This document shows positions 1-64,000 of a DNA stretch of 64,000 nucleotides, one piece after another. The stretch is from assembly GCA_905160935.1 (NCBI GenBank), contig CAJHZI010000433.1:186001-250000 (forward strand), read 5' to 3'. The position numbers and the translations under genes are program-made. The notes beneath the pieces are model-generated. The model had not been told where the DNA came from, searched no databases, and saw only the letters and a list, made by a program, of their open reading frames with translations. The DNA is from Enchytraeus crypticus (Eukaryota > Annelida > Clitellata > Enchytraeida > Enchytraeidae). The first letter of the stretch is position 1. Each line of letters opens with the position of its first letter.

Positions 1-209
1 TTAACACTTAATAACTTAACACTTATAGTTTAACTCTTTCACCCATTATAACGGTATGCATGCATTACAACGCAGTTATAATATAGACCCATTACATTTA
101 CATGTAAATTTTTGTATCAGTGTCAACATAAACAAATCAGTGTTACCATACAACAAAATATGTTTTCAATTACCGAACTGATCTATTCAGTCGCATCCTC
201 TTTCGCCAT
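1..209. other. Unassigned AT-rich flank
   Basis: AT-rich sequence before the satellite begins. I see no open frame, RNA or known repeat in it. Confidence 0.5.
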
Positions 210-3200
210 ATATTGATAGTTGATCATACATTGATAGTTGATGATTATTGATAGTTGTTGATTATTGCTAGTTGATGATATATTGCTAGTTGATGATATA
301 TTGATAGTTGATGATATATTGCTAGTTGATGATATATTGATAGTTGATGATATATTGATAGTTGATGATATATTGCTAGTTGATGATATATTGATAGTTG
401 ATCATATATTGATAGTTGTTGATTATTGATAGCTGATCATATATTGATAGTTGATGATATATTGATAGTTGATGATATATTGATAGTTGTTGATTATTGA
501 TAGTTGATGATATATTGATAGTTGATCATATATTGATAGTTGTTGATTATTGATAGTTGATGATTATTGATAGTTGATGATATATTGATAGTTGTTGATT
601 ATTGATAGTTGATGATTATTGATAGTTGATGATATATTGATAGTTGATGATATATTGATAGTTGATGATTATTGATAGTTGATGATATATTGATAGTTGT
701 TGATTATTGATAGTTGATGATTATTGATAGTTGATGATATATTGATAGTTGATGATATATTGATAGTTGATGATATATTGCTAGTTGATGATATATTGAT
801 AGTTGATGATATATTGATAGTTGATGATATATTGATAGTTGATGATATATTGATAGTTGATGATATATTGATAGTTGATGATATATTGATAGTTGATCAT
901 ATATTGATAGTTGATGATATATTGATAGTTGATTATATATTGATAGTTGATGATATATTGATAGTTGATGATATATTGATAGTTGATGATATATTGATAG
1001 TTGATGATATATTGATAGTTGATGATATATTGATAGTTGATGATATATTGATAGTTGATGATATCTTGATAGTTGATGATATATTGATAGTTGATGATAT
1101 ATTGATAGTTGATGATATATTGATAGTTGATGATATATTGATAGTTGATCATATATTGATAGTTGATCATATATTGATAGTTGTTGATTATTGATAGTTG
1201 ATGATATATTGATAGTTGATGAGATATTGATAGTTGATCATATATTGATAGTTGTTGATTATTGATAGTTGATCATATATTGATAGTTGATCATATATTG
1301 ATAGTTGTGATATATTATAGTTGATGCATTATTGATAGGTGATGATATATTGATAGTTGTTGATTATTGATAGTTGATGATTATTGATAGTTGATGATAT
1401 ATTGATAGTTGATGATATATTGATAGTTGATGATATATTGATAGTTGATGATATATTGATAGTTGATGATATATTGATAGTTGTTGATTATTGATAGTTG
1501 ATGATATATTGATAGTTGATCATATATTGATAGTTGTTGTTTATTGATAGTTGATGATTATTGATAGTTGATGATATATTGCTAGTTGATGATATATTGA
1601 TAGTTGATGATATATTGATAGTTGATGATATATTGATAGTTGATGATATAGTGATAGTTGATGATATATTGATAGTTGATGATATATTGATAGTTGATGA
1701 TATATTGATAGTTGATGATATATTGATAGTTGATGATATATTGATAGTTGATGATATATTGATAGTTGATGATATATTGATAGTTGATCATATATTGATA
1801 GTTGATCATATATTGATAGTTGATCATATATTGATAGTTGATCATATATTGATAGTTGATCATATATTGATAGTTGTTGATTATTGATAGTTGATGATAT
1901 ATTGATAGTTGATGATATATTGATAGTTGTTGATTATTGATAGTTGATGATTATTGATAGTTGATGATATATTGATAGTTGTTGATTATTGATAGTTGAT
2001 GATTATTGATAGTTGATGATATATTGATAGTTGATGATATATTGATAGTTGATGATATATTGCTAGTTGATGATATATTGATAGTTGATGAAATATTGAT
2101 AGTTGATGATATATTGATAGTTGATGATATATTGATAGTTGATGATATATTGATAGTTGATGATATATTGATAGTTGATGATATATTGCTAGTTGATCAT
2201 ATATTGATAGTTGATCATATATTGATAGTTGATCATATATTGATAGTTGTTGATTATTGATAGTTGATGATATATTGATAGTTGATGATATATTGATAGT
2301 TGATGATGTATTGATAGTTGATGATATATTGATAGTTGATGATATATTGCTAGTTGATGATATATTGATAGTTGATGATATATTGATAGTTGATGATATA
2401 TTGCTAGTTGATCATATATTGATAGTTGATCATATATTGATAGTTGATCATATATTGATAGTTGATCATATATTGATAGTTGATGATATATTGATAGTTG
2501 ATCATATATTGATAGTTGTTGATTATTGATAGTTGATGATATATTGATAGTTGATGATATATTGATAGTTGATGATGTATTGATAGTTGATGATATATTG
2601 ATAGTTGATGATAATATTGCTAGTTGATGGATTATGATAGTGATGAAAATATTGATAGGATGATATATGATAGTTGATGATCTTTGATAGTTGATGATAT
2701 ATTGATAGTTGATGATATATTGATAGTTGATGATATAGTGATAGTTGATGATATATTGATAGTTGATGATATATTGATAGTTGATGATATATTGATAGTT
2801 GATGATATATTGATAGTTGATGATATATTGATAGTTGATCATATATTGATAGTTGATCATATATTGATAGTTGTTGATTATTGATAGTTGATGATATATT
2901 GATAGTTGATCATATATTGATAGTTGATCATATATTGATAGTTGATGAGACATTGATAGTTGATCATATATTGATAGTTGTTGATTATTGATAGTTGATG
3001 ATATATTGATAGTTGATGATATATTGATAGTTGATGATATATTGATAGTTGATGATATATTGATAGTTGATGATATATTGATAGTTGATGATATATTGAT
3101 AGTTGATGATATATTGACAGTTGATGATATATTGATAGTTGATCATATATTGATAGTTGATCATATATTGATAGTTGATCATATATTGATAGTTGATCAT

Positions 3201-3235
3201 ATATTGATAGTTGATCATATATTGCTAGTTGTATT
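210..3235. repeat. 18-bp satellite array, about 3 kb
   Basis: Tandem copies of GATAGTTGATGATATATT, with variants that swap GATGAT for GATCAT, GTTGAT or GCTAGT. The unit is six codons long, so one plus frame reads as repeats of ILIVDD and a minus frame as repeats of INYQYI. The long open frames here (for example 724-1194 plus and 2189-2953 minus) are by-products of a stop-free unit whose length is a multiple of three, not genes. Interspersed 15-bp units (GATAGTTGATGATTATT-like) break the frames, which suggests higher-order organisation. Confidence 0.95.
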
Positions 3236-3456
3236 TTGAAGTCCACAGTGTTTTCTCTTAGCATCACAAAGAGGCGACATTGCACCATATTAAGGTATGA
3301 CTTGAGGTATTCGCTGCAGCGCGACCATTGTCGGATCGATCGCTGGCGATCATCTTTACCACGATCATGATCGACTAGTTGTGCTTGCTCACGAGCTATC
3401 ATCTTCACGCGATCCACGGAAGAGCTACTCTGGCGCTGGCTAGTAAAGTGTGACAA
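3236..3456 (-). CDS. Possible orphan exon(s) beside the satellite
   Basis: On the minus strand the non-repetitive DNA next to the satellite is open and has balanced, non-repetitive composition (SSSVDRVKMIAREQAQLVDH and onwards), unlike the surrounding AT-rich DNA. A splice acceptor (CTAG before CCAGCGCC) and a donor (CGTG then GTAAAG near 3,358) can be proposed. I recognise no family. It may be an exon of a gene lying outside the window, or chance. The part that continues into the satellite is surely not coding. Confidence 0.2.
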
Positions 3457-4705
3457 ATAAAATTTAAAGATTTTAAACGTAAAAAATCACTAAACAGACG
3501 GACTTGACTCGGAATATCGTCAGGTTAATTAATTAATTAATTAACTTAAAGTTAATTAATTAATGAAGTCGATCGCCTCGAGTAAAACTGGCAGGATTTA
3601 CATAATTAATGCTTTGGGTAGCATGAGATGTTAACGCGATGCATTAGCATGAGACATAGAAAAGCTAATGTAAAGCTAATGCTAATGTCAGTTTCCTTAT
3701 TCGAAAACGATATCAGTGACGGTCGAGCCCAGGATTTGAACCCCGCACATACTGATCCGCGGTCGTCTTTTTAAGCAAGCCTCCCCACCTTCCTACAAAG
3801 TGACTGGCTTTTAGTAAATTTGTGCTATTTTGTTTACACGTTAAGCAATGTATGAAGTAATATAATCAATGTTAAGTAATTGTTGTTAGATAACAATGCA
3901 TGTATGTATCTTATCTTCTGAAAATATTTAGTTTACAAAATTAAGAAAAAGCTGATCCTGGACATTTAAGCTAGAGATAGATTTTTGATTTCAATTAATA
4001 AACAAAAATATATTCTTAAAAAATAATTAAACTTAATAACACTACTTTTTGGTACATGACTGCTATTGGTATCTAATTACTTTAATTATAGGTATTAATA
4101 CGGAATCTATGTAGGCCTACATGTTGTTTTATTTTGTGTGAAACCTATACTTTGGACTGATTTTTGGGATTTTAACATTTTCACCGTTTTTGGACCTTCT
4201 TTTTGCTCGCCGGCTTGATTTTGACTCATTAGTGCTCGATCTTGTCATTGATGACTGTAGAACTCCAAATGTTGTTATTATTGTTATTACTATGTTACAT
4301 TGTATAATAAGGTTACACGTGTGAGACGGTGTGACAGATCTAGGTGGATATATGTATTTCTACTGTATCTATGAGACTGATTTAACTGCACTGTGCACAA
4401 TGTGACTATAAAATATGCATGATTATTTACACTGTAGATTATGTCGTACTATGTAGCAAAATGTAAGACATTCCACTGTCAATTTTGTTATGTTATGTTT
4501 GCACCGTGCTAAATAAAGCCCAGCCAATGCTAACATCTGCAAGCAGTTCTTAGAACTCTAATTTTAAAGGTGCTGTTCAAACCACCAAACCTTGACGTCT
4601 AGTGCCGCGGCTTGAAAATAGTTTGAGCTAAAAGAGTTTTGCAAATGTCCTTCCACAGACTCACGCGCTTGACTTGCATAATTAGCCAATAATTATCATA
4701 TCACA
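3457..4705. other. Gene-free stretch with dispersed repeats
   Basis: Holds an ATTAATTAATTAA-type palindromic tract (about 3,525-3,565), a SINE-like copy (listed separately) and a dispersed repeat around 4,140-4,265 (motif TGCTCGATCTTGTCATTGAT) that recurs near 8,090-8,160, 26,200-26,290, 39.15-40.35 kb and 44,985-45,030. I see no coding exon. Confidence 0.5.
3672..3775 (-). repeat. tRNA-like SINE (family A), partial
   Basis: The minus strand carries a box-B-like GGGGTTCAAATCCTGGG preceded by GACCGCGGATCAGTATGTGC, followed by a shared tail (CACTGATATCGTTTTCGAAT ... TAACATTAGC-like). The same core recurs at 11,085-11,150, 21,930-22,035, 29,523-29,646, 35,394-35,512 and 60,735-60,870. A tRNA-derived SINE is inferred from the pol III box B. 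Confidence 0.65.
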
Positions 4706-4717
4706 TTTCGAAATTTT

Positions 4718-4721
<4 letters not shown>

Positions 4722-4756
<35 letters not shown>

Positions 4757-4860
4757 ATATATATATAATTTACATATATAATATTATACATGTATATATG
4801 TATATATATATATATATATTATATATATATAATTTATATATATATAATATTATACATGTA

Positions 4861-4922
<62 letters not shown>
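4722..4922. repeat. (TA)n microsatellite
   Basis: Nearly pure TA dinucleotides with an internal duplicated segment around TTTATATATATATAATTTA. The frame at 4790-5026 is an artefact of it. Confidence 0.9.
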
Positions 4923-4928
<6 letters not shown>

Positions 4929-5018
4929 AATATATAAATTTTACAGGAACGTCTCGCATCTATGTAAATTTGATCTTAAGGTATAGGCCTAATCTGTTCG
5001 TCAAACTGTTAGTAATTA

Positions 5019-5024
<6 letters not shown>

Positions 5025-5057
<33 letters not shown>

Positions 5058-5160
5058 GGTTTAACGTCCGTTTCCTTATACAAGGATGATGTCAGGGACG
5101 TCCCCATCACATGTCACTACAAATCGATTCACCTCAAACGATCTGAAAAAGCATGTGCTG
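5025..5160 (+). repeat. Dispersed repeat with (TAA)n end
   Basis: (ATA)n followed by GGTTTAACGTCCGTTTCCT, then ACAAGGATGATGTCAGGGAC. The same junction occurs at 53,822-53,960 (plus) and inverted at 52,905-52,995. At least three copies in one orientation-independent arrangement indicate a retroposed element that ends in a trinucleotide tail. Confidence 0.7.
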
Positions 5161-5161
5161 A

Positions 5162-5202
5162 ATATATACAGGTCCATGGTGCATGGACCTGTATATATTA
5201 TA
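5162..5202. repeat. Perfect short palindrome
   Basis: ATATATACAGGTCCATG, a short GTG spacer, then the exact reverse complement. It could form a 17-bp stem hairpin. Its function is unknown. Confidence 0.8.
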
Positions 5203-6464
5203 CTGTATACTGTATAATGGAATAATTATTTTTTCTTTAGGTAAAAGCAATGACTGCAAGGTAAATAAATGAAATTTTTATTATAATATATTATGAAAGA
5301 AGACGTTTAATTTACATATTTGTTACATTTGTACAATATTTAAACAGTATTTTAACTTTTTATTAAATCATTTGTTTTACAATTTTAGTATTTTAACCAA
5401 CTATGTGCATATTATAATGTCCTTTGTGCACGTCATTGCCTTGACAATCTCTTAAAAATTGCCTTGATGATCTTTTTAAAAAGTATTTTTAAAACTATTT
5501 TGAAAAGTATTTTCAAAATACTTTTGTATTTTCAATTTTCAAAGTACCATTGAAAAAAGTATTTTATTTTAGTATTAAAAGTATTTTTTAAAATACTTGT
5601 AAAAAGTATTTTAAAAATACTTTTGAAAAGTTTTTTGCCCATCACTGATATCGACTAACCAATGAGTCAAGGGTAGAGAATGAAATTGATATAATATTAC
5701 TAATATCAAATTGATGATCTCTTCTTCGCTTTTTGAAATACAATTTAATTCTTTGTTCTAATTTTAAATTTATTTATTATTTTTTAGTCTCAAAAGGTTG
5801 CACCAATTGCCGCAAACACAGATTAGATTATGCGGACGTTAGCGAAGGATTCTTGCATAAAATTAAGATTTAAACATGCCGGAAAATAGAAAACTTAGTA
5901 AAGCTAGATCGTACGGTGCATATGTCGATCATATTGCTGTAGGCCTACACGGATCACTACAGATGAGACTAGCCGTTAACTGCACGTATCGTTTATGAGG
6001 CGCCTAAACAGTCAGTTGAGGAAAGCCACGGAAACCACATGCCATACTTTCCATAGACACTTTAAAGGCTATATTAAGGATTGGTAGAGGCAAAGCCCTA
6101 TGATTATACCAACCTCTTGGTCAATGAGGTGAGTGCTCTTAATGAGCGTGAATGCAGAATATCAGTGGGAATGTCGGAAATATGCTTTGGACCTGCCACT
6201 TGGCAGAATAAGAGAGGTCGCACAATTAAGTGTAACTTTGGTCAACTGCTTTAAGCAAATTAATTATTAATCAAGCAATTAAATTAAAATTTTGAATATT
6301 TATCCCAAACACGGGCCTCTATCAGCCTACATGTAGGCCTATATGGCACGTAGGTAGGTGTTATTTTTGGCAATGAACATAAACTCTGCTAGATCTTCTG
6401 CTAGATCTGCTGCCCTCAGGCTGTCTGCTTGTAAACAACAGAAGTCACGATCGTCCTCGTTTAC
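5203..6464. other. AT-rich stretch without genes
   Basis: Around 5,480-5,630 there is a cluster of self-complementary AAAAGTATTTT / AAAATACTTTT words, possibly the eroded end of a DNA transposon. Around 6,165-6,215 there is a LINE 3'-end fragment (GGACCTGCCACTTGGCAGAA). I see no exon. Confidence 0.45.
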
Positions 6465-6534
6465 GTGGCCTACGTGACTCTATCGGAGCGAAAGTTTGTC
6501 TCGATCTTTTGCTGCCTTGATCGTATCGTCTTTG

Positions 6535-6675
6535 TCGTTGTAGTCGTCGTCGACATTATTATGATGATGATGATTATGATGATGATGATCATCGACGTCG
6601 TCGTCGTCGTTGTCGTCGTCATCGTCATCATCATCATCATCGTCGTCGTCATCATCATCATCATCATCATCATCG
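6535..6675. repeat. (GTC/ATC/ATG)n microsatellite
   Basis: Interrupted runs of GTC, ATC and ATG trinucleotides. The open frames on both strands (polyV/polyI and polyM/polyT) are artefacts. Confidence 0.9.
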
Positions 6676-6689
6676 TATATGCTTGTCCA

Positions 6690-8560
6690 ATAGATTGTTA
6701 AAGTAGCGTAATTAATTAATTAATCAATTAATTGATCATTAATTTAGATCTTCTATTGGAAGTGCTTCGTAGTAGTCCACATGTATGTGCATCTATCGTT
6801 GATTTGGGTATTTGTATTGGATTGGATGTCAAATTCCATGCCTTGTTTGATCTGCTTAAATCTTTATAATATGGACTGTTTTAATCTCTGAAATAAGTAA
6901 ATGATGATGACGACGATAGTATAGTTTACATTACACATAGAATTTTTATGATGTTTTAATGATGTTTTAGCATTTTTATGATTACAATAGCCAAATAGAA
7001 TTAATAAAATCCCACCTATTGAACTTACAGTGGAAGACGACCATAATGCAGAGTCTCTCGTGTCCATTATATGTAATTATAGCAACAGACTGTATTTACG
7101 CTAGGGCTTAAAGCTTTAAAAAGTAGGCTGCATTTTTTACTTTAAATCAAGTTCAGGATTGTAATGCGCACATCGCTATTTTGTATGAACGTTCTACTGC
7201 GGGTTTTATATTAAGAAAGACCGCATGGGCGCCTAGTTCACAGGGGTAACGGGATATTTGCCCCGGTATGCCTTTACTTTGTTAAGTGTCGGGGCAGAAT
7301 GGTTTGCTGTGCTTCATAATTGCGCCTACTTGAACATATATTATGTTACAACTTTTGGAAATATTGTCGCCCCGGTACTCAAAATGAAATGTGAGCGCCC
7401 ATGAGAAAAACCATAACAGTCGTATAGATGGCGTTTTCTAAAATATTCTTTATACACAAGACAAACTATTCATTTTCAGCCACTAAAGTTGACATACTAG
7501 CTTTAACACTAAATTAATGATAGATTCGCTTACCTATAATAGAAAAATATTTACAGCAGAATAAAAATGTGGTATAGCATTAATCTATAGTGACAATAAT
7601 AGACTGCCGGCGACGTGCTATAGATAGATACATAGTTAGTTATTCATGTTGGGCCATACGTAGGCCTTTGTACTACACAACTTAACTAACAACAATTCTA
7701 AGTTAACCTACTTGTTTACTATGCAAAGTTTAATTACTTTTGTTTAGTTTAAAATGATCATAAATGTTTAAAATTGCGCAAATGTAGACCAACAACCAAG
7801 GCCAGAGAGGCATGCAAATCTAATGCAAACATAGGCTCTGTAGAAATAGGTATGAGATCCTGAGTAGGCCTAGGCCTACTATATAGGCCTAAGTAACAGA
7901 TCGACTTCCGTGTAGAAATTCAGGAAGCTAGGCTTGGGTTCTCCGTTCTTGTAAAATTAAAAGATGCAATATAGTTAAAAGTATTGACAAGATTAATATT
8001 GAGACAGTAAGCAAAGCCACATGGAATCTCAGGCTCGCAGGCTCTATATCCAATACTAGATTTTCACAGTTTTTCGCACCATTCTATTTTGTGCTCGTCA
8101 GCGAGGCTTAAATTTGGTTCTGTAGAGTTCGATGTTGTCAATGACGATATACAACACGATGATCGTTGTTACCTAGACGACAGCAGGCCTGGTATATGAC
8201 TGTTAATCTCTGCTGCTCTTAGGGTCTTAGAAGTTAGGGTCAATCCGATATTACACTTCTAGTTGAGAAAAAGGCTAAACTTGGCGTATCTTTAAATTGT
8301 CTAATGGTCATTAAATCGGTCAGTAGTCCAAAGGGCTTCTCTTCTAGATAGGAGCTTGAAGCTGCCTACCATTCCTCAGATTACCTCATTTGTGCAGCGT
8401 GACAAGCACTCGGAAACTGCCTGTCTTATTTATACAAGAGCGTAACCTCAACTTGCATTTCCTTAATACCCTCCTTGGACTAATTTTCCCGATTTTGATT
8501 TCACACTATTTATATATAACTATATTCTGCTTATGATTGTCTCGATTTTGATTTCACATG
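6690..8560. other. Gene-free stretch
   Basis: Unique-looking AT-rich DNA. It includes ATTAATTAATTAAT-type tracts near 6,710-6,745, scattered TAGGCCTA palindromes (near 7,870-7,890) and a copy of the dispersed TGCTCGTCAGCGAGGC repeat near 8,090-8,160. No exon or RNA gene recognised. Confidence 0.45.
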
Positions 8561-8561
8561 T

Positions 8562-9052
8562 TGTCGTAGACAACACTAAATTCATATTACATGTTGTCGC
8601 GGACAACACCAAACCTCTATTACATGTTGTCTAGGACAAAACCCAACCTCTATTACATGTTGTCTAGGACAAAAATAATCCTCTATTACATGTTGTCGCG
8701 GACAACACCAAACCTCTATTACATGTTGTCTGAGACAAAACTAAACCTCTATTACATGTTGTCGCTGACAACACTAAACCTCTATTACATGTTGTCTAGG
8801 ACAAAACTAAACCTCTGTCACATGCTGTCTAGGACAAAACCAAACCTCTATTACATATTGTCTAGGACAAAACCCAACCTCTATTTCACGTTGTCTAGGA
8901 CAAAACTAAACCTCTATTACATGTTGTTGCGGACAACACTAAACCTATATTACATGTTGTCGCGGACAACAAAACTAAACCTCTATTACATGTTGTTGCG
9001 GACAACACTAAACCTATATTACATGTTGTCGCGGACAACACTAAACCTCTAA
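8562..9052. repeat. 33-bp minisatellite with a hairpin in each unit
   Basis: About 15 copies of a 33-bp unit made of CTATTACATG, TTGTCGCGGACAACA and CTAAACCT. The middle (GTTGTCGCGGACAAC) is a perfect palindrome in many copies; in others it is GTTGTCTAGGACAAA. The 153-aa frame across it exists because 33 is divisible by three. Confidence 0.92.
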
Positions 9053-9094
9053 TGGGGTTGCAGTTGTTAATGACGATAAACTAATTTTTGTCTA

Positions 9095-9180
9095 AGAAGC
9101 ACATTAGTGGTGGAGAGAGCATAGGATTTGAACTCGACTTCTATTGATCTGCAGTTAGCCACCTAATCTTGTTATAAGCT
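9095..9180 (-). repeat. tRNA-like SINE fragment
   Basis: The minus strand shows TAGGTGGCTAACTGCAGATC and a box-B-like GAGTTCAAATCC, resembling the head of SINE family A but diverged. Confidence 0.4.
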
Positions 9181-9539
9181 CAGCTTTATAAGTATATCAT
9201 GTCAGTTTTTCAGCCAATTCATGACTACTTATGACTTCATGACTAATTTATGACTTCATGACTATTAAAAAAAATTAATAATTGCCAACACATATAATTT
9301 TTACGAAGTAAATCAGGTAGTACCGTAGGAATTTAATATTCTCTGCATTTTAACGGAAGTGCTACAATTATACACAGCTGCTCTCAGAATCTCAAAAGGC
9401 TACCCGGATCATATCCAGATTTAAAGTCCAATTCATTCAAGGATGATATATAAATATTGCAGGCAGTACGAGGAAGAAGATAGATACATTATACACGTAA
9501 ATGATACTGAGTTGCATTGTATACACATACATGTATTGG

Positions 9540-9612
9540 TTTGAAGACCGAGTGGATAGCATGCTGGACTGATAAGCAGGAGGTCTTTGGTTCTAATCAC
9601 AACTCATCTATC
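9540..9612 (+). repeat. tRNA-like sequence (SINE family C)
   Basis: GACCGAGTGGATAGCATGCT followed by GGAGGTCTTTGGTTCTAATC resembles tRNA boxes A and B. A related piece lies at 46,085-46,160. I cannot fold a clean cloverleaf, so this is a SINE or tRNA pseudogene rather than a functional tRNA. Confidence 0.4.
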
Positions 9613-9833
9613 TTTGAAAATATCTCTTCTGATGCTAAGCAGACGTGCAGGGTAACATACAGTAGTACACTGTGCATGGCATTGAATGAGTATATCATAA
9701 TATTACAATACTTTTATCTAATTTTATTACCTAGGGCTAAGTACCAATAAACAATGTAGTACACAGATACCTTTTTAAGAAATCTTTCCAATGAGAATAT
9801 AAAACAATTGTATTTTTCAGATATTAAAAAAGA

Positions 9834-9839
9834 TTTATT
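9834..9839 (-). terminator. TIMM29: Candidate poly(A) signal for TIMM29
   Basis: AATAAA on the minus strand about 145 nt past the TIMM29 stop codon. Position only; no transcript evidence. Confidence 0.3.
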
Positions 9840-9981
9840 TCTTTTATATTTCCTAAAGAAGGCTAACAAAGCCTCAAATAATCACAACAGTTCAATAAAA
9901 AATTTATATGCATACATATACCACGTCAGTTGAAGTATCATTTTTACAAGAACAGGTCTATTAATTACAATTATTACAATT

Positions 9982-10472
9982 TTAATTTTCACCAGCAGCC
10001 CACTCTTCAGGATTTACATCATATTCTATCATATATCTATCTAAATATCTCCAACGTCCCGCTATACCTACGTCCACAATTTTTTCATGCCAGTCCAACC
10101 ATCCCACCTTCAGTTGCTTACACCGAGCTTCGTATATATCAACATCCTTATCAAAATTATCAACCCACATTACTGAAAAAACGCCAAATGTAAAACGACG
10201 AAGTCTGCACTCGTTCCAGTGGCGCATTAGTTCCTGCATGTGTGAATCGCTGTGGATATTTCTGATGGGATCACCGACGAGTAGGAGTTCATTGGTGTTC
10301 TGAATTAACTGCTGATAGAATTTAGTCTCTGACGGATTTGTAGCGACCAGCGTTCCACAAGTGCCGAGCATCGTCAGATAAACGGAAGATTTGACTTTGT
10401 TAGCCTTCATGTCTGCCCATGTCTCAACGGCCACTGTCTCGTAGTCCTTGTAGATGTTCTTGAAATACTGAC
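9982..10472 (-). CDS. TIMM29: TIMM29 exon 2 (terminal)
   Basis: Starts with the second and third bases of the split Gly codon after TTATGCAG and ends in GAAAATTAA (EN stop). It encodes nearly the whole Tim29 domain. Confidence 0.9.
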
Positions 10473-12237
10473 CTGCATAACACAGAACAAGAATAGGTTA
10501 TAGATGTATGATTATTTCTGTCAAATCATTGTATAACGTTCTGCATAATGAGCAGCACTGTTTGCTGAATATTGTTTAGTTTTCAAAATTAGCTTTGCCT
10601 CAACAGTGCTCAGTTTTATAATAGATGACAGTAGCAGTCTTAATTGATTTGCTTATAATTTCTGCTATTTATGTCAAATAATTAATCCATCCTCTTACAA
10701 GCCTTGGCAAGCTCTTGATCTTGAGACTGCTGGAATTAGCATTTATGAGAGAATAGAATGAACTTTTTCCCGAGGTGAATTGAACTCTCGCAGGTTCGAA
10801 TCCCAGCCGCGCTGATCTGAGAGTAAAATCTCGGACATTCACTGGACTGGTTATACGGAAAATGGACTAAATTGCCTAACGGTTTAAACATGTGGTATTA
10901 AAAGTGATAGATATCAACATAATTGATCATTTCACTACAATGCATGTTTACTTTTTTAGAAGGATGAAAAAGAATGAACATCTAGAGAAAATGGTGAAGC
11001 ATAGAATCTTGCAGAGGAACATCCCAGAGAAATCTTTGGCTGGAATCAGTCCTATAATTACATATTGCATGACAAGAAAAGAAAAAAGCTAATGTCAACG
11101 TCAGTTTCCTCACTCCAAGTGAGGTCAGGGAAGATTACTCGTGTATCAGAGTTTAGAGTCATTAGGTGCTGTTAATAGCTAATGTTTGATTAATCGCAGA
11201 GAGATATAAGATTTAAATGCAAGTGTATCAGGAAATTGTAATAAAGTTATCTCAACGACTGACCACAGGCCATGACACTGCTATAGAAATGGTCAATTTT
11301 AAACGTACCCATTAATGCAAACTTCATAAGCAATTTTTTGTTTCCCTAATCAATTGGATATATTCGCAAACAATATTTAATAGATTAACATTAATATCAC
11401 AGTGGCATAGCAGGTTGAAGAAAATACTTAATCACAAATGATGACATATACATGTCTAAAACAATATACAGTATATTATCTGAATATTATATTGTATTAT
11501 CTGAAAGATACAAATTTTAATGGAATATAAACATAAATTATGCTGCTATCTTTTATACATAAGTATTTAAGAGTCAACTATTTTAAAAAATTTCAGTTAG
11601 AAAATTAGAGTTATTATTTAAACTACTTCTTCATTTAAAAATTTTAATTAAAGAAATGCGCGTACATCAAATTGTTAATTTCTGCCAACAAGAGGAAAGA
11701 GGAACAACCAAACTACCAAAGTCAATATGACAAAGAATAAAATAACTAGGTCCGTAAAATGGTGAAACTCTAGTATTCGGAAAATCAGTCCAAGATTAAA
11801 GAATTAAAGGAAAGGATGAATAGTCCCAACGGTCCAAGCCATGGTAATGGCATTTAAAGTGAAGACAGCGAAACGATAGGTATTATTAAAAAATTAAAAA
11901 CCATTAAAAACGATCATACTAATTTTCTTAGACTTTCCTTTGCAGAATATATTCATATATACGTAAGTAATAAGGTTTTAGTACCAGAGGATGTTTAAAA
12001 CAAATTAGTATTTAAAATGAGCAATAAACATGTGAGCAAGGTTAACTAATATACTGGTACATTGCCAATGTGCCAGTTTCTTTTCCCTGATTACAATTTT
12101 TAAAAAATCAGGTTAAATTCCCAGTTAAAGTCTACGTTTCTATTTATTCTTAATAATAAAATAATCGACCTACCTATTTTGCCTAATCGGCCTGAAGTTA
12201 ATTTCTGATACAGTGGAGTTAAACGCGAAACCGCCAT
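9982..12237 (-). CDS. TIMM29: TIMM29, mitochondrial TIM22-complex subunit Tim29
   Basis: Two coding exons on the minus strand: 12,237-12,174 and 10,472-9,982. The start is MAVSRLTPLYQKL; exon 1 ends G|GTAGGT and exon 2 begins after TATGCAG, restoring frame as GKIGQYFKNIY. The product is about 184 residues. Similarity to human Tim29, as I remember it, is clearest in YEARCKQLKVGWLDWHEKI, VDVGIAGRWRYLD and the end YDVNPEEW (human YQARCRYLQPRW, DVGFVGRWWVL, DCDINDDEF). Human Tim29 is about 260 aa; this copy lacks the C-terminal tail. Tim29 is an inner-membrane protein that stabilises the TIM22 carrier translocase. A hydrophobic stretch, SVYLTMLGTCGTLVAT, is the likely membrane segment. Confidence 0.92.
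10473..12173 (-). other. TIMM29 intron
   Basis: Contains a SINE family B copy (10,770-10,945) and a partial family A piece (11,085-11,150). The rest is AT-rich and featureless. Confidence 0.7.
10770..10945 (+). repeat. tRNA-like SINE (family B)
   Basis: Box-B-like GGTTCGAATCCCAGCCGCGC, then GATCTGAGAGTAAAATCTCG, CACTGGACTGG, GTTTAAACATGTGGTATTAA and the palindromic end AGTGATAGATATCAACAT. Other copies: 49,200-49,432 (plus), 28,015-28,180, 47,140-47,385 and 56,385-56,480 (minus). The 3' end alone occurs at 42,400-42,453. Confidence 0.75.
12174..12237 (-). CDS. TIMM29: TIMM29 exon 1 (start codon)
   Basis: ATGGCGGTTTCGCGT sits in a good start context (CCAAGATGG). It encodes 21 residues rich in basic and hydroxylated positions, then G|GTAGGT. 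The phase matches exon 2 exactly. Confidence 0.85.
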
Positions 12238-13248
12238 CTTGGAATAGCTAGCGATGCCACTTTAAAAACAATAAATTAATTAATTAATACTTGCAAATGC
12301 AAATTAGATTATTTATTATTTACGTTTAATATAGAACATACCATAACGGCACACTGGGTCTGGAAACACACATGCTTGTTTAAGGTCCATTTCCTCCTTC
12401 ATCTCCATGATTATTAATAATATTTGCCTTTTACGGCACCCGGACGGGATTTAACAATAATCTTCCATAACCCTGGGATTTTTCCTTCAAAGCTGTCACA
12501 CTCGGACTTCTAAGGTGGTTAATCACAAAGTACTAACCGAGGCCGGTGTAGCTTAAATGTAGATGTAGATTATAGACTCGCAACTAAACCAAGTGCGCTA
12601 AATCCCGACGTCTAAGATAATTCAAACCCATTTGTGAGAACCACAGAAAATTAAACAATTTGAATGGAGTTACAAATTTTTTAAGCAAATAAACATCTGA
12701 TTTTAATACACATGTAAAACCCCCTTTTATGGGATGATCATGAGAGGCAAGTCTTATTGCAATAGATAAAAGTAGCAGGCCTAAAATAAAAATACTGTCC
12801 TAATAATTTTTATTAATGAATTTATAGTAATTAAAATATGCCTATTCTATTCAATTGATGTTAAGTCTCGAGTCACTGTGTCGTCTCGATACGTTTTTCA
12901 CGTCTTGGTTTTGAGGAAGATGTCTCGCACGTTTTCCAAGACATTAAAGAAATTCATTTTTTGTATAATCTCAGTTTGTCAACCTAAAACAAAACAAGAA
13001 GTGAGCAAAATGAACAAAAAGAAGAAGTATATTGTATATTGAATAAGAGAAGTTCAAGTTTAAAGGGCTCATATACTAGAATTAACAATTTAAAACATTT
13101 CTTCACGACAATTTTAGCACAGCGCATAGTCTATATTAATCTTCATATGCACCAAATATTTTTTAACACTGAGTCGTTAAAAGAACGGGTCTGTAGCAAC
13201 ACAAAATAATTACAGGAAATGATAATAGGGTGAAAGTTAATAACAACT
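12238..13248. other. Intergenic, 5' side of TIMM29
   Basis: Upstream of TIMM29. Holds a diverged 5S-like repeat (listed separately); otherwise AT-rich. The TIMM29 promoter should lie near 12,240-12,350, but I see no clear TATA box or initiator. Confidence 0.5.
12370..12610 (-). repeat. 5S-rRNA-like SINE copy, diverged
   Basis: The minus strand has TTTAGTTGCGAGTC, AAGCTACACCGGCCTCGGTT and AGTAC in the order of the 3' half of 5S rRNA, followed by a tail with CCGTCCGGGTGCCGTAAAAG. The related and better-preserved copy is at 54,700-54,805. Confidence 0.5.
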
Positions 13249-14014
13249 ACGAAATTCTCCCATGTTAAGTCTCCCATGTTAAGTCTCCTATGTTAATTCT
13301 CCCATGTTAAGTCTCCTATGTTAAGTCTCCCATGTTAAGTCTCCTATGTTAAGTCTCCCATGTTAAGTCTCCTATGTTAATTCTCCCATGTTAAGTCTCC
13401 CATATTAAGTCTCCTATGTTAATTCTCCCATGTTAAGTCTCCCATATTAAGTCTCCTATGTTAATTCTCCCATGTTAAGTCTCCTATGTTAAGTCTCCCA
13501 TGTTAAGTCTCCTATGTTAATTCTCCCATGTTAAGTCTCCTATGTTAAGTCTCCCATGTTAAGTCTCCTATGTTAAGTCTCCAATGTTAAGTCTCCTATG
13601 TTAATTCTCCCATGTTAAGTCTCCCATATTAAGTCTCCTATGTTAATTCTCCCATGTTAAGTCTCCTATGTTAAGTCTCCCATGTTAAGTCTCTTATGTT
13701 AATTCTCCCATGTTAAGTCTCCAATGTTAAGTCTCCTATGTTAATTCTCCCATGTTAAGTCTCCTATGTTAAGTCTCCTATGTTAATTCTCCCATGTTAA
13801 TTCTCCCATGTTAAGTCTCCTATGTTAAGTCTCCTATGTTAAGTCTCTCATGTTAAGTCTCCCATGTTAAGTCTCCTATGTTAAGTCTCCCATGTTAAGT
13901 CTCCCATGTTAAGTCTCCCATGTTAAGTCTCCTATGTTAAGTCTCCTATGTTAGGTCTCCTATGTTAGGTCTCCTATGTTAAGTCTCCTATGTTAAGTCT
14001 CCTATGTTAAGTCG
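13249..14014. repeat. 14-bp minisatellite
   Basis: About 55 copies of TTAAGTCTCCCATG, with CCTATG and TTCTCCC variants interleaved in a semi-regular order. It lies between TIMM29 and POC5. Confidence 0.95.
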
Positions 14015-15224
14015 CAAGCTGTCTATTACAGCATTATCCCATATTTGCATGCAAATACTCGGCTGGAGTGACATAAAACCCCCAGGCCCCAGTTAAACTG
14101 TTAAAATAGGCTATATAATTATATAGGCTATGATTACCAAATTTTGCTACAATATGAAAATTTATTTTTGGATTTTAGCCATCCAATTTTATATAACCAG
14201 CTCTAAGGTTTATGATACTATCAACACTATAGATATTAAATATTACTCTAAAATATTAATACTATAAACTACAAATTACTACGTATAAGTGCTCAAAATT
14301 ATCAAAAACATTCATACAAGTATAATAAATATCATCATTTATTCATCAGCGTAAAATATAATTCTTATACATGCCATTTCAGTAGACTATCTGCAACAAG
14401 AATACAAAATGTGAGCACAATATTCATCATATGCACAAAGAAATAAGTGTTTTATATATTTGTCCATATTTACTATACACACAATATTGTGCAAATACAT
14501 ATCGGGCACTCGCTATAGTACATCTTAAAATAAGTACAGTACAAAAGGCACACGTATTTTCAGTACAATGTCAATGACTTTCATATATTATTTTGACTAA
14601 GCGATATTAGACTTTAATCAATAGACTTTAATCGTACTAAACTCTTAATAAAAGGTATTCTGATATAAATAATTTTGGTATAAGTACGCATAAGCTGATC
14701 GAGAATTTGGCGATGTCAATTCTAACTTAGTAATTGTCAAATGTAAAACAGCTGATATAAGCGGCTTGATGGAAGAACTCTGTCCGTGAATTAACATAAA
14801 AATCCTGCTAAAATATGGAGGACATAAATTGGCTGATATCTTAGTTACTTTACCTTTCTTACCTCGTTGATAAATTAATATGTCACATTATTACGTACAG
14901 TGATATGTCATTGTATTATATACAATGACATTTATTTAGAGCCGTTGTTTATCATTATAAACCATTATAAACCTAAATAAAGATCATTATAAACCGACGT
15001 AAACTAGTCATTTTAACTACTTATTGAAGATTTGGTAGATTCAAGTAAAATTTATGATATTTTCCAGTTCTATCTTTGACTAAATGACCTCAAACGGGCG
15101 ATCCTAGTGGAGAACTTTGACTGATTGATATTCAACAAAAGATAGATCTGCCCAATTTACACGATTGATAGCTAGCGTCTGTTTCTATTGTAGAACTTTG
15201 ATTGGTTGCTGACGAACAGCTGAT
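14015..15224. other. Intergenic stretch downstream of POC5
   Basis: AT-rich; no exon, RNA gene or clear repeat recognised. Near 15,100-15,250 a short motif (GAACTTTGATTGGTTG) is repeated about three times. Confidence 0.5.
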
Positions 15225-15230
15225 TTTATT
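15225..15230 (-). terminator. POC5: AATAAA overlapping the POC5 stop
   Basis: The final codons read CTTCAATAAAATC, so an AATAAA hexamer overlaps the TAA stop. If used, the 3' UTR would be extremely short; another downstream signal may be the real one. Confidence 0.25.
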
Positions 15231-15363
15231 GAAGAACTTTAATTGGTTGATACTTAACAGCAGCTGCACTGCTGCCGATGCTACTGGCCTGTGAAGAAGT
15301 TCTGCCAGATCTCTGCTGCTGAGGCCTAACTAACTGTGCAGCAGCTACCGACTGAGATACACC
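15226..15363 (-). CDS. POC5: POC5 terminal exon
   Basis: Starts GGTGTATCTCAG after TTATTCGTAG and encodes a Ser/Ala/Gln-rich tail ending YQPIKVLQ. The human tail ends in a similar SIKVVD. Confidence 0.82.
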   Translation of the reverse strand, partial: GVSQSVAAAQLVRPQQQRSGRTSSQASSIGSSAAAVKYQPIKVLQ

Positions 15364-18300
15364 CTACGAATAAGCACACAGCAGTAGGCCTGTATGTCAC
15401 ACATACTATTTTATGTATTAGAAAAATTAAACCACATCTTAAAGAATTACAATTTATGAAAATTAATTCATTGCAAAATTAACACATAATTCATAGCTGT
15501 TTTTTAAATTCATCACAAATCAATTAAGGTTTGCTGTAGCATACGTTCAAGCTTTTATTGAAAACTATAACTAAGCTACCCTAGTGAAACAAAATCAATT
15601 TATCTGAGCAAGTAACTAGTTTAACCAAATCCCTAATTGTAAAAAATGTATTTAGACAATAGCGAGACAGTACTTGTTGTACTCAATAAAATAAGCAAGC
15701 ATTGACTAACCTTTGGAAGCGGTTGATGCTTTTCGACTACGATAGAATTGGCTGTTAATGAAGGTTGATTTAACCCGGAATCTACTCGCCCAGTGACCTT
15801 GTAATGACCTTTAGATTGAGGCGCTCCTACAATGCGACTTCTACCCGCATCCTATACATATAAACAATAACTGGAAATCTAGACCTTCATTACACAGCAG
15901 AATTAAGTACAATTTTACGCAAATATCATCTCTAGTTGATAGTAAGGAATAACGTGCCGCAAAAGTGTAGAACATATTTGCACTATCCCTCAGAACATTA
16001 TTATGGGCCTCTATTACTAATACAGCATATTTGGTAATGAGCATGATCAGAACAAAACAGTCTAAACTATCCTAATCTACTGTCTAAATGGAACAAAACA
16101 GGAAAATACATTGAGGATTTTAAAGTTGGGTTGATTGGCCAATATGAACGCCAGGTTTAGTCACACCAAATAATTTCAGTAATTTCACAATCCCGGTAGT
16201 ATATAGTAATTTGAGAAAAAAACTGTGAGCCAACAAATCCTCTTGTTTTACCCTTTTATGAAAAAATGATGCCTTTTTGAGATAAACTGTTAGATTTGCT
16301 GAAAAAAAAAAAAAAAATACATTGGACAAGAAACACTGTAAGAAGAGATATCTGATATTAGTATTAGAAGAGATATCTCTTCTAATGTTGGATAAGACAG
16401 AAGGAAGCGTCCATGTTAAAGTATGTTATCTTAGTTAACTAAAATTTGCAAAGCAATATTGATACCTTGTTATGCATAAAGTCTGACATAATCTGTGAGA
16501 TTTATCGCAAGATCTGAATTAATAGAAAAAGAGGAAAATAGAGCTGACGAGCCTGTCTGTTGGATAGATTAGAGTCAGCATTGGATCTCGCTGACTGTTG
16601 ACCACTGGTCGACTGAACACTGGTAGGAACTCCTGAAGAGTTGGTGTGGTAGGTATACTGCTGACTGGCCGTTAGGTAGTCTATTCCAACCGCAAATCTC
16701 CCAACCTCTACTGCATCTTCTACGGCACGGAGCATTGAACATAGTTTAACGTTGCAGATTCTTGAACATACATATTGAACATAGTTTAAAGTTGCAGATT
16801 CTTGAACATACAAATTGAACATAGTTTAAAGTTGCAGATTCTTGAACATACAAATTGAACATAGTTTAAAGTTGCAGATTCTTGAACATACATATTGAAC
16901 ATAGTTTAAAGTTGAGATTCTTGAACATACAAATTGAACATAGTTTAAAGTACAGATTCTTGAACATACATATTGAAAATAGTTTAACGTTGTATATTCT
17001 TAAACATACATATATGAACATAGTTTAACGCTGTAGATTCTTGAACACACATATTGAACATAGTTTAACTTTACAGATTTGTGAACATTTACAAGTGATG
17101 GTACACACAGGAAGCTAATAAATGCAAAGAATAAGCAATAGAAATAAGAGCTGGATATGACATGTTATCATCAGTGAAGATGGGTTATGAAATGTGCTAT
17201 TAGAAGAAGGAACACAAGAAAAAAGAACCAGAGGAAGGCTGAGACAAAAGTCAGATGTGGTAAATCCACTAATATTTACACATGCAATTTAATAGAAAGC
17301 GAAGAATAAAATTAATCGGAAGAGTTACACGCCATGGACAGTTAGAAGTATGCCGAGAGAGCGAGAGAGAGAGAAAGAATAGTTTCAAATTAGCATCTAC
17401 ACCTCTTCTGTAGCATGTAAGATTGAAAAACATCAATAATGATGATTACATATTAATTTATATTTACTTATCCATTAAAATTGTTTGATGTGCTGGCATA
17501 TCCAAGGCATAAAATGTTAGCATTGTTTATCTCGCTCACTATAAAGTACACTATATCTCGCTCATTATTTCCTACACTGGATTACCTGAAGGTTGTCAGG
17601 CTACGATCTCTTATCTGCTTGTATTGATGTTATTTATTACAACTGATAGGGTGGAATTATCAGTCAATATACCTGACGATCTTTTTTCTACGATATCATC
17701 TTTGTCATCACTGAAGACATTCATGGCCTCTAGGTTCAAGGCACAAACTCCTCTCATAAAAGCTCGTTTCATTTCATCCTCATATTTCTCTCTCGCTTGC
17801 TGTAGCCTGGACACTTCGGCTCGGGACGCGTCGAGAGCTTCGTTGAGCTGCAAAGATAACATCCCAAAGTATACAATGACGTTGATATATAGACATCCCA
17901 AAGTATACAATGACGATGATGTACAGACATCACAACATATACAATGACGCTGATATATAGACATCACAACATATACAATGACGATGATATACAGACATAC
18001 TAGCATATACAATGACATAACTAATCTAGTAACATCTAATATCATTACATAGGTCTTGGAAGGCTTGGTAATAATTCTTCTGCACAAAACATAACACATT
18101 CAATATGAAGCACTCGGTCGGCTTGACATTAAAAAAGATACATTAATCAATATTATCTATATACTTCACTATTCTAGTTACAAAATTACTAGAGTAAATA
18201 TATTGTAATTATTGGAAAATGTGAACAACAGTCCTATTGTGCTAATGTGTTCATATGGTGTTCCTACAAAAATGATACAGAGAGACTCAGAGACTTGACT

Positions 18301-21300
18301 TACAGCGCTATAAAATGTTGCTCAATACGACTGCAATTACTACGGAAAATTAAATATTGTAGCAAATTTAGTGGAACAGAGTGATATAACAAAGAAAAAT
18401 ACTACTATTTCTCTCTCTTAGTGCACTGCCTACTGGCAGGTCAATGGTATATAACGTCTCTCTTCTCCGTCTTCTGCTTTCCTCTTCAAGTTCACATATC
18501 AGTGGATCTTTAAATCATCTAACATTCCTAATCTCGGGCTGCCTCTGTCTCTATTTTCTTGCTTTTGGCCTTCTGTGACCTCTTTTTTTAGCAGACCTTC
18601 CCCCCTTAGAATGTGTCCTATCCAACTCATCTTCCTATTTCTTAATACACTTGTCAGAAACCTGATTCTACAATTTTTAACCTGAGGTAAAATGAGGACT
18701 TGACATCAAATGGTCCAGGATTCAAATTCCTAACAAAATGCCCTAATAATTATTTTTGCAATTTTTGCTGTCCTCGATTTGACTGAATCTAGATATCTTA
18801 CTTAGTGATTGATAACTTCAACGACTGTATTAAATTAAATATTAATTTAATACGAAAAGAAATAAAATAATACACGGATATACAGTAGAACGAAAATTAA
18901 ACGATTTCAAATAACACGTGTAAGCTAATCTTGTATAACTTAAAATCATACTTTCTATCGAATTACAGTTTACTTTAAGTATCACAAAACTAAGTACTTT
19001 ACACAACATACAATTACTTTTGACACACAAATTACTACTATGCTCTCTAGCTCAAATTCCTACACTTTACTTTAGTTTCCTCTCGACTATTCGCCTACTA
19101 GGATCCCTTCTAATATAATCCCTAGGTTAGAATATTTCGGTGGAACTCTTTTCCCTCTTCGATCTTCTACAAAATCACTCCCTTCTCATCGACTGTTCGA
19201 TGGACTACAAATTAGTTCAAATAACAGAACCCTTCGAATTGCTCTCAATTCGTCTACTACTGAGATTCCTCAAATCTCCTAAATCTCTTTTCAACTTGGC
19301 ACGTTTTACGTCCGTGTTGTCACTCTTCCATCTTGGATCTTCCCTCTACTTCCTATTTAGGCATGCCCTCATTGGTCACTTGCCCTAGCTTAGCTACCGC
19401 CTATGATCTCACTTTAATAAAACTCAATACTTTAAATCTTACCTTTACTTATCCAGCAGTATTATTAATTACTTTACTGGAAATACAATTATAAATATAA
19501 ATACATATTATAATGCAAATATAAATATATATCGAATCGAGCTCTGACAACACTTATTAACTGTCTATCTGTACCAACTCTCTCCAGAACTTCCTCATTT
19601 GTAACCTTTTAACTAATTACTTCATCATCATCATCTTCCCTTAAATCCCAGTTTAACTAGGGTTGGGATACGAATAGACTTTCTCCAGTCCTCTCTGTCC
19701 CACACAATATCATCAGTCAATCCCCTAATAACTAATTACTTCATCACCACAAAATAAATGATTTACATATTTATTCAAAATCTGCGTAACATATGACTAA
19801 AATGACATGATTTATCTTCAAGACAAAAGTAGCAACAAACCGAAGCTATTCTAGCCTCGTAGTCATTGGTCAGCGTGACGCAGACTTGCTGGGCTCTACG
19901 CTGACAAGCTTTCTCCACACGCTCACGCCACCGTGACTCCTGGTGTGACTTCCACCAGGCAAAAGTCTTTTGAAGCAGCGTCCTCTCGTAGTGCTTTCTA
20001 GCCAACTTTGTAGCAAACTCCTAAATATAACATCAATGCATAATATGAAATTGTCTAAATAGAATATATAGAGAGAGAGAGATATCTTTATTTCGACAAC
20101 AACCTCAGTGTAAAGTCACATACACACAAAGTGTACAAAAAGAGAAATAAAGTACAAGCTTACAACAAACATAATCAATGATGCAATTAATTAAAACAAG
20201 CCCAATACAATATATAATAGAGGATATATTACATTTTAAGGATATATCACATTGCAGTTGTCTTCCGCAAAACAATTAATTTTATGATTGCACGGTGGCG
20301 CCTCCAACGATTTCAAAAATATATAAGGCAAATTTTCAAAGTAAACACCTTTTATAATAGGTCTATATATATTATAAACTACAAATATCAATAGTCAATG
20401 AATATCCAACAAACCTCGCGCTTGATATCGACAAGTTTAATTCTCCACTCACAGAAAGCTCTCTGAATGTTTAACTTGTCTCTATGTCGCTCTATCACAG
20501 TCGTCAGGTTAGCTAGTGTCTCCTCCTTCCTCTCGAGCGACTTCTCGTACGTTCTCATTAACTCTTGTTGAGCCTCAAGTTCTTTACGCAGGTTCTGCAC
20601 TTCTGCTGAACTTCTGTGAATAACAATGATGACCAGTGAGCAATAAAGAACTCAGGTGAACAACAAGAACATCTCTGAACAACAATCAAAACCAGTGAAC
20701 AACAAAAGAAGACCAGAAAAGAAGACCATTGAACAACAAAAAAACACAAGTGGTAACAAAGACACAAATGATCACCGAAGAATATCGGTCAACAGCAAAG
20801 AATATCACTCTGCGAGGAAAGGAGACCAAATGAAAAGAAAAACCATATATAACAAAATAGAACCTCTGTGTGCACTAAAGAAAACAAGAAACATAACAGA
20901 ACTGTTGACAATTATTGGGCTGAGTGTACAGAGTTGTGCCGGTGGCTTGTTGGCAAGTTGTTCGCCGGATCATTAGGTGCAAGATTCAAATCCAGTGCCC
21001 TTCCCATCACTGCCAAGATATTCAAGCAGGAAACTGACGTAAACTTGGCCTTAGCCTTAAAAGAAAAAAGGCAACCAATATTTGCAATCATAAAGATAAT
21101 AATAACTTCATGATTTTAATGAGTTCACGAGATTATCTAGGTGTCTAAAAATAAGATAATTAATCTGTTTATGACTAATAATATATTAATTATAGATTTC
21201 TTCATTTGCTATATCTAGGTTTATTTAAATAATCTACATTAAAAAAATTCAATCTCAATAAATCTTACACAAAATTCATAAACAAAATAGGACTTACTGC

Positions 21301-22661
21301 GACACAATTTAAGGCACAATTTTACTGTACATAATACCTACTTGTCCTTTTCTTTAGCTAATTCCCTCTCGTAATATTCAAAAAGGCCCAATTTCGCACG
21401 TTTCAATTCTTCCTGTAATCAAATCATTTCTCTATAATTATCTTACCACAGATTTCTTAAATACATTTAGCAAAAAGAAATTGCTATTTATCTTATGTTT
21501 ACACAGAAACCATTCCTTTCTTAAGCTATAGGTTACATTAACGTGTGAGTAAAGCATAGTCCTTTGTGAATGGATTAACTTGTCAATTGATGAAGTCTCT
21601 TTAGGAAGCATGAAAGCAGAATGTGAGCAGGAATATGTACAATATTTACATGTATCTTGGAGATCACTACAGAGAGAGAGAGAGAGAGAGAGAGATATAG
21701 ACATATTTTACTTATCGCAAATCAAATCACAAATTCTTGACTTACAATTTATTAATTTAATATTGAAGAATTTGAACTCTTTGAACACTTTTGAACACAG
21801 AAATGGTTTAGTCATCGTTTTAAAAGTTTCTAATGCTATCTTGTAAGGTACATAAGCAAGAAGGCATATAAAATATCAAAGAGCAACTGAAAGTCAATTT
21901 TTTTCAAGTTTTATCAAAGGATAAAGTGTAGTTTAACGCCTGACTCCAGTTTCGAAATCGCATCAATGTCGAGAAGAGCACTAAATTTTAATCCTGTACC
22001 CACTGATCCGCAGTCAAACAACTTAGACAGATATTTTATTTTCACGAAAATCACAATGACACTTGCCGAAGTGCTACCATCTCAGTTCATTTCTTAAATA
22101 GATATTAGTGTCCTAGAAAAATCATACATTGCATCTATTCAGCAGCGGTTCAGAGTTCGTTGCCAGTTGGTAATTCAATTTTCTAAAAAGTCTAAATATA
22201 TATAATAAACAAATTTTTTTTAAAATATTTAATTAAAATTAAAATAGTCAATATTAAAAAAAGACGAATGTAATTCTTGATTTTATGGATTAGTCAAGAG
22301 AAATATTATTCCTCTAAAGCAAATTTATTATGAAGAATAAGATTGAACTATCATTTTTGTAATTACTACTTTATAATTGTCTGTTAGCATCATTCCCTCA
22401 AAATGCTCAAACAGAACCTATTAAATCATACAACTACATAACACAAAGAAATAACAGCACAAATTTTAAGTGATATCGTTGATCAGTTATTAATATAGCC
22501 AACAGCTCACCAGAATGTTCCTCTTTAGCGTAGACGTCCAAGAATTCACGACGGAGTCCAGGTGTTCAGTGTCCTGGTCCAACAGTACAGTGTATTTCAT
22601 ATGAGACGTCCCTGTGTCAACGGTGGCACCTTGCAACTGATCGGCTGCGATGCAGAAATGT

Positions 22662-22713
<52 letters not shown>

Positions 22714-25642
22714 TGGGTAACTACCTTAAGGTGTGGATAAAGTATAGCCTTTTGTGAAGAGATTAACTCATTGATCAAAGGAGTGTTCTTTATTGAGCGT
22801 GAAATGCAGCATGACAAATTTTCACAAATTTATATATCATGGATAGCATCAATATATAGTGAACAAAATATTGTTTTCTACTTTTCGTCATAGCGTTTAC
22901 CAAAGAGCTACATTATATATATTTCCAATATCGACGATTCTCACTGGTAACAAGTCTCAAGGTTTATGTGAATAATTCAACAGGTAGTTATTACTGGCAG
23001 AAAGGCAGAAGAAAGAAATATGTGGAGAAGTTATGTGTTCTGGACCTGCCAATAGGTAATGCACTAAGAGAGAGAGAGAGAGAGAGAGTTGTTACTGGAC
23101 ACAACTAAATTTAGCTGCTCTAGAAATTAAATGAATATTTTGTTTCTCCAACATTTGAAAATCGACTCATCTACAAAAATTCATAGCTGTAATATGTCTA
23201 AACTTAATATCTTCACAGCTAACACTGTGCTAGAAGACATTATTGCACGACATCAGTTCAGTTATTAGTAGGTTTTTATTAGTAGATCCATAATTTATAT
23301 AAATTATAGTAAACTTAATACTCAATGTCGCATAAATATATAGCCCATAAATCTAGAACAACTCTAAATTTATGCAATATAATAAATTCTTCAAATAAAT
23401 ACTCCACAATCACAATAAGTCTTGTCCTAAAACTTGTAGTAAACAAATGTTAAAACTAAGTACTAGTTTGGCAATAGGGAACATTGCATTATGCATGTTT
23501 GCAATTGTTGGAACACCAAACGGGTATTTTGTCATAATAGTAAACATAGCAAATATAACAGTTGAACATTAAATAAAAATATACCTCTTGACAGATATTT
23601 GTCTGCTAGATTCGAAATAAGTGTCGAATTCCCTTCGATATCAGTTCTAAGTCGAGCCATGCCATCATCTCCCCCTAAGTCAGATGCTAACTGAGAGTAC
23701 TGTTCATAATTCCTTCCTAGATTCGCCGACGTGACAACAGGACGAGAGTTTGAATAAATCAACTGATAATTTTGATTATTAAGTTGAGATCCCTGATCAG
23801 ATTTATACTGCGATTTTAAATTTACATCGTGACTACTGTTAACGCTTTTCTGCGGCATACTGGAGACACCCGAAGTCACGCTACTGTACCGGTACATTTG
23901 TGATAGAGGAGGCCCTAAAGATGTCACTGAGTCGGCAAACGAAGACAAACCAATGGCAGATCCAGCCTGGTTAGTAGAATAATTATACTGCTGTTGAGCA
24001 GCAGTCGATACAGCACTGCGTCCAATGAGCGGTAGAGAATAAGCAGGCTGCGGATATAAATTTGTTTGCAAGCTGCTTGATTCGTCCTAATCATGCAAAT
24101 AATATAGCGTAAATACAGTGTTAGAAATAAAAGTCTTCATTCAGTGTGCACAATTCAGTTCAAAATTACAAAAATCTTATTTAAATTATACAGACCATAC
24201 TACTTTTAAAATGTGACCATTATTCAAAGCTTCAAAGTAAGACTTGTTGACCTTTATGAATAAATGATAAACTTAAACACACAATAGTTTACGAAAGCAT
24301 ACTAGCTGATATAAAAAAAATTCAAAATGATGATTTTCAGTATTTATATCTGTATCTAGGAATCATTTGATTCTTCTTCTATATACAACTTTCCGGAGAT
24401 TTTAAATACGATATTTAATTATTTAATTGCGTGCATTTTAAAAAGTAAGCCATTCAAATTTAAATGGTATTAGAGCAACCATCATTAATATTTAATCATA
24501 TCATCAATTAACCATTTGGTTCACAAACTAAGAATCACAAATCAAAGTCTCATTTTTTAAATTAATACAAATAAAAATCCATTATTCTACTTTACACTAG
24601 CTGAATGGTATTGTATTGAAATAAATACAGTTATATTTTAACGTGACTGACATTTATTAATGAATATGAATACTAATATTTAATATTTGATATAGTTCTG
24701 CTGTAGCTTGGGTGTTTGTGATAGGATTAGTTAACTGCCCAAATAAATTTAGTTATAAGTCAAAGCGTCTGTCATATAAAACAATACAATAAAAAAAAGA
24801 GAATAAAACATTAATAAACAATAAAACCTTACACTTGTTACTGACTAAGCCAATCTAGTTAGATTTGAGCAAGTCTATTTATTTATATTGTTGTCCAAGC
24901 TTGCAGACCTTCTATAATATGTAGCGTTAACTCTGTTCACATAATAAACAAAGCCTAATGGGGGAGCGGGAAGGGGAGTGTGCTTATATTTGCAATATTC
25001 TATATATTCCCATATATTTATTATGTTTTTAGTCATTTATTAACAAAATGGTGTTTTAAAAATTACAAAAAAATTATATTTCCAGTACTTATCAAATGAT
25101 GATAAACATATGTCTAAATTTACATTTAATATATAAATGTCTATAATACTTTTCAAGAGGGATATATTACATTTTTACGATAAATTACATTGCAGTTGCC
25201 TGCCAAAAAACAATTAAGTTTATGATTGTACGGTGGCACCTCCTCGTGAAAGAAAAAATTGATTGTGCGATTTTTCAAAGTAAACACCTTTTATGTAAGG
25301 TCTATATTCAAGCAAATGAAGAAATTTAATTTTTATTTCTATTAATTTAATTCCAACGTGGCAATGCTACAGTTTTATACAGCTACCGTGGCGTATCGTA
25401 AAGCGCAGCAATTCTAAATCTACTTATTGTTACCATTCATCACAGAGATTTTGTGAATGCATAACTTATTCATTAATCACAAGAAAAGAGAAACAAATAC
25501 AAACACAATGTGATCCACTGGCTATAATACTAGACGCTTCTACTGACTCTGGTTTTCCGCTCTCAAAACTTGTCTGACTATCTTGAAGTCTAGCTGCGTC
25601 AGGCAAAACACTTTCGTCTGGTGGAAACAAGCGATCAGCCAT
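15226..25642 (-). CDS. POC5: POC5, centriolar protein with Sfi1-type centrin-binding repeats
   Basis: A multi-exon minus-strand gene. Supported exons: 25,642-25,505 (donor uncertain), 24,086-23,585, 22,644-22,511, 21,412-21,342, 20,613-20,415, 20,020-19,841, 17,847-17,673, 15,851-15,711 and 15,363-15,226; one exon near 16,719 is unresolved. Recognition rests on LERKEETLANLTTVIERHRD, AFCEWRIKLVDIKRE, LARKHYERTLLQKTFAWWK, RVEKACQRRAQQVCVTLTND, AFMRGVCALNLEAMNVF and the C-terminal VTGRVD ... SIVVEKHQP, which match human POC5 as I remember it. POC5 binds centrin through W-containing Sfi1-like repeats (FCEWRI, FAWWKS) and is needed for distal centriole elongation. The N-terminal third is Ser/Gln-rich and probably disordered. 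Confidence 0.93.
15711..15851 (-). CDS. POC5: POC5 penultimate exon, conserved C-terminal motif
   Basis: Encodes DAGRSRIVGAPQSKGHYKVT, GRVDSG and SIVVEKHQPLPK, flanked by TATAG and GTTAGT. It matches the conserved AGRTIT..ITGR...VVVEKHHP block of vertebrate POC5. Confidence 0.88.
16500..16719 (-). CDS. POC5: Candidate unresolved POC5 exon
   Basis: Open minus-strand segment encoding a Ser/Gln/Asn-rich stretch (SSGVPTSVQSTSGQQSARSN). An acceptor CCGTAG before AAGATGCAG would restore the phase left by the exon ending at 17,673. I cannot find a convincing donor that gives phase 0 for the next exon, so both the end and the assignment are open. Composition fits the disordered region expected here. 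Confidence 0.35.
16735..17088. repeat. About 40-bp minisatellite in a POC5 intron
   Basis: Eight or nine copies of a unit containing TTGAACATAGTTTAAAGTTG then CAGATTCTTGAACATACA. It directly abuts the candidate exon at 16,719. Confidence 0.9.
17095..17380 (+). repeat. LINE 3'-end fragment with (GA)n tail
   Basis: Plus-strand words GAATAAGCAATAGAAATAAG AGCTGG, ACCAGAGGAAGGCTGAGACA and a run of GAGAGA match the same dispersed 3' end as at 50,880-51,155, strongly diverged. Confidence 0.5.
17673..17847 (-). CDS. POC5: POC5 exon with AFMRGVCALNLEAM motif
   Basis: Begins CTCAACGAAGC after CTTTGCAG and encodes LNEALDASRAEVSRLQQARE and KRAFMRGVCALNLEAMNVF. Ends TCAG|GTATAT (phase 1). This is the most conserved POC5 segment. 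Confidence 0.93.
17855..18020. repeat. Tandem repeat beside a POC5 acceptor
   Basis: About 4-5 copies of a 34-36-bp unit (ACAATGACGATGATATACAG ACATC) on the intron side of the acceptor of the exon above. The unit does not include the splice site itself. Confidence 0.8.
18410..18680 (-). repeat. LINE 3'-end fragment
   Basis: The minus strand encodes the WIGHIL...KRGRGRPRLG-type C-terminal motif of LINE reverse transcriptases, followed by CCTGCCAGTAGGCAGTGCAC and (GA)n. Closely related to 44,440-44,690. Confidence 0.65.
19540..19740 (-). repeat. LINE 3'-end fragments
   Basis: Reads TCTGTACCAACTCTCTCCAG, then a TCATCATC run and TCCCAGTTTAACTAGGGTTG, a 3' piece also found at 33,305-33,400, 37,795-37,850, 57,900-57,955 and 62,865-62,960, each with an (ATC)n/(GAT)n tract. 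Confidence 0.6.
19841..20020 (-). CDS. POC5: POC5 exon, second centrin-binding segment
   Basis: Starts GAGTTTGC after ATATTTAG and ends TCG|GTTTGT. Encodes QKTFAWWKSHQESRWRERVE and the conserved ACQRRAQQVCVTLTNDYEA. Confidence 0.93.
20217..20364 (+). mobile_element. Truncated MITE of the ISL2EU-like family
   Basis: Right-hand end only: ATATTACATTTTAAGGATAT, GATTGCACGGTGGCGCCTCC, AAGTAAACACCTTTTATAAT and terminal AGGTCT. Homologous to the right ends of the copies at 24,905-25,303 and 32,312-32,703. It sits in a POC5 intron. Confidence 0.75.
20415..20613 (-). CDS. POC5: POC5 exon, coiled coil and first centrin-binding segment
   Basis: Phase-2 acceptor (TTCACAG before AAGTTCAGC), donor GAG|GTTTGT. 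Encodes LRKELEAQQELMRTYEKSLE, a coiled coil, and AFCEWRIKLVDIKRE, a W-containing Sfi1-like repeat. Confidence 0.92.
20640..21110. other. POC5 intron with imperfect AACAAC repeats
   Basis: Degenerate repeats of AGTGAACAACAA/AACAACAAAAG around 20,635-20,770. The overlapping open frames on both strands look like repeat artefacts. No recognised domain. Confidence 0.5.
21342..21412 (-). CDS. POC5: POC5 short exon
   Basis: 71 nt after TGATTACAG, ending CAA|GTAGGT. Encodes EELKRAKLGLFEYYERELAK followed by EKDK; human has [20 protein letters not shown] at this place. Confidence 0.85.
21930..22035 (-). repeat. tRNA-like SINE (family A), diverged
   Basis: Minus strand CTGCGGATCAGTGGGTACAG with a damaged box B, plus the shared tail. 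Lies in a POC5 intron. Confidence 0.5.
22511..22644 (-). CDS. POC5: POC5 exon, first conserved N-terminal motif
   Basis: Begins CCGATCAGTTG after TCGCAG, ends CTG|GTGAGC. Encodes DTEHLDSVVNSWTSTLKRNI; human has [21 protein letters not shown]. Phases match on both sides. Confidence 0.88.
22662..22712. repeat. (TA)n microsatellite
   Basis: About 25 TA dinucleotides directly upstream of the POC5 acceptor at 22,645. Confidence 0.9.
22980..23095 (+). repeat. LINE 3'-end fragment with (GA)n
   Basis: AGAAATATGTGGAGAAGTTA, GGACCTGCCAATAGGTAATG and CACTAAGAGAGAGAGAGAG: the same terminal segment as at 51,060-51,155. Confidence 0.65.
23585..24086 (-). CDS. POC5: POC5 large N-terminal exon
   Basis: 502 nt, acceptor ATGATTAG before GACGAATC, donor AGAG|GTATAT. 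Encodes a Ser/Tyr/Gln-rich, probably disordered region (QQQYNYSTNQAGSAIGLSSF) ending ISNLADKYLSR, which joins in frame to the next exon. Low conservation is expected here, so support comes from phase and codon openness. Confidence 0.75.
24905..25303 (+). mobile_element. MITE of the ISL2EU-like family
   Basis: 399 bp from AGACCTTCTATAATATG to ATGTAAGGTCT. Left end matches the autonomous element's left end (TGTTCACATAATAAACAAAG; GGGGGAGCGG), and right end carries GTACGGTGGCACCTCCTCG and AAAGTAAACACC. An internal piece, CTTATCAAATGATGATAAA, is also present in the first exon of the element's YqaJ gene. Lies in POC5 intron 1. Confidence 0.8.
25505..25642 (-). CDS. POC5: Probable POC5 first coding exon
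   Basis: ATG in an ideal context (CCAACCATGGCTG), then MADRLFPPDESVLPDAARL. Two phase-0 donors fit: TGT|GTTTGT (end 25,505) and TCA|GTAGAA (end 25,544). Assigned by position, phase and acidic/Ser composition; N-termini of this family are poorly conserved. An upstream in-frame ATG lies at 25,669. Confidence 0.55.
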
Positions 25643-26289
25643 GGTTGGAAATGTGGTAGATGATAGCATTATGCAGCTGAAATATTAAACAACAAATATA
25701 AGACACTCAAGGCAGAACAAGTTTATCTTTCACTGGATCAACAGCAAGCCAAGGTCTAACCAAAACAGAAAAGAGTTTATATTGTTAGGACTTCATAGCA
25801 ATTTACAGTTGGATCATTCTTTAGCAGCTTGGACACCAGCAAGTCAACAAATTTTGTTTGACTTGCTTGTAACATGGGTCTAAATGTACGATAAAGGGAA
25901 ACGTAACATGGGTATAAATGTACGATATATACAACCTGATATCGTAATAACATTTACAGGTTAGAAATATCCACAAATTTTAGTATTACAATCTCAGGTT
26001 ATCTAGCCATATGCATTGCAAGCATTTATCCTAATCTAATTTATTTTAATCGAGAACTTGACCTAAAGCACTTATTCACTATGTTTAAGTGCCGAGTTGA
26101 CGGTACCGCATCCTTATGCAATAGAAATACAAAATTAAAACATAATAGCATATTTGCCAACATTTTAATAGTATAAAAATAACAATTAGAGTGCTACTGT
26201 CGTCTATGACAACATCAAGCACTATTAAGACAAATCCAAGCCGGTGAACAAAAAGAAGGTCCAATATGGTACAAATTCAAAAATAAAAA

Positions 26290-27430
26290 AAGTAAAGGGA
26301 ATTAAAGAAAAGGAGGTTTGCGTGCAGGTCGCAACTCATGGGTTGGACTCACTGGATGGAAAAGAGTTATGGAAAAGATAGGTCTTCAACTGCCTATGGA
26401 CTGCTCATAGGAAAGCAAAGGCCGCTGTGATTCAAACGAAGATGTTCAAAGAGTAGACAGAAGAGAATTCCAGATCTGTGGTGCAGCATGCTGGAAAGAA
26501 CGATAACACAGTTTGGAGCGTGAAGGTAAGTTAGGTTTCACAAGAGTAATTAATTTGGAAGACCGAGTAATTGAAGGCAGCATCGCTTTAACAAAGTGAA
26601 ACATACAGTGGAGGTAATGGACTTATAGGTTAGGGAAGCTGTCTTGTAAATGATACGTTCTTTAGTCTTTAGCCCGTGCAAAGACTTTAAAAGGCGTAAC
26701 ATATGAGTACTTGGAACTACAAAAAACTGCTCGAGCATGAGAATTTTGAACACACTCAACCGATCAATCTCACACTTAGAAGATTTATAAACAGGGCATC
26801 ACAGTAGTCCAACCTGGATTGCACAAGCAAGAGCAGCACCGATTCTATTGGAGGTCTCATGTTGCAAATATGGACATATTTTACGAAGGTCGCGGATAAG
26901 GAAGAAACATGCCTGTGAAGTTTTAGCTGTGTTCACAGAAAGTTCGGTTCTCGGTGTTATCCTTGATAACACCCTCGGTGTTATCCTTGATAACACCGAG
27001 ATTTCTTAATGAGAAAACGGGTGATATTGTAATAACTGATGATCACAAAAGAGTTTTCTCATTCAGCTTTAGAAGCTCTTGAGGAGTCCCAAGCAACAAG
27101 AATGCAGTCTAAGTTAGATTAAGTGCTAAGAAATTAGCAGCCATCTAAGAGGATATACACTAAAATATTGCTGCAGGAGGGTTTCAGCATCAGAATAGGA
27201 GTTGGGGGTGAAACAAGTGTATAATCGAGTGTCACCAGCATATAGTTCTTGATCAAGAGAATGAGAACAGATTAGAGAGCTTAAAGGTGTGGTATAGAGA
27301 TTGAAGAGGATAGGGCCAAGAACAGTGCCTTGAGGTAGCCTACACCATATTTAGGTGGGAAGGCGAAGAGATGTGCTCCTTCATCATATTCACACTAAAA
27401 GAACGATCCATAAGATAGGATCAAGATAGA
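26290..27430 (-). mobile_element. Decayed LINE, reverse-transcriptase 3' part
   Basis: On the minus strand, interrupted frames give LINE RT C-terminal motifs: ACFFLIRDLRKICPYL, then HETSNRIGAALACAIQVGLL, and further on LTYKSITSTVCFTLLKRCCL. Several stops and frame changes separate them, so it is dead. It contains a tandemly doubled palindrome at 26,950-27,000 (GGTGTTATCCTTGATAACAC). Confidence 0.65.
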
Positions 27431-28014
27431 TTAAGCGTCTACGTTAGAAATATTATAATTTAAATTACGATTATTAATAAGCGAGCTTCACATTTCGAAA
27501 GTTATACTAGTTCGTTTGACGGACAGATTTATTACGAACGATGCAAACGTTAGGCAAACCCGAAACTGCAAGATTAGACATGTCAAAAATTTTAAAAACA
27601 ACAACAGCCCCTCCTACTAAATGTTTACATAGATCATTCATGATTTCTTATTTGAAGAGATAAAAGATTAAAAAATGGCAAGCTAAGGTGGCTCGCAACT
27701 GTACGGTGGCTCGCAACTGCCATCTAATTTCTTAACTTTTTTTATTTAATAAACCAAATTTCTTGTTACTATAAATAGCCACTTTGTTACTATAAATAGA
27801 CATGTGTGCTATTTATAGTAACCAAAATTTCTTAACTTTTTTTTATTTAAAAAAAACAAAACAAATTTCTTGTTACTATAAATAGCCACTTTGTTACTAT
27901 AGACCTTTGATAACTGTACTTGGCAACTCTGTTCGCATTGTAAACAAATTGTTGTGTGGCGGGGAGACGCTATAGCGTGTGTTTATGTTAAACTTCCGGG
28001 CAGCAATTGTTAGG

Positions 28015-28180
28015 TAATTAGTCCATTTTTCGTGTATCCAGTCCTATGAATGTCCGAAGTTTTACTCTCAGATTTAGCGCGTTTGGAATTCGAACTCACG
28101 AGAGTTCAATTCACTTCAGGATCTCTCATTTAAAACTTGATGGCGCTACCTGACGGCCCCTAATGCGCTACTGTGATATC
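28015..28180 (-). repeat. tRNA-like SINE (family B) inside the transposon
   Basis: Minus strand copy with ATTCGAACTCACGAGAGTTC on plus and TCCAGTCCTATGAATGTCCG; close relative of the copies at 10,770 and 47,140. Confidence 0.7.
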
Positions 28181-28910
28181 TGATATAATTTTTATTATGT
28201 ATATAATATCGGATTCAATATCCTAGCCAGACTTAACTGATTTAGTTTAATGTTTACATGAATGACAGTAGGCCTATATTTTTATTTAGCAATACATCTT
28301 TCTTTAGGTATATCAGGTATATTAAACGATTCCTGATTTTGCTAACAATAATCATTCAATCGTTAATTAAATCCTGCATAGAGTAGTTAATTAAATCATG
28401 CATAATACATTTAATGATGTAATGTCTAATCGAACATAATCCAATTTACATTTGGAATGCGAATATAATTATGGACATTAATAATATAATTAGACAGTCA
28501 CAGCAATCATAAATTGGAATTCAAGGTTTTAGCTGAGTTTATTTGTATATTGCCTGTATGATGCAATACCTAAGCTGTTAATGATGAATTAGTACAGCTC
28601 TCTTTCCACTGGTTCTGATACTCGGGTATGATAACCATAGCTTTTCGATAGACTGGTTTTATGGATACAGAGACACAGGCATCTCGATTGTAGTCTATGG
28701 GCTATAAAATCCTAGGTAATATTGATATGTGTAATGTTCTACTATAATTGATAAATGTTTAATTTATGTTAAGTAATAACCCATACATAGCCAATGGATG
28801 GTTCATATTTCTATTATTGCCGATATTTATATTCAGCTATAATTGACATTTGCAATCTGTCATAAGCTTAATTGATATTTTTTTAATGTTTTTATTTATT
28901 TGTTGACAGA

Positions 28911-29856
28911 ATGGCTTTGAATAAATTGGAAAGAAATTTATATTTCAATTACTTATCAAATGATGATAAATTACGATACGGACAAAAGCTGACAGTTTCA
29001 GAAGAAATAATTATTCCAGACCCATTTTCTGACATTGAAGCAAGTGAATGGAATTACGACCCCATATGTTGGCCTAAAGTTGAAATGGCTCAAATAATAA
29101 GCTATTTCATAAAAAAGCCTGGCCTATACACCCTAACGGAATTGGAAAATTATCGTTCCCTAGAAGCTTTTGATTTTGCTATATCGGGACGGGTTAGCCC
29201 CATTGGTGTAAGGGCTCTCTCTGAAGGTGATGGAAATTTACTTTTCTTGCGGGCTGAAGTGGCACATTCCCAATCTTTATCAGCAGCACCACTTTGTGTT
29301 TGGGTCCTAGTCAGGAAACAAGGGAATATTTTATCTGGACACTGCACATGTATGGCTGGGTAAGCAATTTTAAAATTTCAATTTTTCTTACACTGTAAAT
29401 TACTGTATGCATTATCATTTACATGACGATATCTTAAATCAAACCATTAGCAAATTGAAAACTGGTTATTTGAATTATTAAGGTTATTTCTGCTGTTTAT
29501 TTGTATGGTACTACTATTATTAAAGCTAATGTTAACGTAAGTTTCCTCAATCAGAAGCGATGTCAGTGATGTGCGGGGCCCAGGATTTGAACCCCGCACA
29601 TACTGATCCGCAGTCAAATATCTTACCGACATAGCCACTGTCTCCAGCCATTATTACGATCATCATCACCAGAATCGTACATTGTAATAGTAGCCTTGTA
29701 AAATAATAATCATAGCCTGGATCATCTCCATCAGTTTAATAATTAATCATTACTTTAATTATACTTCTTTTATTTACTGTTATACTTCTTTTATTTACTG
29801 TAACAGATATAGGAACAGTGGGGCTCAAAAAGAGAGCAGTCTGCTGTGTGGGTGTA

Positions 29857-29915
<59 letters not shown>

Positions 29916-32224
29916 ATACTGTGTGCTCCTATGCCTTCCTCAGTTCATATTCACATTTACTTCGACTAACATTGTTTGTGTCAAATAATGTCTATTGATT
30001 CATTTCTGTTATGACACAGTCTCGGAGAAGCTTGTGTTCACATTGCTGCCATCATTTTCAAAGTGGAATTACATCATAGATTGGGTCTTGCATTGCAGAC
30101 TGTCACAGACAAAGCATGTACCTGGAGGCAAACTGTCAAGAAGGTATGCTCTTAGATTATATATCACTAGTGATGAAAAAACATGTTTTTTGCCATGTTT
30201 TTAAAAAGAAATTGTGTTTTTTATTTGTGTATTTTCTTTTAACGCTTAAATTTCTGTAAAAACCTTAAAGTAACATTGTGCCTACCAACATGTTATTGCT
30301 AAGGTTTATAGGTATATCTTATGTTTAGATTTGTAAATAGAGTTTATGAATAACCATAGTTTCTTAACCCTCGGATGCAGAACCCCTGTGTCACCCCTGA
30401 CCCGGGACTCGATTTTTGCACTATATTTTTTAACGATACAAAATAAAATCTTGTTCGTCTAGGTATTCCTCATTCAATCTATTTTGCATAGGTACATATA
30501 TTTTATAAATTGTTTTTTCATCTCTCCCCTACTCAGTTGCGAGCTGAAATGGAGAGGTCATAGGTCGTTTTGTCCAAATGCTACGGAAAGGCTGTGCCGT
30601 ATCGCTATATATAATTATAATCAGTGAGAATTGTAAGCCCCAACAGAAAAAAGCTCACCAAATGATTGTCCTTTCTGATGTTGGTTTGGATCTTAGTGCT
30701 TAGTCACCTTTTACAACACATGCAGTTCATGAATGGCCTATTCTACAACAACCTGGTCATGACACGGATATATTAGTAGCTGATATTAAAAATGGAAATT
30801 ATTTTTAAAACTAAAGTAAAGTAGAAATAGGAATAACTGTTTGCCTAATTGAGTTGTACCTTGAACGGAAATTTATTATTAACAGAAATTGTTATAAAAT
30901 AAAATATTTTTTATTATATATTATGTCATCTATTTTTGCTCTAGCGTTTTTGTGTATATAACATTTTTATGAATGTATAATAACAGCCTGTTGCTTTGTT
31001 TTGATAGGTTCCCATGATGGCTATCTCAGAGATGGACTGGAGCACACCTAAAACGAGGCTGAAAATTATGGCTGGTCTCAAATCTTCTAAAGTTAAAAGA
31101 TCTGTGAAATTTTCCCCTGCCATTGATACAACGTTTTATCAGGATCTGCAAAAGAAGGCACCTAAAGCAGTTCTTTGGCAAATGGCTCCTGCTGTTACAT
31201 CATCTGCTTCAACTGAGACAATGTCAACTGAGACCTGTACATCAGACCCTGATTTCTCACAGCAGCCGTACATTATGAGTACTCACTCTCACTGTAGATA
31301 TCAGTCATTTGAACCTTTAGCGCTTTTAAGTGAATGTCGCCAAACAGTATCTTCTTTGGCAATAACAGATGAGCAACTGGTAGTCATTGAAGAGTTAACC
31401 AGAGAGCAAAGTAAGTCTCCGTTATGGTTTGCAGTACGATGTGGTCGACTAACTGCTTCTTCGTTTGGTTTTTTAAACCATCTATTCAATTTACTATTTC
31501 TACTCAAGACATTGATGAATTTATCTGTAGGAATGAAAATGAAATTTTCTCGAAATCAATTCAGTGGGGTTTACGGAATGAAAGCAAAGTACGGTCAACT
31601 GTAATGGCTTTGTTAAAATCATTCCACGTTAACCTGCAGATAAACTGTTGTGGGATTTTAGTAAGCCAATTAAAGCCATTTCTTGGAGCATCTCCAGATG
31701 GCTTTGTATCATGTAGCTGTCATGGGAAGGCTTTACTAGAAATAAAGTGTCCATATTCACAAAGATTTGAAGATCCTGGTACAGCTCCTTATCTAATTAA
31801 CACTGGCTATCGTAAACACCTTGACCAAGTATCAGATTACTATGCTCAGGTTCAAGGACAGATGGCCATATCTGGTATTAAGCAGTGCTATTTTGTGGTA
31901 TACACCTTAAGGGGTTTACATGTTGAAGTTATTGACTTTGATATTAACTACTGGCAGAAGTTAGCTACTAGATTACAGGAAGTGTTTACATACTTAATGA
32001 TGCCCTGCATTCTATTGGGTGAGAATATAGAGTCATTGGTATTACGAAATGCAACAAGCTTCATTTGTCACTGTAAGCTATATAAAGAGGGTAGAATTAT
32101 TAGGTGCAATAATGAGTCATGTAGTGTTGGATTCTTTCACTATGCTTGCGTTGGTATTAAACGGAGGCCGGCCAAGGCTTGGTTTTGCTGTTCAGAGTGT
32201 GTCAAAGAAGATGTTAGTGATTGA
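28911..32224 (+). CDS. SWIM zinc finger-YqaJ nuclease-PHD protein of the transposon
   Basis: Three exons: 28,911-29,359, 30,020-30,143 and 31,008-32,224, with donors GG|GTAAGC and AAG|GTATGC. The exon 1-2 junction completes a SWIM finger, CTCMAGLGEACVHIAAIIF (C-x-C...C-x-H). Exon 3 holds a YqaJ/lambda-exonuclease-like domain: GLRNESKVRS, FLGASPDGF, ALLEIKCPYSQRF (PD-(D/E)XK metal-site residues) and YYAQVQGQMA. It ends in a PHD-like Cys/His finger (FICHCKLY..CNNESC...HYACVG...WFCCSEC). Near 31,466 the frame moves within a run of six T; the exon has 1,217 nt, one short of a whole number of codons. A TGA stop ends it. The nuclease role in transposition is not well understood. Confidence 0.85.
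29523..29646 (-). repeat. tRNA-like SINE (family A) in a transposon intron
   Basis: The fullest family A copy: minus strand reads GGCTATGTCGGTAAGATATT, CTGCGGATCAGTATGTGCGG, GGTTCAAATCCTGGGC, then a tail ending TTAACATTAGC. Box A-like and box B-like spacing fits a tRNA head. Confidence 0.75.
29856..29910. repeat. (TA)n microsatellite
   Basis: TA dinucleotide run in the first intron of the YqaJ gene. Confidence 0.9.
30690..30765 (-). repeat. Short dispersed repeat
   Basis: CTTAGTGCTTAGTCACCTTT ... GGCCTATTCTACAACAACC matches pieces at 33,465-33,545, 35,850-35,935 and 37,615-37,705. Confidence 0.5.
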
Positions 32225-32311
32225 TAATTTGCTGCTTGTACAAATTCATTTTTCATGATAATTTTTGCTAGAATGTTGCCTATTTTTACTGTTTATAATT
32301 TTTGTTACTGT

Positions 32312-32703
32312 AGACCTTTTATAATATGTAGTGGTTACTCTATTCACATAATAAAGAAAGCCTAGTGAGAGAGTGGGGAGGATGTGTGCTTCTATTGACG
32401 GCTGGCAATATTCTATATATTCGTATATATTTATTGTGTATTTCTTCATTTATAAACAGAATGGTATTTGTAATAATTACAAAAATTATATTTGAATTTC
32501 TTGTCAAATGATGATAAACATATGTCTTAATTTACAGTTAAGACATGTCTAGATAGACTATCTAGAGGGATTTATTACATTTTAAGGAAATATTACATTG
32601 CAGTTGTTTTCTGCAAAACAATCAAGTTTATGATTGCACGGTGGCGCCGCTCCAACGAATGAAGTAATACATAAGGTGATTTTTCAACGTAAACACAAGG
32701 TCT
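32312..32703 (+). mobile_element. MITE of the same family nested in the transposon
   Basis: 392 bp, AGACCTTTTATAATATG to ACAAGGTCT, inserted 88 bp after the YqaJ stop codon. It keeps a recognisable copy of the YqaJ start region (ACAGAATGG then, 50-60 bp on, TTGTCAAATGATGATAAA), showing that it arose from the larger element by internal deletion. Confidence 0.82.
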
Positions 32704-33302
32704 ATACTTGCTACTTTTCTAGTCAAAAACATGTAGTATTTCAACTACTAATATCATTTTCTCGTACTTACATCCTGTGGTGGTCAGCTAGATAGAGTAC
32801 CTTGTGCCCTCTCTGATGGCCACAGGATAAAACGAATAAGATTCTTGGTTTTGATTTGGTTTTAATTGTACCATTAAATGGAGATTGGATAATAATCTAT
32901 TCCTTTTATTTCCATAATCAATCTGACAAACCGCAGACTGTAACAATATGACAGATAACATAGCAATGCATCAGATTCAGGCAGAAAATCAACACAAAAT
33001 CCAAAAAATATAAGATTGAAAATAATAAGATAACAATTAAAAACATTGACCAAGACAAACTTATCCTATTTTAAGAGTTCTAAAGTCACATATAGCTATC
33101 TAAGCATTACTAAATAGCATTAGAAAACAATTTCAGCAGTTTAAAAAAACAGGTAACGGAGTGTTGGAAGTTGCATGTACACCTTCCAAGTTTTATGCAG
33201 GAAATTGCATGTGCAATCTAAAAATGCATTTTGATTGTTCGATGATCTTATATGTGTGATGTATCTTGATCCTGTCTGTTTTTTGACAAATAAAGATAAC
33301 TT

Positions 33303-33560
33303 CAAACATCATCATCATCCGTTAATCCCAGTTTAACTAGGGTCGGGATTCGAATAGACCTTCTCCACTCCTCCCTGTCCCTTACCATATCATCAGTCAA
33401 TCCCCTTAACTCTCTTTTGTTAAAATCTTGTAGCAATTTCTTGAGTCTCACCAACTGAATGCTTTGGATCTTAGTGCTTTAGTTACCTTCTGCCACACGT
33501 GCAGTCACCGGTTGATTTATTCTTCAAACAACCCGGACACAACATGGAGATGCATGCTAA
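33303..33560 (-). repeat. LINE 3'-end fragment
   Basis: ATCATCATCCGTTAATCCCA, TTTAACTAGGGTCGGGATTC, ATAGACCTTCTCCACTCC and a second piece with CTTAGTGCTTTAGTTACC. It lies between the two convergent transposon genes. Confidence 0.55.
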
Positions 33561-33680
33561 TATAAGTAAATTAAATTAAATATACTGTAACATTTGATAT
33601 AATTGTTATACAGAAAATAACTGCTACAAACATCCTTACAGAATTTTATTAGGTACAATAAAGCTCTAGCATACATTGTC

Positions 33681-34867
33681 TTAATCCTTTTTATTATTTA
33701 TAACCAATGGAGACATGAGATTGCAAAGGCCGGCAGCAATAGAAATGAAATCGTCTAAATGTGACATTAGAAGGATGGGAACTGTTTCAGTCAATAATTT
33801 GAAATTTTTCATACGCCCTATACAACGTTCTACATGTATGCGCACTCGTGCAATTAATGCTGAACTCTCAACATTACGTCCAGATAGTTGCTTCTGGCCA
33901 CGAGTAAATGACGGTACAGATACAGTCACTCCCTTTGCACTCAAATCTTCTGCTATTGGGAAACCTCTATCTGCAAGTACATGATCTCCTGCTTGCAGAA
34001 GATCATAGAAGCCTGACTTCCGAACAAGCTCAATATCCGACACCCTACCTCCCCATGCCTTTGAAACATAGGCTACACCTCCAGTTGGTGTACAAGCAAC
34101 TAAAACTTTTGCAGTGTTTCTGCCTTTGTAGTGAGAGTATGTTTGTGCCCTAGTGGTCAGAGATGTAGGACGTTGAATAAAGATCTCTGTACAGTCTATT
34201 ATGAAACGAGTTCTTCTAAACGTGCGTGATCTCTTAAATGATTTTGGTAAATTCTTTAACACGTTTTCTGAAGAAGGATTTACAATTAGTGTAGATAGAA
34301 GTTTGGCAAGCAAAGGTGTAAACTTATCAAATATGTGTGTAACAGTAGCTGCACTAATACCAAATAGATCACACAACATCTGCATTCCTAGATTCCTTCT
34401 GATCTTTACTAAAATCATCAAAACGCAATTCTCCAACGACAAAGCCTTAATGTTTACATGCGAACTTAATTTAGACAAATGACGGCACAAAGTTTCAAAA
34501 ACTTCGTACGACTCGATTCCTGTATAGTACTTAAGCCGAGTGGCATCAAATTTAAGGTTCTCTATACTGATTACTCGCTTTAGGTATTTTTCAGTTGTGT
34601 TTAATTGGCTTTCAGTAGCAGATAAACTTCTCCGGAGCTGAGAATTTGCTCGGGTGAGCTCATGAAGTCTAGCAATTAAGTTAGACCGCTTTGGTGTTGA
34701 CGCCTGCGAGGAACGTGTTCTGTACTTTTTAGGTGTAGTTTGTAGTGAAGCCGAGGAAGTGGATGGTTTTTGGGTAGGAGCTGCTGCTGCTAATATATCA
34801 GGTTTATCGAATGCGCCTCGTACAGTGGCCGGACCTTCTGAAGCCAATGAAGATGCACAATTATCTC
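33681..34867 (-). CDS. Transposase exon 5, DDE catalytic core
   Basis: Starts GAGATAATTGTGC after TGTTACAG and runs uninterrupted for 395 codons to TAA. All three acidic catalytic residues are in place, so this half of the protein is intact. Confidence 0.9.
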
Positions 34868-37800
34868 CTGTAACAGAATTTAAAAATACCATCAGGGCAA
34901 ATTGTTCCTTAAAATACTAACTGATTACGCATAAATGATTCAATATATCAGTTCTCCATTATATCATTTAATCAATTTGATAATCTTCACATGGAATTGG
35001 TTCTCATTGTACTAAATAATAGCATAGCATCATTCACTGCAAATATAGATATGAGGATGGTAATTTAAACAGTTATTACATTTTTCAAACTTTGTGACAG
35101 CAATTTAAAATTGTTATATAAGTAACCATGTTACTATCAAACTTTTTTTTATAAATCAGAGTGTAAAATATATCAACAAACCTTAAAAATAACCTGTATG
35201 CCCATATTTCTTTATATTTGTTGGTACAGTAACTTAGCATACTTTATTAGCATAGCAAAAACCGGCTAAACAACTTCTTATTTCATCACTAACTGCACAG
35301 TCTTTGATGGATGTCACAGAAAGAAGGAACATTTAAGTGACAATATTAAAATAATATTAAAGTATACTCATGCTAATCTCAGCTTCACAAGTGGCTGGAA
35401 CTAGTGGCGATCTCGGTAAGATATTCGACCGCAGATCAGTATGTTTAAATCCTGGGCTCGCCCCTCACTGACATCGCTTTCGAGTGACGAAAATGACGTT
35501 AACATTAGCTCTACTTTTTTAGTTTCCTTACAAGAATAAGTTCATTGATCCTGGTGCAAATTCATTTAACTGACAGTATCTTATTCAGTGCACTGCCAAG
35601 TGGCAGGTTCAAGGTACATATTCATACGTAAAGTTTGCTTTCTCGCTCCATAAGAGCACTTCTTGGATCAACAAGTTAATCCCTTCACAAAGTCTATGCC
35701 TTATCCATACTTTATGTAGCCTATAGCTTGGGAAAGGTATGGCTTCTGAGGTGGTTTTCCGTAGCCTTCCTCAGTTAGATGGATTAATTACCATTTAATC
35801 CTGGGGGAAAATATTTCATGGTGAGGTGGGTTCCATCTTGCTATCCTAAGTTCCAGCCTTAGTCGCCTCTTACGTTTGTTTGCGGTTGCCCTATTCTGCA
35901 GTGGTCTAACCACACTCGAGCACAACGTGGGGAACAACTGACAGTATAAAGTGTGCTTAGTGACAGCAAAACTCTAAAAACTCACCGGATTCTGTAGCCA
36001 GACTAGCCAGAATCACCAAATCAGTCATGGGATCTTCAGCTGTCTGCAATAGATCTGTTGCCTGAAGATTGTAATCTGCTGTATGCAAATATGTAAAAGA
36101 AACATCAATAATTAATTAATTATTATAAGAAAGGTTTAGTATACATGTTTATATAAAAACCGTCCATATAAATTTAACTGAAACCAATCAGAGCATTACA
36201 TTCATTCCTTCATCCACAGACAATGTCGGGGACTTCCATACATGTCATGCGCAGTGAGGCAGTGCTGATAAAACAAAAAAATATCAAGCTGAACAAGGAG
36301 TAAATGAGAGAAGATGAAATGAAGGCGAGTAAATCCATACAAGTATACAATTGCGTTTTTCATATCACTGGTATATGCCAAATTTTCTAAATATCTAGGT
36401 TAAATAAATTAGACATAAATAAACATCATAACCATTGTTTTATCTTCATAGCAAAATGAAGAGAAAAAATGGATAACCATTGTTTTACTACAATTGCATT
36501 TACTAAGGGAGGAAGGTTAAAGTAAATAAGTCAAAATGAAATATGTTTATGATGATTGAAACAAGAAGAATTGCAAACTAATTATTCTATGATCCGCTGT
36601 TGCTAATTATAGAATCAAATTGGCTTTAACAGATAAAAATATGGTATAAATTAGCTATTAAAATCAAAATATTAATTTGCTCAAAATATCAATTTATTTC
36701 AAAAAATATTATTCTAAAAATTATTATTAGTATTACTACTAATAATTTTAAGTGTTTAGGTTAAAATAAATACAAGTCTTCCTAGCTAATACTAACTGGG
36801 CTGTTGAGTAAATGTTGAATGTTGACCTTCTGCGACAGTTGCTAGTATCATTAGATCATCAGTCAGATTAGGTGTAACCTCCATCACAATGCCTCCATCT
36901 TCTGTAGACTGCGCTGCTATAATGTCCGAATGCTGATGCTCTGCAGAACCTGACGCTGCTAAGGAGGCTGCAGGAATAAATCAAAGCCACGTAAAATAAA
37001 TCAAATAAGGAAATGGCTTACGATTAGAAATTTAAGACATTACACAATTGGATGTAATTGGATGAAGACTAGATTATGCTTCCTTTATTTACAATGAACA
37101 AATAGACTTGACAACTAATGCCACTATGGCAAAAATGTATTTATAAGGAATAAATCAACAAATACTGCTTTGACTATGTATCAGGATTATCATCATGAAG
37201 ATTATTATCATCATCGTCATCACCATCAATTTTTAGCTGAGTTTCATGTTAGGCTTAATACTATAGTAGTATTTTCTACAAAAGCTCTGGAATAAACATC
37301 AGAAAGATAAATCATCTCTCAGCAGTACAACAAAAATGAGTGCAACTTGCAAACAAACCTAACGCAAACAAACCTAACGTAGCAGAGGCTGAAGGCGCAG
37401 TACGCTGCATAATCAGATATCTACTTTGCACATTGGCTTCTCTTCTTCGTTGGGCCCTATTAAATCTGGTTAGCGCAGCCTCAGCCTGATCAACATTTGA
37501 AGAAAAACTGAATATTGACGGAACATAATCTGGATGATCTGGACATTTATTTGGCTGCCCTAAAGCATAAATAAAACAAACACACACACATATATATATA
37601 TATATATAAACAGGAAAATCCCCGTGTTGTGTCCGTCCAGGTCGTTAGAATTTGACCAACCAATGACTGCATTTGTCCTAGAAGGCGACTAAAGCACTAA
37701 GATCCATACCAATGTCAGAAAGGGCATTCGGTTGGTGAGCGCCTATGCTCCAGGAATTGCCACAAACTTAAACGAATGGATAAATCGTCTATTCGTATCC

Positions 37801-38892
37801 TGACCTTCGTTAAACTGGGATTTAAGGGAAGATGATGATGATGATGATATATCAGGACAATGAGTTTAGGAAAGAAAATTATTCTAATGCATTATTATTG
37901 CCATAGTCTCCATTTGTATGAAAGGCCAGATTCAGAAAAATTATTATTATGACGTCAAATGGCAATAAAGTCAAAATTGAAGATGTTAATGACGATAATA
38001 TGAAACGTGAAGAAATACAATAAAATATGTTCAATGACCCTACAATTGCAATTTATAAAGTTAAAAACATGGTCAAATTGGGAAAATCCATCAAAACAAC
38101 CAAAAGGACTAAAATTTTCGCTGTTATTGCATTTTTACTTTAACTGTAATTTGGATAATCACATTTTCACTACTAACTTTTTGAAGTCGACACATACTTG
38201 AAAAGACGAACAAATGATCATGAAATTAATTCTATCGTGCTGCTCAACTATCATGAGTTGAAGTTTAACCATTGACTTGTGTAACCCAATGATTGAATCT
38301 CATTGGCAGCGGAAGAGGTAACTATTAAATTACTTGAGACTGCTTTTATTAATTTATAGAGTTGCTGTAGTATTTTAAGTTACAAATAATTAGTTAATAA
38401 TAAATCACAAGTGACCAACAGCTTCTATGTTTTAACTTATTAATTGTTATTTTCATTAGTATCATTAACAATAATTATATAATTTATAACTTTCAAAATA
38501 ATCACTGTAGTAAATTTAATGATAGGTCAAAATGAAGTCAATATGTTGTAAAACTATAGTTTTTAAGTAAACAATCAGCCTAGTTATCATTATAATAGAG
38601 GCGCTGCTTACTGTAATAGTGTAATAATTAATAAGGTAAATAGAACTACACATTAATAGTCCTAATTTAAAGATACTTTCAACACATAGTCAGTATTAGC
38701 TTACAGAATATTAAACTTACCAGTAATGAAATGATTCTCGCACAATCGACTGCTATTCGAAGGCTTGAAATCTTTTCGATTAACAGCTTTTGTCCATTGT
38801 TCTCGACGTTCTTGATTCCATGGAAATTAAAAAAATTTTATAGTCCGATTTTTCCGATAGTCAGATTTACAACCAAATGCACAGCAGTACAT
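33681..38892 (-). CDS. THAP-domain DDE transposase of the transposon
   Basis: Five exons, all introns in phase 1: 38,892-38,721, 37,559-37,374, 36,967-36,827, 36,075-35,986 and 34,867-33,681; 591 codons plus stop. Exon 1-2 encode a THAP zinc finger: MYCCAFGCKSDYRKN, FPWNQERREQWTKAVNRKDF, SSRLCENHFITG, then HPDYVPSIFSF. An in-frame TAA interrupts it between KFF and FPWN. Exons 3 and 4 carry a repeated acidic/hydrophobic motif. Exon 5 has a coiled coil (RLHELTRANSQLRRSLSATE), an HTH-like segment (QMLCDLFGISAATVTHIFDK) and the DDE_Tnp_4 catalytic blocks RFIIDCTEIFIQ, HVLADRGFPI and RIHVERCIGRM (D, D, E). THAP binds the element ends; DDE cuts and joins DNA. Confidence 0.88.
35394..35512 (+). repeat. 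tRNA-like SINE (family A)
   Basis: Plus strand: GGCGATCTCGGTAAGATATT, CGACCGCAGATCAGTATG, TTTAAATCCTGGGCTCGCCC, then the tail to GTTAACATTAGC. In a transposase intron. Confidence 0.7.
35575..35940 (-). repeat. LINE 3'-region fragment
   Basis: Contains TCAGTGCACTGCCAAGTGGC AGGTTCAAGG, TTATCCATACTTTATGTAGC CTATAGC and a Cys-rich segment shared with 43,255-43,440. In the transposase intron between exons 4 and 5. Confidence 0.55.
35986..36075 (-). CDS. Transposase exon 4
   Basis: 90 nt encoding DYNLQATDLLQTAEDPMTD and LVILASLATES, flanked by CAGCAG and G|GTGAGT. Parallels exon 3. Confidence 0.75.
36827..36967 (-). CDS. Transposase exon 3
   Basis: 141 nt after CCTGCAG; encodes an acidic linker with NLTDDLMILATVAEG, a near-copy of the exon 4 motif. 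Donor GAAG|GTCAAC. Confidence 0.72.
37374..37559 (-). CDS. Transposase exon 2
   Basis: 186 nt after ATGCTTTAG; begins QPNKCPDHPDYVPSIFSF, the typical end of a THAP finger in this family, followed by a basic helix (RFNRAQRRREANVQSRYLIM). Donor TTAG|GTTTGT lies in a duplicated GCGTTAGGTTTGTTT, giving two candidate donors 12 bp apart. Confidence 0.8.
37580..37870 (+). repeat. LINE 3'-end fragment with (GAT)n
   Basis: CGTGTTGTGTCCGTCCAGGT, GGCGACTAAAGCACTAAGAT, TAAACTGGGATTTAAGGGAA then GATGATGATGATGAT. Also a short (CA)n/(TA)n run at 37,580-37,605. Confidence 0.6.
38721..38892 (-). CDS. Transposase exon 1, THAP zinc finger
   Basis: ATGTACTGCTGTGCATTTGG start; CCAFGC supplies the first Cys pair and LCENHF the Cys-His pair. 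Contains the in-frame TAA noted above. Donor ACTG|GTAAGT. Confidence 0.8.
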
Positions 38893-39456
38893 TTTAGATC
38901 TGTTTGAGACAACTATCCTGATAAAATTACAAGGTATTACAGGAATGTTAACTTTGAACGCAAAGACTAACCCTAATTTCTCTTTAACTGTTCAAATGAA
39001 AGAGACGTGCCTGCCGCAAGTCTGCCGTACGCGTGATCATATGAGTATCAGCTGATGGCACAAGTGGCGCCTCTCACGACAGAGAAATATGCTAAGGGTT
39101 TTTTTAAAAGTAAACAAATTTTATGAATGGTCTATAAATAACACACTAGCAATATCTATATCCCACATAGTCGATGACAATATCCAGTACTCGATCTTGA
39201 ATCAAAGGCTAGCCAATGTGCAAAAAATAAAGTTCACTGTCCATGACAACATCGAGCACTCAATGTTAAACCAAAGCCAAACCGCTAAGCACAAAATTAG
39301 GTCAAAAATGGTGCAAATCCAAATCTCAGGTAATTAGTCAAATTAAGTCAACTCGTCAAAGACAACTTCGAGCACTCGATCTCGAGCCAAAGCCATACCG
39401 ATGAGCACAGAATTAGGTAAAAAAAATGGTGCAAATCCAAAATTCAGGTAATTACA

Positions 39457-39482
39457 GTCTGTGCCTCTGAGGCACAGACTAT
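39457..39482. repeat. Perfect hairpin
   Basis: AGTCTGTGCCTC, one T, then the exact complement GAGGCACAGACT. It marks the inner boundary of the inverted repeat arms. Confidence 0.8.
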
Positions 39483-39589
39483 AATTAACGGAGTATAAGG
39501 GCACTGCCTCTATCGGCTAAAACTTTCAGAGGAGCACCGATGTTAGCACGAATAGGCCTGCTCTGTGTAAGTAGTACCCCGCTATAACT

Positions 39590-39850
39590 TTAGGTTCAAA
39601 CTTCTAACCAGATCATTTTCCTTGAAAACCCATCAATACAACCACTAATGCATAGCCCATATGGTTTCAGTTTGTCATAGCCGTCAACATGCCAAATATT
39701 ATTGGCCCTGTAGCATAATAGGCCCTGCGACGTAGCCGTTTTGCAGTTCTCAGAGCCATTCCAGTGGAATCCAAGGTAGTAAGGATTAGCCGAACATCTT
39801 TTCTGGAAACAACAAATCATTCCTGCAAACAGCGTAGCAGTGTGCACGCA
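39590..39850 (-). pseudogene. Integrase-like fragment (fossil)
   Basis: An old partial copy of an rve-type integrase core from a transposable element of unassigned class, recognisable by NIWHVDGYDKLKPYG and GCIDGFSRKMIWLEV. Only about 80 residues are left between the arms of the inverted-repeat element. The exact family cannot be decided from this piece. Confidence 0.55.
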
Positions 39851-40670
39851 TCCATCGGTAGCCGTGTAGGGAACCTGACTACCTCAAAAGATTGTTTACA
39901 AATCTAAACACTTCTATTGGCGATGAAACTGAGCGACGATAATTATTAGTATAAAATAACACTAATGACAATGATATAATAACCCTATGAGTTTGAGCCA
40001 GAACAGCCAATAAATCGAGTACGAGTGCCCTAAATCAAAGTACAGACCAACTAACCTGGAATTTTGGATTTGCACCGTTTTCAACCTCATTTTGTGCTCA
40101 TCGGTTTGGCTTTTAGCTCGAGATCTGGTCATCGATGTTGTCATAAAGGAATTGACTTAGTATGACTAATTATCGGAATTTTGGGTTTTGCACCGTTTTT
40201 GGCCTAATCTTGTGCACATCGGTTTGGCTTTGGTTTAACATAGAGTGCTAGATATTGTCATGGACAGTGAACTTTATTTTTTTGCATATTGGTTAGCCTT
40301 TGATTCAAGATCGAGTGCTGAATGTTGTCATCGACTATGTGTGATATAGATACTGCTAGTGTGTTATTTATAGAAACAAAGTGCTATTTATAGTAACAAG
40401 AAATTTGTTTTGTTTTTTTTAAATAAAAAAAAGTTAAGAGATTTTGGTTACTATAAATAGCACACATGTCTATTTATAGTAACAAAGTGACTATTTATAG
40501 TAACAAGAAATTTGTTTAGTTTTTTAGTAAAAAAAGTTAAGAAATTTTGGCTACTATAAATAGCACACATGCCTATTTATAGTAACAAAGTGGCTATTTA
40601 TAGTAACAATAATTTAATTTTTTTTTAAAATAAAAAAGTTAAGAAATTAGATGGCAGTTGCGAGCCACCG

Positions 40671-40919
40671 TAGCAAGCTAATATGAATGCCATAGGTAAA
40701 TAATTGTCTAATATACATAATTAAATTTTAAGCCTGCCTTTAAAACCATATATATGAAGCGCTTTAGGCAGAATTTAGCTCATTTTACATTTATCCATTC
40801 TATTAAATGAAACATGGCAGGTTAAAGTTAGAAGCGAAGAATTAAATTTCTAATTTTCTAAGAAAGTATAGTACATGTAACCTATAAATGATGCTCTAAA
40901 GTATGCGTATATTACCATC
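40671..40919. other. Spacer between two inverted-repeat elements
   Basis: AT-rich, nothing recognised. Confidence 0.5.
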
Positions 40920-42388
40920 AAAGATCTTTAAAAATAGGTATAGATATGGCATGACTGTTGTTTCAGCGATACCAGTTTTGTAACAAGAGCGACTTGATTT
41001 CCAGCATTCTCCATTTAATCGTGAGGGTAAACAAAGCCCCTTTGTCATATGTGTATTTAATAGTTATTTCTGTAATTTCAGATTTATATCATGATGTTCG
41101 GCCTCTAAAAGGTTTTATGATGATGTATTGTTGCGCGTTTGGGTATATAAATTCCAGAAATCCGGAAACGAACGAACGGGGTATATTCTTTATGAGATTT
41201 GAAATAAAATTTGTTTGTATTTTGTATTATAAAAGATATATATCCAATTAATAGGAATTCGTTTCAAATATATTTTGTCATGATGATATATTGGATAGAT
41301 GTAACCATAAATGTGGTACTAAAGTGTTTCATTGTCGTTCAAAAGTTTTGCAAATGTTCAAGAACTCCATTACTTTATGTCTTTAAATAACGATCAGCTG
41401 ATATTGTTTACCTCTGGCTAGCAAAATTAGTTGTTGGCATCACTGCAATTCTCGAACTCAATGTTTACAATGGTTGAGATTGCCTTTGACACTTCTATGG
41501 TTTATCTTTATTCTATGATTACCATAAGATGTACAATCTTCAACTTTGATAACCTTTGATAACCCTTGCGAGTCATTTAAGTCGATCATATAATTTACCT
41601 TTTAATTATTGTCTTTAATAAGTCCTTATTAAGAACAAGTATTGTATTTAACTTAACCGTATATTCTCCAATACGAGACCGTCGCATATGTTGTTGGAGT
41701 GAACGTTTATTTATAATTATTAATTGCTACTTTTCTTTCATCTGTCTAACTGATGGTGGTGTTGCATGGTTTATGTTGATTTGCTTACTCGTATACGCAT
41801 AGAATAAAGTAAACCCGTAGAAGTGTCAAAGGCAATCTCAACCATTGTAAACATTGGATTCAAGAATTCCAGAGATGCCAACAACAAATTTTGCTAGCCA
41901 GAGGTAAACAATATCAGCTGATCGTTATTTAAAGGCATAAAATAATGAAGTTTTTGAACATTTGCAAAGCTTTTGAACGATATTGAAATACTTTAGTAGC
42001 AGATTTATCGTCACATCTATCCATTATATCGTCATGACAAAAAATTATTTGAAACGAATTCTTATTAATTGGGTGTATATTTTTTAAAACAAAATGCAAA
42101 CAAATTTTATTTCGAATCTCTCAAAGGATATTCCCCGTTCTTTGGTTGGATTTCTGAAATTTGTATACCCAAACGCGCAATAATACATCATATTAAAACC
42201 GTTTAGAGACCGAATATCATGAAATAAATCCGAAATTACAGAAATTACTATTAAATACACATATGACAAATGGGCTTTGTTTACCCTCACGATTAAATGG
42301 AGCATTGAAATTAAGTCGCTCTTGTTACTAAACTGGTATCGTTGAAACAACAGTTATGCCATATCTACTTTTTTTAAAGATCTTTTCT
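40920..42388. mobile_element. Long inverted repeat element, arms about 600 bp
   Basis: Left arm about 40,920-41,518 and right arm about 41,797-42,388 are inverted copies with a loop of about 280 bp. Shared words: GATATGGCATGACTGTTGTT, TTGCGCGTTTGGGTATA, GTAAACAATATCAGCTGATC (right arm) and TTGAGATTGCCTTTGACACT. Each arm holds an open frame that starts MFQRYQF (40,958-41,251 plus; 42,350-42,084 minus). A SINE B end (42,400-42,453) follows the right arm. Foldback-type element inferred. Confidence 0.75.
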
Positions 42389-42453
42389 TATACGTAATTA
42401 AAAAGTGATAGATATCAACATAGTTGATCGTTTCACTATAATGCTTGTTTACT

Positions 42454-43254
42454 ATTTTAACATTGATTTCTGATTTTCTTCGTTCATCGTAAATTTTCAT
42501 TGCCGGTCCGGGAACAATCCTAGGGAGAGGAGGCCGGGTTATAATCGATATTATAAATCGTCATATAGACTCATTTAAGAAAACTAAGACTCTCGAAATT
42601 CCTGCAGTTAGCGAATTTTAATTTACGAACTAAACTGACTTTTAGGAAAAATTAACTTAAAATTTAAAAAAATTTCTAAAAAATCCTCCTGAAATCTTCA
42701 TTCTATATCAGTAACCTTCAAGGTTAGAACCTTTCAGTTATATTAAAGCAGAGATGAAAAATTAAAATTATTTAAAGAATGACAGATATTTATAGTCTCG
42801 TGGTCACATTTCGTATCTATGTTCAAAATGTATAAACAAAAATATTAAATAATATTAAAACTCAAGTATTAATATTTAAAACATCTGTGCTAGTTTATAT
42901 TTAGTTACTATATTTAATTTGAATGTTATTTATGTTTAAAATGCTGTTGAATTTTGCACTGCATTAAAAGTGTTAAATTTGTATGTGTATTTTGTAAAGG
43001 TACATTAAAATTCTAAAACTGTATAATATGTATGCTGATTCGTCATTTCCTTCAAATTGTTTTCCTCCTTGGTGAGCTGTAGTGGTAAAATTAATATGAC
43101 ACCGGTTTTAGGGTATACATAATTAATTTGTTGACTTTAGAATGTCGATTTTGACTGCTTTACTGTGTTTAATTAAATTGAAGGATACATTATAGATACA
43201 TTTGATAGAAACGTTGCTTGTCTCTGCCTACACAGTGTCTCTCACACAGTGCCT
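42454..43254. other. Gene-free AT-rich stretch
   Basis: No exon, RNA gene or repeat recognised. Confidence 0.5.
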
Positions 43255-43440
43255 ACACAGTGTCTTTTCTCGCTCTCTAGTGTTCTGAAAAATAGCAGGA
43301 CCAAGTTACATATTCCAACTTACATTCTTCTTTCACTCTCCTTAAAGAGCACTCTTTCGATTAGCAAGCTAATTCCTGCACAAAGGCTATTCCTTATCCA
43401 CCCCTTAATGTAGCCTCTAGCTACATTACGACTCAAAGCT
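43255..43440 (-). repeat. LINE 3'-region fragment
   Basis: CTTTCACTCTCCTTAAAGAG, ACAAAGGCTATTCCTTATCC and TAATGTAGCCTCTAGC match 35,620-35,720, including the (GA)n-side end. Confidence 0.5.
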
Positions 43441-44015
43441 AAATTGGCACCCATATATTAACCAAGTATCTTTAAAAGTTGCAAAGGCACTACATGTTTT
43501 ATGAAGAACTTAAGTATAAATTACCTAAAAACTGTTTATTATCACTGTATTATACTTTAGTTTATCTCTACTATAATTATTGTCAGGGGTGTGCCTCCAA
43601 GAGTTATACAAACAAATTAATTGTTTTACAAAAGCAAGCTATTCGAATAGTAAATAAAGAAAACTTTTAGAAATGTCATACATATCCTATTTTTAAGTCT
43701 AATGCAACGTATAATTAACGATTTATTCTAACCTTCTTGTATTATATTCTTGTACAAATATAAATTCAAATTGGTACCAGATATTTGCAATTCATTATTA
43801 GTCACAGAACCGGAAATAAACTTATCTCACAACCTTAGAAATACACATTTTTTTGACGTTCCAATTTATCAAACTTCTTCAAGGGGGAAAAGCTTAAAAA
43901 TCAGTAACCCTAAGTTCTGGAACTCTATACTAACAGTATTAAAAATATTAAATTCAATCCCTTTATTAAAATCTTATCGCCGATCCTGGTTTATTGATAA
44001 ATAGTAGTATGTTTG
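43441..44015 (+). mobile_element. Decayed LINE, RT C-terminal part
   Basis: Plus-strand frames give YKLPKNCLLSLYYTLVYLYY, LIVLQKQAIRIVNKENF and, after a break, MYKYKFKLVPDICNSLL, SRGKSLKISNPKFWNSI and a final SYRRSWFIDK. This order is typical of the thumb and C-terminal region of a LINE reverse transcriptase. A stop and frame change separate the two halves, so it is a relic. Confidence 0.75.
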
Positions 44016-44439
44016 AATTTATAAAAACAAAGCATAATTTTCAGACTTAAGACACTTGCTCTTTCCAACCATTAGACTTTCTTTGGCTCTATCTTCACCT
44101 TCTTTATACTATTGACTATTTGCTATTGCTAAGTAATACTATAGTATGCTTATTCCTCTTGTGATGTTTTACTTTGGCCATAATTAATTTTGATAAATTT
44201 ACTCCGATAATGCATACTCACAGGGTTATCCAACTCTTTAACAGTATCACATAAATCTCGATTAATCGCTTTCTCAATTCATTTTTTCCTTAGAACTATA
44301 CATAGCTATAGGGCCTATCTTTTAAAGTCATCTGCACATTTTTTATCTGCTGTGGTTGCTATTAGATCTACTTTGTTATATCATGGATGCTGAAAGATCT
44401 ACTTTGTTATGTCATGGATACTGAATATGCTAAACAGTC

Positions 44440-44700
44440 CTTTCTCGCTCTCTCTTATTTAACTGCCTACTGGCAGGTCCATGGTATATAACGCCTCCTC
44501 TCTTCTCTGTCTTCCACCTTCCTCTTCATTTCCACATATGAGTGGGTCTTTAAGTCATCTAACATACCTAATCTCGGCCTGCCTCTGCCTCTTTTGCCTT
44601 CCATTCTACCTTCTATGACCTCTATTAATAGACCTTCCCCCCTTAGAATGTGTTCTATCCAACTCTTCTTCCTAGTTCTTAATTCATTTCTTATTTCTAA
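44440..44700 (-). repeat. LINE 3'-end fragment
   Basis: The minus strand encodes WIEHILRGEGLLIEVIEGRM then KRGRGRPRLGMLDDL, the end of a LINE ORF, followed by CCTGCCAGTAGGCAGT. Sister copy at 18,410-18,680. Confidence 0.7.
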
Positions 44701-45558
44701 TTTTTTCTATTTCTTATTTCTTATGGTTGCTATGTTTGCTAATTTGATGTTATGGTTGCTGTGCTTGTCAATTGATGTTATTGTTTTTTGTCAAGAATTA
44801 AAAAATAATAATTTAATATAAATAAAAATAGCTTGGAATAATATGGCTTCTGAGGTGCTTCTCTTTGCCTTCCTCGGTTATTGCTCAGTCGCTTCATATG
44901 ACACAACAATTTACGGTTTTTCTAATTGTCATTGATCTGATCTCATTTCGAGGAGTGATTCAATAAAAAAGTTTGTTCCTTCGCAATGACAATATCAAGC
45001 ATTACAGAGTTAAGCCGATGAGCAAAATGCTAACTAGCTGTTATTCTGTCATTTATGATAGCATAAATTACTATGAAACAAGACCGATATTAAGTCTATT
45101 AAATGTTGCATCTCTGTTGAAGAGATATACTATACTGTAGTCAAAAACAATTTACAGACAATAATAATACTATATAGATGGATTTTTATGTTGCTGTATC
45201 TTGCTCTCTGCTAAAATACTATTTGAATACCAATTGATTCCAGCAGACCATTTTTTGTTGTATTTCTCAAACACTTTACTGACTGTCTGCCTTTTTATGC
45301 ATTTTTATCTAGGTTTGCTACATGGTCTCATTAAAATGTTCTAGTATTTCATTTAAGGCTATTTTAATAAGTCTATCAGTCAAAATGAAATTTGAGCTTA
45401 ACATAGTCCATAGTCAAAAGTAATCTATTGTTGTAGAAATATATAGGAATACGCCTATTAGATAAGATAATTACTATTTATATTTGATGTTCTGTGTATT
45501 CCTTTAGATCAACTATATGGAGATGTTAACGTAGAGCTAAAAACTAAGTTAATTGAAG
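44701..45558. other. Upstream flank of huntingtin
   Basis: AT-rich. Contains one dispersed repeat piece (44,985-45,030) and no CpG-rich promoter. The 5' UTR probably includes DNA near 45,500-45,558; an untranslated upstream exon cannot be excluded. Confidence 0.5.
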
Positions 45559-45653
45559 ATGACAAGTATAGAGAAATTAGTAAGAGCTGTGGAGGCTCTA
45601 AAAGTCTTTCCAGCGACTTCTGTCCCATTACCAGAAGACACTAATCTTGCCAA
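45559..45653 (+). CDS. HTT: HTT exon 1, N17-like helix without polyQ
   Basis: ATGACAAGTATAGAG to AA|GTGAGC. Encodes [20 protein letters not shown] and [11 protein letters not shown]. The preceding TAGTTAATTGAAG provides in-frame stops upstream, fixing the start. Confidence 0.92.
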
Positions 45654-48600
45654 GTGAGCAGTTGTTTTATTTTAATTTCTATGATTAGCATAAATTAATT
45701 AAAAATTTAAATTATAGACTTTAGATTAGTTTGTGCAGAAGGCTGCCAGTCCGCTATGTAATGTTTTGATATTTGATCATGCTGGAGCCATAACGCTGCA
45801 AATTGTTGAATTTCTTGTCCCATGGTACCCTGTGCAACTGCGGCAGTACTCTTTTTATTGCAAATTTTAAGAGAGTGTTAATATTTTTGTAATACAAACT
45901 TGTGGAAATATTTGTAATCCCTGATGGTCTTAACATGGAGACAGAGCAGATAAGTCTTTTGTTTATTTTATAGCTAAATATGTCAGTGTAAAAGTGTATT
46001 GGTTTTACCATATCTAATATATAATATATACTAACTAACTATACATGTATGTGCTTTATCTAGTGAAATTTGTGCATGCAGTGACACTTAGATGCCCGAA
46101 TAGATAAGATGCGTTCCTGAAAGCAGGAGGTCATTGGTTTGAATCTCATCTGGACCATCTCTACAGTAAACCTTGGTTTTACAGAAAAAGTTTAACTAAT
46201 TTGACAACTTTTTATCATGGTAAGGATGATAAGGATATGTATTGATTTACTGCTACAGGCTGGCAGGAGGAATCGCTGGAGGTGTGGGGATGACCAAGAA
46301 AGAAGTCATGCCGAGCAAGAAAGATAAAATGATGAACTGTAACCTCGTTACAGATTGCGTCTGCTCCCAAGCTGTTAGGTGCGTAAAACAACAAAATATG
46401 TAACATATTCTTTAAGCAATATTGTTAAGCAATATACATACATTTGTTTTAGAATTTATATTTAACTTTTTGTTTGGATTTTCGGCTAACTTAGTTTAAA
46501 CAGTAATTTCAAAAATTATTTGAATTTTTAAAATTCTATTTGATTATGATTTTAATGGTTGAAAATTTCTGCATTGAAATAATGCCTTTAGTGGGGATTT
46601 CCATTTCCTCTTCTTTTGTTGCCTAATACATTAAACTTAACTTTGAGCTAAATTTATTTAAGCACTTATATGTCATTAAATGTAATATATACAATATGTA
46701 GAAAATTTTATGAAGCATGTAAATTGAAAAATGACATCATTGGATTGTCGAATATTTTATCTCCTATTTTATTAATGGTAAATATTTGAAATAACTTAAT
46801 TGATATTACAAATTTAACAGTTACTTTTTTGTTTCAAACTGTAATTCTAATCAGTTTAAAATTATCTATAGTTAGTGTGTATTTATTTTCTATCAAAATG
46901 ACTATTTATTATAATTTAATTTGATCCTATCGACTTTATAGCCTTATTCTCTTTAGAAATATTGAAATTGATTTTATTTCTCAGAAATTCGCCAGATTTT
47001 CCCAAGTTTCTTGGAATAGCGGTGGAGACTTTTCTGCTGCTGTGTGACGATGAGGACAGCAATGTTAAGATAGTGGCAGACGAATGCTTGAACAGGACTA
47101 TCAGGGTATTTATATGCATCTAAATAAGTAAAAATAAACACACGCTATAGTGAAATGATCAACTATGTTGATATCTATCACTTTTTAATAGCACATGTTT
47201 AAACCGTTAGGCAATTTAGATCATTTTCCGTATAACCAGTCCAGTGAATGTCCGAGATTTTACTCTCAGATCAGCGCGGCTGGGATTCGAACCCACGAGG
47301 GTTTAGTTTAATTCACCTCAGGATCTGTATTTTAAAACTTGATGATGTTACTCCTACTCTGTTAAGACATCCGTGCGATATTAAATATCTCCTGCTCCTG
47401 CACATAAACAAAATCACATGTGCAAGTGCATGCTCATCTCATGTGTACACATACATATGCATGAAGACATACTAAACAGATGCACATAGGTACGCATACT
47501 TGCTGCTCACGTTTATGCGCGTACTTACTTCATATGTACAACATATGTACACATATGCGCATACTAATTTCACATGTTCTCAATTCACATACGTACTCAT
47601 ACATACTGGATGTCTACACATTGTAGTATTATATGTACCAGTAAATAGTATTTGCTAATAAATATATACCTCATGAATACTGCACATACTTATACTGGTT
47701 TAATTATGTGTTAGTCTCTTTCGTTCATAGAGCATTAATTGAAGCAGAATGATGTAGTAGCATCAAGTAATCATTGGTGGTGTTTTCCATTAGTACAGTC
47801 TGTAAACTTAAATAACTTTTAACTTTTTTGATATATCCAACCAGAAACTCTGAAGTGAAGAGTAAACGATGCCGCTAATAGAGTTAGGTGTATTGAAGCA
47901 AATGTAGCTCAAATTTCAGACTTAAAGAAGTGTTGTCACTTTGGTTGTGGTCACAATAATATATAGTTAATGTTATAAATTATAGCCTCTACTGGTAAAA
48001 GTACTGAACTGTAAAGTTGTATGAAAGGTCCGTTTTGATCCTACAGTCGCTATTTACTTTATGATCTGCATTAATATGCCTAAATATTATAAATCACTGT
48101 ACTAATTATAATTATAACTGATCTCTTGTAGACTTTAATGGAATCAAATCTTGGCAGACTTCAGATTGAACTGTATAAGGAGTTAAAGAAGAATGGACCT
48201 TCTAGAAGCTTGAGAGCAGCCTTATGGAGATTTGCTGAGTTGTCTCATCTCATTAGACCTCAAAAGTGCAGGTAATATGTTAGCATGATATTTGTTTTAT
48301 TTTGATAGCAATTATTTAATTTGTTTTGTTTTGATTAATATACTGTACAAACTTGCTAAATTACTATCTTATATTATTATAGCAGCTTATTATTTGAAAT
48401 GCTATATATTCTATTGTAGTATCCCCCGAGTTTTGCGAAAATTTGCAAAGACTTTCTTTTTCATTTTGAACATCTGAAAAATATGCATGTTTCATAAAAC
48501 TCGATGCTCAGGTGGATATGCTCAGAGCTAAGTTGTCGAAGCTGTAGAAGCTGTTTTATAGTTCAATGAAATCAACGGGTAGCTTAAATTTCATAATTAA

Positions 48601-49073
48601 GAAGTTGTGGCCACATTGTTTTGCTCTTTCATAAGGCACTCGACTCTGATTACTTTTTCATTAAAATGCGACAGATCAAATATTGCTATTCTGTTTGTAT
48701 AAATTGTAGTTTACTTATCTGATATCTTGCCTATTTGTTTGTACTTGCCATGCATAGTTAATCTGCTGCATTGCTTTTTTGCTTGTACAGACCTTAATAG
48801 TTAATCTGCTTCATTGCTTCTGTGTTTGTGCAGACCATACATAGTTAATCTGCTTCATTTCTTTTTTGTCTGTACGGACCATATATAGTTAATCTGCTTC
48901 ATTGCTTCTATGTTTGTACGGATTATTCATAGTTAATCTGCTTCATTGCTTCAATATTTATATGATCCATACATGGTTAATCTGCGTTATTGCTTTTGTG
49001 TCTGTGCAGACCATACATAGTTAATCTGCTTCATTGCTTCTATGTTTGTGTAGACTATACATAGACATATATA

Positions 49074-49116
<43 letters not shown>

Positions 49117-52100
49117 TATATATTATTATAAATTATTTATATTATATAAATATATAATATATATATATATATATAAATATACATATATATATATTGAATG
49201 TCTTAATAGCGTAGGGGTAACGTCATGAAATTTTAAATAACAGATCCTGAGGTGAATGGAATCCTCGTGGGTTCGAATCCCAGCCGCGCTGACCTGAGAG
49301 TAGAATCTCAGACATTCACTGGACTGGTTACACGGAAAATGGAATAAAATGCCTAACGGTTTAAACATGTGGTATTAAAAAGTGATAGATATCAACATAA
49401 TTGATGATTTCACTATAATGCGTGTTTACATAGTTAATTTGCTTCATTGCTTCTGTGTTTGTACGGACCATACTTAGTTAATCTGTGTCATTGCTTCTGT
49501 GTTTGTGCAGACCATACATAGTTAATCTGCTTCATTACTCTGTGTTTGTGCAGACCATACATAGTTAATCTGCTACCCTGCCTCACTCGTATCTGTCACC
49601 GTCCCGAGGAGTTGGTTCAGGATGCTCTTGCTGCAGCCATGCACAAGCTCTGCCCGGTGCTGCTCGGTTTCACAACTGACATAGAAGCCAAGGTAACTTC
49701 ATCTCATCAGATGCCCACTTGTTTTTGTATAATATCATACAAAATGCTGTTTTTTTAATTTGAGTTGGGTCAATATATGAGACCATCAATGATCCATTAT
49801 GGCTTCTAAGAGTGAATTCTGTGAAAAACAAAGAGTATTTGTTTGGGATGAAGAGAATCATCTGTAACATTAGAGATATTTAGTTGAGCTTTAGTAGTTA
49901 AAATTACTAATTTATTGCCATAGTTCTTTAATATTCACTCATTTAGTGCTCTAGTTCACTGTGTTACTTTATTTGCCATTTCTGCTGTGAAGTAATTTAT
50001 TTCCTTCAATGAATTATTATGTGTAATTAATGATTTGAGGCATTTGAATATATCATCAAACTATAAACTTGATGTTACATTTATAATTTTATATGACCGA
50101 TATCTGGTTTTGATAGATGTTACTTAAGGCTTTCCTGCCGAACACAAAATCCACATCAGCCGTGAACAGAAGAACAGCTGCATCCTGTCTAACTCTGATA
50201 TGTCAGCATTCCAGAAAACCTGTTACTTTCTCTCTCTGGCTGCTCAATGTTCTCCTAGGTATGTCACCTATATCGTCCACTCCTTCATCCTGCCAAGTAG
50301 TCTATCCGTCGATATATAAATCATTTAAACAATGAGCCAAGCAATCTATCCGTCGATATATAAATCATTTAAACAATTAGATTAGCCAAGCAATCTATCG
50401 GTTGATATATAAATAAATTAAACAATTAGATTAGCCAAGCAATCTATCGGTTGATATATAAATAAATTAAACGATCAGCTAAGCAATCTACTGGTGTATA
50501 TAATAATCAATCAAAGAATCAGGCAATCTTTCAGTCGATATATAAATCAATTAAACTTTCAAGCAAGCAATGTATCGGTCGATATCTAAATCAATGAAAA
50601 CTGTCAATTATCTTAGTGTAAACTGAGTGAATCTATCAATATTTAACTCGATGAATCTGTCAAGGAACTGTTGGTATCTTATTTATGTGATTGACTAGCT
50701 ATCAACAAATTTAAATTAATCCTCAGTTGATAATTAGTTAAGAAGAACTGCATGACTCTATCTAATTCATAATTGTCAATAGGTAGAAAATCTCTGTATA
50801 GTTGTATGATTGTTACATATCACTGTAAATAAATTAAAAAGTAATCTCTTTTTGGATCTTTTATAATCCTTGATAGGGTTAGCTTAAATAGAGAATTGAT
50901 AGATATCATAAGGAATAGAAAGAAGAGCTGGATGGGTCATGTACTGAGAGGTAATATTATAATTTACTGAAAGAGCTAACTAAGGGAAGAAAGGAAGGAA
51001 AAAAGGTTATATATTGAAGACCGAGATGTGGGATGTTTAATGATATGATAACTACTTCATATGTTGATATGAAGAGAAAGGCAGAGGATAGAAATATGTG
51101 GAGAAGTTATATGCCATGGACTTGCCCATAGGTAGTGCACTGAGAGAGATAATCCTCGAATGATTTGCTGTACTCTGCTTTGTTGCATATTCTGCAGATA
51201 ACTTAGTACCGCTGGAGGAGACCACTGACACTGCGACAATACTGGGAGTGTTGCTGTCACTAAGGCATCTCATAGGGCTTCTGTTTGATGTAAAGATGCT
51301 GGAGGCTGTGTCGTCTAGTGGCAGAAGACTTAAAGGAAGCTTTGGATCTAAGTTTGCCGAGGCTGATGTTAAGCTCAGTGTCAGGCAGATGATAAGGGTA
51401 TTTATGAATAGTTGTTTATTTAGCACATGACACAATTATGTACTTTTTACCTGATATGGAGAAATTATGCGTTTAAACAGGTAATATTTAACATTTTGAG
51501 GAGTGAAATCCAAATAAATGCTGGATTTATGTTTACTTAGAGAAATCTCATATGGAACAAATGCTTTGTTGATGAACAACTTAGACAAATCAAAACCTTG
51601 TCAGTGATTAGTTGTTATTTAAATTTCGTTGGTACTTAGAACTAACATTTTTCTCGGATCAATTATTATGGTGATGCAAATGTAATATCGATATTCTTAC
51701 TGTTGTTGTTGTTATAGATATTGGAGGTGCTACTGTACTACACGAGTCACTCTGATCACAACGTGGTAACAGCGTCATTGGAAGCCCTGCATCAGCTGCT
51801 CAAGCACGCACCACAATCGCTCATCTCTACCCTCTCTACACGCGCTGGGGTCGGCAGAATGAACATTCACGAGAAACTTGAACCTACGCAGAAATCTGAT
51901 GGTAAGTTGTTGAGAAGTCTGATGATATGTTGTTGTAAAGTCTGATGATGTGCTGTAGGTTATTCTGATGGTAACTTGTAGAGAATCTGATGGTAAGTTG
52001 TAGAGAATCTGATGGTAAGTTATAGAGAAGTCTGATGGTAAGTTGTAGAGAAGTCTGATGAAATGTTGTAGAGAAGTCTGATGATATGTTGTTGTAAAGT

Positions 52101-52955
52101 CTGATGATGTGTTGCAGGGAATTCTGATGGTAAGTTGTAGAGACGTCTAGTCTAATGGTAAGTTGTAGAGAAGTCTGATGATAAGTTGTACAAAAATTCT
52201 GAGTGTAAGTTGTAGAGAAATCTGAGGGTAAGTTGTAGAGAATTCTGATGGTAAGTTGTAGAGAATCTGATGGTAAGTTGTAGAGAAGTCTGATGGTAAG
52301 TTGTTGTAAAGTCTGATGATGTGTTGTAGGGAATTCTGATGGTAAGTTGTAGAGAAGTCTAGTCTAATGGTAAGTTGTAGAGAAGTCTGATGGTAAGTTG
52401 TATAAAATTTTGAGTGTAAGTTGTAGAGAAATCTAAGGGTAAGTTGTAGAGAATTCTGATGGTAAGTTGAAGAGAATTCTGATGGTAAATTGTACAGAAT
52501 TCTGAGAGTTAGTTGTAGAGAAATCTGATGGTATGTTGTAGAGAAGTCTAGTCTAATGGTAAGTTGTAGAGAAATATGAGGGTAAGTTGTAGAGAATTCT
52601 GAGAGTTAGTTGTAGAGAAGTCTGATGGTAAGTTGTAGAGAAATCTGAGGGTATTTTGTAGAGAAATTTGATTGTCAGCTGTAGAGATGCAGAGAAATAA
52701 TTGATTGGTAAATTGTAGAGTAGTTTGAGGATATGTTTTAGAGAAATATGATGGTAGATTGTAGATAGATCTGAGGGTGAGTTGTCATGAAGTCAGAGGG
52801 TGTATATAAGCTATATACTGTTTTTGGGCAGTATACATTTGACTTCCGTTAACAAAGATAGGGAATTTATGATAGAAATGTTGTTAAATATCTGATATTT
52901 AATATGTGGGGACGTCCCTGACATCATCCCTCTATGAGGAAGCTGACGTTAAACC

Positions 52956-52994
<39 letters not shown>

Positions 52995-53222
52995 AGATAA
53001 AAAAGACTTTATTTAATTAAAAGAAAGATGAAAAATATTTAAAGTAGTTCCTCTACGCTCTGGGAGGCCGCATTCGCCAATGTGTCACGAATGCATACAG
53101 CATATAAACGCTGGAGTGCGATAGATAGGCGCTGCCATAGAAAGGCTTTTTCACGTTGATCGCCTGTAATGGCACTGGTTCTCCTGCCCAATTCGTTAAT
53201 GAAGTCAGACGCGGCATTATTA

Positions 53223-53257
<35 letters not shown>

Positions 53258-53819
53258 TTATTATTATTATTATTATTGAACTGTTTTAGGCAGTACACGC
53301 CTGCCCTCAGTTGACGATGATGGTGGTATGGCAGCTGACGAAGAAGAGGTCGACGTGAGCACATCAGAATCTGATGACGTCATGCAGATATACACGGACA
53401 CGGAGGGTAGTGTGCGTGGAGACATCGATGACTCACTGCCGGCTCTTACTCTTGATCTCGACGAGGAGATTCCTGCACCGAGTGCCGAGGAGGGAGGCGA
53501 TGTAACCGATCAGCTGACCGACGAAACAGTTGAGCGACTGGTAACGGGAGCGGAGTATTCCGCCGTTGATATAGCAGAGACCGGTGTTCTCTCTCCCAGC
53601 AGCAGCAACGACACGCTGTCGTCAGCGGCTGTGTCGAAGACTGCGACTGGAGGTGGGCTGACTGTGCAGGCGACGAGGAAGAGTTTGAGCGTTAACACTG
53701 GAGACAGAATGAGCGTAGAATCGGAGGAGAGTAGCGAGGAAATAGCTGAGGTCAGCGATGCTTCGCCGCTGTCATCTCCGATACGGGATGGGGAGATCGG
53801 TAGGCCTACTGAAGTTTAT

Positions 53820-53869
<50 letters not shown>

Positions 53870-56800
53870 GGTTTAACGTCCGTTTCCTCATACAAGGATG
53901 ATGTCAGGGACATCCCCCATCAATGTCACCACAAATCGATTCACCCCAAATGATCTGAAAAAACATTTGCTGAAGAGAAAGAAAAAGATTCTAAACGGTG
54001 CCGGTCCGGCGATAACAAAAATAGTCAGGCAAGATGAAAAATGTAGATGACATCATCCCTGGATGAGGAAACTTGTGCTGCTTTCTGTTGTTAACCGGTA
54101 TATATTCTGAGTTAGGTGAATTGAACAAGTAATAAATTTCTTGAATATGAGTCATTTTGGTTAGGAAGTCCTATTGTAAATCTGCCCATAATAGCAAAGA
54201 ATGAACTTTTTTGTATTAGAATAAAAATGGTGTTGTATCGTGTTCATTTGCAATCTTTTCTCTTTTGGTTATAATATATGTTGTATTGTTTAGCAATATG
54301 TTGATTGATTCGTGATATATGTAACCTACATGCCTGTTGTCCGATATACTTGTACATGTAATTAATATACATGTATGGTATATCGCGATGCATCATGTAT
54401 TTTATTACTTCTTATATATTTAGCAGATTCATAGGTGGGATATGTTGTATTATGGTGCATTATGAACTTTTTAATTTATTATATTTATAAATTATATATA
54501 TATATTTTGTTCATGTGGCTACACACATACCGCATATGTTAGAGTTCCTTGCTTAGATTCTGTTTTTGGTGTTTTTGGTATTGCCTTCTTGCTTTCCATG
54601 GTTATTAGTAATCATTGACTTTAGAAGCGCACTGAGGGCTGCCTGCGCTTATTTAAGAATAAACTATCAACATCCTAGGGAACTTGCTTTCATTCCAATC
54701 TGTCAACAATCGGTCTACTAAGGGCGTCGGTCGCCCATCTTAGTACTGACCAGGCCCGACGTAGCTTAACTTCGTTCATCGACACGCAACTAAATCTACA
54801 TGCCTTTAATGTGTGACTGCGTGTAATGTGCTATGCAGGTAGCCTGGACGACAATGAAGTGCCGCTGGTGTATATAGTGCGACTTCTCTGCAGCAGATTC
54901 CTATTGACGGGCTATCAGAACGGTTTAATATCTGACAACCGGGTTAGAGTGAGCGTGAAGGCTCTGTCTCTCAGCTGCATTGGCTGTATTCTCGATGTCT
55001 ATCCTAAAGCGTTCCTCAGGAAACTACACAAAACCAGCGCTGAGCATGGTCAGTCCTTGCTAGGCTTGTCCATCTATAATCGAAAATATTCGTTTATTGC
55101 AATGTTAATTCTACAACATGTCTCACTTTAGTCCTCGTACAATTTACAATTCATTACACATATTACTTCTCTGCACATAGTTACGTAATTATAGAATTTA
55201 CTATAAAATTCTTTGAATATAGTTGACTCTTATGTAAATTGTAAACATATAAATTTAATTTTCTTTCTGCAACCCACTCGTTGAAATGGACTTCTTAAAT
55301 AATTATGGAAAGAAACAAAAATGTTTTATCGAGAGTTTTCAACATAATCTCTTATGACTTACAATAATTAAATAACAATGAGTAGTAAATGCAATTGTTT
55401 CAACAAAAGCTGTATTGACAAAATGGAAATAAATATCAATTAATAACTGCTAGTTTTTCGACATAGTCTCAAATGGCATAAAATAAATAAATATCAAATC
55501 AAATCATTAATAAATGCTAGTTTTTCTACTTAATCTCTAAAGACATAAAGTAAATAAATATCAAATAGTTAATAAATGCTAGTTTTTCAACATAATCTCT
55601 AATGACATTATGCTGGTTGCTAGGTGTTTGACATAATTTCTCTTGGAATGAATGCTAGTTTTTCAACATAATCTCTAATGACATTATGCTAGTTGCTAGT
55701 TTTTCGACACAATCTCTAACAGATAAGGTCATTGGTTGTCTGCAGGAGATCTGCAGGACATGAAGGACGTGCTGTTGTTTGTCAACCACTCTGATCAGCA
55801 GCTGAAGGGCAACACATGCATTCTGATTGGTCACCTCATCAGAGCCGCGCTGATCGAGGGCAGGGGTTGTCTCCAGCAGTGGACGAGGACTGAGCTAGAG
55901 CACGGTAGTATGACTCGTTGTATTACTATAGTATACTGGACGATATGTTGTCATTGACGATGTGCTTGATATTGTCATTGACGATGTGTTGGATTTTGTC
56001 ATTGACGATGTGCTGAATGTTATCATTGACGATGTGCTGGATGTTGTCATTGACGACAGCTTAGTTCTATTAGTAGTTGATGTTGTTGTATGTTTGACTA
56101 TATTGTCGTGCTTGCCTATGTGGAGAATTCATGGAAGGGAAGGTAGAATTTAATTAGTTGCATTAATATGTGCCATGGAATTGCCGGCACGCTACACACT
56201 TGCGGGTAGAAAGAAAATGGAGAGAGAGAGAGATGAGTTGGGAAGCGCAAGTATAAGTAGTGGAATGAATTTCTTGTGTGTGTCATGTTGTGAGCTAATT
56301 TAAACGTGCATTATACCTTGATGATATGTGTAAATTTTAATCCCAAATGTTGAAATCAGGTGGCAGTTCAATCAATTATTCATTTTACCAGTCCGATGAA
56401 TGTTTAGAATTTTACTCTCTGATCAGCTCTACTGGAAAAGAAACCTACGAGATAAGTTTATTTCTAGAAAGATTATTTAAACTTCTAAGGTATAACCTGA
56501 CACTCTTCACACTGTGCCATTGTTACTATCAATCTTAGAATTTATTATATCACACTTCGAAGTTCATTACCATTGAAAGCCGTATTGTTGTTGCTTTTTG
56601 TTGTAGACGTGTGCACTCTAGAGGACCTGATAACACCGCTGTTGTCAACATTAGAGGATGAGTCATCAGTGGCGGCTAGATGTGCAGTGGTAGCACTGCA
56701 GCTGTGTCTGTCTGCTGTTCTAGAGAGTGATCAGAGTCATCTGGCGGTGAGACTTCTTATTGCTCTGCTGCGGGTCAGCAACAACAGCTACTGGCTGGTC

Positions 56801-59800
56801 AAGGTCAGGCTACTTGCGATATGTATTTTACAGATTTGTAGGTCAGATTATAGTCAAGATGTTATAATGGGGTTATAATATGTAATATAATCATCATCAT
56901 GTAGTATGTATATTACAGATTTGTAGGTTAGAATTATAGTTAAGATGTCATAATGGAGTGATTTGCTATATAGCTTCAATGTTAAACTCTCAGATGTACT
57001 GTTTACATAGGTGGCCTAGTCAATTCATCTTCTGCGGGTTTTGTGTAGCTCGACTTCCTTATGTGCTTGATATGAATCCTATGGATGACCAATCAGCGAT
57101 GTCGATACTTGATATAAATCCCATGTATGACCAATCAGCGATGATGATACTTGATATGAGTCCCATGGATGACCAATCAATGATGTCGATACTTGATATG
57201 AATCCCATGGATGACCAATCAATGATGTCGATACTTGATATGAATCCCATGGATGACCAATCTGCGATGACGATACTTGATATGAATCCCATGGATGACC
57301 AATCAATGATGTCGATACTTGATATGAATCCCATGGATGACCAATCAGCGATGTCGATTCTTGATATGAATGCCATGGATGACCAAACAATGATGTCGGT
57401 ACTTAGTATTAATCCTATGGATGACCAATCAACGATGTCGGTACATGGTATGAATCCCATGGATGACCAATCGATGACGTTGCATTCAAATTGCAAAACC
57501 GATTTAACATTTTTCTTTAGCTTTAATTAAATTTGATAGGTTTTTATATAATTGACTTCAATTTTGACAGAATTTTTATATCTTTATTAAATTTCTAGAA
57601 TTAAATATGGGTTATTTGTAGGAATTGACAATTAATATTAGGATGGTTGCCAAAAAAGTTTTCGTTTATTTCGTGTTAATTAGTAACTTTAGTTAGATTA
57701 TTCCTCAAAGTTACTTGTACTTAAGCATTGATGTAGACATTTCTTATTAAATTTGTTAAGCAATTATTACTACAATTAAAAAGTGTCAATATATAGAAAT
57801 CTAGACATTAATTTTGTATTTTATTTTTTTATACTACATTTGACTAATTTGAATTGTGACTGATGATACGGTATGAGACAGAGTGAAGTGGAGATGGTCT
57901 ATTCTTATCTCGACCCCAGCTAAACTGGGATTTAAGGGAAGACGATGACGATGATCATTTGTTTATGAAATTTCGTAATTACTTAATTATATGTCATATT
58001 TGCATCGATGTTTGCGCATCATTATTTGCGCATCTCTATCTAAGATGTATTATTTTGTATCTCGGACCCACTGCAGGTTGAGCTCGTGGATTTGTTGGCT
58101 GAGATCGACTATAAGATCATATCCTATATAGAGAAGTTGGACTCAACTACTGAGTACATTGGTGGACATCGCTACTTAAATGTAAGCTATGTCTGTTATA
58201 GGAAGCACTAGAGAATTGAGTTTTAATTTTGATTTGAAAAACCTGAAATCTACATTTAAAACTTGACAGCGACAGTATTAGATTTAAGAATCATGTATAG
58301 CTTAAATGTGGATATGGAGAAGACTGGAAAGGATTAGCTGGACTCAAAAGGTTACAAAATGAAGAAGTTCTGGAGGGAGTTGGTACAGATAGACAGTTGA
58401 TAAATGTGTTAAGAAATACAAAGAAGAGTTGGATAGGACACATTCTAAGAGCGGAAAGTCTATTAAACGAGGTCATAGAAGTTAGAGTGGAAGGAAATAG
58501 GGGCAGAGACAGGCCGAGATTTGTCAGTGTTCATCACTAAGAGAAGCAGATGAATTGAATTATTGCTTCAACATGTAAATACAAATATTTATACGTGTTA
58601 AAACGATGTGTAAATATTTGCAATAAAACAGTGTTAACTACTTGCATGATCTTCTTCTTCAGTTGCCTGCGAAATGGCATGTTCAAGGTACATATTCATA
58701 CTCAAAGTCTGCTTTCTCGCTACATATTACTTATTACTTGGATGATATTGATAACTAATAGAACGCATTGAAACGATTCATATAGCGTCTACTAATTAGA
58801 TCGTCCTATCCTCATCTAGTGTTCTCTGAAATTATACGACAATTAATCATGACTTTAAAATTTATGGTTTATACACTTTTTGTGATAATTACTCTGGATC
58901 ATTTAACCTATAGCAGTATGATAGACATGATAGAAAGGTAATTAACGTAAAAATAACGAAAGATAATATAATTAACGTAACGGAACGAGTAAGTTATAAG
59001 TTGTTGTACGAGTTATCCTCTTAAACATGTTGTAGAAGCTGAACCTGCAACAGCACGTGTTAGATGTATTTCTCCATCTATTGTCCGATGATGATCTAAG
59101 AGTCAGGAACGCTACGAGCGCAGCCCTCGTCAAGTAAGATGTTATATTTCATTTGCAGTTCTCTCGCAGATCAATATTTTTACAACAATATTTGACCAAC
59201 CTGCTAATGGGTTTTATAAAATGATTAAAATCATATTTATGAACTCTTTTCATTAAGATGTTTTATTAATAATAGTGTTTTGTGTTTTTGTGTTCGTGAA
59301 ATTGTGTTTGTGTTTCGAGTAAACCATTAATTTAAAGGAAAGATTAAAAACTCAGCGATACTGTTATCGTTGTTAATCACTGCACAAGTGCTTTTTTGTT
59401 ACTAAACATGAAACATTTTCTTCTAGTCATTTCTAAGATGGATGTAAATAATATTGTCATGACGAATTAGTTATGATTATTGTAATTTGTTAATTAATTA
59501 CTTACTTATTATTAGTATTAATTACTGTATAGAACAAACCTATAAGATTATTTTCACTGGCTCCATCCGGTGGCGATGTCGGTGATGGTAAATTTAATTA
59601 TTGATTATTAGGTTTATAAGTGTCTGGCTTTCTTAACGTCTGTACTCTTATATCTGCTTCATGATGGATATTTTTCCAGGTTGATTCCCAATCTGTTCTT
59701 CCGGGCCGACAGTCCACTCATGGACGCAGTCACGGCTAGAGCTCATCAGATGACTTACGCCCATCTCGGGTCCATCTCTGATGACGCCTACACGCCCCAG

Positions 59801-62800
59801 TCCACGATGCACTCGAGTGTAAAATCTAAGTACCTGTCCACCTCCTCGTCGTCGTGTATTGAGGCCGCGCTGTCGAGGATTGTAGTGACGATACACGCGG
59901 CGTTAGTGAAATCTTCCAACAGAAGTGTGATCGTAAGTGTTGATTCAGTTAATGCCAATAATTGTACGGAATAGTTGGACATTTTACATAATATGAGTTC
60001 ATTTCTGAGTTGTAGTTATTAAGAGAATAAGTTTACGTGTACTTTGAAGAAATTACTTAATGATATATGTGTCTAATTTATTAAAAGATTCATATTGATC
60101 TATCGATCTTGCTGTATTGATTGTAGTACTTTATTTGGCAGTATTTGTAATGTTTGCAAGGTAACAATTGTTTGTGATATAAGTATATCTGTGTATTACA
60201 ACACGGTTTGGCCTGGCCTCAATACTGTAAATCACTGTCTAACAGCCTGGAAGTGTTCCTATCCTTCTCAGTGCCTGTGCGTGTGTCGTTACGTACAGTG
60301 TTTCTGTCTGTGTTTGTATGTGTATTGTGGGTGTTATAGAGCTCAGTGTGTTTGTGTTTGTATGTGTAGTATGGGTGCTATAGAGCTCTGTGTGTTTGTA
60401 TGTGTAGTATGGGTGCTATAGAGCTCTGTGTGTTTGTATGTGTAGTATGGGTGCTATAGAGCTCTGTGTGTTTTATCTGAACACTACCCAGTGGATCACT
60501 ACCCTGCCGCCTGGGGGTGTGCCCCTGTGTATCACTCTGTATCTGTGGGTACTCCTGTTAGGACACTCAACGCACAGGCTGTTCCTCCTGCTCTGTTAGT
60601 ATCTCTCTCCATATGTGTGTGTATATGTCTAATTACGCTTTCTGACCCTGTGTTTGTCATGTTATGTTAAAGTTATTAGCAATACCTCTTAAAGTTATAA
60701 GCGATACCTCTTAAAAGTTATAAACAAGCTCCGGCTAGAGCCAGTGGGGATATCGATAAGATATTCGACCGCGGATCAGTAGGTGCGGGGTTCAAATCCT
60801 GGACTCGCCCGTCACTGTCATCGCTTTCGAGTGAGAAAATTGGCGTTAACATTAACGTTTAATGCTAACGCTCTTAAAGTTATAAGTAATCGCTCTTAAA
60901 GTTGAAAACAATCTCTCTCAAAATAATGAACTATCTCTCTCTGAGTAATAAATAGTCACTCTCGAAATAATAAACAATCCCTTTGCAGCAAACGTTTTAT
61001 TTTCAATAATATAGTTATATTTTCATTTCCACTCATTGAATGACATCATATGCCTGTTTGCTGTTGCTTGAAATAGTTTTTATCTTCTATATATTCCTCT
61101 TAGGGAGAAAAAATATTGACTTCTCTCAGCTTGAAATCTTTACAAGAATTATGTTGTTCCGACTCTAAGCCTAAGTAGGATAATTCGGAAAAAGTAATTT
61201 TGGCTTCTTTCAGTCGTCTTTGATACTAGTTATTTTTCAGCATAAGCTCAAAGCCACCTACATTCGAGAAGTTTGAATTTATAATGCAGTTTCTTCTATT
61301 TTACTATTTGTAATATAGTTTTACAACCAGTTTGCTTCTTAATCGTTGATTAAATATTAGATTGAGAAGTCTGCTTGATTAATTAAACAATCTAGTTGAA
61401 ACAAGAAGATTTTATATATTATTTATTTATTTATTTATTTGATACGCAACAGAAGGTTGACTGCTTAATTGGATGATGGGTGCTAGATTGATTGAATGCC
61501 TGATTGATTGACCGATTGATTAAATGATTTATTTTTGTCTTTTGATGGTTGATGGTCTGATTGATTAATTGACTGATTGATTAATTGACTGATTGATTTA
61601 CTCAGTGAAGCGGGTAGACTACACAGTTGTGGAGGAGGTCCCCTGCCTGTGTGCGTGGCTCACGTGACCTCGTCATTCCTCACTCTTGATTTGTCTGCTC
61701 ACGTTGATGCTCTGCAGTTGGCGGGAAATCTTTTGTCAGGTTCGCTGTCGTCCTTTCGCTTACTAATTCAACCAATCTATTATAATTATTACTGACAATG
61801 AAATCTTATATAGTAGTGTCATGGCCGAATTTAAATTGTAATATTCTGTATTTACATGTACTTTAGATTAGAATACAAAGTCATTAATCTTTATTTGGCA
61901 GAATATATTAAAGTTGGGTCCAACAGAAGGTAATAGCTATTTCTGCTTGTTATGCTTCCATATAAAGATATGGAATTTACTCTTTTGTTGACAGTGACTG
62001 CGTTGACTGATATTTCGGTTACGATTTGATATAATAATAATATTATTGCGGCGTCTGTGAAATTATCTTGTGGCTAGGAACCGGACGCTAAATTCTTGTT
62101 GATTGATTGATTGACTATTGAAATATTTTTCATAGAATTTGTTTTATAAAAATTTTAAATTCTTAAAACTAAGAACTGATTTAGTAGAAAGCTTAATTGA
62201 TTGATTGATATATTTAATAGGTGCAGAACTGTCATGTCTGCAGTATCCGGATGATAAAAGCCTATCTGGCACTGAGCCAATTCGTTGGGCTGCCGTATCA
62301 GACCGTGTCATTGCCTCTTTCGCTGATGATCTACTCACGCATGTTTCTAGGTGTTGTATATTTCTGTTAGATACTATATATTTTCTTTGAATATCGCTGC
62401 CTTTTTATTAATGACTTGACTTTAAATAATTATTTCATTGTTTCTGAATATATATTTTGCTTCTGAGATCAATTCATTTTGTTAACTGATATTGACCCAA
62501 TGAATTTCCATTTTTAAATGTGCCTCAGTTTTACTTGAGCATCAAAAGGTTGAAAAAGAAAATCTCTGAGAATCTGTTGTCTTTTCAGAGTACACAAGCA
62601 ACCAGAAGTAATTGTCAACAGCAGATCTTGGTTGCTGGCACTGTAATTAATAACTAAAATCTAAGTAAACATGAACGTATTCATACACTGTTTGAACTAA
62701 AATTTAGCATTTTTAGCGGTATTACTGGACATAAGCATCGTAAATGTCGTAAACGTTTTACTATGAGAATAGCACTATGAGAATATCATTATGAGCATTA

Positions 62801-63417
62801 TGAGCATTATGAGCATTATGAGAATAGCACATTTCATTAAAATTTGTTATACATGCATAATCATCATCATCATCATCATCTTCCCTTAAATCCCAGTTAA
62901 ACCAGGGTCGGGATACGAATAGACTTTCTCCAGTCCTCCCTGTCCCACACTATATCATCAGTTAAAAAAAGTTGATATATAATATGCTAATTATAATATA
63001 TAATATGTTTATGGTACTGGCAATAATACTAAACGCACAATAATACTATTAAACCCCATGTTTATAAATGAGCAACACTCTTTCAGATTAACATGTGTCT
63101 AATAATGGTATTCTAGAAATGTTTATTATTATAACTATCGATTATATTTAAGTAGTTCTTTGTAAATAACTACTTTATATTTAAGTAGTCTTTGTGTATT
63201 TTTACTGCTGCTTTGTTGAACAGATTACTGAATATAATCTACCACGTGTTGGATGATCAGACGCCTGGGCCCGCCCCCTCTAAGCCCCTCCTCTCTAACC
63301 TGCCCAACGCCCCCTCGCTCAGCCCAATCAGGCGCAAAGCCAGGATTGGCAGCAAAGAGGAACCGGTGGCTGCTGCAGCATCGTCAGCTGATAAACCATC
63401 AAAGCCTGCTCCTAAAG
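45559..63417 (+). CDS. HTT: Huntingtin, exons 1-19 (partial, continues past the window)
   Basis: Nineteen coding exons whose phases all agree, 3,202 nt or 1,067 codons so far. Identity rests on homology with human huntingtin as I remember it: the N17-like start [141 protein letters not shown] and [11 protein letters not shown]. The protein is a large HEAT-repeat scaffold that works with HAP40 in vesicle transport, autophagy and other roles. There is no polyglutamine or polyproline tract: the first exon runs from the amphipathic helix into [17 protein letters not shown]. The part seen corresponds to roughly the N-terminal third. Confidence 0.97.
46085..46160 (+). repeat. tRNA-like fragment (SINE family C)
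   Basis: CCGAATAGATAAGATGCGTT, GCAGGAGGTCATTGGTTTGAATC. Similar to 9,540-9,612; in HTT intron 1. Confidence 0.4.
46259..46378 (+). CDS. HTT: HTT exon 2
   Basis: After GCTACAG; encodes [17 protein letters not shown] and [20 protein letters not shown], donor AG|GTGCGT. The KKDK..N.C....C..Q..R pattern matches human exon 2; the Gly-rich part takes the place of the human Gln/Pro region. Confidence 0.9.
46985..47105 (+). CDS. HTT: HTT exon 3
   Basis: After TTTCTCAG; encodes [20 protein letters not shown] and [18 protein letters not shown]; donor AGG|GTATTT. Confidence 0.95.
47140..47385 (-). repeat. tRNA-like SINE (family B)
   Basis: Inserted 35 bp after exon 3. Minus strand box B TGGGTTCGAATCCCAGCCGC; starts with the palindromic AGTGAAATGATCAACTATG on plus. 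Confidence 0.75.
48132..48271 (+). CDS. HTT: HTT exon 4
   Basis: After CTCTTGTAG; encodes [20 protein letters not shown] and [20 protein letters not shown]; donor AG|GTAATA. Near-identical to human in its second half. Confidence 0.96.
49065..49200. repeat. (TA)n-rich tract
   Basis: TA dinucleotides mixed with TAATATATA, next to the SINE that splits the exon 5 array. Confidence 0.85.
49200..49432 (+). repeat. tRNA-like SINE (family B), fullest copy
   Basis: Starts TCTTAATAGCGTAGGGGTAA (box A-like), GTGGGTTCGAATCCCAGCCG (box B-like), ends AAAGTGATAGATATCAACAT then a TTTACATAG. ACATAG occurs on both sides of the inserted block, a likely target duplication within the exon 5 array. Confidence 0.75.
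49554..49692 (+). CDS. HTT: HTT exon 5
   Basis: Encodes [20 protein letters not shown] and [19 protein letters not shown]; donor AAG|GTAACT. The acceptor is the last unit of the upstream array. Confidence 0.95.
50117..50258 (+). CDS. HTT: HTT exon 6
   Basis: After TTTTGATAG; encodes [20 protein letters not shown] and [20 protein letters not shown]; donor CTAG|GTATGT. Confidence 0.95.
50290..50605. repeat. About 47-bp minisatellite after exon 6
   Basis: Six or seven copies of AAGCAATCTATCGGTTGATA, TATAAATCAATTAAACAATT-like units. It starts about 30 bp past the donor but does not include it. Confidence 0.85.
50875..51155 (+). repeat. LINE 3'-end fragment
   Basis: AAGAAGAGCTGGATGGGTCA, GAAATATGTGGAGAAGTTAT, GGACTTGCCCATAGGTAGTG, CACTGAGAGAGATA. 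It ends 43 bp before exon 7. Confidence 0.65.
51198..51397 (+). CDS. HTT: HTT exon 7
   Basis: After ATTCTGCAG; encodes [32 protein letters not shown] and [14 protein letters not shown]; donor AGG|GTATTT. Human has [20 protein letters not shown] here. Confidence 0.94.
51718..51901 (+). CDS. HTT: HTT exon 8
   Basis: After TGTTATAG; encodes [20 protein letters not shown] and [20 protein letters not shown]; ends AAATCTGATG|GTAAGT. The exon's last bases and the donor form the unit of the following array, so the exact donor in use is open. Confidence 0.9.
51891..52800 (+). repeat. 23-bp array of 5' splice sites
   Basis: Unit GTAAGTTGTAGAGAAG then TCTGATG, about 38 copies by length with about 20 exact GTAAGT by eye. 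TCTGATG|GTAAGTTG is the true end of exon 8 plus its donor. Later copies drift (GGTATGT, GGTAAAT, GAGTGTAAG). Confidence 0.92.
52905..52995 (-). repeat. Dispersed repeat with (TTA)n end
   Basis: Inverted copy of the 5,025-5,160 element: GGGGACGTCCCTGACATCAT then AAACCTTTATTATTATTATT. Confidence 0.7.
53040..53280 (-). repeat. Unclassified insertion flanked by (TTA)n
   Basis: 53,045-53,215 is GC-richer than its surroundings and open on the minus strand ([38 protein letters not shown]), followed by a (TTA)n run to 53,278. It resembles a piece of a transposable-element protein, but I cannot name it. Confidence 0.4.
53290..53799 (+). CDS. HTT: HTT exon 9, acidic disordered segment
   Basis: After GTTTTAG; 510 nt, encodes an Asp/Glu/Ser/Thr-rich linker ([60 protein letters not shown]). 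Donor ATCG|GTAGGC. It sits where human huntingtin has its caspase/calpain-cleaved disordered loop, and is rich in predicted casein-kinase-type sites. Confidence 0.9.
53822..53960 (+). repeat. Dispersed repeat with (TAA)n head
   Basis: (ATA)n then GAGGGTTTAACGTCCGTTTC and CAAGGATGATGTCAGGGACA. Begins 23 bp after the exon 9 donor. Confidence 0.75.
54700..54805 (-). repeat. 5S-rRNA-like SINE copy
   Basis: Minus strand: GAAGTTAAGCTACGTCGGGC, CTGGTCAGTACTAAGATGGG, CGACCGACGCC, which matches the 3' half of 5S rRNA including the internal A-box and C-box (GATGGGCGACC). Only the 3' half is present, so it is a 5S-derived SINE or pseudogene rather than a 5S gene. It ends about 35 bp before exon 10. Confidence 0.75.
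54839..55048 (+). CDS. HTT: HTT exon 10
   Basis: After GCTATGCAG; encodes [40 protein letters not shown] and [20 protein letters not shown]; donor CATG|GTCAGT. Human has RLLSASFLLTGGKN and [15 protein letters not shown]. Confidence 0.96.
55430..55720. repeat. Minisatellite before exon 11
   Basis: Irregular 60-70-bp repeats with ATGCTAGTTTTTCAACATAA and TCTCTAATGACATTATGC. Confidence 0.8.
55746..55904 (+). CDS. HTT: HTT exon 11
   Basis: After GTCTGCAG; encodes [20 protein letters not shown] and [20 protein letters not shown]; donor CACG|GTAGTA. Confidence 0.92.
55930..56065. repeat. 24-bp minisatellite after exon 11
   Basis: Five copies of CATTGACGATGTGCTGGATG TTGT. Too short a gap to the exon for an independent element. 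Confidence 0.85.
56160..56235 (+). repeat. LINE end fragment with (GA)n
   Basis: GCCATGGAATTGCCGGCACG ... GAGAGAGAGAGATG; diverged copy of the (GA)n-tailed family. Confidence 0.35.
56385..56480 (-). repeat. tRNA-like SINE (family B), diverged
   Basis: CCAGTCCGATGAATGTTTAG, TTTTACTCTCTGATCAGCTC matches the family B core with many substitutions. Confidence 0.5.
56607..56803 (+). CDS. HTT: HTT exon 12
   Basis: After TTGTTGTAG; encodes [20 protein letters not shown] and [16 protein letters not shown]; donor AAG|GTCAGG. Human has [20 protein letters not shown] and LTLRNSSYWLVR. Confidence 0.95.
57056..57490. repeat. 42-bp minisatellite in HTT intron 12
   Basis: About ten copies of GATATGAATCCCATGGATGA, CCAATCAATGATGTCGATACTT. 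The unit is 14 codons, leaving open frames on both strands (plus [14 protein letters not shown] repeats). No splice site leads into it in the HTT frame, so it is judged non-coding. Confidence 0.9.
57895..57960 (+). repeat. LINE 3'-end fragment with (GAT)n
   Basis: CTCGACCCCAGCTAAACTGG GATTTAAGGGAAGACGATGA; same family as 37,795-37,850. Confidence 0.6.
58077..58181 (+). CDS. HTT: HTT exon 13
   Basis: After CCACTGCAG; encodes [20 protein letters not shown] and [12 protein letters not shown]; donor AAT|GTAAGC. Confidence 0.94.
58315..58550 (+). repeat. LINE 3' ORF fragment
   Basis: GTACAGATAGACAGTTGATA, AAGAAGAGTTGGATAGGACA, AGGGGCAGAGACAGGCCGAG: plus-strand copy of the 18,410 and 44,440 family. 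Confidence 0.65.
58655..58740 (-). repeat. LINE 3'-end fragment
   Basis: TTCAGTTGCCTGCGAAATGG, CATGTTCAAGGTACATATTC, as at 35,585. Confidence 0.5.
59036..59133 (+). CDS. HTT: HTT exon 14
   Basis: After ATGTTGTAG; encodes [20 protein letters not shown] and [12 protein letters not shown]; donor CAA|GTAAGA. Confidence 0.94.
59680..59932 (+). CDS. HTT: HTT exon 15
   Basis: After TTTTTCCAG; encodes [20 protein letters not shown] and [20 protein letters not shown]; donor ATC|GTAAGT. Confidence 0.94.
60310..60480 (+). repeat. 38-bp array containing the exon 16 splice acceptor
   Basis: Unit TATGGGTGCTATAGAGCTCT, GTGTGTTTGTATGTGTAG. Exact TAG|TATGGGTGC junctions lie before 60,370, 60,408 and 60,446, plus a diverged earlier copy near 60,330. 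The last is taken as exon 16. Confidence 0.9.
60446..60516 (+). CDS. HTT: HTT exon 16
   Basis: Encodes [16 protein letters not shown] then DHYPAAWG; human has FGCCEALCLLSTAFPVCIW SLGW. Donor GG|GTGTGC was chosen because it gives the phase exon 17 needs; it is a weak donor and the frame stays open for about 90 more bases. Confidence 0.75.
60735..60870 (+). repeat. tRNA-like SINE (family A)
   Basis: AGCCAGTGGGGATATCGATA AGATATTCG, CCGCGGATCAGTAGGTGCGG, GGTTCAAATCCTGGAC, then the tail to TTAACATTAACG. Confidence 0.75.
61480..61605. repeat. TGATTGAT-type simple repeat before exon 17
   Basis: Degenerate TGATTGATTAATTGAC repeats reaching the acceptor. Confidence 0.7.
61606..61739 (+). CDS. HTT: HTT exon 17
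   Basis: After TTTACTCAG; encodes [20 protein letters not shown] and [20 protein letters not shown]; donor CAG|GTTCGC. Human has [20 protein letters not shown]. Confidence 0.9.
62221..62350 (+). CDS. HTT: HTT exon 18
   Basis: After TTTAATAG; encodes [20 protein letters not shown] and [20 protein letters not shown]; donor AG|GTGTTG. Human has [20 protein letters not shown]. Confidence 0.92.
62865..62960 (-). repeat. LINE 3'-end fragment with (ATC)n
   Basis: ATCATCATCATCATCATC then TTCCCTTAAATCCCAGTTAA and AGGGTCGGGATACGAATAGA. The target A-rich end is not visible. Confidence 0.6.
63224..63417 (+). CDS. HTT: HTT exon 19 (last in window)
   Basis: After TTGAACAG; encodes [40 protein letters not shown] and a Lys/Ala/Pro-rich tail; donor AAAG|GTCAGA, phase 1. 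PSLSPIRRK is nearly identical to human huntingtin. The gene continues past 64,000. Confidence 0.93.
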
Positions 63418-63435
63418 GTCAGATGTGTTCGTGTA

Positions 63436-64000
63436 TTAGTTAAGTATATCGTGAGGGTATATTTTGGTAATATAAGTAAGTGTATTAGTTATGTATATCA
63501 TACAGATATATGTGGGTAATTTAAGTAAGTGTTTTAGCAAGTATATCGTATAGATATATGTTGGTAAGTTTGTTAGTGTGTTAGTAAGTATATCATACTG
63601 ATATATGTGGTTAAGTATATAAGTAAGTGTGTTACTAAGTATATCATACAGATATATGTGGTAAGTATATAAGTAAGTGTGTTACTAAGTATATCATACA
63701 GATATATGTGGTTAAGTATATAAGTAAGTGTGTTACTAAGTATATCATACAGATATATGTGGGTAAGTATATAAGTAAGTGTGTTACTAAGTATATCGTA
63801 CAGATATATGTGGGTAAGTATATAAGTAAGTGTGTTAGTAAAGAATATAATAGAAATAGATATATGTGGGTAAGTATGTAAGTAAGTGTATTAGTAAGCA
63901 TATCATACAGATATATGTGGGTAAATATATAAGTTAGTGTATTAATCGGTGTATCTTACAGATATACATGTATGTGGGTAAGTATATAAGTAATTATACA
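63436..64000. repeat. About 50-bp GTAAGT-rich array after exon 19
   Basis: Copies of GTAAGTATATAAGTAAGTGT then GTTACTAAGTATATCATACA and GATATATGTGG run to the right edge. The array starts within about 20 bp of the exon 19 donor and each unit carries one or two GTAAGT words. The right boundary is unseen. Confidence 0.88.

Follow-up and report, generated by a model that had tools for sequence, protein, structure and literature searches.

Tandem arrays of a copied splice junction in an annelid huntingtin gene, with similar arrays at junctions of myosin and CCT genes

The DNA considered in this study, referred to as the window, is a stretch of 64,000 nucleotides from the annelid Enchytraeus crypticus, with a GC content of 33.5%. 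Its plus strand carries a huntingtin gene, the features of which are listed in Table 1. The gene model joins 19 exons into 1071 codons free of stops, and its product matches human huntingtin over the modelled exons with 672 bits and an E-value of 1.1e-200, so that the model is solid. Exons are numbered as coding exons from the ATG assumed to be the start, exon 8 being the eighth. Exon 18 begins at 62221, and a second AG that would also preserve the frame lies 21 nt further inside exon 9. The window also contains, on the minus strand (15226-20602), the gene for the centrosomal protein POC5, two acceptors of which have minisatellites ending 11 and 23 nt short of them.

Table 1. Features of the huntingtin gene and its junction arrays (positions in the window; a slash, here and in the text, marks a splice junction).
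Feature	Position	Strand	Remarks
Huntingtin exons 1-19	45559..63417	+	Joined model, no stops
Exon 5 acceptor array (44 bp), upstream part	48727..49064	+	TRF
Interspersed element	49195..49430	+	Separates the upstream and downstream parts of this array
Exon 5 acceptor array (44 bp), downstream part	49427..49574	+	Extends 21 nt into exon 5
Huntingtin exon 5	49554..49692	+	Conserved start, (R) and a 12-letter stretch, is the copied part
Huntingtin exon 8	51718..51901	+	Phase 1 at 3' end
23-bp donor array	51890..52790	+	TRF to 52687, degenerate beyond; its initial 12 nt belong to exon 8
Real exon 8 donor GTAAGT	51902..51907	+	In-frame join to exon 9; score 8.25
First in-frame stop if the real exon 8 donor is skipped	51943..51945	+	Read-through reading
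Huntingtin exon 9	53290..53799	+	Acceptor TTTTAG/GC
Exon 16 acceptor array (38 bp)	60309..60473	+	Extends 28 nt into exon 16
Huntingtin exon 16	60446..60528	+	Start, an 11-letter stretch, is the copied part

The boundary between exon 8 and intron 8 recurs many times within the intron. TRF finds a period of 23 bp from 51890 to 52687, with 34.1 copies, 79% matches and the consensus AGAAGTCTGATGGTAAGTTGTAG. Fuzzy decomposition yields 38 units, among them the one joined to the exon, and they run from 51895 to about 52784. A preliminary description of this DNA, made from its letters alone, had correctly named the gene, the exon, the position of the donor and the homology of the repeat to it, as the gene model, TRF and the junction copies confirm. 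It had put the shared exonic bases at seven, whereas the array in fact sets in 12 nt within exon 8, the shared part being AGAAATCTGATG, and the unit is made up of 12 exonic and 11 intronic bases. The 23-bp spacing that it gave, not a multiple of three, holds exactly for 29 of the 37 steps between units, the remaining eight being 22, 24, 28 or 34 bp. That the end of the exon and the repeat unit are homologous also stands up to an alignment-type check: in addition to the 12 exonic bases in common, the 24-base donor junction has 26 copies in the adjoining intron. Neither the array nor its homology to the exon boundary is a matter of chance. An exact search of the 524-Mb assembly (802 contigs) with a 23-mer of the array found it in three places, all inside the array.

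Tandem arrays are hard to assemble, and the copy number may be wrong. It is nevertheless barely credible that the arrays described here are assembly artefacts: the units of this one differ from each other, an interspersed element interrupts another, and such arrays are present on several contigs. A higher-order repeat of about 212 bp can be seen inside the 23-bp array at 51964-52687, marked off by 28-bp steps (52151, 52363 and 52552), and it suggests that blocks within the array were duplicated.

The copied donors are less uniform than had been supposed. About 20 perfect GTAAGT sites were said to follow the real one; there are 20 within 51902-52800, but these include the real donor, so that 19 follow it, and 23 more lie elsewhere on the plus strand of the window. 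Nor is every unit a potential donor, as had been claimed, since among the 37 downstream units 29 have GT at the site, only 19 keep GTAAGT and eight have no GT there. GTAAGT is lost in each of the first three units past the real donor (ATATGT, ATGTGC and GTAACT), and the closest perfect unit lies 91 nt beyond it. Scoring of the GTAAGT units, which had been recommended as a check, was carried out with a matrix built from the window's other donors. The real exon 8 donor ranks fifth among the 19 huntingtin donors, and the array holds 19 GT sites, itself included, whose score is no lower than its own, leaving 18 strong decoys.

These 18 decoys differ from the exon-joined site in that it keeps the reading frame and they do not. 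Reading on past the real donor leads within 42 nt to a stop codon, which precedes every one of them; their use would therefore yield a truncated reading frame. I also considered a short extension of exon 8 that ends before the stop, and rejected it, as the GT sites available there (51906 to 51940) score at most 4.77, compared to 8.25 for the real donor. Two further candidates were rejected. Concealment of the decoys by secondary structure finds no support in the RNA from 51860 to 52150, which folds less well than shuffled sequences (z +1.67), and selection against the decoy dinucleotides finds none at exon 8, where G is retained in 0.78 and T in 0.97 of the 37 units, as compared to 0.73-1.0 in the other columns.

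The preliminary description had offered a ladder of alternative ends for exon 8, and with it many isoforms, as one reading of the array. Minisatellites can supply donors: Turri et al. reportedly described in 1995 a minisatellite with multiple splice donor sites in the human gene IFI6 (6-16). The unit of that minisatellite is 12 bp long and hence in frame. According to the accessible part of a paper that cites the work, two downstream units act as splice donors there, giving three mRNA species (PMC4526556). This precedent, together with the 18 downstream sites that match or exceed the real donor in score, speaks for decoys that are truly used. The two cases are alike in that minisatellite units carry splice donor sites, but in IFI6 two downstream units are used, whereas the exon 8 unit is 23 bp, no multiple of three, and the stop comes ahead of all of its strong decoys. 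A transcript spliced at any of the 18 could not go on to encode the remainder of huntingtin, and this argues against coding isoforms, as does the absence of GTAAGT from the three units closest to the exon. Judged from the reading frame, a ladder serving coding diversity is unlikely, and I hold the general proposition, that the decoys are in real use and give exon 8 many 3' ends, to be very unlikely.

The same early stops allow the decoys to be seen as a means of regulation. Their use would amount to unproductive splicing, with nonsense-mediated decay lowering the output of huntingtin and the length of the array acting as a dial. Every one of the 18 strong decoys would indeed bring an early stop. 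Against this, like arrays occur in unrelated myosin and CCT genes (see below), which suggests a mutational process rather than control of huntingtin, and I consider regulation of this sort rather unlikely.

Two acceptors of the same gene carry arrays as well. The 44-bp unit at exon 5 holds ...TTTGTGCAG/ACCATACATAGTTAATCTGCT, the exon side of which codes for the conserved start of that exon, and the 38-bp unit at exon 16 holds ...TATGTGTAG/TATGGGTGCTATAGAGCTCTG, translated as YGCYRAL, where human huntingtin has FGCCEAL and that of Elysia SGCCLAL. AG is kept in four of the nine upstream exon 5 units listed (one more unit, with an indel, falls outside the list), and the AG decoys tested, four at exon 5 and two at exon 16, all lead to early stops. 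The array at exon 5 is split by a TA-repeat and by the interspersed element of Table 1, of which there is an inverted copy at 47135-47370 (87% identical) and four other matches in the window. Because the element interrupts the array, the array is probably older than the insertion. Matches to the element in the window include 10768-10951 and 28009-28150. In the exon 5 units the A of AG ranks with the most weakly conserved positions, being present in 0.44 of nine units, which is suggestive of selection against the decoy dinucleotide, though the units are too few.

The acceptor arrays bear on the direction of copying. Their copied bases encode residues common to human, mollusc and amphibian huntingtins, and the sharing of these residues with mollusc and vertebrate proteins shows that exons 5 and 16 came first and that the intronic copies derive from them, exon 5 providing the stronger case. 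Exon 8 ends in TQKSDG, of which KSDG is copied, and this stretch is not conserved with Elysia or human huntingtin; I therefore infer the direction there only by analogy. The earlier proposal that the array grew from the exon 8 boundary is thus supported by the example of exons 5 and 16, while exon 8 alone does not prove it. With conservation silent on direction at exon 8, the order might have been reversed, the array existing first and the end of the exon being captured from its first unit as a shifted donor. I regard that as unlikely in view of the conserved residues encoded by the copied bases at exons 5 and 16, and of several myosin and CCT exons where the copied bases lie in coding sequence matched by a profile, both of which point to arrays that derive from exons. 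The evolutionary reading in the preliminary description is probably right.

In order to count such arrays, 12 bases were taken from each side of a junction, and copies of the resulting 24-mer were sought in the adjacent intron, three or more making the junction positive. The search is biased towards intact copies. Among 37 junctions in the window, it finds the exon 5 acceptor (8 copies), the exon 8 donor (26) and the exon 16 acceptor (3); for each of the remaining 34, the adjacent intron contains no copy. The exon edges of POC5 give none of 12 recurring, at least two of these edges not being true junctions (the end at the stop codon, and the 3' edge of fragment four). The exon 19 donor was considered as the founder of an array and is not counted: it shows no significant homology to a 51-bp unit, 104 of 500 shuffles being as good. 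That unit forms a GTAAGT-rich array at 63470-63993, just beyond the donor.

Outside the window, junctions were predicted near the edges of exon matches with matrices derived from the window. Downstream in huntingtin, nine of eleven exon matches were tested, those near 73134 and 100603 being omitted. The 18 predicted junctions include one positive donor (L004:7750-8388), with ATCAG/GTGTGTC seven times in 44-bp steps from 202 nt into the intron, and two others with one extra copy each. Myosin and CCT exons were located by profile, giving at least 81 myosin-head and at least 57 CCT matches among the best candidates scored. The 138 taken were reduced to 133 by dropping five CCT-family matches that are long single frames and intronless. 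Of those kept, 94 lie in a first set of regions, 11 in a second and 28 outside both; 128 kinesin matches were left out of the counts. The first set gave 179 predicted junctions from 188 edges, and the second gave 21 from 22.

Ten of the 179 junctions in the first set are positive (7 of 87 acceptors and 3 of 92 donors). Eight are clear by eye, including one (L031) where the predicted junction may sit one copy upstream of the true one, and the two weak ones are both at L033 (1146712 and 1149074). Examples are a myosin acceptor with seven copies that have AATCACGATGAAAGGAACTATC or something very close to it, a myosin donor with five copies in 43-bp steps and a CCT acceptor with four copies in 83-bp steps. 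Two of the 21 further CCT junctions are positive, one of them doubtful (L050, 926232). Taking huntingtin, myosin and CCT together, 16 of 255 junctions have three or more nearby copies, three of these being weak. The array at exon 8 is thus one case of a wider pattern and not unique to one donor. Decoys at the ten myosin and CCT junctions lead to early stops in 49 of 49 cases, which is the chance expectation, since the introns are AT-rich. Only one or two extra copies are found at junctions in L049 and L050 (CCT) and L004 (huntingtin), and these are possibly early stages of arrays.

Whether junctions are preferred sites is a separate matter, and tests for such a preference disagree in part. Control points with three or more copies number 0 of 500 in exon interiors, 79 of 500 in intron interiors and about 49 of 535 (9.2%) at random points of the region. 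The huntingtin junctions in the window (3 of 37) are not above intron interiors (Fisher p 0.34) nor above random points, these controls being inflated by points inside arrays and, for the intron interiors, by counting on both sides. The position of array ends gives a different picture. When array ends are sorted by their distance from 224 junctions (in huntingtin, POC5, myosin and CCT genes), 39 fall no more than 60 nt away on one side or the other, 22 are located 60-300 nt into the intron, and two are found deeper than 60 nt in an exon. The 40 loci of myosin and CCT hold 118 arrays, of which 30 have an end no further than 60 nt from a junction, compared to 13.1 expected (0 of 2000 shuffles, the maximum being 27), and 11 end 6-60 nt inside the exon, compared to 5.3 expected (p 0.0105).

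The test was refined by removing overlapping loci and by counting array-free exposure. Array ends within 60 nt of junctions then number 29 of 108, compared to 13.2 expected (p 2.9e-5), and arrays spanning into the exon number 10, compared to 5.9 expected (p 0.07). Restricting the periods to 15 bp or more gives 29 of 91 near junctions (11.0 expected, p 5.8e-7) and 10 spanning (4.9 expected, p 0.026); with two-copy arrays admitted, the numbers are 37 of 154 (19.2 expected, p 5.6e-5) and 12 (8.6 expected, p 0.15). Unmatched exons should make the clustering test conservative, and approximate junctions add noise. Arrays therefore gather about twofold at exon edges in this sample, while spanning itself is borderline.

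These results bear on whether anything more than coincidence is at work. Introns filled with minisatellites might be expected to have a few arrays that reach splice sites by chance, and the failure of the window junctions to exceed intron or random points, together with the borderline result for spanning, fits that idea. Array ends within 60 nt of junctions at about twice the expectation, under two nulls, do not, and I think coincidence a doubtful explanation, though one to be taken seriously. The explanation that I favor, and believe with some confidence to be correct, is that the boundary of exon 8 and intron 8 was duplicated in tandem and became a minisatellite, as one instance of a tendency towards junction arrays. 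The founding step would have been a tandem duplication of the 12 exonic and 11 intronic bases, followed by expansion through slippage or unequal exchange, the original copy staying with the exon while the array grew into the intron. In splicing, the exon-joined site would be the one used, either through exon definition, by its tie to the exon and its enhancers, or because transcripts spliced at decoys and bearing early stops are removed. The tendency itself would be one of a clitellate annelid to form tandem arrays at or beside junctions, at donors and acceptors alike. More tentatively, and with the odds somewhat against it, junctions in this annelid may be places where minisatellites preferentially arise. 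A mutational process, possibly linked to transcription or to the step in composition at exon edges, would then continually produce new copies of splice sites, leaving about one in 20 junctions with a decoy array.

Arrays of this kind have been described in amphioxus as 'mirage' minisatellites, and the accessible parts of two papers (PMC3087553, PMC3902484) present them as tandem repeats across exon-intron boundaries, 5' or 3', that keep the splice signals in many copies. Their hosts are the amphioxus genes for Adh3, the globins BflGb6 and BflGb9 and troponin C, with repeats of PGBD5 likened to them, and their units measure 10-72 bp in Adh3 and 150-160 bp in the globins (same sources). Regular splicing was undisturbed in the cases tested, and mirages were proposed as a source of new introns (PMC3087553; also PMC3902484). 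The annelid arrays resemble them in crossing the boundary at donors and acceptors (huntingtin exons 8, 5 and 16) and in keeping many of the signals, GT in 29 of 37 units at exon 8 and AG in four of nine at exon 5. They differ in the host, in the size of one donor array (38 units of 23 bp), in the presence of several arrays in one gene and in the gene families affected.

That the host is not a cephalochordate is no obstacle to the comparison, as the host group is where mirages have been reported and not part of their structure. The COX1 of the host (contig C802, TGA read as W) is 93% identical to those of Mesenchytraeus and Lumbriculus, the nearest named matches among the best 120 of 7999 candidates, and points to a clitellate annelid. 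The POC5 of the window is 38% identical to that of Capitella and 35% to that of Branchiostoma belcheri; the host is therefore not close kin of that lancelet. The array at exon 8 is a large new case, in a distant phylum, of a phenomenon known from lancelets.

Other comparisons are looser. In human segmental duplications, variable minisatellite-type repeats at exon-intron boundaries alter splice structure and create introns, as far as the accessible text of the report goes (PMC2812944). In those duplications new introns arise at sites of repeat variation, whereas in the annelid it is junctions already present that have been multiplied into the intron. The available part of an account of earthworm metallothionein (PMC12783039) describes large minisatellites in intron 1 and duplications of exon 4 that are missing from the transcript. 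This too is a clitellate gene with large intronic minisatellites, but that part describes no junction-grown repeats. The amphioxus huntingtin scaffolds contain several tandem repeat elements, which the portion seen of their description does not place at junctions (PMC2206037). In the literature returned by searching, available in part, I recognised nothing that describes splice-junction arrays in an annelid or gives a rate per junction.

The rules for choosing among competing splice sites have mostly been learned from engineered duplications. Arrays of nearly identical sites, which follow donors and precede acceptors in huntingtin, myosin and CCT genes, offer a test of that choice. A first-come rule predicts use of the exon-joined site at donors and of decoys at acceptors, and because the predictions are opposite, ordinary RNA data would separate timing from exon definition. 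The array at exon 8 is valuable as one among many, since their number opens the choice among identical copies to testing in this way. If minisatellites do arise preferentially at junctions, the genome would provide a natural experiment on the choices of the spliceosome at both sides of the intron, and would keep supplying material for introns to lengthen and perhaps for new ones to form. Should the excess at junctions prove to extend across the genome, it would point to a mutational bias that shapes introns in lancelets and annelids, two distant groups of animals.

Another minisatellite of the window, with an 18-bp period, extends from 208 to 3231 and contains about 170 copies (ATATATTGATAGTTGATG) with 93% matches.
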